From NCBI RefSeq assembly GCF_036884655.1, contig NC_088330.1, positions 36,022,001 through 36,086,000 of the forward strand: a stretch of DNA of 64,000 nt, given 5' to 3'. Made by a program: the position numbers and the translations under genes. The stretch's first letter is position 1. The number at the start of each line of letters is the position of its first letter. The DNA comes from Musa acuminata AAA Group (lineage: Eukaryota > Streptophyta > Magnoliopsida > Zingiberales > Musaceae). Shown one piece after another: positions 1 through 64,000 of the stretch. Under the pieces are notes generated by a model that worked only from the letters and a program-made list of their open reading frames with translations, did no database searches and was not told the DNA's origin.

Positions 1-2837
1 TTCCTCACACGGCCATCCCCTCTACAGGTGTTGCATGGGGTAGAGACCTCACCGGTACCACTACAACTCGAGCAAGTCATGACCTGCTGGAATACACCGA
101 GTGGTGTCCTCACTGAAGAGACAACCTGACCTTGACCTCCACAGGTGCTGCACTTGCTTGGCTTTGTACCTGGTTTAGCACCAGAACCATCACAGGTTCC
201 ACAATTTTCTAACCTTGTAATTTCTATCTCCTTCTCAATGCCAAAAATTGCATCTTTGAAATTCAGGACAAGATTATAGCTCTCATCATCACCCTGTATA
301 GGCCTGTTGCGAGCTGCTCTTGGACCACCCATCCCACCCATGCCTTCAAATAATGACTCAAAGAGATCAAATGGGTTGCTGAAATCCTGCATTTAATAAA
401 AAAAAAAAAATTTAAGGAACAAGCAGAAAGTTTATTGAAAATTATCTTTTTACAGAATAAAGCCCTCCTCTAGTTGATACTCACCCCCATGCCCATGCCA
501 GCACCTTTGAGGCCAGCTTCTCCATATTTATCATACAGAGATCTCTTTTCATCATCTGATAAAACCTGTAATATGGTGACTTTTAATGACACAGAAAATA
601 TGTATTACTGTTGCTGCTAAAACTACCAGTTTAGATAAACATATTCATGAGAAAGGGAATAATAACCTCATACGCATTACTAATATCCTTGAACTTCTGT
701 TCCGCACCAGGTTCTCTAAAACACATCACAAGCAGCAATTTTGGCAAAATTACTCATAAATAAAGCTGAAAAATTCAAAAGATCATAATGAAAATTATGG
801 TAAGTTAGTTGTGATTAATTCAAAATTAACTTGAATATCTTTTTTCTAACATAAACATTAAAAAACATGCCTATAATTTGAAATTTACTGAATCTAAAGC
901 CATATATTTTCTGTTACTTGGATCAGCAAAGGTGCATTCTTGAGAATTCTAGCATATTGATTGCATAAGCATGCTTAATTAGTTTATGAGTGTTTGTGAG
1001 TTATGAAGACTGTACACATCAGTTGACTTTTATAGTATGAGAGTGTGATCAAACTTTTACCAGTAACAAAAGTGGCTGTTTATTGTTAGTAGGAGCCATT
1101 GCACCTGTTCTGTTACATGATCATTACGCTGAAATAGTTTTTTCCTCCTACCCTGATGTTGCTGAGAAACCTAATTTACATAACTTAAGAATCGACCAGC
1201 GGCAAAAAAGTGAGTGCAACTTGGCCTTTTTAACCTTTTTGTTTAATTGATAATAAAAAAAAGGAAAAACTAAAAGAAGTTATGCTGAAAACTTGCTACT
1301 GTCCCCATTCATCATTATCCTACTTCCATCTGCTATTCTTTATCTAGTTTTAGATATTGCTGTTTAATTTTTTTCCCAATATTTAATCTTATTTTCCTAT
1401 TTTCGCTTCTCTGTCATTTTGACAGTAAAGTATATCAGATGAGACACATTTTGGTAGAAGCAAACAAGCTTGAGATATCACAGCTAGTTTGCTGGAACAC
1501 AAAACTGATCTTCCTTATCATGCATAAATTTGAAGCCTTCTACAAAGCCAGATTCCTGTCATACCAAAAGCATGCTTTATTTTCATGCATATAATGCTAC
1601 ACCAAAATATATGGTCCAATAACTTCTGTCAGCCTTACATAAACAAATATTATGGAGTATGGACAATTTAAATAATTAATCACTAAAAAAATTTGTTGCA
1701 GAGTTTTGCCCTCCTTGCACTCGATTGAATTTTCAGGATAGTTCACAAGATCAAAGTCTTTCTTCCTTTCTAGTTATTTTTTGTCTTTTGATGCAACTGT
1801 ATTTTTCGTGTCTGAAATTAACATAGTTTTGTAAAATAAACATATCAGGTTTCTACTCACTTGTTCACATCAGGATGATAACTCCTTGCAAGCTTCCTGT
1901 AAGCTGCACAAGAAAAAGATGTCAATATACACTATAACATGTAGCTTAAATACAGATGCAAGTGTAAGAACAAATCCATTAAAGGTAAGATTGAGATACT
2001 GCTGACTCTTTGAACTTTGAACCAAAGGAATCAAACATAAAAGATAGGAGCCACAGTCAGGGATCAGGAAAGGTGACTTTTTATGTCTGTTAAGAAAGAC
2101 CGGAAAAAAAAAAGCAAATGAAGAGAGCAAGGGAACAGCGAGTGTTATACTGCAGTGATGCTCCATTTTGTTTACTGATCTTTTATCAACCTTTATCCTG
2201 TTCTTGCCTCTTGTTGGATCTGGAAACCAGTCCAATCAGTTTTGGTAATCTAAGTTCTTGCTGTTTTTTTCTCAGAACAACAACCTCAAACTTGTTGCTT
2301 GTCTGTTTATACCAGGGTCTGCAGTACCGACTGTACCGCCCGATACGGGCGGTACGTACCGGTCCGACCGGTTTCCGGTACGCAGACCGTCTGTTACCGG
2401 TCCGAGTGCACTGTAACACTGTAGCAGTGCTACAGTACTCGGTACACTTGGGTGTACCGCTCGGTATACCGTACCGGTACCGAGCCCAGGTCGAAATACC
2501 GGTATGGTACGGTATTACGAACCTTGGTTTATACTATTACTAGAGCTAGTGGATTTGTCTGATAATGCCTAATTCTATTTCTGATTACTAGACCCCTCAA
2601 TCTAGTTAAAAAAGAAAAGGGAGTATATATATATATGTGTATATATGTATATATGTATGTATATATATGTATATATATGTATATCTGTATGTATATATAT
2701 ACATATACATACATATATACATATATATCTATACATATATACATATATACATATACATATACATATACATATATATGTATATATATATCTATACATATAT
2801 ACATATATACATATACATATACATATACATATATATG

Positions 2838-2871
<34 letters not shown>

Positions 2872-5500
2872 CATATATAATTCGGGCTGACAGCATGAAA
2901 GTAAAATTCTGCAGAAATGTTGATTTTGTAACTTGAGGACACCCATGGAAACAGAAGCGAACCTAATTTCCATGATTCCATCTTGTTATTGAAAGGTGGG
3001 GCCCTAACATACAGGCCACCTTTTAAATTCTGAGCCAGCAAAGTATTTGTTAAAGAAAAAGAATAGTAAAAAAATCCAAAACAGTATAGTTTGTAAGCAT
3101 AGTTGCTGCTGTCCTACAACTTTAACAGTACGAGCCAGAACAGAGAATACATATTATGCCACTGTAAATGCTTGTTGGTCACAATGTGGCAGTCCCACTG
3201 GGGCCTATAAATGCAAAAGCAAGAGGACGAGAACTACAATAAGAGCAAACAACTTACCACTTTTTATTTCAGATTTACTTGCATTTCTTGACACACCAAG
3301 TACAGAATAATAATCCTGCAAAAGATGATCCCACAAGAAAGAAAAATATCAGACAAATTTGCATCGACAGAAGAACTTGCCAATCCATAATAAAATATTT
3401 CAATCTTCATCGAACAAGAGAAATGAATAAAACAAAATCTTTCTTGTCAACAAAAGAACTTACGGCATCAGCTCTAACAACAAGTCGTGCTGTCTTATTA
3501 CGCCTATTATTTAGGCGTGGTCCATCATTAAATAGAGCAGATGAAGACACCTGGGCAAGAAAACTTGCACGCGATGACGCCAGATAGTTACCGGAAGTAC
3601 TGCAAATAAACAAGAAATCAGTGAGATGGAAACACTAAGATCAGAATCTCACACCAACGGTAGCATACATAACAATTGCTTTTCTCAATTTACTTAAGAT
3701 CAACTTCTTATGATAATTTCTAGAATCTTTTAAACATATTTGCAAATTACACATTTTTCAGGGATCAGTTTTCACCAGATCAGAAAATAAAATTTGCATC
3801 ATCCAGCTATGGTGTTTCGTGACAAAACTCAACTCGTTTTCAGACAGTTCAATTGAGTCTAAATTGAATATCTCAATTACTATATCCTTCATGTATTATT
3901 GTCTCAAGCAATTGCCTGGGCACTTTAGATAGCACCTAGGCATATGGTCAGCCAAACCACCATGCGCAAAGACACTCATACATAGACATATATGTAAGCA
4001 TACATATTTATGCATAAGTATATTGAATATAAAATTATGCATGTATATTATACAATTATAAGTTGCTTTAATACAATAATGATATTTGTCATACATTTAC
4101 AACAATTGACTGGCTATTGGAACTTGGAAGTCCCATGGAACATTCACTCAAGATCTCCTACCCTCTTAAGAAACCTGATTACCATCAAAGTTCAATTGAA
4201 ATGAGGGGAGCTTACCCCTCAAGAAACCCTTTGTTTCTCCAAGAAATGTCAGAGGCTTGATTTTATCGAAGTAAAACATTGAATACCAAATAAAATTCTT
4301 CAAATTTCTTTCTTAGTTCTAGGCAGTAAAGTGACAATGTAATGCTTTTTATTACCCAAAGAATTTCTCATAAATGGTCATCACAAACTTAAATACTTTA
4401 ATTCTTAAACTTGATAAAATAATTAGATATACTTTGATCATATTTGGACTATGAAAATTTCTAACTGCTGAGCACGAGATCATTTTCTTCCCTTTTACTA
4501 AGGTTAATATTTTCTGATTTTTCATTCTTGTTTTTCCTTATTAATGTCCAAATCAAGAAGCTAAAACTCAACCTAACACCACTAAAATGTTGAAACAATT
4601 AATTACAACCATCAGTTGAAATGGAGACCTCAAAGGTAAACACACAATGCTGATAGTGTAGCTATGAATGGATATTTGCCTGAATATGCCAACATACAAA
4701 TACACATGACACAGCAAGTGATAAAAGCAATGAGAAGTGTCGGCTAGTCACTGATATGTGAACCTATCATGAAAACTTAACTGACATTTAATGTTAATCA
4801 CAAAAATGAAAATATGATGGTTCTTCGGTATTAATAAATATATTTCAAATTAGATTTAGGAATCTGATTGACAATTTCGCTTTGAATAATTTTTTAAATA
4901 AATCATTATGTTGAAACAAATCCTATGGTTACATTTCAGGAAATACCAACAAAGGTTTTTGTTTGAGAATACTGGTGTAAACTAGTATTGCACATGCCTC
5001 TATACAACAGTTAGAAGATCAAGAATAAGAAAGAAAACATGAGGATAAAAAAGATGGTATAGGACTCTTAGCTATATGTTTTCCTTATTCAACAAAAGAA
5101 TAAGGCCAACTCTCTACTATACGAATTCGAGTAACCATCAAGATGAAGATAGACTACATGCATATATATGATATTCAAGACTTCACAATCATCTCTAATA
5201 AGATAGAATGACAGAAAAATAGTGTATAGCATACCTAAAAGGTATAGTTTGAATACAGGAATTGATAATGATGTGGAGAATAAAAAGAAGTCATCAACAA
5301 ATGCATTGCAAATAAATACCACATTGCTTCTTCGGACATAATATAGCGAGATGAAACACCAAAGCTTACCCGGTTTGAGGCATCAGCACCCTGTTCGTAA
5401 AATGACAGCCCTTAGCTCCTGAAGATACATTTCTACATATTGCTTGTGGTTGGGTTCCCAGCTGAGGTACTGAAGTACCTCTACATGGTACAGTTGTCAT
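1..5500 (-). CDS. DJA5/DJA6: Plastid-targeted DnaJ (Hsp40) co-chaperone, DJA5/DJA6 type, 3' end cut off
   Basis: I built seven exons on the minus strand: 5370-5500, 3464-3599, 3258-3315, 1861-1903, 667-715, 485-565 and 1-386. All have GT-AG borders and join in frame. The first two exons give a Ser-rich plastid transit region starting [15 protein letters not shown]. The J domain starts [13 protein letters not shown], holds the HPD motif in SYHPDVNK and ends near [15 protein letters not shown] Gly/Phe linker ([18 protein letters not shown]) follows, then the first CxxCxGxG zinc-finger repeats ([28 protein letters not shown]). The C-terminal substrate-binding domain lies beyond base 1, so about 294 codons of a roughly 440-residue family protein are present. 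In Arabidopsis DJA5 and DJA6 act in the chloroplast stroma and support iron-sulphur cluster assembly; that role is transferred from the family. The start is the first ATG of the exon that follows a 5'-UTR intron. Confidence 0.93.
2313..2526. mobile_element. hAT-like MITE, 214 bp, in DnaJ intron
   Basis: A GC-rich block full of GGTACCGG-type repeats sits in an AT-rich intron. It begins CAGGGTCTGCAGTACCG and its other end, read on the opposite strand, begins CAAGGTTCGTAATACCG, an imperfect terminal inverted repeat. The element is flanked on both sides by the perfect 8-base direct repeat GTTTATAC (2305-2312 and 2527-2534). An 8-bp target duplication with CAGGG-type termini is the signature of hAT elements. 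It has no coding capacity. The interior is itself rich in small palindromes of GGTACC and ACCGGT. Confidence 0.85.
2624..2879. repeat. Compound (TATG/TACA/TA)n microsatellite
   Basis: About 250 bases made only of alternating TA, TATG and TACA units, including a duplicated block of about 60 bases (2722-2780 and 2782-2840). All the Tyr/Ile-only open frames here are artefacts of this repeat. Confidence 0.95.
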
Positions 5501-6490
5501 CGGACTGATGTAGTGAGGAGAAGACAGGGTCAGCCTTCTATTTTTCTCTCTGCAATGGCAGATAGGATTATCAACTTTTTGGTATCACTAAGAGAACAAA
5601 AGTAACAAAGATAACAAGATCACAACCCTATTATTTGTTTCATAATCTACTCATTTTGCCTTCCCAAGTAAAAAGAAGAGTTATTTTAGATGCCCTACAA
5701 AGTTTGTACCTGTCAAGCTCCACCAATGCCCTCAGGCAACTGTTATATAATCTACGAACATTAAATGTTCCAGCTTTAAGTAGTTTCTGTATCTAGTCAT
5801 GAAACAACAGACCATGAAATTCCCAGGGTGCAAAGCCTTTCTCATCTAATAGGTCAATTTATACCATGTACCAGGAGACCCTGGTAAAATCTAGAATTTA
5901 AAACCAAACCAGCTGCTTGGAAAGAAATCTAGACTTTCAATCAATTCCCTGATAGTAAAATTTTTAGCAGCCTGGATTCTTAACCTAGCCACGGACTAAC
6001 CCATATGCATCCGCCTCTCCAGTCACTCCATTCCAATAGATTCCCCGTCTCAATTGCCCCAAAAACAAATCTTTAATGAATTTCCTTCAAAAGATACCTC
6101 TACCTCTCCGACCAAACAAGAAATTGATCGAATATAACAAGACCTTAGCAAACTACAAACGAATCGTGTCCAAAACACGGAACCCAGTTAAAATCGCTCA
6201 CCAACACGACTAAGACGATTCAAACATTGACCCGAGAAGAAGGATTCTTGCTTCTCGCGCACGAAAGGCGAAAAAAGGATAAACCAAGCTAAGAGACCAC
6301 CAAACGCCCTCGAACCAATTCGAGACGGCAATCCCGCGAGGAGACGGAGGGCTTATTCTCACCTGAACCGACGGCGAAGAGGATCTGCTTCTCCCTTCCC
6401 CTCTCGGGGAGGGTAACGAGTCCGACGAGGTGTTCTGCTCGTGCGAATGCGATAAGAGACGGAGGAAGTGAGATCGAGGGCACGAGGCGA
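5501..6490 (-). promoter_or_regulatory. 5' leader of the DnaJ gene with a leader intron
   Basis: Just upstream of the DnaJ ATG the minus strand has 49 bases of leader (5501-5549), preceded by a CAG acceptor at about 5550. A matching strong donor (CAG/GTGAGA) lies at 6363/6362. It ends a GC-richer, Ser/Arg-rich-looking but non-coding first exon at about 6363-6480. The result is an intron of roughly 810 bases inside the 5' UTR, a common arrangement for plant housekeeping genes. The transcription start is not visible and the promoter should lie at about 6480-6600. This is inferred from splice signals and the fall in base composition. Confidence 0.6.
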
Positions 6491-7171
6491 ATAAATTGAT
6501 GCGAGTCGACGGTCTGGATCTCGCCCAGTACGTGCCTTAAATTAAAGAGCAGCCGTCGGATCGGATCGAACGGTTATCAGATGCAGTGCGACCGCAACCA
6601 ATCAAGGACCGTCCATGTATAATCATCAAGGGTTGGTGATGTGCGTGTGTGAGTGGAGACAACATTTCTGCACAATCAGATTAGCCTCGAATTCAGGTTT
6701 ATGAAAGACAAATCAATAAATAGGATTTGAGTAAAATGTGATGGATACAACATCAGGCATCAACATGTTTGAGGATCACAAGAGTTGAACACACAAGTCA
6801 GCATCCATTGGTTCTATTGCAACCATGAAAGATTTCACTGCCACTCCAAATCAAGAAACTATAGAGGAAAAGTACTTTAAGGACAGTGGACAAATCAGAG
6901 AGTGGAGCAGATCAACTGAGATGGAATTTACATGGAGAATCACCAAGGTCGAGATAAATGGCTAGTTTTACTGTAAAGAAAAGAAAGAAAAATCGATTTG
7001 GTATATCAACAAATAATACATTCTATAATTTCTTCTGATCCATCTCGGATGGCAGACAAATCTGTGTCCACTAAATGACTCCTATGTAAGATTCGATATA
7101 TTGTTTTCTAAAGAAAAATACGGAAGTATATTTCATGGCACAAGTTCAAGTCCCTCTATAAGAGTAGTTTT
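6491..7171. other. Intergenic: DnaJ promoter side and 3' side of CYP28 gene
   Basis: No coding frame is supported. Both neighbours are on the minus strand, so this stretch should hold the DnaJ promoter (near 6490-6600) and the 3' UTR of the cyclophilin gene (just below 7172). Confidence 0.6.
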
Positions 7172-9947
7172 CTAAGGTAAGCTGGGAGAAAGTGAAGGTG
7201 TTGCCACTTTCAGCTCTCCGCAGTCACTGATGTACACTGTTTTTAGCGGCCGATTCCACATTGTGCGAGCTATCTGAGCTCGCTCATCACCGATGAACTG
7301 TGCAAAATCATTGAATTGGCGAATCCTTTCAGCTGGCTTATACGTGGGGATCGTAGCTATGTTGGTGATGACATCCATCCCTGAAAAAAGAAGTATATGA
7401 AACATGAGTGATAATTTCTGCTGCTTATCCAACAATATCAGAAAATTAAACATAGATTCAAGTTTTAATCTAAATAGATGTTGACAATTCACTAATTCCA
7501 TCAACTTGTTTGAGGAAGTTCTACAACAAAATGAGTAGTCAACTTCTATTTGACACTCCCGAGAACAATAAGGCAGCAGCACAATGTTGCAATAGAAGAA
7601 TAGAGGACTTCCATGCAAATATCATAGGGTCAGCTCCAAGTTTGAAAAGAAAGAAGCACTTTCAGTTAGAGTCATTCTGAGCACGAGTTGACAAAAAATA
7701 TATGATAATGATCAAAGATGGACTAACGAACACATGAATGAGGAACTGAAACTTATATATTTCCAGTTGAAAAAAATAAGGACACATTGTGTAAGAATTT
7801 CAAGTGCAAGCTGCAATCTGGTTTACCTCTCTCTGAACATACAAGCATCAAAATATATTCTTCTGTAAGGTGAAGATCTGTTCTGTAGCATCAGTCAAAA
7901 ATGTTTGTTTTAATTGCTGCAGTGTGTAAATCTATCTCTTTCTCCGTTGATCATTTGATCCTAGCGGATCATAGCATAAAGCCCTCAAAGTCATGCATTA
8001 TAAAAAACTAAGATCCATGTAGGCAAATGTTTTCAAGTTTTGAGCTGTTTCTATCATGTTGCCAAGAGCATATTATGGGTTTCAGCAACTTGAAAAGCAA
8101 AATCAAACTAATTGAGCCCACCGAGTCTATTTTGGACTGACTGCTTTCAGTGTCAGGCTACAAGAGACATTAGACAGAAATCACTACCAAGAAACCTCGA
8201 AATAGCCACTGTGTATATCTGCAAACAAAAACTGTGCTAAATGATTATGGTAACAAAATTTCTTGACCTCATAAGGAGACTATATATATCATCTTGATAC
8301 TATTTTTAACTAAGCAAATAAAGCCAATAGCTATATGTCCCTTGATGTATCTAAAGATAAATATTCATTATGAAATTTCATAAGAAAAAAAGTGAATTGG
8401 CAGTAAGGTTTGTTGAATTCAAATTCTACTCCTACATGACAGTAAGGTTTAGTAGAATCAAAATAATTTTGTTATCTGCAATATTGACATCAAATTCTCT
8501 TTCCTCCCGAAGAATCACATTATATGTTGCAATTGTTTGTGCCAGTCATCAATATGTCTTAAATTCACAGACAGCAATTTGATTCATAGAACTCTAATAA
8601 CCATCTTTCCTGACGTGAGTACTATCCATGTACAGAGAACATTAAGGAACTCTTATCAAGATACTTCTCAATAGAGTAAAGCATTCAACTCCATCCAAAT
8701 CTGCCAGTCAAGTTAAAATTAATTTATATACCAAATTTGCCATTATAGCTGCCAAGTATCACAGTAAGCGTCATCAATATGCCTTAAATTCAGAGATAGC
8801 AATTTGATTCATAAAACTTAAATAACCATCTCCACTGACATGAATACCATCAAAGTACAACTACGAATTTCATAAAGATACTTCTCAATGCAGTATAGCA
8901 CTCAGCTTCATCCACTCAACGCTAAGTAGTTTGATTAGCTTCAACATACTGAGGACTTGCTCTTGCATGGCAACAAGCACAGAATTTGTCATGCAGATGC
9001 ATCTCACTATAATGTACCACTCTATCTTAATTTCAGAATGGATAAAGGATTTAAAAGAGTTTGTGGGTGAAAGAGAGAGGAAGAGACAACAATTTTGATT
9101 CAGTAATAATCTCAGGAGCTCTTCAAAAGATATTAAAGTTGAGTTTTTTTCTTAGGAAACATTGATCGAACAACTTACCTTCAAGCACAGTGCCAAAGAC
9201 AATGTTCTCGTTGTCGAGCTGCGGGCATGGTCCAGGCCCGGTCGTCACCAAGAACTCGACATTGTGGTAGTCGGGTTCAAGTTTGACGGCGTCGTCGTCG
9301 TCGTTCTCCGACAAGCACAGAGACAGAGTTCCCGGCCTCGAGTGCCTCAGCTGAAACGCCTTGGGATCGACGGTCTCCACGTTCCGCACCAGTCCCGGTG
9401 GCGGCCGAACCCCCCCCTTCTCCTTCCGCCCCTGGCGGCCGGCGACGAAGAATTGACCCTGGAGAATCTTGTGGACGAAGGTCCCCCGGTACGCGACGGC
9501 GGCGCAGACGGCCTTGAAGTTGGCGACAGTCTGTGGGAGGAGCTTCCCGTAGAGGCCGAAGACAACGCGGCCGAGGGGCTCCGAGTCGGGGCAGGCGGCG
9601 AGGTCGAAGCCGAGAGGGCGATCAGAGGCGAGGTAGCTCGGGCAGAGGCCGAAGTCCATGAAGACGCGGTCGGTGACGATGCCGGACTGCGGCTGGGCGG
9701 GGGAAGGGGCCGGTGCGAGGGCAGGGGCGTCGGTGTCGGCGGCGCCGGGTTGGGGGAAGAGGAGGAGGGATGCAGCGGCAGCGGCGGCGGCGGCGGCGGA
9801 GGAGGAGGAGGAGAGGAGGAAGGAGCGGCGGCGGAGGAATGCATTGGGTTTAGGGCTCCGGGAGAGGTGGGCTTGGGGGACGAGGGGGCAGAGGCGGCGA
9901 CGGAGGTGAGGCGGCGACGCGGCGGCGACGGAGGCTGACGAAGCCAT
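7172..9947 (-). CDS. CYP28: Chloroplast thylakoid-lumen peptidyl-prolyl isomerase, CYP28 type
   Basis: Two exons, 9179-9947 and 7172-7380, joined G/GG across an intron of about 1.8 kb, give a 325-residue protein. The N-terminus is a bipartite plastid signal: a basic, Ser-rich stroma part, then RRRSFLL, an Ala/Leu hydrophobic stretch and a GAADTDA cleavage region, as in twin-arginine lumen precursors. The cyclophilin-like domain starts near SEPLGRVVFGLYGKLLPQTVANF and ends ISDCGEL. The conserved family block CLSENDDDD/LDPDYHNVEF/TTGPGP is present, as is the C-terminal RPLKTVYIS. The catalytic Arg of classical cyclophilins falls at VHKILQGQF, where Lys replaces Arg, so isomerase activity may be weak. 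The domain pattern matches Arabidopsis CYP28. The first exon is strongly GC-rich. The start is the only ATG that provides the transit peptide. Confidence 0.92.
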
Positions 9948-10170
9948 GGAGTTGCTATTTCCCGGCCACGTGGTCGATGAGATAACGAGTGCGGCGGAGG
10001 CCGCCCATCTAAACCGCCGAGCGGGTCAATCTATTGCCAGGCCGGTACGGTCTTTCATGAGTCGTACCTCAATCAAACCCGCTAATTCCGGCCCGGTCCG
10101 GTCCGGTCCGGTCTTTGTGAAATGTCCTTGTCGAGGACATGCTCTTGAGGTAATAATAGGGAAGTAGAAT
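9948..10170 (-). promoter_or_regulatory. CYP28 upstream region with CCGGT repeats
   Basis: GC-rich sequence directly upstream of the CYP28 ATG, ending in a short tandem run of CCGGT units at about 10093-10113. It is presumably leader and proximal promoter. No clear TATA box is seen. Confidence 0.4.
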
Positions 10171-13100
10171 TATCTTAATTACCAAGTAATTTCAAGTCCT
10201 ATTTTTGTTAATCATGTTTAACCAAATTAAACTCTTCCAGCGGAGTTGATTTAATCTTATTAACTCTAAACCCCAAACCAATTAAAGCTTAAAGGGCTCC
10301 AGGTTTGTTTACCCATCATTCTAACCCAAACCTCCGACACGTTAAGTGGGCACAGCCCATTCATGGACTCTGTTTGGAGATCGAGGGGAGGTTGGGCCAA
10401 TTTTTTTTGCCAAATCTGATACAAATTTAAGTAAGATCAGGTCAATTTCTTTCTTGATTAGCTTCTCTTTCAATACAATCAGGGAATGTGGTTGGGGGGG
10501 CGTCGGGCGCACTCACCCGTTCTCGTACTCAATAGGCAACTGTTCTCCCACTTTGTTTTTGTTCCCTTGTGGAGATTGGTCATTTAGTGTCAATCAATTG
10601 TAATTATTGTTCTAGATTTTGAACCGGAATATGTTTTTCTAATAATTTTATTTTAACTATTATATTAAATGATGTACAAAACACTGTTACATTAATTGTT
10701 CCTCATAAATCCATTAAAAAACAATTAAAAATATATTCAAACTTAAATAATTTCAACAGTCTTAAATAATTTCAATTTTTTAAAGATAAATGATTCTGAT
10801 GAAATTTGAGCTCATACTCTTTATGATAAAAAGTCAAAAAATTTACCAATTAAACTAACTTATACTTTTAAATTGGGTCCATCAAATCTTTTTCTCCTCA
10901 TCTCATCATGATTGTGGGTAGAGGAATAAGAATCACATGGTTTTTTATTTCCTTCAATTTTTTTTATTTTTTATGCAGTTAAATATCTTAAGAAAAAAAA
11001 AGATGAATCCATAATATTTTGATTTACTATTTATCAAAGAAGGTAATATGATCTAATATAATAATAATAAAATCATAAAATCTTAACTATTTGGGATCGA
11101 TTGTGGACTCAACCTTCTATCTTTTTCATCCGATCTTGAAATTGACATAGGTGATTATAATCTGATCCGATGTCATAAGAACTCTAACAGCACTCTATTT
11201 TATCGTGGAACGATGGAAGATGAGATGATTTCTCTTGTGGAATCCATGATAGCAATAACAAACAATGAATTAGGGCAAGAGGCAATCAGGAAATGTGGCC
11301 TATCAGCACGATGGCGGCAGGTGGTGGAATTCATTTTCCTAGGCTGAGATTCCAACCACTGCACCCTACGGCACGCTGTGGATTTTTGGACCACATCATC
11401 ATCAATTACTTGATATACTCTTTCTTTAGCTCAAGGCATAGTGGACTGTTGGTCTTGACTTTGTGCACTTAAGGATTGACTATGACTATCTAAACGTACT
11501 CCACAATCCCATGCCATTGATATAAGCTAAGGGTTCTGTTTTAGGAGTCAAATATGACATGCCACCATCTCTTACAATTGAACTAATTAGATCCAATTTG
11601 ATCACACTAATATATTATCTATAGAGATGCATAATGTATGAGCTCAATTTAGGGAATCGAGCCATCTATAGTCTTCATTTCAATCATCTGTCTATTTTGG
11701 TCAAACTACTTGTATTATATCTATTATAAATTCAAAATAGATAGGCAGTTAAAATGCCAAGTTGGAATGAAATAGACTAATATATTATAACTATCAAAAG
11801 ATTAAAAAAATAGCTACAAAATGATATCATTGGAGAAAAAGAAAAGAAGATAAATGTTTCATGAGTTCATGTGCTCTTGTTAGATGATGTTCTTCATTTA
11901 TAGTCTGCTAAAATGACAGATACTGTACAGATCACAATGATGCAATGTTTTTTATGACATCTTGTCTGTTGTTATGGCTCAGAGAGTAACACTAGTTGAT
12001 TGAATGCAGAGTACAATGAATGATGAAGGCAGCCCTACTGTTGCCACATGGTTTTGGTAGATTATTTACAACAGCATTATATATGAGGATGTAGATGAGT
12101 ATTAATCTTTTAGTTGCATGTAATCAAGTTCAATATATTTTTTCTTTACAGAATGAAAAGATTCGTTAATGCTGAAACCAGCAACAGAAAGATATGGCAG
12201 ACTAAAATTTCATTTTCATGAAATAAAAGGCTAATTAATCATCAAGTAAAAATGACTTTGTTCGGGAAGAACAAAATGACAATGACATGCATGTACAATC
12301 TCTGCATCAGAAAAGAATAAATGAACCATGAGCAGTGCAAATGCAGTTTTACTAGTCACTGAAAGCAACTCAATGTAGCTATGCAAATGCAAACAATCTA
12401 TACTAATTTGATAATTAAATAGAAGTACCTGAAGAGTTAGGTCCCTCTCAGACCATTTCTCCTTGGCATGTTAATCCTTAATCCCTTTCGATCCTCGTAT
12501 CCATCCATTCAAGACATGTGATTGAACAAGGATTCTGTTTAAACAAAGAAAACAGTGGCTCATTACCAACCATATTAGGAAAGTCTTGATGAAAAAGATA
12601 TATGTCAGCTTAAAAACCTGCACGAAGAACCTAGAGCAACTTGATTCTCACATCTCAATCACCATTTAGTCTCAGATTTAAGGTTAACAGAGAATTGTTT
12701 TCCATGCTGTACATGCTAATTTTTAATTTCAGAAAAAAAATAACAGAAAAAAAACTGTTCATTGGAATGCAAATGTAATACATATGCCAACCTCTACATC
12801 TATCAAGCCCATGCTAAAATTTGTATTTCTAAAAGGAATCCATGAACCCAACACCAAGTGGGGCCCATGCTCTTTTGCCAGTCTATAAGAATAGACTCAG
12901 ATGTAGCTATGTATGTTAAGGCAAGTAATCTATGTTGGTGAAGGAATAATTCCAATTCGAACAAGGTTAAGAATAGCAGAATAGCAAAATTGAGATAGCT
13001 ATTGCCAATTGGCTCATTGCCAATTGAGATAGCAGAATAGCAAAATTCACACCTGATCAGTTCATACAGGGTTCATAATAGTAATAAAAAGTTCATTTAT

Positions 13101-14060
13101 CCCATCCTCACATTTGATCAATTGAAGTCATTCTTTTTATTTCCCCCCTGTGTTCTATGAGTAGGAGAGGATCCCAACTCCAAAGACATCAAGATGGTGA
13201 TATATAATGGTGATAAAGGATCATTTGGTCGGTCAGTAATTGATGCAACCCATAGGCTCGCGAGAAATTGTTCGTTTCAGACAATGGACGTACCCGCACG
13301 ATTTTATCCTTTCGGAGCTTGTAAGCTTCAAAAGGCGTTTATGAGAGTAAGAGAGATCTGACGGATTTATGAACCCTTGGTTTCCATACTCCTATGACAA
13401 AATAGCTTTATCAAATGGAAATCTCTGTTAAAAAGAAAACTGCACCAACTCAAAGCAAACATTTCACTCTTATTGCTCATTGAGTATTTGATCATTATAG
13501 TGCAATGGACATTATGAAGTTTATCTTTTTATTGAAAAATAGGCAGAGTATTGAAATGAAAAAGTGTGAATACACGACCCAAACTCGCACCTAAACCCTG
13601 TCGAGTACGCATGCAGTGTAACCTTTGAATGGAAAGAGATGAAAAGTGTGAACAGAAAGAAACTCTATTTCAAGAACAGCTATGAATGATCCAACTGGAA
13701 AAGGAAAAAAAATCAAATGTTCAATGTTTAATATTAGATCGATCTAATGATATGAATGACATGGTATCATTGCTTTTATCCGTATGGGTTGGGTGTCAAG
13801 GATGTTACCCTGTAATTAACAGCTCCCTCAACCATCCCAAATCTTCGAATGCCTTTTTTTTTTCTCTTTTGGAAAAAAACTTTGAAAGTTTTCTCTTCGT
13901 CTTGCCTGGTAACTGCTGCATTATTTGAGTTTTTCTATCCACCCCCACATGTTTATAAAAGTGATGTTCTCCTGTTCTCCGTGCAAGTGTCCCTGTCCTA
14001 CCCACTTTAACAAAAAGAGAGAGAGAATCAAATATTGTCAATGAAAAGATCCAATTTTTC
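10171..14060. other. Intergenic, AT-rich, no gene seen
   Basis: Between the divergent CYP28 and receptor-kinase genes I find no frame with codon character, no conserved motif and no RNA gene. It contains AT-rich low-complexity DNA and, near 11060-11112, a possible LINE tail annotated separately. Confidence 0.55.
11062..11112 (-). mobile_element. Possible RTE-LINE 3' tail fragment
   Basis: Read on the minus strand this reads CACAATCGATCCCAAATAG, then TTAAGATTTTATG and an ATT-rich run. It resembles the 3' ends of the RTE-type LINE copies at about 47700 and 51741 (CCAAATAGTT followed by TTG or TTA runs). It is short, so low confidence. Confidence 0.35.
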
Positions 14061-14090
14061 AAAGAGAGAGAGAGAGAGAGAGAGAGAGAT
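14061..14090. repeat. (GA)n tract upstream of receptor-kinase gene
   Basis: An uninterrupted GA microsatellite of about 28 bases, roughly 130 bases before the kinase ATG. GA/CT tracts in plant leaders and core promoters are common and may bind GAGA-binding (BBR/BPC) proteins. That function is inferred. Confidence 0.8.
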
Positions 14091-14221
14091 TCAAACTGGC
14101 TTGCTCACCTTGGCTTCGTGATTTGGATCTCCCACCATTCTGCTCCTTCTTGTCTCTCCCACTGCCACTGGAGATCTCGCTGAAGGCTGCTTGCTGCCTT
14201 CTTTCTCGCGGGGGAAGAGGC

Positions 14222-16641
14222 ATGGGGAGGCCACCAACACCTCTCCCTCTCCCTTCAGTATGGGCCCTTACCTTCTGTCTGCTCATGTCTCTCGCCGACG
14301 CCGATGTCGACGGGTCTCCAGCGCTTTCTCCCGTGCCTTCCCCCTTCTCCTCGTTTCAGAACCAGCTATTTTTCCCATATCTCCGTTGTCTCTGGCGCCA
14401 TCTCCTGCAGGTACTCCCGTTCCTGGCCTTTTTGATGCTTTAACTTCTGTTACTCTGCTAAAAATCGCTCCTTTTTCCCCATGATCCCCTGGATTTAGAT
14501 CATCGCGAGTCAAGATCGTGGCTTTTTGATGCTATTCTCAGATGTTTGATTGCTCTTCCTCATCTATTTGAGAGCTTTTCCTTTTCTTTTCCTAAAGAGA
14601 TCAATCTTTTTTAGTATTTCTTTTAGATAAAGCATGTAAGCTTACAATCTAATTTTTGAAAAGCAGAGATGCAGACCATGGAAGAGGCACACCAACGCCA
14701 TTACCTCAAAGAGTTGACTGTGGCAGTCGTTCTGGCCTCCGTCGCGGTTCTCGCACTCATATCATCTGCACTCTGTGCTTGGATCGTTTGGAGGAGGAGC
14801 CGCCAATTGCTCGATTCCAAAGACATTGAAAGATCAGGTCCGCTTTCTGAAATCATCGGCGACGCCAAAATTGCAGCGATTGTTCTCTAATACTCTGATC
14901 ATTTGACGCCAAACAGATACTGCTGCCGGCGGACTCCCATTCGGCCCGATCTTGAGCAAGCTGAACTCCTTAAGGACGACAAGCAAGAAAGGGTTGCTGC
15001 CAATCATCGACTATGCTTTGTTAGAGTCAGCCACCAACAAGTTCAGCGAGGGTAACATCCTGGGAGAAGGAGGATTCAGCCATGTGTACAAAGCCAGCCT
15101 CAATGGGGAAGCTTTTGCTGCGGTGAAGAAACTAGACGGCGGCGGGCAGGATTGCGAGAGAGAATACGAGGTCAGAAATGTTAAGATCATACATAATCCA
15201 GCTTTATTCCTGTCTCTCCACTTTGACCAAATGCTTCTCTTTTCTGCTCATCAGAATGAGATCGAACTGCTTGGAAGGATTCGACATCCCAACATAGTCT
15301 CTCTTCTGGGATACTGTGTTCATGGAGAAACCCGAATGCTCGTTTACGAGTTGATGCAAAATGGATCCTTGGAAACGCAACTCCACGGTGCACTTATTCT
15401 CTACCCGTATTCCTATCAGAATGATACCAAAGCACAGAAAGCTTACACTTCATCGTCTTGTTTGTTTCACATCTCCAGGGCCATCCCATGGGTCAGCCTT
15501 ACCCTGGCATACTCGCATGAAGATTGCGCTTGATATAGCAAGGTTTGGTTCTTGACATGACGATGCCACCTCCCACTTCTAAGTAGCTATCTTTTCGATG
15601 GACTAATCACGATGCAATTTGCCAAGCAGAGGATTGGAGTACCTTCATGAGCACTGCAACCCACCAGTGATCCACAGAGATTTAAAATCATCCAATATAC
15701 TACTAGATTCCGACTTTAATGCCAAGGTAAATACGTTTCTATAGATGCTTCTTACCGAGTTCATCTCGAGTCTTGCTCTGCTCATATTTGCGGCATAGGA
15801 TGTGTTTTAGCAATGAATACCTTCTGGTTGCAGATTTCAGACTTCGGACTTGCAGTGATTGGCAGAAACCATAGCAAGGGTGGTTTGAAGGTTTCCGGCA
15901 CTCTTGGATATGTAGCTCCAGAGTACCTTTTAGATGGTACTCAATTCCTCCTCTTGTTCGGTCTCTGTATATTTTTTTCTCTCATAAAAAGGTATTAATT
16001 CGTTGTTGAAACAAGCAACTGATCTTACTAGTTCTTAGACGAAGAAAAAAGAACTAAATACTAGACATAAGACAGAAATAATGCTGAATTCTTTCAGGTA
16101 AGCTCACTGAGAAGAGTGATGTCTATGCATTTGGAATTGTACTGCTGGAGCTTCTGCTGGGAAGAAAACCAGTCGAGAAAATGGCACCATCTCAGTGCCA
16201 ATCGATTGTCGCTTGGGTATGATCTTTAGATTCATGAATGTGGCAGAAATATCAAAAGATCTTGCATCTGCTCCAAACCAGTGCTCAATGTTTGCAGTTG
16301 TTTGTCTTCAGGCAATGCCCCAGCTCACTGATAGATCAAAGCTTCCAAGTATAGTAGATCCAGTTATCAGGAACACGATGAACCTGAAACACCTATATCA
16401 AGTATGTTCTCCAACCTGATTCCTACTGCACATGAGCATATTTTTGTTTCCTCTAACAAATGGTGACATGGAACAGGTTGCTGCTGTTGCGGTACTTTGC
16501 ATCCAGCAGGAACCTAGTTACAGACCATTGATCACCGATGTGCTTCATTCCCTCATTCCTCTGGTGCCAGTAGAGCTTGGTGGAATGCTGAGAGTTGTAG
16601 AGCCATTACCAGGTGCAAACCAGAAATCTTCTGCTCACTGA
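14222..16641 (+). CDS. Receptor-like protein kinase, At1g80640 type
   Basis: Ten exons: 14222-14410, 14669-14837, 14917-15170, 15255-15387, 15479-15542, 15630-15726, 15834-15936, 16098-16216, 16312-16401 and 16477-16641. Exons 2-10 join in frame to 398 codons; with exon 1 the product is about 460 residues. Exon 1 gives a signal peptide ([17 protein letters not shown]) and a Ser/Pro-rich ectodomain. Exon 2 has a membrane span ([23 protein letters not shown]). Kinase motifs are complete: P-loop [13 protein letters not shown] lysine, helix-C Glu in [20 protein letters not shown] in ISDFGLA, and APE in VAPEYLLDG. It is therefore an RD kinase expected to be active. The C-terminus ([16 protein letters not shown]) is typical of the At1g80640 group, a poorly characterised family. 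The exon 2 donor is the weak GTCCGC. Exon 1 has a reading-frame ambiguity, described in the findings. Confidence 0.88.
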
Positions 16642-16874
16642 TTAGAAAGTTGGAATGGAAACCTTTTGAAGGTAGCAAACCTGCTAGCAACCGCAATTTC
16701 TGCTCTGGCATTCTCTTGTTCTCCCATTTCAAGCAACTCTAATTACCTGCAGAAAGATTTCCAATTTCAACTTAATTCAGGTGGTAGAGTTCAGAGGGAA
16801 TAACTTAAAGAGGAATAGTCCTTTTTCCCTTCAGTTGTGTTGTAAAAACCAATGCAGGTTTTTTTGCACTCAGA

Positions 16875-16880
16875 AATAAA
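16875..16880 (+). terminator. Poly(A) signal of the receptor-kinase gene
   Basis: AATAAA about 235 bases after the kinase stop codon, in a T-rich context. Spacing fits a plant 3' UTR. Confidence 0.5.
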
Positions 16881-19800
16881 CTGGTGCCTGTACAGGTGAA
16901 AGTTATTTGGACATGATTTTTACAGAAAATTTTCAGGAAACTACAACTTCACATCGTTAAGATGCAAATCAAGGAGTATAATTCTAAAGTTAGCAATTGA
17001 ACATGTTCCAATTACATAGAGTCATCCAACAATGTCTCTTTTATATATGAGATAAATTCAACTTTGGAGTTTTAAACCTAGTTTAAATTCTTTAGATGGC
17101 ATCTACTGGTGTGACATTTAGTAATCACCAACCAGGATTCTTGGATCAAATGTGTTATCATAGGCATACTGATAAAAAGGATCTATAATTCAGTCATTCA
17201 ATATTTACTAAGCTCATTGCTTCTGCGAGTGACAATTAACAGGAATTCATGAGTTAGTAAACACAAAATAAGTCTTCCAAGTTGTTTGAGATATGGAAGC
17301 TTGATGCTTTAAATTACCAATTAATTTGTATATCATTTCCACTAAGTTGTTTGAGATATGGAAGTTTGATGCTTTAAATTACCAATTAATTTGTATATCA
17401 TTTCCACCAAGTTGTTTGAGATATGGAAGTTTGATGCTTTAAACCACCAATTAATTTGTATATCAAATGCCAATGTCATCTTAATGGAGAAGATGGCTAT
17501 CTATTAGGTAAATCGAACATATCAAACTTTATGTTACAGGGAAAAGATGATCGGTAAAGGTAACCACTTTGAGGTTTTATTTCATTCCAATTGATCCCTG
17601 AAAATTGAATATTTGGCTAAGCTAGTCGCTCATGTTATAAATATTGTCCACATTCATTATAAATTGCCTCATCAGTGGAGCTAAGACTGTGTCAGATGAA
17701 TCTATATGCAGAGAACAATTCAGCAGTCTGCAGTTAACATGTCACTTCAACTTTAACATGTCATATTAGAAGACTGAAAGCTTATGATTAACTTTAGTTC
17801 TGCTTTTTCTTGACTGTGGTGTCTAAGTTTTACCTACCACTTTTCTGCCAAGGACTTCCCAACTTAAATGGTTCCCAGTAATCTATCATACTGCATCCTT
17901 CATTCTTTCATCATCAAGCATGCAGGAATATTACTATGATCCAAAATGCTGCTAGATCAGTTGAGATGTACAGAAAAAATACATGTCATAGAAGGCTGTC
18001 GACCAAGCAGAAAATGACATGCTTGACTACTGAACAGGTCTGAGAGCCTTATGGTGGTTAGAAGGAATTAGAAAATAATAGCCATGTGCCATGTGCCATG
18101 TGCTGCTGTGCATGAACATTCATACTATTAGACTCTATTCAATGGTAGTCGGTATGCTAATTTGAGAATGTATAAACAACCAATAGAGCTCAAGCTATCA
18201 ATTGTTTCTTACACAATCTACTGCAAGTACTCATATTGATAGTGCATTCATCACATTTACTATCATGAGATTTTAATCACCAACTCAAAAAGGAAAGCAT
18301 TTCATGCAGTGAAACCAATTATGAAGAGCTTGCTCTAGTTGGATTAGTATTATGTTTCAGACCACTGAGAAAATTTGTTGATCAACTTCATTCTGCTCGC
18401 TCTTCTATCATGAAATTCTCTTACATACACGCAGATCAACGTATTGACATTGGCCTTTGGCACTATAATTAGGTTCCTCTATTTCGAGATGGGTAATCAG
18501 GTTTTAGTCATGAAAACTGTATCTTTGTCTGCAGTGATAAAGCTACAAGCTCTCTCTCAGATTTTATATTGACAAGAATCTCTCTCTCAGATTTTATATT
18601 GATAAGGGCCCCGTGCATTGGACCATCATCACAGCATTTCATTGTACTGATGGTTGTGGAATCTTCCACGTAAATATATTACTACAAATCACCTATTTGA
18701 CTACCAACATAGCCTGATTATTTGAGGGAACATCTCCTTTATGGTATGTTACAAATCTGCTGGTTTTGTGCATTACCCTGTCTAAATCCAATTCCCTTGG
18801 CCCTTTAGGTCAAGGCAAGAACACTTGATTGTTCCCCGAAATTTAAGGGCTCATGCACTAGAGAATAAAACAGGAAGCACCATTTCTCTCATGATGTGTT
18901 TTCCCCACCTTCCAAAGTGCAAGCAGATGGACATTTAATTTATTATATATGCAAAATAATCCATAAATATAAATCTTACAGAACTTCTTTGGAGCTCTTT
19001 CACTCTTATTCCCGCTTAGAAGGTTGATTGTATGCTAACCTTCAACCTAGCTTCCTTGCTTGACATGCCAAAAACAGACATCTCTAAATGCATTTGCTTA
19101 TGGGAAACTATGACATTATTAAAAACATCAAGCAATTACTTCTTCAGTTGTCATTATTCCTAGTGTTACCTATCAAAGATGATTTAGAGAAGTTACTAAA
19201 GATTGCCTCATTTGGAGTCATTTCAATTTTATAAGCAATTACTTTTTCTCTCCCTCTTTCTATTTTTCCTTGATTTGACAATAAAAAAAACAAGAGAATA
19301 TGTGTATATTTTATTATTTCTGAAAACTACAATTTTATCGGTTAAGCGGTCCTAATCAAGAACATACATTGGAATTCTTTGTACAACTATTGAAGTCAAA
19401 ACAAGGAGCCCCTTTGATCGTGCCCTTTGGTTGAATGGAAAAAGGCCTGCCTAATTGATTTTAGTGGAACAAGGACACCGTCCAATTATGTATTATGGAA
19501 CAACCAGTTCCTTACTAGCATCTACTAGTCCTTGTTCACCTATCTGTCATCATGACATGTAAGGAAAAATTATCCACTGTCACCAACTCCTGAAAAATTG
19601 CTAAGATCATTGGAGTACATTAAACGCCATCACTTTGATTAAAGTAAATGAAACCGCAAGCATACATGGAAAATAATTATTCCATTGAAGGCCACAAGTG
19701 TTCTTTCTCTTTTGGTGATCATAGGCGTACGATTTGAGGCTTAGGCACAAGGACTGTGATAAAATCATTCTAAAAACATCACAAAGCCCATGAAAGTTGG

Positions 19801-20149
19801 ATATAATCCCATGGTGAAATAGATATACATGAAACTCAACATGACATCCATAAAGGATAATACACTGACATTTTTCAATCTTAGTTTCCAATCCTTGCTC
19901 CCTAAGAACAAAAGAATAACAGTAAAAAGAGAAATTAACATAGCCAATGACATCTTTATTCTCAGGTTTTCTTAATAATATTTTCCATTCTCAAATAAAG
20001 AAACTTCAAAATAGAATATCAACCAAGACTTAATCGAGATAGCATCATTCCAATTTATGATGTCAAGAAATGAGTGAATAATGATCCAAATTTAAATTAA
20101 AAAAAGCATATCAAGATCCTAAACCATCCCAAGATGCAAGTATACTCAC
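16881..20149. other. Intergenic, no gene seen
   Basis: AT-rich single-copy-looking DNA without a supported coding frame. It holds a three-copy 65-bp tandem repeat (own entry) and a smaller direct duplication at about 18551-18602, where a TCTCTCTCAGATTTTATATT unit occurs twice. Confidence 0.5.
17281..17475. repeat. 65-bp tandem repeat, three copies
   Basis: Units start with GTTGTTTGAGATATGGAAG at 17281, 17346 and 17411. Copies 1 and 2 are nearly identical and copy 3 diverges at its end. No function is apparent. Confidence 0.9.
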
Positions 20150-22264
20150 CTATGGCGTCCTCCTCGACACCCTAGCTTTGTGAGATGCCAAAGCCTACAC
20201 TTGGTGTTGTACCTGAGGAATAAGGAACAAGCGGATAAGGACTTCGAGCAATAAAGATAGGGTATGTGCATGACACGATGATTAGCTGATGGAGAGTAAA
20301 GCATTTATACCCACATATCTTGCATATCTCAGAATGTTATACGTAGGAAAGTTGAAAAAACTAGGGCAATAGATAGAGCCCATCATTATTTCATTTGCTT
20401 GAATTAGATAATAGAAAAAAGTTTTATTTTTTTGCTGAAATAGTAAGTCGTGTCAATTCCGATTCTTTCTGAACTGTGTAAGACTACCAAATCTCTCAAC
20501 AGTGATATTTGAATGGCAACTCATAGGAAGAGACATAAGCAAAGTTTCTTCACCATAGCAAGCCACTTCCTCCAACGTTTGGTAATCTTTTTTTATTTTC
20601 AGGTGGAATAACAGCATACTGATCACTAACAAGAACTCATTTTTAAACCATAATCTCCACATCATCTAAGGAGGTGCAATCAATCAGAAAGTTATCCCTA
20701 AACAAGTGCTAATTTTCACATCAACTGGCCAAAGAGAAATCAATAGTTTAATGGAGGAACAAAATAAGAATCCAGGAGTAGTACCTGCAATGGGTTAGAG
20801 TGGGTTAGAGAAGAGGTTTCAAGAGCCAATCTCTCAACCTCATGATTGAATCCCCATTATCCTTCTCTCGCAATTCCTGAAGTCACTGTATAAAGGGAAA
20901 CATAATCCATAGATGGAGTAAAAAGAGGAAACATAAGATAGACGAGGCTCAGATATGCTCCCTATTGACATCATTCTCTGCATGTCTCCCATCTCTATGG
21001 GTGTGACATGAAGGATATGGCTGCAACGGTTGCCAACCGCAGAGCAGCAGACCATCCAATTGAATTGCCATAAAAATATAAATCACAACCCTATAATAAG
21101 AAAGAAATGGGTATGTCAAGGCATCAAAAACCCTAAACCATGACCAACAGTAACACAATGCAGAGAATTAACCAGATGGGCAAAATCATCATAGCCTCAA
21201 GAAAAAAAAAGAGAGAGAAAAAAAAGCAGGCAGCAGTAGTTGGATCCCCTCCATGACAGTCCATCTCCATTCTACTCCCTGATTTCCAGGGTTATATATG
21301 CATAAAAAGAAAAGGTCCAATACAAATTCATAGACAAATATCACAAGCATTCAGAAATCAAGAATATATTTTTCATAAAAAAATCAATTAAATAAGCATA
21401 CAGTTCTAAGTAAATTATAACATCCTGCTATTTGCATACGAGAACTTAGATGATGAGATTCATATACAAATGTAGCAAGAAGTGGCTTGAGGCAAACAGA
21501 ATAAACCTCTAATTCATCACTCTAGTGTGGAATTGAGTAGCAACTCTGAAAAAGAGATCTAAATATCGAATAGAGGAAAATTAGCCTTCACCATGGTCAC
21601 CATTTCCTCCACCAGTGGGCATGCCTTTCTGTTTTTCAAATGATTAATAGTCATATGAACTATAAGAATTTATTTATTTTATTAGGATAGTCTCCACTAC
21701 ATCAAGTTTTAGTTTCAACTAACAAAATATGTGTGAAAACATCAAAAGCTGATGTGGGCTGGAAATCTGAGACATGCTCTATAAAATCACATGAAACAAA
21801 AAACAAATCCTAGAAATTTAATGAATTCTTCAAAATTCAAAAAGAAAATAAAATAGAAAGACGATATTATCTCAATCATAACAAAGTGATCAATGTTGTT
21901 CAGTTTCCGAATCAATCGGGATTGAGAAAACAATCATGCTTGTTAATTATCAATCCATATCCTCCCTCTTGAACTCCAAGGTCATTTGCAGCATAACATC
22001 ACCTAATTGGATAGGCCTTAATAGGATGAAGAAAGCACAGGAGCGAAGGTTCGGAAAAGCCCTTCTATATATGTTGTATCTGCATATTAAACTACGAAGA
22101 GTTTTAGGACATCGTTAGAATCATTGTCAAGAGAAAAACAATACATGGAAAACAGAATAAGGAATAAGCGCAGAAAGAAAAGCCGCCTCACCGTCGGTAT
22201 CATTCTCTCCCTCTCCCATCCCTGCAGTGTAACATGTCTGCCGCAAAGCAGGAAGGCCATCCAT
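20150..22264 (-). other. Candidate spliced minus-strand transcript encoding a very short peptide
   Basis: A minus-strand ATG at 22264 begins a 73-base exon (22192-22264; MDGLPALRQTCYT...) ending at a consensus donor GTGAGG. A 63-base segment at 20150-20212 has a good acceptor (CCTCAG) and a good donor (GTGAGT). Joining them keeps the frame for about 13 more residues, then a stop, giving roughly 37 residues. Other acceptors exist between them (for example before 20784). The upstream 22440-22790 is GC-rich, as expected of a promoter and leader. I recognise no homolog. It could be a non-coding transcript or chance splice signals. Confidence 0.22.
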
Positions 22265-22922
22265 GTCGCCTGGCCATGAGGCTACGGATTTCAGGCCCAG
22301 AATAAGGAGGTCGAGTTAGGGAGTGGAGCAGTGAGTCGAGGCATCAACATCCTACTTCCTACGAACCCCAACTCCTGAGCAACGACGAAGCCTTCATATG
22401 ATTCCGTAAAGCTAAACGGGCGGAATCATCATCGTCTAAGCCAAAGAAAGAAAGAGAGAAAGAACAGAGGGACTCGGTAAACTTGCCCTTGCATCAATCG
22501 GAGGAAGAAGGCAGAAGGGCTCACATCCCTTCTCCCTCTCCGCTTCTTCCTCCCCTTAATAGGCCACGGTCACTCGAGCAGACCGGCCATGAGTACAAGG
22601 GCAGCGTAATCATTGCCATTGACCATCGTCGCATCTCGAGATGATGACGGCGGGGAGTAGGAAGAGGAGTTGGGATCCTCGCCAATTCGTGCCGAGGGAA
22701 CCAAGATACGAAGTGCCATCGACTTGGGAAGGAAGCCACAAACCCTGACGCCGCGATCCGTGTGCCCGTCTCCCGCGAGCTTACTTCGGATCAGCGCCTA
22801 CCCACATAATGGTGACAACTTGACCGGACCGGCGAATGGGGGGAACGAGTGCATCGTGTATTCAAAACAAAAAAAAAAGGAAATTACATACTTATCCCTA
22901 AATATTAATGATTTTTTTACTT

Positions 22923-22966
<44 letters not shown>

Positions 22967-23957
22967 AAACACAAAAGAATTACCACTATACTCGTTAATA
23001 TCAATTTAGGGTATCTAATATATATATACATGGTTTGAGACCACATACTTCACAATACTAAGAACAAGAGTTGATTAGAGATATACTTGATAAGATCCAT
23101 TCCATATTCTGATTTAATTTAAAAAAATAATAATATAGAGTTAAAAGATTTGTGTATCAAAGATTTTATATAAATATATGGGTTTTTTATGAATAAAATA
23201 TTTAATTACTTACTTTTAGTTTATAATTATCCTATAATAAATATTTTCTTTGAATTGTCAAATGTTACTGAAGCATGAAAAATCATTTAAAATATCGAGA
23301 GCTAATAATGATATCACATGATAATTATGCATCCCACTAGGTCTTAGCGTGTAAGGTTGACTTGGCATCAAGTGGCACCCGAATATCCACATGTCATTAT
23401 TCATATATCAATATTTTATTAATATCTATAAAAACATAAAAAATAATTAATTAATTAGTAAATTTAATTTAATAAAACTATAATAATATTAATTAACTTG
23501 GTTTTATTGGATCGAAGTTAATTGAGGTGAAGTGACTTATATGAAAGATTTAAACGTTAATGAAACACACATATTACCTTACTACCTACATGTATCCCTA
23601 CTTAGTTTGTACGAATTTGTCTACCAGGAATCAATCAAGAAACGTTTTGAAGCTCAAATCATGGAGGGAGCTTCCTTTTGGACCATTGTTATTCCAAGTG
23701 GTGGCGCTAGGGTTCTACCTGAACACAAGTTGAAGCAAGAACCAAACTCTTCAGATTTGTTTGTGCCTTGAAGTCCTGGATTCTACTCCTCATTGCTGCC
23801 CAGTTCGATTCGGAACTTCTCCTCCTTCTGAATCAAAGTTCTTTTTTGCGCCAGCACTCCTCCAACTCTTCATCACCCTCGAAGAGAAGAGCCATCACTT
23901 TTGTTGCGATCCTGACGACTCGAGATCGACTACTGCAGTATTGGGATGCAGAGACTA
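22265..23957. other. GC-rich putative leader/promoter, then AT-rich filler
   Basis: 22265-22860 is CpG-rich with CT/GA-rich stretches, unlike the surrounding DNA. It may be the promoter and leader of the minus-strand candidate transcript. 22860-23950 is AT-rich with a (TA)n microsatellite and no supported gene. Confidence 0.4.
22925..22963. repeat. (TA)n microsatellite
   Basis: About 39 bases of pure TA repeat. Confidence 0.95.
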
Positions 23958-25104
23958 ATAGGATTGGCAAAGGTTTTCTTCCAATGGGTAATTACAAGGG
24001 AGAACACGTTTACGTTTCGTCCTTGGTTAATGACCTTCGTCTTGCCCGCGCAAGTAGGGAGCGAAGGAGCATCTACGTAAGCTCTTGAACAAAGACTTCA
24101 GTTCCAGACTTGGGCTTACAGCATCGAGACCGTCGCTCTTCCTCTTCACTGAGAGGCGAGCGAGATCGATCGGGACCCACTTTTAGAAGAGGTGGTGGGT
24201 CAAAAGATCGAACACCTGGTAGCTTCTTAGTCTCTTCGGGCGCCCGAACGAGCTCGTCCTCGCCGTCGATATGCCTAGACCAAACCCCACACTGGCGTCG
24301 TTGAGATCTGCGAAATGGTCATGATGGACGGCTACGAACAATCTGCAACGCGTGCGCATGGATGATAGGTTGCTCTCCGGTTAGCCATGACGAACGTCAC
24401 GTCGCGACGGTGACTGGCACGACTCTCACGGGCAAGGCAATAGATATGGATCTTATGCATCGCACGACTTAGACCACGACAGTTTGATATGGCTCGATGG
24501 TTAGGAGAGAGGAGAGAGGGGAGGGCGAATCGCGACTAAAGTTGCGGATAAGATACTATTCTGGTCTTGCGTCCTTATAGCTATGACGTACGTATAATGG
24601 AAGCAAGAGTGACGCAAGTGCCCACGACAAACATATTGCATGGTTTCGGACAAGAATAGCAGTAGTTGTTGTCAAGAACAACAAAAAGCGATTCCATTAA
24701 GTACGTCTTTTCTTCCGAAAGATTCTATTTCATCTCATGGAAGGAAAAAAGGAGAGGAGAAATGGCACCATAAAGTATAGAAGAATCCCAGGAGAAAAAG
24801 TGGTGGGAACAAAATAGCAGTCATAAAGGCAGAAGGGCAAAAATAATTGGGCAATTTATCAGAAAAGCCCATAGTATTAGGTTTTTATCAAATCATGCCC
24901 TTATATATGATTTTTTCTCAAGGAACACTTTTTTTTAAAAAAAAATTATAATAATTTTGAATCAAGCTATTTCAAACAAAAGATGGGTCGGTTCGATCCG
25001 AAATGAACGATTAGATCAGATCGAACTTTGTTAAATTTATGAGTAAGTGAAACTCGAGCGTAATTTTTTAGGATATTTTTATTAAATTAATCTATTCTTT
25101 TTTC

Positions 25105-26130
25105 CAAAACTATTAGTATATCATTTTAAAATATTTAATAATATTTTTATTATTTTAGGGTGAATAAAATTTCAAAAGAGTATTTTTAGATTGAATCGAT
25201 GATCAAATGTAATTAAATCTTCATCAAATTTATCTAAATTCTTCAGATCTACTAGGGTAAAATAGTAGTATATTTAGTATTTTTTATTTTTGTATAAATT
25301 TAGAACGAATAGGATATTCTTGGTTGAATATGTGATCGTGTGTGACTATTTGAATTTTCATTAATCCTATATAAACTTCTTTTGAACTACTATAGTGAGA
25401 TGTTAATTTATTATTATCACTTTTTCTATTTTCGTATGAATTTAGGGTGACTAAACTTTGAATAAGATATTTTATGTTTAATCTGTGATCGAGTATAACA
25501 CTTTAAATTTTTATCAAATTTATCCAAACTTGTTCTAAACTACTAGAATGAGATGCTAATACATATATTATTATTTTATTTATTTTATAAATTATATTTT
25601 TTTATTGAGTTTATGATTGAGTGTAACTCGAGTATAGTTTTTTGAATTTTCATCAAACATATCTAAACTTTCTTTGAACTATTAGAATAAGATATTAATA
25701 TACTATTGTCTTCTTTATTTAATTACGAATTTAAAATAATTAATTTTTAAGATATAATTTTTTATTAAATCTGTGATTTAGTATAATATTTGAATTTTCA
25801 TCAAACCTACCCAAACTTCTCTTAAACTACTAAGGTGACATGTAGTATTTATATATATATATAAATTTAGGATGATTAATTTGTGAAATATAGTATTTTT
25901 GTATTGAGTATGTGATGGAGAGTAGTTTGAGTTAATTTTAATTAAACCAATGCAACCTTCTCTAGAGCTATTGGCATGTGATTTTAAGATATATAGTATT
26001 ATTTTTTTAATTTCGTATAAGTTTAAGGTAATTAAGTTTTCGAATATGATTTTTTGGGTTGATTATATAATCAAGTTTAACTCAAATTAATTTTAACAAA
26101 TCAATATAAACTTATTTTGGAACTACTAGC
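25105..26130. repeat. Degenerate tandem array, period about 140-155 bp (unit A)
   Basis: A motif close to GAACTACTAGNGTGAGAT recurs at about 25109, 25249, 25386, 25538, 25678, 25826, 25968 and 26122. Between occurrences the order is constant: TTTTATTTTCGTATGAATTTAGGGTGA, a T-rich stretch, then a GTGATCGAGTGTAAC-like and a TTTTCATCAAA-like box. The copies are strongly diverged and AT-rich, like an old satellite-type array. It lies 1.5-2.5 kb upstream of the MIR156 hairpin. Confidence 0.8.
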
Positions 26131-27199
26131 ATATTATTATAAGATATTTAGCATAATTTTTCATATTTATGATGGATTAAGAATAAGTTTATATATATAT
26201 ATATATATTCTATGAATGAGTGTGACTCGAGTGTAATGATTTTTTGGTTAATTTAAGATAATTTTATAAAAATTAATATATTTTTAGGATAACTTGAGTT
26301 TTAGTTTTATTATAAATTAAAAAAAATTTATATAAAAATTAATATATTTTAAATATATTATGTGAATGAATGTAATATAATTATAACTTGAGTGCAATGA
26401 CTAATCTAAGTAAACTATAAGGAAGAGCAGGAGAGGAGGGAGGGACCAATTGGACGATGAGTATAATGAGGTGGAGAGAAGGGAGGGGAAGGAGGAGGAG
26501 GTAATGGTGGTTGAAGGATGAGGAGATAGAGTAGGAGGAAATTAAAGGGGATGAATAGTCGGATGATAATGGGATGAATAGTCGATAATATATGATTTAA
26601 AAAAATAAATACATAGAATTTTATTTTACTGATCTAGTTTGATTCATCTCAAGCAAATCGGTTCAGTCTAAATAACCAATAGTTATTCAGGATCAATAGG
26701 AATCGATTATATTTTTTTATTAATAAAATATATTTTGATAATAGTATTAAAAATATATATTTTGGTAAAAAAAAAACATGAGAACATCATATGATAAAAT
26801 TTTATTATTAAGATTTTTTGAAAATAAATTACTCAAAATAAAATTTTTTTTTCTTCTCTCGAGGGGTGAAAGGAAGAAAGAGACATTAAAGGACTCTCTA
26901 TTTCTTTGGAATATGCAAAGGGACACAAGATTCGATTGCAGCTTTTATTCTTTCTTTTCTAAAGTTTGTCACCACAGTTTAGTGCAAAAGTTTGAGAGCA
27001 ACGTTGTGAGCCACAAACATTCTAAATGGATGTTCGTTAATGGTTCTTGGGGTGCTTGTAAGCATAGCAACAATTTGATATAGGTGTGATTCATGGTCAT
27101 TCATCTTTATAATAATAGCTTGTAATTCAATGATTCTCCGTTCATGATTTGCATGATTGAACACCTTACTCAGAAGAAGGATTGGATACATAGTAAAAC

Positions 27200-27203
<4 letters not shown>

Positions 27204-27244
<41 letters not shown>
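27204..27244. repeat. (TA)n microsatellite (unit A)
   Basis: Pure TA run. The equivalent position in unit B (about 37978-38023) also carries a TA run. Confidence 0.95.
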
Positions 27245-27247
<3 letters not shown>

Positions 27248-27714
27248 GAAGTGTTCAAATAGACTTGGTAAAATTATATTTTAAATGTGCATCGGCATAA
27301 GTACTGTTTGGTAAAATTATATTTAAAAAGTCTATTAAATATTTTATAATAAATTTATCCTTTTAATATTTTAATATTATTTTAAAAATAAATACATATT
27401 TTTTATCACTAAAGAAATAAAATAAATAAATAAATAAAATGTTACCTTATAGAAAATATATATTATGGTAGTTTATCAATAAAATATTTTGATAATTTTT
27501 GAATTTTAGATAAAATCATAGAGTATTTTTAGAATTAAAAAAAGACATATTAATATCTCGTAAATGCTGAGTTTGCTATCATGAGATAACATCAATATTT
27601 GAATATTTTTAATATAATATTTAAAATAAATCTAATTTTTTTTAAAAAATATATTAAATATCAATTTACATTGATCTGAATGATTATTCAAATATATTTA
27701 TAAGTTAATGCTAA

Positions 27715-27760
27715 TCGCTCCTCCAATCCCGCACCCCTCCCTCTATTTAGGACGTGGACA
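27715..27760 (+). promoter_or_regulatory. Candidate core promoter of MIR156 copy A
   Basis: CTCCCTCTATTTAGGACGTGG around 27738-27757 is conserved between both duplication units and marks a sharp change from AT-rich to GC-rich, conserved sequence. CTATTTAG could serve as a TATA-type element about 180 bases before the hairpin. Inference from conservation and position only. Confidence 0.4.
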
Positions 27761-27922
27761 GCCACAGTGATCGGAGGCGCCAGGGGTGGGGGGGTGGGGT
27801 GTGTGGGAGGGGAGGTGCGGTGGAGACAGTAGAGGGAGACGGAGAAGGGGATGCAATTTCGAGGGGTGGATTGCACATGGCTGTGGACAATAAAGGGATG
27901 AGGGGTTTGAGATGGGATGCGA

Positions 27923-28028
27923 AGCGAAGCAGGTTGACAGAAGAGAGTGAGCACCCGCCGGAGGTAAATGGCATGACAGGGTGCTGTTTCCGTTGCGTGC
28001 TCAAATCTCTTGTTGTCAACCTTTCGCT
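27923..28028 (+). ncRNA. MIR156: MIR156 precursor hairpin, copy A
   Basis: The 20-base TGACAGAAGAGAGTGAGCAC at 27935-27954 is identical to canonical plant miR156. The opposite arm (about 27998-28021, GTGCTCAAATCTCTTG then TTGTCAACC) pairs with it. The 8-base block GGTTGACA, an AAGAGA block and a TGAGCAC block are matched, with two small bulges between them. The lower stem extends with AGCGAA at 27923 pairing TTCGCT at 28023, giving a continuous precursor of about 106 nt with the mature form on the 5' arm, as in known MIR156 genes. miR156 guides AGO1 cleavage and translational repression of SPL transcription-factor mRNAs, holding the juvenile phase. No other strong hairpin was seen nearby. Star-strand sequence is unusually mismatched compared with common MIR156 stars. 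Confidence 0.92.
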
Positions 28029-29690
28029 GTTATTTCTTCTGTGATCATACTTGGAAATACGCTCCCCTCCCCACCCGAGAAGAGAGAGAGGGAGAAAGAG
28101 AGTCATTGAACCTGTCTCACCCACCCCCCGAGGCTGTCTTTTACTTGTGTGTTTCGGCTGCCGCGTTGCGATGTTTTTGCTTTGCTTCGCCGTCTGTCTT
28201 ATCGTATCTGCCAATCAGCTCGTCGGATTTGTGTGGGTGAAGAAGCGCGTGCTTAATTGCCTCTCTGGTTTTCTCTCTCTCTCTTTTCATTAATGCTTAT
28301 ATTGCTCTAGAAATTGGGAAATTGTAAGAATAAGCGTGTCTGTTGAAAAGGGAGGTAAGAGAGAGAGAGACAGAGAGAGAGAGAGAAAGAGAGAGGGAGG
28401 GAAGAGGGAGTAGTATTGTCCGTCTCTGTCCTGTTAGTAATGAAGCCTCTGAGAGAGAGAGAGAGAATAGAAAGAGTACAGTACTACACATTGAAGCACG
28501 CGGTGCCGCCTCATCGGAAGGCACTGTTTGACCAATTCTACTCTCCTTCTCGGTGTTCTCCTATCTTTTCTGTCGTCCTTCTTGCTTTTGCTTTCCGCTC
28601 CTCTACTTTTCTCTTGCCTGTTGCGGATAGGGTTTGGAGCGTTTCAACAAAACATGGATTCAAGCTGTGAGGATCCGTGGAGTGAAGGTGCTCCCCGAGG
28701 TTCATGCCCACCATCGTCCATTCCTGGCCATCTAACTGTGTTTTCTTTCGTTTGCGCTCGAGACCATTTCCTCACCCCCTTGATGGGCTGTTGCTTTGCC
28801 AACTTGAACAAAGACTCGCTGCTCGTAAGCATCTCTGCTTTCTGCCTTCTTCTTTGCTGCTTGTTTCCCTTTTAAGACCATCTTATCACACAAAGATTCC
28901 ATGTTTTTGCATTATTTTAGAGATAGAAAAGTTTCTTGGTTCGGACGATGAGATTTTTACTTCTTTCTTTCCTGTGTGTGTGTGTGTGTGTTTTTTTTTT
29001 TTTGCTGCTTGTCTTTTCTTTGCTTGATGATGTTTGGTGCTGAGTCCGTGTTTAGGAATCATGGCTAGTATTAACAGCCTTCATGTTTGTTCTTCTCCAT
29101 GAGCCAGCGACGAGCGGAAAGGGGTGAGCTTTGTTGCCCTTCCCCATGCCTGATCGATTCATCTCTACTAGCTTTTGTGGAAAGAAGCCAATGAATCATC
29201 GCTGGTATCTCTCTGGTGCACTCAATCTCTCCATCTAGCTTCTGTTGTTTTTATCTTTGCTAGGTTGGTGGTGGTGGTCACTTGCCCCTTCGTTGCCGTG
29301 GTTTATATGCCGCATCCGTCATTCGCCCTTCCTCCTCCCACCTCTCCCTCTCTTCAATCTGGCACGACATGCCAAAAAGGAAAAAGGGAACATACCATAG
29401 AGGGTCTTGTGCATCTGTTGTTTTCCCCCGCTCCACAAGTTGTTCAGAAGATGGTACTTCCGATCGTGGTCCACCGTTCATCATACACCACTCATGTGCT
29501 TCACCATTGTTTGTCGAATGATTTCTTAGAAAACGATCGATCATTGAAGAAGATGAAGTATTTTTATCCAAATTCTCCCTCTAAACATAGAGAGGGTATT
29601 TTCATAATTTTGAATCATGATTTTTCATGTTACAGAAAGAGGAATCTTATCATTGTACATACAAAGCCTGCCCTTACCAATTTAGTATAA
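28029..29690 (+). other. Conserved region downstream of MIR156 copy A (probable primary transcript)
   Basis: This GC/CT-rich stretch is conserved in unit B. It holds GA repeats (about 28360-28400 and 28450-28466) and a TG run near 28974-28992. An ATG at 28654 opens a short frame (MDSSCEDPW...) that is kept in three copies across the window. No known protein domain is visible. The best reading is the body and introns of a pri-miR156 transcript. Confidence 0.5.
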
Positions 29691-30627
29691 TGAACCCACT
29701 GCAACAAATAATACTTTTAGCAGCGGTTTTTATTTATATATCCTTGCAATTTTAACTGTAGCAAACTCTATTCCTGCAGTTAGTTAGAAACAGTGGCAGT
29801 AGGTGCCATCGCCAAAAGATATTACTACGATTTTTACGACCGCAGGTAAACGCCTACATGTATGTTACTGTGGTGATTCAACCTCAATAATATATTTTTT
29901 TTTCCTACAAATAAAAACCATATTAATAGATATATGACAAACACTGTAATAGTTTAGTTATTACTGTAATTGTTCAACTACAATAATAGATACTTTTATC
30001 CTAAAGAAGGATAGTCACATTAATAATTCATATATTTATGCTACTATTCAATTACATAAATAAATACTTTAATCCAATGAATAACCATCCACAACAACAG
30101 TACATACTAACTACAACAGTAATTCATGATTTACAAAAAGGAATATAATATTCTTCTAATAACCATATCAATTGATATAAAAATACATTCAATTTCATAC
30201 GTAAATGCAAACAAACAACCTTTCTTTTGAAAGTTTTGAGTAGGATAATATAAAAAAAAAATTACAAAAGAGATGCTTCTCTTGCACTTCTCTCAAAGTC
30301 TGAAACCTGCATAGGGTGAATAATATTAATTAGATTCATAATTATAAATAATAAAAAAAAGATAAAAGAAGTTTTAGATTTTACTTATATTATTTGTTCG
30401 AGGAGTTTTCTCATCCACAAGTATTTATAATTGAGTTTGCATTTCTTTCGAGTATTTTTTTTCAAGTTTTTTCCTTCAGTTGTCGTATTTCTTTATCTTT
30501 CTCATTCTCATACCGTATAGTCATAGATATTAAAGAATAATATTTAGATACTACAAAATCCAAAGGAGATGGTCCTATCGCATATATCTTGATTTCTTTG
30601 GTTTGAATATTTGATAAACGATATCTT

Positions 30628-31450
30628 TGTTGATCTTGATAGGAAGAAGAAATAGAGCTATCAAAAAGAGGAAGAGTGAGACAAGCTTCGATCTTCTATA
30701 TTTCTCTCAAGAAAGCTCTTTACAATTTCAAAAACTCTATCTGTTTCATGACGCAATATTTGGGGTTTATATAGTTCCCAAATATATGTTACATTAATTA
30801 TATTCAAAATAAATCATTCTCTTTAAGAAATCCTTTCAAAAATCAATAACCAATTTGACTTGTCTTTTCATAGACATTTAATCTATTTTTTTTTCTTGGT
30901 ATAACGAATCTTCCTCTTGTTGTAATGAACATTTCTTTTGACAAAATTAATCTCTTTATGATACTTGAATAGGTTTAATTCCAACATTCTCCCCCCTTAA
31001 CTTGTTCCATCTAACATACCAAGTTTCTTTCGAAGTTGTTGAAATATTTTAAATTTAAGAGGTTTTGTAAGTATATTGATAACTTGTTCACTTGTCTTGA
31101 CATGATGTAGTTCCATTTCTTTATTTTTGATATGATCTCTTATGAAATGAAATCTTATGTCGATATGCTTCGATCTTTCATGGTAGATTAGATTCTTGGC
31201 TAAGGCAATAGCTGATTTATTATTAACATAAATCTTGGTTGACTTCTCATATGACATATGAAGTTCTTGGAGTAATCTTCTTAGCCAGATTGCATGACAT
31301 ATACTAGAAGAAACTACTATATATTATGCTTCACAACTTGATAGAGCAACGATCCATTGCTTTTTTGAAGACCAAGTAAATATAGCTTCACCAAAATAAA
31401 ATACAAATCCATTTGTACTCTTCCGAACATCGTAGCTTCCTGCCCAATCA
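30628..31450 (-). mobile_element. Truncated Ty1/copia fragment: LTR plus RNase H end
   Basis: On the minus strand this holds the 3' part of a copia polyprotein (31449 down to about 30997) followed by a complete LTR at 30628-30986. Readable residues include STKIYVNNKSAIALAKN, HERSKHIDIRFHFIRDHI and TKPLKFKIFQQLRKKLG, the RNase H C-terminus. It is the same family as the full element in unit B but in the opposite orientation. Its other end is cut at about 31450, at SDW in the RNase H domain. The remaining empty site is recognisable by comparison with unit B, around GATATCTTT. Confidence 0.85.
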
Positions 31451-31730
31451 TGTTGGTGTCAACAACCTGAAGCCGTGGCCTCGGGGCCAACACGGTTGGG
31501 TTCGGGTCCGAATGATTGGGGATTTTCCTGAGCGACCCTCGAGACTGTTGAGGTGACCGACTGCGGTGGTTCGATCGCGACGGGACGACTGTTTCCTCTA
31601 GAAGGGAACTCCTCGCTTGGGCACGCGGTGGGAGGTGCTCCGTCTTCGTCCCTGCACACAGGTCGGGTCGGGAGGCTCGACCCGACCTCTTCGACGATCA
31701 AGTCAGTTGATGGTCACAGGGGGTTTTTAT
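31450..31730. other. Isolated GC-rich insert of unknown origin
   Basis: A block of about 280 bases, far more GC-rich than its surroundings, starts exactly where the copia fragment is truncated (TGTTGGTGTCAACAACC) and ends near CAGGGGGTTTTTATATTATG. The 16-base string TATATTATGCTTCACA lies at its end and also at 31320 inside the copia fragment. It looks like part of another LTR or a transposon junction. No gene is supported in it. Confidence 0.45.
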
Positions 31731-34480
31731 ATTATGCTTCACAATTTTTTTTATAGTTATTAATGGTACCGAGTGATGAAGCATTTTTCTCGAAACGATC
31801 TATCGATGGTCGTAGATGATAAAACATTCATAATATAATGTTAATGATAGTGAATAATGAAACTCTTCCTCATGCATTATTGGCATTGATGATAGTGAAG
31901 GAAAAACCCTCTCTCTATTGTTATATCGATATTAAGATATAAAAATATAGAGAGAAAATAAAAGATAATCACATAGCTAGAGATGCTGCTTTCCACATAT
32001 TTTTTTGCAACGGTAATTTCATTTTTTTTTGTAGCGATCGGACTCTAATAATATGATAGTTTTCTTGTGCTAAAAGATTGTGAACTTAATGTGAAGAATG
32101 GAAGAAATCACATGCAAGTACAGTCCTTTCTCAAATAATAGTAATTAGGTACTACTACTAGCCTAAGATCAAACCAAATAAAAGAATAAGGAACCAAGGA
32201 GAAAAGAAAAATTATATTAAACTTCTTAAAAAGAAAACACTTACGGATCTTGAATTACTCTTGAACTTTAGTTTTATAGACATAAACACTTAGATTTGGA
32301 TAGATCTATAAGTAGATGTCATCTATTTATAGGTGTGAGATACAATTTAAACCAAAAGTCTCGTATTCCTATAACTCTATTTAATCAACTTATTTAAAAT
32401 ATAAGATAATAATTTAAGATCTTTCATAATATATATTTTAACTTTTAACACTTAAGGTAGAACATTAAGTGAGATTGATTTGATTTTGGATCTTGTTGCA
32501 TAAGCTCATTTTAGGATATCAAAATCTATATTTATGGGGTGTGGGTAAAATATTTTGATTGTTAGGGCAATCTACCCAACATGCTTGAATACTCCAACCT
32601 TGTAACATCAAGCAATTAGGGTTGTGTCGCCTTTATTAAGGTCTGAACATACGCTTTCAAATGAATTATACCAATCACCTTTATTTTTATTTTTATATTA
32701 TTTTTATACTTAAGGGCCTAAAAAATAAAGTTGTAACTAAAAAATATAGAAAATGATTAAATTAATAAAAATATATTCTTTTTATGATGTGAGATTATAT
32801 TATTTTTTCAATTATATGAATTTTTTCATCCATATAAGAGATGTGCTAAGGTATGGGATCTTCATCGTCGCAATCAATCTTTGAACTAAAATGAGTCCCT
32901 TTTTTTAATTCCACAACTATGAATCTCCAAATAAATAATTTTTTTGTCCATCAGACCTTTGCCCTATACGGCCTTTGGAAAAGAATTTATGCTATATCAT
33001 ATTAGGGACAAAATAACTTGTCCTAGATCACTCCATTTTGACAATTTCCTAGACGGGATCATGCTTATTGAGTATCCAGAAAGGCACCATATAATGTATT
33101 TTATTCGTGACTGTAACCTTGATTTCAGATCTTTTCATGTTTTGTCCATATTTTGCTCTGAATATTGGATTGCCGCTTAGAATTGCTATGATCTCATTGT
33201 TAACATGATCATCTTTAGGTTACCCCAACATTAAATTTAGACTAACTTAATATGCACAAAGTCAGATTTTTGACATGTACATTAGGTTTGAACTGCGTTA
33301 GCAATGGAATACAACCTATCATCAGTTTTTATCATTAGTAATGACATATATACATTAGTTTACATGTGCCTTTGTAATGATATGTACATTATTAGTGTAT
33401 GATAGTTCTTCATTGGCAAATTTTCTGTTTGTGGATTATGTAAAGGAGTCCCCACTTGATGATTTGATGTTGACAACGTTTGTCTGACCGAGCTTTGTAT
33501 ACAAATTTGGGACCTAACTTTGAGCTTTTAAAGCAAAACTGTCAAAATTCAGGAAGTGGTAATATATACAACTCTTTACTCTATGATCAACAACTCTCCT
33601 AGATGCCCATTACTATCTCACCACACTACAATAGGCTTCTTGTATTCCTCAAACTTTTCACTCGAGATATCAAATTCTTGTTGATTTGGGAGTATGACAT
33701 TATCATGATTGAAATTTTAATGCAAGTATTAGTAGTGGAATAAATACTAGTCATTTTCACTAGTATACAACTTCTTAGAGAAAAAAACTATTATCCTGAC
33801 ATGGTCATAGGCTTTGAGGCAAATCTTTGACATATAAAAATAGTATGTGACTGTGTTCCAAGGGATATGGGCTGTTGATTAGTTTTAGGAAGAGGAAGAG
33901 TGTCCCAAGAGATATGCCATAACATTTGTTGCACTATTGTAGCTAGGAACTGCAGCTACTTTTGGCTTTGAGGCATTATTATGAACCTTGATTAAGGACT
34001 CAACAGATATTTAGTGGCAATGACTAGAACTTTGTAGGGTTAAATTAGAGCAGATGCTATAAGAATAACAAAAGGATTTGAGTCCTCATGTAACAATCTT
34101 TTGATCTAGAGGGTTAGAGCTATGTAGATTAAAGCTTCCTAAATCCTATATCGGTAGAAGTTCATGCATTAGATCACCTCTTTCTTTTCTTTTTTTAAAT
34201 CAACCCCGAATAGTTGCAATATCATGACTTGTTGTTGTGTACAATAGTAGCAACTGTTGTTTATATTTTGAGGAAATAAATAGACTTGCGATAAATTATA
34301 GCGATCACTGAAGCGAAAATCTGAGTAAGAAAAAGATGTAATGTCAGCGGCAACGCTTGTAGGATTGACAAAGAATCTTCACTGATAATAGGCTGCACAA
34401 TTGGGATCAATGCGATTGACCAGAGTAGTTCAAGATTAGTCAATAAAGGTATATATGAAATGATAAATTGGTATCAAATT
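31731..34480. other. Unit A-specific DNA without recognisable gene
   Basis: This AT-rich stretch has no counterpart in unit B, where the flanks are joined by other sequence (46160-46500). I see no supported coding frame. Part of it (about 32100-32460) has the look of a decayed LTR, but I could not find its pair. Confidence 0.35.
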
Positions 34481-35345
34481 TTATTTGGTTACTCTTAGTA
34501 AAGTATTAATTGTCAAATAAATTTAGTTGCGTTTGGTTCTTGTGCTATAAAAGATATATTAATTATACATCATAACTTGCAGGTAGTGATCTCATAGTAC
34601 TGTGTTTTATGCAACTGCATTTGCCAATGGGCTTATCTGTTTTTTCTCAATATATGGAGACAGGTTTATACTTGCATTTATTTAAATTGCAACCATATAT
34701 ATTTTTTATTTATGTTGCCTTTTGTCATTGTTGTCATGCATCAAAGTGGCGTGGTTTGCAAAAGACAGCTTACAACATAGAGAGGGAGAGGGAGAAAGAG
34801 ATGATGACGCATTTCACTCGGTGCAAAGTTCTTACATAGACCTTTTTGTACCTAAATGTTGGATGGCAAAGTGACACTAAATTGCAATCGTTTTGATGGC
34901 TTTGTGGATTTAGAGAGTTTGTTTTATTTCTTATAATCTTCAATATTTCCTATACGATCACGACCTTCCTATTCGAATCTTTTAATTGAAATTTCTTTTG
35001 TTGTTTTCTACTATTCTCTTAAAGTCTTACATTCAACTCTTTATGAATGGTAAAGAATTTTTATTTATCGATAAGAGAGGATTGGTGGCAAAGTTCTCAA
35101 GAATAATATAGAATGGATTTAGGTTGTAAATATTTTGTTTTTTTTTCTTATTTATTGCATGTTATTTGCAGCATAAAAGCTGTTCTATATTGTCTTGAAC
35201 TTTATTTGGTTGCTGTTGCCATGTGGATTAATTGCCAATTAAATTAGATTTCGTTTGGTTATTGTCTTAAAGGATATATATACCGCATGTAGTGATCACA
35301 CACACAATGTTGTGTTATGTGCAACTGCATTTGTTGGTGGCCTAA
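34480..35345. repeat. Local partial duplication
   Basis: Sequence at about 34485-34640 (TTATTTGGTT...GCAACTGCATTTG) is a diverged copy of 35205-35335. The second copy is the one shared with unit B (46905-47035). So a small duplication occurred inside the right end of unit A. Confidence 0.6.
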
Positions 35346-36744
35346 TACTACTTTAAAAATATATAAATCAACAGAGACAGAAGAGAAGAGGAGAAATCGA
35401 ATCAGATTCTTCTCCTCGCATCTATTTCTCGTTATCACAAGAAAAGAAGATTGGTAAGAGCAACTCTTGGATACTGCAATGTTAACAATTTATTTTTTTT
35501 ATTTGTAATTATGTTGGTTTTGTTTGTTCCATTTTTCATATCATTATATTGATGACACAATTCTTCACTGTTCCATGTCAATGACAAAATTGTAAAGACT
35601 CAATTATTTAGGATTAGCTATGCTCCCCTTCGTATGAGAAATAGGATCGGCAAAGGTTTTCTTCCAATGGTTAATTACAAGGGAGAACACGTTTACGTTT
35701 CGTCCTTGGTTAATGACCTTCGTCTTGCCCGCGCAAGTAGGGAGCGAAGGAGCATCGACGTAAGCTCTTGAACAAAGACTTCAGTTCCAGACTTGGGCTT
35801 ACGGCATCGAGTCCGTCGCTCTTCCTCTTCACCGAGAGGCGAGCGAGATCGATCGGGACCCACTTTTAGAAGAGGTGGTGGGTCACAAGATCGAACACCT
35901 GATAGCTTCTTAGTCTCTTCGGTCGCCCGTACGAGCTCGTCCTCGCCGTCGATATGCTTAGGCCAAAACCCACACCGGCGTCGTTGAGATCTGCGAAATG
36001 GTCATGATGGACGGCTACGAACAGTCTGCAACTCGTGCGCATGGATGACAGGTTGCTCTTGGGTTGGTCGTGACGAACGTCGCGTTGGCACGGTGAATGG
36101 CGCCACTCTCACGGGCAAGGCAATAGATATATTTCTGATGCAACTCACGAATTTGGCCACGAAAGTTTGATGTGACTCGATGGTTAGGAGAGAGGACAGA
36201 GGAGGGGAGGGCCGAATCGCGACTAAAGTTGCGGATAAGATATTATTCTGGTCTTGCGTCCATAAAGCTTTGACGTACGTGTACTGGAAGCAAGAGTGAT
36301 GCCGGTATCCAAACCAGCATTTGTTTGTCAAGAACAACAAAAGCGATTCGATTAAGTACATCCTATTCTTCCGAAAGATTCTGTTTCATCTGTGGGGAAA
36401 CAAAGGAGAGAAGAAAAGGCACCATAAAGTATGGAAGAATGCAGGGAGAAAAAACGGTGGGAACAAAACGGCACCCATAAAGGCAAAGCTAATTGGATAA
36501 TTTATCAGAAAAGCTGAAAGTATTGGGCATGCCCCAATATATGATAACTTTTTTTTCAAGGGATATATTTTTTAAATAATAATATTTTTGAATTAGGTTA
36601 TTTCAAGCCATATAGATAGATCGATTTGGCCCAATACGGACGATTTGGATTTGATCAAGTTAGATTTTGTTGAATTTAGGAGCAAATGTATCTCAAGTGT
36701 GATCAATATATTTTATTCAAATCAATCCAAATTTCTCCAAAATT

Positions 36745-37630
36745 ATTAGTATATCATTTTAAAGTATTTAATATTATTTTTTTTTATTTTATGATTTTAG
36801 GGTGAATAAAATTTTAAAGAGAGTATTTTTTGGGTGAATCGAATGCAATTAAATCTTCGTCAAATTTATCTAAAGTTCTTCGGATCTACTAAAGTAAAAT
36901 AGTAATATACTTAGTATCATTTTCTAATTTTCAAATAGAAAATTTGAATATGTGATCGTGTGAACCTCTCTTCAATTTTCCTTAAATCTATCCAAATTTA
37001 TCCTGAACTACTAGAGTGAAGATGTTAATATATTGCTATCACTTATAATATTTTGGTATGAATTTAGGGTGATTAAGCTTTGAAATAAGATATTTTATGT
37101 CTAATTTATGATTGAGTATAATGCTTTAAATTTTTATCAAATTTATCCAAACTTATCTTGAATTACTAGAGTGAGATGCTAATATAATAATAATAATAAT
37201 AATAATTTAGGATAATTAATTTTTAAAATTTATATTATATTTTTATATTGAGGTTATGATCAAGTGTAACCGGAGTATAGCTCTTTGAATTTTCATCAAA
37301 CCTATAAACTATCCTGAACTACTAGGGCAAGAAATTAATATGTTATTATCACTTTTTTAATATGAATTTAGAATAATTAATTTTTAAGATATAATATTTT
37401 TTTTATTAAATCTGTGATCTAGTATAATCTTTAAATTTTTATTAAACTTACCCAAACTTCTCTTAAACTATTAGGGTGAGATATAATATATTTATTTTTT
37501 ATTTATATATAAATTTAGGATGAATAGTTTTTTTAAATAGTATTTTTGTGTTGAATATGTGATCTAGAATAGTTTGAGTATAATTAGAGTTAATTTTAAT
37601 CAAACCAATGCAACATTTTCCAAAACTACT
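36745..37630. repeat. Degenerate tandem array, period about 125-160 bp (unit B)
   Basis: The same anchor motif as in unit A recurs at about 36748, 36885, 37006, 37163, 37316, 37466 and 37624. The array therefore predates the duplication of the MIR156 locus. Confidence 0.75.
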
Positions 37631-37964
37631 AGCATGTGATTTTAAGACATAGTATTATTTTTTCTGCTTTCTTATAAGTTTAGGATAATTTAGTTTTCAA
37701 ATATGAAAATTTTGGATTGATTATGCAATTGAGTTGAACTCAAGTTAATTTTTAACAAATCAATTCAAACTTTTTTCCAACTTTTAGAACATTATTATGC
37801 TGTGAATTTTTTTAACCTCTTGGGATTATTTGGTGGGTTCTATTTTATTTCATTTAACATTATTTAATATTTATATAATTTTTTATTTAAAAAAGGAAAG
37901 ATATTATCATGTCAATGGGACCCATCATATTGTCAACCTACCTTGATCGGTATCACTAAATCAA

Positions 37965-37968
37965 TATA

Positions 37969-38023
<55 letters not shown>
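37965..38023. repeat. (TA)n microsatellite (unit B)
   Basis: TA run with one TATG unit near its start, at the position equivalent to the unit A microsatellite. Confidence 0.95.
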
Positions 38024-38025
<2 letters not shown>

Positions 38026-38344
38026 AATATATTTGTATAAATAAATATATAAAAATATTTTTTTTAAAAATAAATAAAAATTTATCTTATAAAAAATATA
38101 AATCATCGCAGTTATCACTAAATCATTTTGATAATTTTAGATAAAATCATAAAGTACTTTTTGAATAAAAAAAATATATTAATATCTCGTAAATAATGAG
38201 ATGATAATACTATCTTACGATAATATTAGTATTTAAGTATTTTTTTAATATAATATTTAAATTAAATATGATTTAAAAAATTATTGAATACTAATTTACA
38301 TTGATCTCAATAAGCATTTCAAATATATTTCTAAATTAATACTA

Positions 38345-38390
38345 ATCGCTCCTCTAATCCCGCACCCCTCCCTCTATTTAGGACGTGGAC
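38345..38390 (+). promoter_or_regulatory. Candidate core promoter of MIR156 copy B
   Basis: CTCCCTCTATTTAGGACGTGG is retained here (about 38368-38388), about 130 bases before the hairpin. Like copy A, it marks the start of the conserved GC-richer stretch. Confidence 0.4.
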
Positions 38391-38510
38391 AGCTACACAG
38401 TGTGATAGGAGGGGGCGGTGGAGAAAGTAGGGGGAGAGGGATATGGGAAGGGGATGTAATCTCGAGGGGTGGATTGCACTTGGCATGACGGGGTTTGAGA
38501 AGGGATGCGA

Positions 38511-38616
38511 AGCGAAGCAGGTTGACAGGAGAGAGTGAGCACACGCCGGGGGTAAATGGCATGACGGGGTGCTGTTTCCGTTGCGTGCTCAAATCTCTTG
38601 TTGTCAACCTTTCGCT
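38511..38616 (+). ncRNA. MIR156: MIR156 precursor hairpin, copy B (variant mature sequence)
   Basis: The mature-position sequence is TGACAGGAGAGAGTGAGCAC (38523-38542), which differs from canonical miR156 only by A to G at position 7. The 3' arm (GTGCTCAAATCTCTTG...TTGTCAACC) and the lower stem (AGCGAA at 38511, TTCGCT at 38611) are unchanged from copy A. The G can still pair with U in the star arm, so the hairpin should fold. Against normal SPL target sites position 7 would form a G:U wobble inside the seed, which could weaken or alter targeting. Loop bases also changed slightly. Preservation of both arms argues that the precursor is still functional; expression is not shown by sequence. Confidence 0.85.
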
Positions 38617-39133
38617 GTTATTTCTTCTGTGATCATACTTGAAAATGCGCTCCCCTCCCACCGGAGAAGAGAGAGAGAGAGAGAGGGAGGTGGAGAAAGA
38701 GAGTGATTGAACGTGTCTAACGAGGCTGCCTTTTACTTCGTCAGTGTTTCGGCGGCCGCGTTGCGATGTTTTGCTTTGCTTCGCTTCGCTGTCAGTCATA
38801 TCCTATCTGCCTATCAGCTCGACGGATTTGCGTGGGTGAAGAAGCGCGTGCTTAATTGCCTCTCCGGTTTTCGCTCTTTCCTTTCATTAATGCTTATAAA
38901 GTTCTAGAAATTGGGAAATTGTAGGAATAATCGCGTCTGTTGAAAAGGGAAGTAAGAGAGAGAGAGAGAGAGCGATGGATGAGGGAGTGGTATTGTCCGT
39001 CTCTGCCCTGTTTGTAATGAAGCCGGAGAGAGAGAATAAAAAGAGTACAGTACTACACCTTGAAGCAGGCTGTGCCGCCTCACCGGAAGACACTGTTTGA
39101 CCAATTCCACTCTCCTTCTTGGTGTTCTCCCAT
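38617..39133 (+). other. Conserved region downstream of MIR156 copy B
   Basis: Matches unit A (28029-28570) including the GA repeats and the sequence around GAGTACAGTACTACAC. Probable pri-miRNA body. No coding gene is seen. Confidence 0.45.
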
Positions 39134-40389
39134 CTTTTCTGTCGTCCTTCTTGCTGGCTTTCCTTTCCTTTCCATGTCTGTTGCCTGTTTCGGATAGGGT
39201 TTGGAGCGTTTCAACAAAACATGGATTCAAGCTGTGAGGATCCGTGGAGAGAAGGTGCTCCCGGAGGTTCATGTCCACCATCGTCCATTCCCGACCATCA
39301 CACTGTTTTTTCTTTCGTTTGCGCTCGAGACCATTTCCTCACCACCTTGATGGGCTGTTGCTTTGTCAACTTGAACAAAGACTCACTCGCTGCTCTCGCC
39401 ACGACTCGTAAGCATCCCTGCTTTCATCCTTCTTCTTTGCTGGTTATTTCCCTTTTAAGACCATCTTATCACACAAAGATTCCATATTTTCGTATGATTT
39501 TAGAGAAAGAAATGTTTCTTGGTTCGGACAATGAGATTTTTTTTTCTTTCTCTCGTTCTTTCCTGTGTTTTATTTTTTTTGGCTGCTTGTCTTTTCTTTG
39601 CTTGATGATATTTGGTGACGATAATGGCAATTTTTTGAGTGGTTGAGTCCGTGATTAGGAATCATGGCTAGTATTAACAGCCTTCATGTTTGTTCTTCTA
39701 CATGAGCCAGCGACGAGCGGAAAGAGGTGAGCTTTGTTGCCCTTCCCCATGCCTGATCGATTCATCTCGACTAGCTTTTGTGGAAAGAAGCCAATGAATC
39801 ATCGCTGGTATCTGTCAGGTACACTTAATCTCCATCTAGCTTTTGTTGCTTTAATCTTTGCTAGGTTTGTGGTGGTGGTCACTTTGCTCCATCATTGCTG
39901 TGGTTTGTATGTCGCATTTTCTGTCGTCCTTCTTGCTTTTGCTTTCCTCTCCTTTCCTTTTCTCTTGCCTGTTGCGGATAGGGTTTGGAGCGTTTCAACA
40001 AAACATGGATTCAAGCTGTGAGGATCCGTGGAGAGAAGGTGCTCCCCGAGGTTCATGCCCACCATCGTCCATTCCTGGCCATCTAACTGTGTTTTCTTTC
40101 GTTTGCGCTCGAGACCATTTCCTCACCACCTTGATGGGCTGTTACTTTGCCAACTTGAACAAAGACTCGCTGCTCGTAAGCATCTCTGCTTTCTGCCTTC
40201 TTCTTTGCGGCTTGTTTCCCTTTTAAGACCATCTTATCACACAAGGATTCCATATTTTTGCATTATTTTAGAGAGAGAAAAGTTTCTTGGTTCGGACGAT
40301 GAGATTTTTACTTCTTTCTTTCATTCCTGTGTGTGTGTGTTTGTTTTTGCTGCTTGTCTTTTCTTTGCTTGATGATGTTTGGTGCTGAG

Positions 40390-40743
40390 TGTTGGAAGTA
40401 AACTTGTTCAAGTATCATAAGAGAGGTTCATTTCATCAAAAGAAAGGTTTATTGCATAAGGAGGGATATTCATTACATCAAGAAGAAAAAATGGATTAAT
40501 ATGCTATAAAAGAATAAGTCAAATTGGTTATTGGTTCGGTTTCTTAAAAGATAATGATTCATCTTGAATACAATTAATGTAATGTATCTTTGGAGACTAT
40601 ATAAATCCCATATGTTGGGTCATGAAATAGAGAGTTTTTTTAAATTGTAAAGAGTTTTTCTTGAGAGAAATATAGAAGATTTAAGCTTGTCCTACTCTTC
40701 CTTTATTTGATATCTCTATCCCCTCTTCCTATCAAGTTCAACA
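40390..40743 (+). repeat. 5' LTR of the copia element
   Basis: 354 bp with TG...CA ends (TGTTGG...TTCAACA). It contains a segment of about 60 bases that the 3' LTR lacks, so the LTRs have diverged by an indel as well as substitutions. Confidence 0.93.
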
Positions 40744-40745
40744 TT

Positions 40746-40757
40746 TGGTATCAGAGC
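40746..40757 (+). other. Primer-binding site, initiator tRNA-Met
   Basis: TGGTATCAGAGC two bases after the 5' LTR, the usual minus-strand primer site of plant copia elements. Confidence 0.9.
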
Positions 40758-40769
40758 ATAGGTTAAGCT

Positions 40770-41732
40770 ATGACCTCTTCCTCAAGTGACATCTAACTCT
40801 AGATCCCCAGATTGATAAAAAATAATTATGACATATGGTGCATCCAAATGAAGGTTCTTCTAGGCTCCCAAGATGTATAGGAGTTTGTAAAAGATGGATT
40901 TGCTGAACCAAGTCCAGCAGAAGAAGGAGCAATGAATGCAGAAGGAAGAAAACAACTCAAAGAAAGAAGGATGAGAGAGAAAAAGGCTTTGTTCATGATC
41001 TACCAAGGGTTTGATGATTCACTATTCGAGATCATCGCTCTAGCAAATACTTCAAAGGAGGCTCGGGAAATACTTCAAAAGGCATTTGGTGGTGTTGATA
41101 AGGTAAAGAAACTTTGTCTACAAATTTTACGAGCCGAGTTTGAAAAATTACAATAAGGTACTTCTGAAACTATTTCTGATTACTTCTCAAAAATCATTTC
41201 TATTATTCATCAAATGAGACGAAATGGTGAACAAATAAATGATCAGAGAGTAATAGAAAAAATATTGAGATCTCTAGATTAGAAATTTGATTTTATTGCT
41301 GTTGCGATTGAAGAATCTAAAGATTTGAAAAAAATGTCTTTAGAAGAACTTATGGGTTCCCTTCAAGTTCATGAACAAAGGATTACAAAAAGAGAAGAAG
41401 ACAAAACTATGGAGCAAGCACTACAAGCTAAGTTTGCTCTTGAAAATAAAGGAGAATCAAATTCTCAAAGAGGAAGAGGACGAGAACAAAGAGGAAGAGG
41501 AGTCAAAAATCAGACCAACCAAGAATCTCCAAACAATGAAAATGTTGGAGAAAATTCTAGCCAAAGAGGCCGAGGTTATGGTCGAGGACGTGGCCGAGGC
41601 CGTGGATGTGGTAGAAACTCTAAAAGATCTGAAATACAATGCTATATTTATAAAAGGTATGAATATTACTCTTATGAATGTTATTATAATCCTAACAATC
41701 AAGGTGATAAGATAAATTTTGTTGAGGAATAA
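40770..41732 (+). pseudogene. Copia gag remnant
   Basis: The frame starting MTSSSSDI stops at once (TAA at about 40791). Further stops lie at the junction near 41155 and 41280. Recognisable parts are the UBN2-type capsid region (SLFEIIALANTSKEAREIL...AFGGVDKVKKL), a coiled stretch (MKKMSLEELMGSLQVHEQRI), an Arg/Gly-rich region (41460-41620) and a zinc knuckle reduced to CYIYKRYEYYSYECYY, where the second Cys and the His are lost. Gag cannot be made intact from this copy. Confidence 0.85.
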
Positions 41733-41750
41733 AAAAACGAAAATCAAGTT

Positions 41751-44700
41751 TTGCTAATGAGTTATGATAATTTGAAAGAGGATCAGTCTATGGCATGGTA
41801 TCTAGATACAAGAGCCTCAAATCACAGGTGTGGCATCAAAGAATTATTTTCAGAAATGGATACAAGTTATTCCGGGAACATTACATTTAGTGATTTGTCT
41901 CAAAGACCAGTAAGAGGCAAAGGTAAAATTCTCCTTGAACATAATAATGGCAAGGAATTATACATTTCATATGTTTATTATGTTCCTGATATGAAAATTA
42001 ATGTTCTAATCTTGGGATAATTACTTGAAAAAGGTTATGATATTGAGATGAAAGATATGACTCTCTCAATTCGTGATAAGAATAAAACATTGATATCACA
42101 TGTGAAAATGGTAAAGAATAGAATGTTTCCTCTGCATTTAAGTATTTTTGATCAATCAAATTATTTTAAAGCTGATATTGAGGATATTTCTATACTTTGA
42201 CATCTTAGATATGCTCACTTAAATTTTGAGGCTTTGAAACTTCTAGAGAAGTATAATATGGTGACAGGAATGCCAAAAATTGATCGCCCATCAAAATTAT
42301 GTGAAGTATGTGTGATGGGTAAATAAGAAAGAAAGCCTTTTAAAGTGAGAAGACCAAAAAGAGCATGACATCGACTTGATCTGGTACACTCAGATGTTTG
42401 TGGCCTTATCAATCCAGTATCACTTGGAGGAAGCAGGTATTTTCTTACCTTCACCGATGATCATAGTGGCAAAACTTGGGTTTACATGTTAAAAGAAAAG
42501 AAAGAAGTTTTAAGCAAATTCAAAGAATTTAAGGATTTGGTTGAAAGACAAAGTTATTGTAAGATTAAATGTTTAAGAACAAATAGGGCTGGTGAATATA
42601 TATCAAATGAATTTAAAAGTTTTTATAGAAATAATGGAATTCTACATCAATTCACCATGCCATACACACCTCAACAAAATGGTGTCTTAGAAAGAAAAAA
42701 AAAGATTATCCTTAATATGGTCCGATGCATATTAAAGGAAAGAAAAATTCCGAAAGAATTTTGGGGTGATGCTGTTGCTTGTGCAGTTTATTTGCTTAAC
42801 AGGTTTCCGACAAAGCGAATTTGTAATGTTACACCAGAAGAAGTATGAAGCTTATAAAAACCAAGAGTTGATCATTTGAGGATTTTTGGAAGTATTGCAT
42901 TTGCCAAGATACCAGAAGAAAAGAGAACAAAATTGGAGGATAAAAGTCAGAAATGCATTTTGCTAGGTTATCCAGAGAATTCCAATGGTTACAAACTCTA
43001 CAATCCTATCACAAATAAAGTTGTGATGTCAAGAGATGTTGAGTTTGATGAACAATAGATTTGGAATTGAAAAAATGATGAGCAGTATAAGAAAGCTACA
43101 ACTTCAGAAGAAGATGATATAATACAAGCAAGCACCAAAGTGGCTTTGCTGGAATCATCACCTAGATCGGCTAGGTCACATGATTCAAGAAGTCCAATTA
43201 TAAGAAGGACAAGGCCGATTCATATTCTATATGATGTGACTCGAAGGATTGATACTAACAATGATGAACTTTCTTTATTTTGTTTTTTTGCAGGATATGA
43301 TCCATTAACCTTCGAAGAAGCTTATAGAGATGAAAAATGACGACAAGCTATGAATGAAGAGATTCATACAATTAACAAAAATAATACATGGGAGCTTACT
43401 ACACTTCCAAAAGACCACCAAGCTATTGATGTTAAGTGGATCATCAAAACAAAAAGAAATACAAAAGGATAGGTGGAGAAATACAAGGCCAGATTAGTTG
43501 CAAAGGGATATAAACAACAATATGAGATTGACTATGAAGAAGTATTTACGCTAGTTGCTCGATTGGAGACAGTAAGATTACTTATCTCTCTAGCAGCTCA
43601 AATGAAATAAATTTTTTTACAAATGGATGTCAAATCAGTATTTCTTAATGGAGTTCTTGAAGAAGAGGTATATATTCAACAACCCGATGGTTTTATTATT
43701 CATGAACAAGAACACAAAGTATACGAGTTAAAGAGAACTTTTTATTGGCTTAAACAAGCCCCACGAGCATGGAATTTTCGAATAGATGCTTATTTTATTC
43801 AAAATGGTTTTTCTAAATGTCCACATGAACATGCTTTCTATACAAAATCTAACTCTAATGGAGATATCTTGTTTGTATGTCTGTACGTAGATGATTTAAT
43901 ATTTATAGGCAATAGTAGCTCTATGATTAAAGATTTTAAGTACTCTATGAAAAAGGAGTTTGAGATGATTGATTTGGGCTTAATGACTTATTTCCTTGGT
44001 ATCGAAGTTACACAAGATAATGGAGGAATTATTATCTCACAAGAAAATTATGCAAAGGAGGCTTTAAAGAAGTTTTCTATGGAAGATTGTCATCCTACAG
44101 ATACACCTGTTGAATATGGCACAAGTTGACTAAGGAAGGTGAAGGTAAATACATTAATCCAACTTATTATAAAAGTCTAGTTGGATGTTTAAGGTATTTG
44201 ACATGCACTCGACCTGATATACTATTTGGAGTTGGTTTAATAAGTAGATATATGGAAGTTCCTAAGACATCTCATTTAAATATCACTAAAAGAATTTTAC
44301 GATATATTAAAGGAATAATTAAGTATGGAATGTTCTATACATCATCTAAAAAGTTGGAGCTTATTGGATATAGTAACAGTGATTGGGCCGAAAGCTACGA
44401 TGATCGGAAGAGTACAACTGGATTTATATTTTATTTTGGTGAAGCTATATTCACTTGGTCTTCAAAAAAACAATGGATCGTTGCTCTATCAAGTTGTGAA
44501 GCAGAATATATAGCAGCTTCTTCTAGTGTTTGTCATGCAATCTGGCTAAGAAGATTACTCCAAGAACTTCATATGCCACAGGAGAAGTCAACCAAGATTT
44601 ATGTTGATAACAAATCAGCTATTGCCTTAGCCAAGAATTCAGTTTATCATGAAAGATCGAAGCATATCGATACAAGATTTCATTTCATAAGAGATCATAT

Positions 44701-44820
44701 CAAAAATAAAAAGTGGAGCTACATCATGTCAAGACAAGTGAACAAGTGATTGATATACTTACAAAACCTCTCAAATTTAAAATATTTCAACAACTTCGAA
44801 TGAAACTTGGCATGCTAGAT
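41751..44820 (+). pseudogene. Copia pol remnant (protease, integrase, RT, RNase H)
   Basis: Recognisable in order: protease with DTRAS in place of the usual D-S/T-G-A active site (41800s); pre-integrase zinc motif (HLRYAHLNFEALKLL, LCEVCVMGK); integrase core with HSDVCG, FTDDHSGKTW and QQNGVLERK; reverse transcriptase with MDVKSVFLNGVLEEEVYIQ and YVDDLIFIG; RNase H with SDWAESYDDRKSTTGF, SSCEAEYIA and DNKSAIALAKN. In-frame stops occur at about 42018, 42198, 42325, 42366, 42846, 43056, 43338, 43470 and 43607. A frame change lies at about 44126-44129, and another near 44710. The RT YVDD box is intact but the polyprotein is not. Confidence 0.9.
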
Positions 44821-44830
44821 GGAACAAGTT

Positions 44831-44843
44831 TAAGAGGGGAGAA
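44831..44843 (+). other. Polypurine tract of the copia element
   Basis: AAGAGGGGAGAA directly before the 3' LTR, the plus-strand primer site. Confidence 0.8.
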
Positions 44844-45138
44844 TGTTGGAAGTAAACTTGTTCAAGTATCATAAAGAGGTTCATTTCATTAAAAGAAAGG
44901 TTCATTGCATCAAGAGGGAGATAAGTCAAATTGGTTATTGGTTCTTGAAAGAGAATAATTAATCTTGAATACAATTAATGTAATATATCTTTGGGGACTA
45001 TATAAACCCCATATGTTGGGTCATGAAAGTTTTCTGAAATTATAAAAAGTTTTTGTTGAGAGAAATATATAAGATTTAAGTTTGTCCTACTCTTCCTCTG
45101 TTTGATATTTTTATCCCCTCTTCCTATCAAGTTCAACA
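44844..45138 (+). repeat. 3' LTR of the copia element
   Basis: 295 bp, same ends as the 5' LTR, shorter by about 60 bases through an internal deletion. Confidence 0.93.
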
Positions 45139-45942
45139 CTGAGTCCGTGTTTAGGAATCATGGTTAGTATTAACAGCCTTCATGTTTGTTCTTCTCCATG
45201 AGCCAGCGACGAGCGGAAAGGGTTGAGCTTTGTTGCCCTTCCCCATGCCTGATCGATTCATCTGGACAAGCTTTTGTGGAAAGAAGCCAATGAATCATCG
45301 CTCGTATCTCTCAGGTGCACTTAATCTCTCCATCTAGCTTTTGTTGTTTTTATCTTTGCTAGGTTGGTGGTGGTGGTCACTTGCCCCATCTTTAGCTTTT
45401 GTTGTTTTCTCCCGCTCCACAAGTTGTTCGGAAGATGGTACTTCCGATCGTGGTCCACTGTTCATCATATGACAAACACTGTAATAGTTTAGTTATTACT
45501 GTAATTCTTCAACTACAATAATAGATACTTTTATCCTACAGAAGGATAATCACATTAATAATTCATATATTTATGCTACTATTAAATTACATAAATAAAT
45601 ACTTTAATCCAATGAATAACCATCCTCAACAACAGTACATACTAACTACAACAGTAATTCATGATTCACAAAAAAGAATATAATATTCTTCTATTAACCA
45701 TATCAATTGATATAAAAATACATTCAATTTCATATGTAAATGCAAACAAACAACCTTTCTTTCGAAAGTTTTGAGTAGGATAATATAAAAAAAAATTACA
45801 AAAGAGATGCTTCGCACTTCTCTCAAAGACTGACACCTGCATAGGGTGAATAATATTAATTAGATTCATAAATATAAATAAAAAAATCATAAGATAAAAG
45901 AAGTTTTAGATTTTACCTATATTATTTGTTCGAGGAGTTTTT

Positions 45943-46395
45943 TCATCCACAAGTATTTATAATTGAGTTTGTATTTCTTCCATATCTTGAGTATTTTTTT
46001 TCAAGTTTTTCCTTCAGTTGTCGAATTTCTTTATCTTTCTCATTCTCATACTGTGCAGCCATAGATATTAAATAATAATATTTGGATACTATTATTATTA
46101 AATAATAATATTTGGATAATATCACACATATCCTGATTTCTCTGGTTCGAATACTAGATAAATGATATCTTTACTTGAAGAAATATCAGCTGCTGCAAGT
46201 TCAGGATGTTGTGCCTTGAGATTCTTCATTTGTTCCTGTAATAAAAATAAATATATTCTTAATAAAAATTTAAACTTAAGAAAATAAACTAATAAGAACC
46301 ATAACAATAATGAAAAGATCGAGTGATACATACAATTACTTTTGTTGCATCCTCATCTTCTGGCATTTTATCATTTTTTCTTTCATAATAAAAAT
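45943..46395 (-). pseudogene. Remnant of a plant transposase-like gene (CACTA-type context)
   Basis: Minus-strand segments read DKMPEDEDATKV, then EQMKNLKAQHPELAAADISS, then AAQYENEKDKEIRQLKEKLE, separated by intron-like AT-rich gaps with possible splice sites. A charged coiled coil at the end of the protein is typical of plant Ptta/En/Spm transposases, and unit A carries the CACTA end beside the matching sequence. No DDE core is seen. The family call is inference. Confidence 0.4.
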
Positions 46396-47329
46396 ATCAT
46401 CTCTAGCTAACTTCTTCCATCTCTTGGCTTCCTGACAAAACATAATAACCTAAAAAAAAACCCTAAAACAAAAGGGAAAAAATGATTTCGCATGTGTGTA
46501 TTCATTACATTTCACTCGTTACAAAGTTCTTCCATAGTCCTTTTTGTACCTAAATGTTGGATGTCAAAGTGACACTAAATTGCAATCGTTTTGATGGCTT
46601 TATGGATTTAGAGAGTTTGTTTATTTCTTGTAATCTCCAATATTTCCTATACGATCATGACCTTCCTATTCTAAACTTTTAATTGAAATTTCTTTGCTGT
46701 TTTCTACTATTATCTTAAAGCGTTACATTCAACTCTTTATGATTGGTAAATAATTTTTATTTATCGATAAGAGAGGATTGGTACCAAAGTTCTCGAGAAT
46801 AATATACAATGGATTTAACTGCAAATATTTGGGTTTGGTCTTTCTTTTTCTTTCTTATTTATTGCATGTTATTTGCAGCATAAAAGCTGTTCTATTATCT
46901 TGAACTTTATTTGGTTGCTCTTGCTATGTGGATTAACTGCCAATTAAATTTGGTTTCACTTGGTTCTTGTCTTAAAGGATATACCGCATGTAGTGATTAC
47001 ACAATGTTGTGTTATATGCAACTGCATTTGTTGATGGCCTAGTACTGCTTTAAAAATATATAAATCAACAGAGACAGAAGAGAAGAGGAGCAATTGAATC
47101 AAGCTCTTCTCATCACATTATCTATTTCTCATTATGACTAGAAGAGAAGACTGATAAGAGAAATTCTTAGATACTCCAATGGTAACAACTATTTTTTTAC
47201 TTGCAATTATCTTGGTTCTTTTTGTTCCATTTTTCGTATCATTATAGTGATGACACAATTCTTGACACTACAATATCAAAAAACTTAATAATTTAGGATT
47301 AGCTATATGATCTTTTACATATCTATAAC

Positions 47330-47640
47330 GATTTATATTTTTAGTTAAAACAATTTAAAACTTTTTTTATGATTTCTATTTTTTTATCTCCTTTATTTTT
47401 CCTCGTACCGTTAATAATAATTATATAGTTTTTTCTAACTATCACATTTGTAGATCTCCTAAGCACATGTACATTTCAATTCTTTCTCATTTTGTATTTT
47501 TATTAAAGTAACATATTTAATTATTCATGAGTGAAATTATTTATTTTCTTATTTATATATGATTTTTATTTTTTAAATCTTTTTTATTTTCCCTCGTACT
47601 GTTAACAATAATCATTTAAGAAGTAAAGGACCACGAGCTT
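47330..47640 (-). mobile_element. RTE-type LINE C-terminal fragment
   Basis: This resembles the 47830-48090 segment of the adjacent LINE (the same ATCTCCTAAGCACATGTACAT, TTGATTATTCATGAGTG-like landmarks), so it is a second, shorter and more decayed copy of the reverse-transcriptase C-terminal region. Confidence 0.55.
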
Positions 47641-47689
47641 GAAGACTTTGAAAATGATTGTCTCATCTTGTGCCCACATGTGAAATTGT

Positions 47690-50560
47690 TTGCACTATAA
47701 TAATAACAATAAAACTATAATTCTTAACTATTTGGATTTGAAGTCGGCTACATGGATCTTTTATTATCATTGAGATATGTAAAAAGTTATATGTTTAGTT
47801 AAGTTCAGAGTATTTAAATCTTTATTTATAGTTTATATTAAGGTCTTTTTAAAATTTTCTCTATCTCTTCTTATACTATTAACATTAGTTATTTTATATC
47901 TTTCGACTATCACATTAAGAGATCTCTTCATCACATGTTCATACCATCTTAAATAATTTTCTCTTATCTTATTCTTTATCAAAGCGATATTTGATTGTTC
48001 ATGAGTAGAAATATTTTTTTTTCTATCTTTCCTAGTAACTTTATATGTCCATCTCAACATTCTCATCTCGATAACTTAAATTATATATATATATTTATTA
48101 TTAATCACCCAATACTCAAATCTATAAGGTATTATTAGTTTCATAACTGTTCCATATTTTTTTTTTTAATCTTAAAGGTATTTAATGATCACACAAGACT
48201 CTTGACGCCTCTCATCATTTTAGCCTTCTTGTTTTTACTCTATGAATAATATTTTTATTAATCTGTTTATCTTATTCAAAAATTGATCTAAGATACTTGA
48301 AGTTTTTACTCAAAGGATTTTTTGTCCATCCAATTTAACTATATTCTCTTGTTTATATCTAAAATCACTAAAATTATATTTTATGTATTCGATCTTAGTT
48401 CTACTTAATCTAAGGTCGGCCTTTGTAGCTTAAGTTTATAATTAATTTCACTTAGACTTTTATTAATGAAGATAATATTATCAATAAATAACATACACAA
48501 GAGATGTCTGTTATATATGTGATTAGTAAGTTTTTCTATTATGAATGTGAAAAGGTAGAGACTTAATGTGGATCTTTAGTATAATCATAAGCTAATAAAA
48601 AAATTACTCGACACACTCCATATAATTCTAATACTAGTAGCTATATTATCATACATATATTTAATAATGTTAATATAATTAGTGGATACATTATTTTTTT
48701 TCTAAAACCCACCATAATAAACTCTATCATAGGCTTTCTCTAAATTAATAAAAATCATATGCAAATTTTTTTTCTCTCTATACTTTTTCATTAATTATCT
48801 TAATAGATAAATAGCTTCTATAGTTATCTTTTGGAAGCATAAACCAACTTGATTTTTAAAGATTTTTGTTTCAAGTCTTATCCTATTTTGATAACTCTTT
48901 CCTAGGGTTTGACTTATGATTTTAATTTTTCTATAATTTAAACAATTTTGTATGACATCCTTATATTTATAAATTAGCACTAATTTTTTTTTTATATTCA
49001 TTAGGTATTTTTTTGAATTTTATGATTTTATTAAATAAGTTAGTTAACCAAGTTACTCCTTTGTCCCCTAAATTTTATCATCAAGCACTACATTTTTAGT
49101 TATTTTCTTCTTTTATGCGTCTTTTACTTCATTAATTGTAACTTTATGAATAAATATATGATTATTGAATCTTCCACTATTATTTATTATCAAATCTAAG
49201 TCCTATGTAAAATATTTATTAAACAATTTCTAAAGATAAATTTTTATCTTTTCTTAATCTTATTATCATTAACAAGTATTATTTGATCTTTGTCTTTAAT
49301 GCATCTAATATTTTCTAAATCATTGCACTTTCTTTCCCTAGCTTTAAGAATTTAATATATATCTTTTTCATAATTTTTAGTATCTAATTTAATTTAAAAA
49401 TCATCATAAACTTTATATCTTATCATATTAATCGTTTTTAAATCTTGTTTTAGATTCTTTATATCTTTTAATTTTTTTTCTCATTTTTATGATTTTTGCC
49501 AATCTTTAAACATGATCTTTTAGTAAAAAATATTTTTTTTAACTTTCTCTTACAACCATCAACTCTATCTTAAGGTTACACCTCTACTTTTAGTTTCACT
49601 AAGAAACTCCTTTATTAAAGCTTTTAATCTTATTAGTCATTATAGTCCAAATAGTATTAATATTATCCTCATCTAAATTCAAGTCGCCTCCATTTTCATC
49701 TTATTCTTAAAAGTATTTATATTATCATCTTTAAAATTTTACCATTTAGTCCTAGTAGTTTTTTCTATTTTTCTTTTCTTCTATTCTCTATAATAAATAT
49801 ATAATACCATTAACCTATATTGATTTGTCAAACTTTCGATAGGTATAACTTTACAATTCTTATAAATAACTTTATTTATGAAAAAAATTTATTTAACGAT
49901 AATTGTGACTACTCTTATAAGTAATTAGATATTCATCTCTCTTCTTAAAATAAGTATTTATAATTATAAAATTATATAAAGTTACAAAATCTAAAATCAT
50001 ATTTTCATCTGTATTCCTATCCCCATAACCAAAGTTCGCATGCATCTTTTTATATTCACTATATGTTTTCCCTACTTTAAATTTTCTCAAAGTTTTCTTG
50101 TTATAGGCATTCCTTGAATGATATTATCTAATCTTTTCCAAAATTCTCTTTTGGTTTGATCATCCAATTCGATTTGAGAGACATAAACATCAATGACATT
50201 AAAAAAATTTTATTCTTTCACAAATTTTAGAGCTATAATTTTATCTCCAAATCTTTTTACATCTACAATATTGCTTTTAAGATCCTTATCAATAACAATT
50301 CAGACACTATTTTTGTATTTAACTTTTTCAATATACCAAATTTTAAATCCAATACTATCAATCTCTCTGGATTTTTTCCCTATTCACTTAATCTCTTATA
50401 AGCAAACAATATTTATTCTGCTTCTGATCATAATGTTTACCAATTCTAATCTCTTCTCTAAAAGTATTCATATATTTCAATTTACTAATCTAATCCTCTA
50501 TTTTTTGACTAACTTCTTTACTTCCCAGTTACTAACTTTCATTGGTTCAAAACAGTAAGA
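47690..50560 (-). mobile_element. Decayed RTE-type non-LTR retrotransposon (LINE)
   Basis: Minus-strand fragments appear in the order of an RTE LINE. Endonuclease end at 49893-50090 (HANFGYGDRNTDENMIL...NTYFKKRDEYLITYKS). Reverse transcriptase at about 48795-49001 (SYQNRIRLETKIFKNQVG...TEAIYLLR). The catalytic box near 48475-48500 reads CMLFIDNI, where an active element would have two Asp. The C-terminal block at 47833-48066 (RWTYKVTRKDRKKN...RENYLRWYEHVMKR) is followed by a tail resembling GATCCATGTAGCCGAC. Many stops and AT-biased decay make it non-functional. Very AT-rich, unlike the genes. Confidence 0.8.
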
Positions 50561-52690
50561 GAACCCTTGCCTATTTGATACTATATCATATAATTTAAAT
50601 GAGAGAACCATCATCTATTTGGTACCATATGTAAATTTTTTTTGTAAGCTCATGAATTTGGCTGTAATTCACAATGACCTTTAAGTATATTGGTGCTCAG
50701 GAGGACATCAAAATTCAACATGGTAATCTCATAATAAAAGGTCCAACTTGATAATTATTCTAATGCTTTGTATAAGTTTGTTCAACAAGGCCCTTTGCAT
50801 TTGTGGCTCAAATTTGATTGCTCAATATGCTTTAGAAGTTGCGGAACCAAATTTTGCAGGAAATGTATGGTTTAAGTTCTTTTGTTCATTCATGAAATGC
50901 TATGCTATATTTAATAATGGACAGGAAGTTTTAGATAACTTTGTTTGTAGTGACAATAAATATGAATATTTTCACCAAGTGTGGTGTTAATTGACACATT
51001 CAGCAGAGCCATGTAAATGGTGGCAGATCCATTCGGTAGCAACTTGGTTTCAGATGTTTCTTTTATTTCCCCACACTGTAGTGATTTCAAAAGTATCTGC
51101 AGTCATGAACAACACTGTTTGCAGACCACTTTATTTGTGAGCATAATGAGAGGGGCACCACTGAAATAGGTTTTGGAGGATTCAATCTTCCCTTCACCCT
51201 AGTCATTCCTATTAATTCTATAAGGCATCACCTGTCCCCATCTATCGACCTTCCATATGCTGATTCAATAGTGAATCAGGAGGGAGAACCCAGTGTCTAG
51301 AATCAAGAATCAAGTTCTTTCCAACAGGACAACTACAGACTTCATCTTTGCAGGTTTAACTGAATCATTCAAGGCCTGCCATCATATTTCAAGATTAATT
51401 CTGTTTCAGTAGAATTTATGGTGCAACTTCCAACTAGCATGTCATTTGGTTTATGTAAAGAGTGGTTTATCCTTTATTATTATTATCCAATATATACACA
51501 TCATAGTTGTATTTCTTTTTTTTAAAATAAATTATTGTATTATTCTGTCAAACATTTTGGCAAATCATAATCCACTGAAGTTCAAATATTTGTCCAATCA
51601 GGAATATCTTAATTTTTGTTATTGGTTATTTCATTTCCTTTGATGCAGCAGTACAATGGATCATCTCTTTTTACAAGCAACCTGGAGGTGTTTGTATTGC
51701 ATTGTATCATTTCATTATAATTCACCGATCTTAATAATAGTAAAAGATCCATGTAGCCGATCTTAAATAATTGGGACAGCTTTGTTGTTGTTGTTTGTTG
51801 TTATTGTAAATTAAATCGGTATCGATCCATTTCAATGAACACAAATCACTGGTCTAAATGTATTTACCCTGTGATTGAAATTGGCACAGGATTCACAACT
51901 GCTGTTCTTAGTTTTTGTTTTTACCGATTCTCTGGATCTCGAATTGTATCATTGTTCTTATTTTCCAAGACCTGCTTAGAACTTTTCATTTCATAGTGCT
52001 TCTTGTTGCTTCTGCAAAGTCCTTGTTGCAATTGCTGTATGCTTTCCCATAATCCATGTATCAAGTCACTCTATTGCTCTCAAACTTACCATCTTTTTAT
52101 TTGTAGAACTGTGTTCTTCACCAGGACATGTGGGATGCGAGGCATCAAAGAGTTACACTTGTAGGTTTGTCTTAGAAACTCGATCATGTTAACTCTACAT
52201 TTAGCATAGAAGTCGATCCAAACCTTTTTCCAAAGAAGAAGTTGGATGGTTATACAGGAAGATATTTATCTTTTTTTTTTTTGCATTGTGAAGACCTATA
52301 TTATGATGGAAATATAAGTAATGACAATTAGAACTCATGCTGCAAATTGTACAATTTTTTATGATCATTGTTGAAGAGGGCCTTGTTCTTAATTTAGCAG
52401 CACAAGGATGGTTAAACTCATGACTCTGTTCTTAATGAATTTGCATTGCTTGGGGATGTCCATCTTGTTTGATCACAGAGTTTGCTGAGGGAATGGTCGT
52501 CGCAATTATTAGGGGGAAAAAGACCAGATTAATTCATCATACAGGGTGACAAAAAGCTTGACGACTTATTCAAACCTATAGATGAGAAAGAAGAAGAAAG
52601 GTTTGCAGAGCTTTGGAACACAAGGACGATTCCACTCACGGGCATGAGAGGCATCGATCTACTTGGACTTGGGTGCCCGGTTGTTGCCGG
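50561..52690. other. Intergenic, no gene identified
   Basis: AT-rich to mixed sequence with no frame I can support. It contains a LINE 3' tail at 51741 (own entry). Confidence 0.45.
51741..51812 (+). mobile_element. RTE-LINE 3' tail
   Basis: GATCCATGTAGCCGATC, then TTAAATAATTGGGAC and (TTG)n is the typical 3' terminus of plant RTE LINEs. Only the tail is present, a 5'-truncated insertion in the plus orientation. Confidence 0.75.
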
Positions 52691-52993
52691 TCATGGTAGC
52701 GTGGTGACGTCGGCGGGCGTGGTGCCGGGCTTCGACTTGGACTAGAGCGCGAAGTAGCCGATGGTGGCGACGATCAGGAAACCGCCGACGGCCATGGTGG
52801 TGGGCCTGTGCGGCAACTTCCGCCGCTGTTGCAGCACCTCGGTGGATCCCACCGGCGTCGCCGCAGCCGGCGGCGGGGCCCCTTCCCTATCCTCTCCTCG
52901 CTGCTGCTCATCGATTCTTTCACGCTGCTCATCTGCTCGCTCGCTTGCTCGTCTCTCGTCTGTGCTTCCTCCGCTTCTCAGATTTTGTTATAG
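52691..52993 (-). pseudogene. Small single-pass membrane protein pseudogene
   Basis: One minus-strand frame reads a charged N-terminal part (EDREGAPPPAAATPVG), STEVLQQRRKLPHRPTT and a membrane span (MAVGGFLIVATIGYFAL), then a TAG at 52742-52744. Reading continues SKSKPGTTPADV to a second stop at 52691. No ATG precedes the conserved part in this frame, and a TAA lies upstream at about 52991. The layout resembles a family of small plant membrane proteins of unknown function. Lack of introns, the missing start and the nonsense codon suggest a decayed copy. A single-base sequencing error at the TAG cannot be excluded. Confidence 0.5.
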
Positions 52994-53267
52994 CTCGTCC
53001 TGCAGCAAGCGCGAGTGCATGCTGCATGTGACACGTCGCCGTTTGACCCGTTCCCCGTGGACGCGCGGCCATCGGACGTGAGCCGAGGCGAGGAAGGTGA
53101 TGGCTTACGGTTCAAGAAAGATTGCAGACGACGTGTAATATAATCTCAATTCATGACGTATAGCTCACAAATAATAAACTATATATGTCGAATAAAAGAA
53201 TGTAAGAACCATACATCAAGACTCATGATGCGCATCACCAAGGACTAACGAACGCAGTCACTCTCTG
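52994..53267. other. Intergenic, 3' side of ENODL gene
   Basis: Presumably includes the ENODL 3' UTR (minus strand). Nothing else is seen. Confidence 0.4.
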
Positions 53268-53909
53268 TCACAGTACAATCCCCAGAACCAGCAGAGCGCC
53301 TGCAACGCTACTCTTCAGGACCTTCTCCATCCTCGAAGCGCCGCTGGTTGGTGCGATCGCTGGGCCTTCGGAGTACTCTGCGGGGGAGGGAGCCGGAGCG
53401 AGGCCGCGAAGCGAGTGCCGCTCCGACATCACGACCACGATTAGCTTCTCCCCCTCCTCGCACGCCCCTTCCGCCCCACTGATGAAGTAGTACGCCCCCG
53501 ACCGATGCAGCTCCACCACGGTCGCCCCGTTCTTGTGCTCCGCTATCGGGCTCGTCTTTTTGCAGCTCAGGTACGCCTCCCTGGTCACCTGCAGCACAGA
53601 GTCCTTTCCGGCGTCGTACCTCCAAACTGCGCAGGAAGGGAACATCGGCCGGAGGTCCCCTGAGCGTCAGTTCTTCGCTTCTCTTCACCAGAGTTCATAA
53701 GGACGCAAGGATGAGAGAAGATTACCGAGGGAGTCGCCTACTTGGAACCGGTTCTTCTCGGCCCATTGGTTGAGGGAATCGGTGGTGGTGGGTGGGACTC
53801 TCCACGCGTTGACATTGCCTCCGACCAAGAAGTCTCTTGCTTCGGAGCTGGTAATGCTCACGAAAAGAAGGGCGATGCAGACGAGCGATGAAGATCTCGA
53901 AGACGCCAT
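53268..53909 (-). CDS. ENODL: Early-nodulin-like protein (phytocyanin domain, GPI-anchored)
   Basis: Two exons, 53726-53909 and 53268-53626, join G/TT to encode 180 residues. Residues 1-24 form a signal peptide ending SSEA. The plastocyanin-like domain runs RDFLVGG...VGDSLVWRYDAGKDSVLQV...YLSCKKTSPIAEHKNG...YYFISGAEGACEEGEKLIVVVM. The two remaining Cys can form the conserved disulphide. Blue-copper ligands are missing: Ser stands where the ligand Cys would be in YFIS, and Ala precedes the last Cys where His is expected, as in other ENODLs, so it should not bind copper. An AP-rich arabinogalactan-type stretch (LAPAPSPAEYSEGP) and a hydrophobic C-terminus (VAGALLVLGIVL) predict glycosylation and a GPI anchor at the plasma membrane. 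Family roles include reproductive signalling and cell-wall or membrane organisation. Confidence 0.92.
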
Positions 53910-54344
53910 CGAGAGCAGTAGAGAGAAGAGGTTCTCGGGAGCAAAGAAAAAGATTGGTTGACGTGCTGACTGAGGACACTCGAGCTCTACTTAAAGCGAG
54001 GGAGAGGAAGAGGACGAGGCAGTAGCCGTTGGAGAAGGCTCAGAGACAGGCGTGCATTTTTGTTGCAGCAGGCGAGCAACGGTCGAGTAGCTTTCTTGGG
54101 GATTTGGGAATCCGATGTTGGGGTTCAACGTTCGGTATCGGGTCCAGAAGGTGAATCCGGATCCGACTCTATTCGGGTTGAATTGTTGAAATCCGAATCC
54201 GGAAAGCGGCGAGTGGACTCATCCAAATGTGGCTCGGTTCGGATCGACAAGGAAGCGACTCAGCGCGAGGGAGGGTTTCCGAGTGCGGCTGCTTTCTTGG
54301 TCTACGACGGCGAGAGCGGAGCAGCAGGAGGGAGCGAGAGGGCA
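53910..54344. promoter_or_regulatory. Divergent promoter between ENODL and the 85-residue membrane protein gene
   Basis: 435 bases separate the two start codons, which face away from each other. A TTTAAGTAG-like box on the minus strand near 53990 could be the ENODL TATA element. An in-frame ORF extends upstream of the plus-strand start to 54060 and is taken as leader. Confidence 0.5.
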
Positions 54345-57300
54345 ATGGGGGGCGGCGCCGCTGAAACCACTGGCAGTAGTGGCGGAGGAGGAGGGGGTTT
54401 TAAGGCTCGGTTGGAGCACTACTTATATAGCGGCGACAAGAAGCACGTCTTCGCTGGCATCGCCGTCATCTCGGCTGTCTTCGCCGTCCCTTGGTTCCTC
54501 ATGAATCGAGGTACATCACTTCAGTTCCAATTCCTCCCTCCCTTTCTCTCTCTCTCTCTCTCTCTCAACCATGAACGAAGGAAATCCTAGCTACTATCAC
54601 CTGCCTAAGAACAGGAAAATTTTCTCTCTAAACAATCCTAGCGGCAATCTCCGATCGAAGATGTCATGGATTTAGGTTTTGTTATATTTAGATTACGATT
54701 GCTATACTGTCTCGCCTTTCAAGATACGTATATCGATCTGTTCGTGCCCTTCACATTTAGATTCAATGCGAACTTCAATTACTGCATCATATGCCCAGTA
54801 ATGCTTTGATCGATTACATTATCATCTCTTTGGCGAGTGTGATTCGAGATCAAACGGATTGCTTGCTGTTGAATTGATGGTGAAGCAACTGTTGCTTTAT
54901 CACCAGCATTAGCAGAGATCTTTTAGATTTCTTTGCTCGTAATTTGGTAATCTACAGGGCCGTGAGGTAAACAATGGGGATTAAGATCTTCCACCTTGAA
55001 GCTCTTGTGTCAGAGGTGTTGACGGATTCTCTAAACCGAATAGTAGTTATAGAATAGTAGATGTTGTCAGTGTCACCCTTGTGCCATGGTTTTTGCTTTT
55101 TATTTTTTTAAAATGGGAATATTATTGTTGGTATACATACATGATTGGGATTGTTTGAGTATGTTTATAGTAAGATCGGATAAGAATTTTGTTGATTGTG
55201 TTGGATCTAATACATACATGATTGGGATTGTTTGAATGAACTTTATAGTAAGATCAGATAAGAATTTTGTTGATTGTGTTGGATCTAATACATACATGAT
55301 TGGGATTGTTTGAATGAAGTTTATAGTAAGATCGGATAAGAATTTTGTTGATTGTGTTGGATCTAATAAACTTTGCAATTCTTGTTTGTCTAAATTAGCT
55401 GATAACTACTATTGGATCGCTTTTTGGTAGTGAGATCAGACGAGAATTTTGTTGATAATGTTGGAGCTAATAATCTTTGGAATTCTTGTTTATCCAAATT
55501 AGCTGCTCACTCCTATCGGATCACTTCTATAGGTGTTTCACTATTCAAGTATGGATTTAAGATCCTTAATGGGTTTGATATTGTAGAACAAAAGTATTGG
55601 TGGATGATAAGGTATTGGAAGAGAATCCACCAAGTCTGATATGAGATTGCCCACCTTTATAAGGTACATTCAATACATTACAGGATGAAGATCTTTCATG
55701 ATTTTGCTTCTTAGTTGTCACCCATCATATTGTGACTGTTGACCCAGTGTGTGCACGCCCTTGCAGCAGCATCTGAAAGGGTTACCTGTTGAAATTGGAT
55801 GAAGACAGTTCATGAATTTACTATCATGCTAGCAGAAAAAGCTCATATTTTAGATTTTTAATTTGGACTATGTCTGTGTATGTTGATAGTTGCCTATGAA
55901 AGGATGTAAGAAGAGTTATCTCACTTCAGTTGTCAATATTAATCGTGGGGCTTTGATTTTTCATGTCTCGAAGGTAGATGTTAATACTCATTTCTATAGA
56001 AGAAAGAATCAAAAGAAACTAGTTGGATGCAACAGGAAGAGATTGAGAAGAAAATAAATTAATTTACAACTTTTTAAGGGGCTTACCATATAAAAGAAGG
56101 GAATAATTAGAATGGTCCAATATAAGTGTTTTAGTCGAAGTCATAGAGAGAGTATCAACATATGACATGATACTTATTATGTAGTGTGCTAATAGCAAAG
56201 GCCATAGAGTATAGTTAGTCTTTCAACATAATTATTTGGTTCGCTTCTAGAAGATATCATGTATGAACAAGGATTGAATTTTTTAAATCAAAATTACTGG
56301 CAATATACAAGATGTATTTTGTCATGTCCTAATTCGATAGGAAAACCTGACCCACTAACTTGGAAGGTCTAGAACCAAATGGTCCAAAATGCATAAACCT
56401 AAGTCAATTAAGGTAACCTCATTTAGTCCTATATAGAATCGCTTCCATCCCCTACCTATAATGGAAAACCAAATCAGGTTGTTACAATTTTCCTCTCTCG
56501 AAAGCTTAACTCCCCGTCAAAAGTCGAAAGTTCCAACTCCTAGCCTAAAATTATGTATGGTAAGGTCATGTAAGGTTCAGTACAGTAGTAGCTCCACACC
56601 ATGTCATATCTTCAGCTCCATCTATGGGAAATCACATAGCCATACTTAACCCGAAGTTAATAACCATCACATCTAGTCTTATATACAATCATATCCATCC
56701 TCACGCATCTAGCATGCGATTGAATCGGGACGTCATATATTTTCATGTTATTTTGTTGTTTGCTTATATTACTTTGATCGGTGAGAATTTAATCAGTATT
56801 TAATTTAAATTTGAGTTGCAAAATAAATGTTAGAGCCTAAAGTGTTTTAAGCTAAGTGGGAGTAGGATTGAGTTTAGGAAACATGATTTAGTTTGCTAGG
56901 AGAAGAACTGCAGATACAAACGAGATGGATGGATGAGAAATTTTTAGAATTTTTGCAGCTGGCTATCGCTCTTTTTTTTTTCCTCTGTAGTTGCTTGATA
57001 TTAATGTGTTTGAGAGAGGAAATCTGTTCTGTAACTAGATTTATAGGTTTAATCCAGTCCCGAGCATGTTTAGGTGTTCCGTATATAACGAGTTTCTACA
57101 CGGTGTCTGATGCCCTTTTCAATTTTGAGATGCAGTTTGTACTCTGTAGCAAACTTCCCACTCAAGTGAGTAGATTTGATGGCGTGTTCATGTCTTACAT
57201 CTGTGGACAGTAAACAACACGCCTGCGTAGTATCTATTCTCTGAGTCAAATGGTTCATTTTGCGTTTTCCTTGTTTTATTGCTGCTGTAATATCTTTCTT

Positions 57301-57460
57301 TGTTAGGATGCCTCGTGATCTAACAAACACCCATCCATCTTCCTGTTCCTGTGTGGTCTGTACCGCAGGGACAAGGCATCAGTCCCATCAAGATTATATG
57401 GAGAAGGCTAATGAAGCACGGAGTGAGCGGCTTTCTTCCGGTCAGCCAACTATCAAGTAA
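54345..57460 (+). CDS. Conserved small one-pass membrane protein, 85 residues, function unknown
   Basis: Exon 1 (54345-54510) and exon 2 (57369-57460) join G/GG over a 2.86-kb intron. The product has a Gly/Ser-rich N-terminus (GSSGGGGGGFKARLEHYLYSG), then a membrane span after GDKKHV (VFAGIAVISAVFAVPWFLM), then a charged helical tail (RHQSHQDYMEKANEARSERL, then SSGQPTIK). Both exons look clearly coding: the frame crosses the splice and the charged tail has balanced helix character. I recognise it as a widespread small plant membrane protein of unknown role, but I cannot name it. The open frame extends upstream to an ATG at 54060. I chose 54345 because the upstream part looks like leader (Arg/Ser/Gly mixed) and the downstream start gives a compact protein. 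Confidence 0.8.
55134..55366. repeat. 77-78-bp tandem repeat, three copies, in intron
   Basis: Units start TACATACATGATTGGGATTG at 55134, 55211 and 55289 and carry TAAGATCGGATAAGAATTTT. A fourth decayed piece lies near 55427-55470. It lies inside the 2.86-kb intron of the small membrane protein gene. Confidence 0.92.
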
Positions 57461-58515
57461 CCTGTTCACACGGGTGACATATCATCGTTACTGCCTCTTT
57501 TTTACTTCGTCATCAGACTGCATGCATGCGTAATCAAATCTTAGGTAGGGTAGGGGTTGTGGATCAAACTCTGCATTGGCGGTATGAATCCGTACCTGAT
57601 TCAGGATGGATGGATGCTGACAAAAATAAACATAAAACTTTCGGTACGTAAATTAATTTTCCAAGTACTCGAAATTGGTACGATGTGCTGTTTTTTGATC
57701 AGGAAAGTGGCATTTTTAATCAATATATTTGCCCCTCTGGGTGTTAAAAAAAGTAACCTGAGATTTATGAATTATATATTTAGTTAAATTAGGAGTGTTT
57801 GAATCTTTATTTGTAATTTTTATAAAAGTCTAAAATTTAAATTTTTTTTCTATCCCTTCTCATACTATTAATAATAATCATTTTATCTCGTTAAACAAAT
57901 ACTTATCCTTATCATCTTAAATATATATTTTTTTATTTTCTCTTATTAACATATTTAATTATTCATAATAAAATCATATCTATTTTTATCTTTTCTAATA
58001 ACTTTACATAGCTACCTCAACATTCTTATATCAACAATCAACAACTTAAGCTTTTTATATATATTATTTTTATTCGGATCCATAAGACATTAATAATTAA
58101 GAACTAATTATTTAGTTCAGAAGAAAATAAAAGGAGCAATGAGTCAATATTTCCTGAAAAACAGAAGCAATTCTTTATTCATCATGACAAGGAGGCAGCA
58201 AATGAACTGTTAACTTTGTCCACTCAGTCAAGCTAAATATTTGAAGGTACCGATCTGATTCCAAAGTACATGCTCCTGTTGCATTGTCGAGTAATTTAAA
58301 TGTGAACAAAAAACCAACGCTCAACTCTGTTACGTTTCATGCTTAAAGGTCGAAAGTGCGATGCATCTGACATAGAAAACAAACCATCCTTTTCTCCACT
58401 TTATTTCATCGATTCCGTATTGAGCACGAACATATCTATATAGCGTTGCTGAATGATCTTCCAAAAGGTCCACAGATCACATATAGCTTAAATAGTGGGC
58501 GAACTCAAAGCCTTT
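57461..58515. other. Intergenic between convergent genes, with LINE remnant
   Basis: The small membrane protein gene and STIC2 converge here. It holds 3' UTR sequence on both sides and an RTE-LINE fragment (57770-58060). On the minus strand AATAAA at 58174-58179 could be the STIC2 poly(A) signal, about 340 bases after its stop. Confidence 0.45.
57770..58060 (-). mobile_element. RTE-type LINE C-terminal fragment
   Basis: This resembles 47810-48070 closely in landmark strings (CCCTTCTCATACTATTAATA, AACTTTACATAGCTACCTCAA, CATTCTTATATC). It is a short decayed copy of the same LINE family in the minus orientation. Confidence 0.65.
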
Positions 58516-63206
<4,691 letters not shown>

Positions 63207-63603
63207 CGGAGAGAGACAACCCTGACTCCCGCGCTTCTCCCTGGAGAGGAGGCGAGAAGAAAGCACCAACCGAAGAACGATGCGGGCTTGGAGGATAGAG
63301 TGGCGACTGTACCGTGGATTGGAGGAAGGAATTTTTATCATCGACATGGAGTTAGGGATTCGACCCCATAAAAGGGCCGATGCTACGGATCCGCACTCGC
63401 ATGGATCCGAATCCATTAGATTTGAGAATACGGATCGGGTCGGGTCCTTTTAGGGAGATTTTGATGGTTTCTGGGCCGGGCCTAACTACACTGGATTTGA
63501 TGACAATGTCGCCGGTACACTCATCGCGTCGATCACCCGACCCGTTCCTCTTAACCTCATATACTTCGGTGTTCTCCAAATCCGATCCAGTGATGCAAGC
63601 CCC
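63207..63603. promoter_or_regulatory. Divergent promoter between STIC2 and the F-box gene
   Basis: About 400 bases between the two start codons, which face apart. It is GC-richer than nearby introns, with GGATCCG/CGGATC repeats at 63388-63435. The small size means cis-elements are probably shared. Confidence 0.5.
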
Positions 63604-63974
63604 ATGGCGGAGGTCATCGAGGAAGGGGCGAGGGAGGCGGAGGCGAACCGCGATTGGTCGGAGCTGACCCCGGTGTGCCTGGCTAACGTGCTCCGCAGGC
63701 TGACCCTGGAGGACCGGTGGAAGGGGGCGATGCTTGTGTGCCGCTCGTGGCTCGCCGCGGCGCGGGACCCGGCCCTCTTCGCTGCCGTGGACCTCGAGCC
63801 CGCGTTCGAATCCGCCGGATCCAGCCGCGCCGATGCCGCCGAGTGGTGGACCCCGGCGTTCCAGCGGCGCGTCGACGCCATGCTCCGATCCGCCGCGGTG
63901 TGGGCGGAGGGGTCGCTCCGAGAAATCCGAGTTCGTCACTGTTCTGATGAGGCCCTCTGCTTCGCTGCCGAGAG
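63604..63974 (+). CDS. SKIP1: F-box protein, SKIP1-like, first exon only (runs off the edge)
   Basis: The exon opens at ATG 63604 and ends at a donor (GAGAG/GTAATA) after 123 codons and two bases. The F-box domain is at about residues 18-60: DWSELTPVCLANVLRRLTLE, DRWKGAMLVCRSWL. This is followed by WWTPAFQRRVDAMLRSAAVW and IRVRHCSDEALCFAAER, which begin the leucine-rich repeat region typical of SKIP1 and related plant F-box proteins. As an SCF E3 subunit it would bind ASK/SKP1 through the F-box; the target is unknown. Exon 1 is very GC-rich. The start is the first in-frame ATG. The rest of the gene lies beyond the window. Confidence 0.85.
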
Positions 63975-64000
63975 GTAATATGCTTCGATCCCATGTATTT

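Follow-up and report, generated by a model that had tools for sequence, protein, structure and literature searches.

The 64-kb window, the whole stretch of banana DNA analyzed here, very probably carries a pair of MIR156 genes that arose in Musa when this locus was duplicated in tandem long ago; each has a promoter-like tract and a hairpin that would be expressed from it. The miRNA concerned, miR156, is the timer of the juvenile-to-adult change. The locus records the origin of one banana miR156 pair, with an old tandem duplication, later re-copying between the two units, and a transposon insertion. It would gain in importance only with expression of the variant copy and targets specific to that copy.

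Hairpins, mature miRNAs and promoter-like tracts

Two hairpins bearing miR156 on the 5′ arm lie on the same strand and 10,588 b apart (Table 1), in agreement with the first-pass annotation (about 10.6 kb), except that the mature sequence of copy 2 carries one substitution. The two 106-nt windows each fold into a single hairpin with a z-score near −6. None of the 200 dinucleotide shuffles made for either hairpin is as stable, and both folds are unchanged when 30, 60 or 100 nt of flanking sequence is added on each side. In the predicted folds, the lower part of the stem comprises 12 nt on its 5′ side, and in both copies the miRNA occupies the 5′ arm of a stable hairpin with few mismatches to the star. 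Copy 1 matches the mature sequence of the miR156 family exactly. The single substitution of copy 2 affects a seed base, and the predicted fold retains the option of a G:U pair in the stem at this position. Only two sites with at most three mismatches to miR156 occur in the window, both of them within the hairpins (mean of 0.00 in 100 shuffles).

The best Rfam family for both hairpins is MIR156 (RF00073). The scores fall below the 62-bit gathering score of this family, and the accompanying E-values come from 601-base searches. With gathering cut-offs applied to the full window, no family was reported. In the Rfam alignments, the loop and some positions of the star arm depart from the RF00073 consensus, which may explain the sub-gathering scores.

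Upstream of each hairpin is a promoter-like tract that differs between the copies at 1 of 52 columns. As for any MIR156 gene, transcription of each unit would most likely begin at a promoter close to this TATA-like tract, and DCL1 would then cut the 5′ arm of each hairpin to give a 20-nt miR156. The miRNA would in turn guide AGO1 to SPL mRNAs, leading to their repression. Copy 1 is predicted to yield the canonical miRNA.

Table 1. Features of the duplicated MIR156 locus (window coordinates).
Feature	Position	Strand	Basis
Tandem unit 1	23957..35621	+	Self-comparison
Tandem unit 2 (hybrid)	35640..47306	+	Self-comparison
Part of unit 2 less distant from unit 1 (28566-30628) than the upstream copy within unit 2, interrupted by copia	39917..46172	+	K2P
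Ty1/copia retrotransposon in unit 2	40390..45138	+	5-bp target-site duplication CTGAG; junctions, LTR comparison; rve and RVT_2 domains
Promoter-like tract, copy 1, with TATA-like CTATTTAG at 27743-27750	27711..27762	+	Alignment; presumed promoter role
Promoter-like tract, copy 2	38342..38393	+	Alignment; presumed promoter role
MIR156 hairpin, copy 1	27923..28028	+	Fold −53.8 kcal/mol, z −6.04; RF00073 38 bits, E 2.9e-06
MIR156 hairpin, copy 2	38511..38616	+	Fold −53.5 kcal/mol, z −5.92; RF00073 41.8 bits, E 2.7e-07
Mature miR156, copy 1, canonical 20-mer, 5′ arm	27935..27954	+	Exact match; ends assigned by homology
Position-7 variant of miR156 (A to G), copy 2	38523..38542	+	Alignment, 27941 A / 38529 G
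Putative miR156*, copy 1	27999..28020	+	2-nt 3′ overhangs on predicted fold
Putative miR156*, copy 2, identical to copy 1 star	38587..38608	+	Alignment and predicted fold

History of the tandem units

Self-comparison of the window confirms the earlier proposal of a direct duplication with one hairpin at the equivalent place in each unit. The homology begins with the alignment of 23957-26140 with 35640-37798, at an offset of 11,683, and ends with the blocks 34810-35621 and 46508-47306. The gene is repeated directly together with its flanks, which is the arrangement of a tandem duplicate pair. In aligned columns, the units are separated by a Kimura distance of 0.165 in the 5′ block (and 0.139 in the first half of that block), 0.108 in the block containing the hairpin and 0.104 in the tail, and most blocks diverge by 0.10-0.16.

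Three stretches of unit 2 depart from this level. Positions 39917-40390, 45139-45393 and 45467-46172 lie at distances of only 0.032, 0.044 and 0.075 from unit 1. The first two also have upstream copies within unit 2 itself (39135-39617 and 39644-39905), and these are 0.106 and 0.071 away from unit 1. Because the re-copied stretches are nearer to unit 1 than these upstream copies, unit 2 reads as a hybrid, made of its own 5′ part, then a re-copied piece of unit 1-type sequence, then a tail with the older divergence. The re-copied piece begins about 730 b upstream of where the first part of unit 2 stops. A third hairpin within this piece was considered and rejected, as the piece corresponds to unit 1 sequence from 28566 onward, which is downstream of the hairpin, and the window has only the two miR156 sites described above.

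The Ty1/copia retrotransposon, with integrase core and reverse transcriptase domains, is inserted within the re-copied piece of unit 2, the corresponding site in unit 1 being empty. It breaks the sequence about 1.8 kb downstream of the copy 2 hairpin. Its LTRs are separated by a distance of 0.086 (18 transitions and 6 transversions in 298 columns), and a simple order of events is opposed by this value because it exceeds the 0.032-0.044 of the flanks. The excess could stem from transition-rich decay of a methylated element. A related element is found in the opposite orientation in unit 1, from 30628.

Gene models from other Musa genomes bear on the age of the duplication. The M. acuminata burmannicoides model P0121 contains three pieces that match, successively, 39749-39820, 39981-40175 and 45207-45290. 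The two units are identical over the first piece, but the unit 1 equivalents of pieces one and two stand in reverse order, so that P0121 fits only the hybrid arrangement of unit 2. The M. balbisiana model P0123 matches the 5′ lineage of unit 2 at 83%, versus 73% and 71% for the other two copies. Since P0123 fits this lineage best, the duplication appears to be older than the split of the A and B genomes, as judged from short annotated protein fragments rather than from the hairpins of those species. The divergence agrees, as the 0.10-0.16 of the blocks clearly exceeds the difference between the A and B genomes, given in the accessible text of PMC3852598 as one homozygous SNP per 23.1 bp.

These observations also bear on a much younger or spurious origin. 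Tandem repeats are often misassembled, as is generally known, and the pair might in principle be a recent copy-number variant or an artefact of collapsed or mis-joined haplotypes. This is extremely unlikely given that the divergence is mostly 0.10-0.16, that transposon content is unlike between the units, and that an independent Musa acuminata model has three pieces collinear only with the hybrid unit 2. The block divergence and this gene model were the main grounds for rejecting it.

Conservation of the hairpin and function of the second copy

According to the first-pass annotation, the mature, star and lower-stem regions are conserved while the surrounding sequence has diverged, which would suggest selection on the RNA. 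The contrast holds on average. When 27431-29294 is aligned with 38071-39905, 4 of the 106 hairpin columns are mismatched and none is gapped. The remainder has 172 mismatches in 1644 columns, and another 199 columns there contain gaps (one-sided Fisher p = 0.013). It does not hold for the mature sequence in full, which differs at position 7, nor does it set the hairpin apart from other tracts that are equally conserved. The four changes in the hairpin fall at mature position 7, at the base following the mature end, at one upper-stem base and at one loop base. An identical run of 75 nt (27979-28053) takes in the star arm and the 3′ lower stem and extends for 25 b outside the hairpin; under uniform breaks, an identical run of at least 75 nt has a probability of P = 0.02. 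This run ranks second, behind one of 85 nt at 23989-24073. Among 1844 windows of 106 columns, 142 have at most 4 differing columns. Of these, 62 surround the hairpin itself, and the other 80 form two further clusters with starts at 28614-28619 and 29039-29112. A further gap-free tract of 400 b (23957-24356) retains 94-98% identity in each 100 columns; no reading frame stays open throughout, and Rfam gives no match for it up to an E-value of 0.1.

Purifying selection on the hairpin, judged from this pair of copies, is plausible, and the Fisher test and the 75-nt run weakly favor it. Conversion between the units could account for the pattern as well, because the other windows and the first 400 b are similarly conserved. 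There is a real chance, if somewhat less than an even one, that the low divergence of the hairpin results from gene conversion or crossing-over between the units and not from purifying selection. Such exchange is suggested by the patchiness of the conservation, exemplified by the 400-b tract with neither open frame nor Rfam match, by the 3′ part of unit 2, which itself seems to be re-copied from unit 1-type sequence, and by the extension of the identical run beyond the end of the hairpin. It sits less well with the position of two of the four differences in the upper stem and loop. Moreover, miR156 is conserved throughout land plants, so copy 1 should be under constraint regardless of the pattern in this pair.

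Whether both copies contribute miR156 is a separate matter. Copy 1 may be the working gene and copy 2 a duplicate that is decaying or silenced and contributes little miR156, if any, a reading that is possible but rather doubtful. The seed of copy 2 carries the A-to-G change, the alignment has gaps of 32, 1, 5 and 15 columns in the interval from the TATA-like tract to the hairpin, CTAAT stands in copy 2 where copy 1 has a CCAAT motif (27723-27727), and the copia element has inserted downstream. However, the star arm, lower stem and fold have been retained while the neighboring sequence diverged by about 0.11, and the A-to-G change leaves the G:U option open in the stem. On the preferred reading of two MIR156 genes, copy 2, if expressed, would yield the position-7 G variant and would pair with the canonical SPL site via one G:U wobble. 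Against this canonical site, copy 1 has a mismatch score of 1 and copy 2 a score of 2, and the predicted duplex energies are −33.0 and −32.5 kcal/mol. Because the position-7 G costs a single wobble and raises the score only from 1 to 2, SPL targeting by the variant would probably persist, somewhat weakened. It is very unlikely that selection has maintained the variant as a weakened or retargeted miR156, giving Musa two functionally different miR156 species from one locus. As a 20-mer or 17-mer the variant was not found in the main text of the papers searched, 180 of which print the canonical 20-mer.

Any contribution of the tandem pair to the miR156 family, which is already large, would be modest at most. 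A local dosage increase with a bearing on phase change, as proposed in the first-pass annotation, is hypothetical, and the seed of copy 2 is altered. The accessible text of PMC11720309 reports twelve members in banana and 40 of 58 SPL genes as predicted targets. As the family already numbers twelve, one more copy need not alter dosage noticeably.

The banana pair is of the same kind as known tandem MIR156 genes and more diverged than the rice duplication. The maize MIR156b/c pair is presumably the Corngrass1 locus. In the part of the literature available, Cg1 is described as a miR156 over-expresser, and the title of one reference mentions a tandem microRNA. The available text of PMC2773440 places maize MIR156b/c in tandem on one strand, 198 nt apart, and that of PMC4409300 lists rice MIR156b/c and h/j as tandem genes. 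The banana pair shares this tandem arrangement, but the maize and rice clusters lie within one transcript or gene, whereas the banana hairpins are 10.6 kb apart and have separate promoter-like tracts (PMC2773440, PMC4409300).

Another parallel is the rice OsMTD1/MIR156f locus, a direct tandem duplication of similar size (13,002 bp) with one MIR156 per unit and a reported effect on tiller number and leaf angle (PMC7905320, in the sections available, as for the following points). The rice duplication is recent and polymorphic, being present in 13 of 230 cultivars, and its copies are identical in Nipponbare; in contrast, the banana blocks mostly differ by 10-16% and the mature sequences differ too. 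The rice unit also contains a second gene, OsMTD1, whereas none is recognized in the banana units by Pfam on four frames (two copia, two unmatched). Date palm has paralogous MIR156 pairs with a pre-miRNA similarity of 87-97% in four pairs (accessible text of PMC3738527). They resemble the banana pair in that the pre-miRNA is kept and the flanks diverge via insertions and deletions, but they reside on separate contigs rather than in tandem. No report of this Musa tandem pair was recognized in the part of the literature searched, including the available text of PMC6329063, PMC11720309, PMC3852598 and PMC13165380; a supplementary table of positions may exist.

Coding frames near the hairpins

The first-pass annotation had also stated that none of the locus is visible from protein-coding frames. 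This is not quite right, as Musa annotations place hypothetical proteins just downstream of the hairpins. A 73-codon frame occurs there at 28654 and 40005, and its first 56 codons are found again at 39221. Two Musa acuminata models, from subsp. burmannicoides and subsp. malaccensis, share 98% identity with this frame over 78% of its length, and Musa balbisiana Mb04t27570, whose name places the model on chromosome 4, shares 73% over 75%. Three of the four candidates match at E-values up to 0.1, all of them from Musa. Copies 1 and 2 differ over 56 codons by 5 synonymous and 7 non-synonymous-codon changes. A conserved peptide was rejected in view of these substitution counts, of 7 residues absent from the M. 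balbisiana model and of matches confined to Musa, and the frame is treated as a probable annotation of pri-miRNA sequence. An antisense frame of 155 aa over hairpin 1 was likewise rejected as a gene, with 0 of 83 candidates matching at an E-value of 0.001.

Elsewhere in the window, a cyclophilin (CYP28) exon is located at 9.1-9.9 kb. Its best match, taken together with the three Musa models above, places the window in Musaceae and most probably in Musa. No Musa protein is among the best 120 of its 358 matches. The exon has 89% identity to an Ensete ventricosum protein, followed by E-value by two ginger-family proteins at 74% and 71%.

Conservation upstream of the MIR156 hairpins

The tract that opens each of the two tandem units aligns without gaps at 94-98% identity per 100 columns, a conservation equal to that of the MIR156 hairpin. 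No reading frame is open over its full length, and an Rfam search with the unit 1 tract returned no match up to E 0.1. 5′ of the hairpins, homology between the units is not clear in segments of 1.25 kb (26140-27391) and 0.22 kb (37798-38022); these are AT-rich, and their matches are therefore limited to simple repeats. The difference in length may stem from an insertion or a deletion.

A thrice-occurring reading frame

Downstream of the hairpins, the three occurrences of one frame share 56 codons, and the frame matches Musa hypothetical proteins. Judged from its codons, a protein-coding role for this frame appears doubtful, because 5 synonymous and 7 non-synonymous-codon differences separate copies 1 and 2 over this length.

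Features within and flanking the duplication
Feature	Position	Strand	Remarks
CYP28-like cyclophilin	9123-10025	-	flanking
Protein kinase	14907-15533	+	flanking
Gap-free tract	23957-24356; 35640-36039		unit 1; unit 2
Frame	28654; 39221; 40005	+	3′ of hairpins
Related copia sequence	30628-31454	reverse to Ty1/copia element	unit 1
Ty1/copia element	40390-45138		unit 2; target-site duplication CTGAG
Plastocyanin-like protein	53268-53666	-	flanking
F-box match	63454-63978	+	flanking; Pfam score slightly under cut-off

Copia insertion in unit 2

The frames of the Ty1/copia element are interrupted by stops. Its LTR distance of 0.086 exceeds the divergence (0.032-0.044) between its flanks and the empty site, the unit 1 counterpart of the insertion point.
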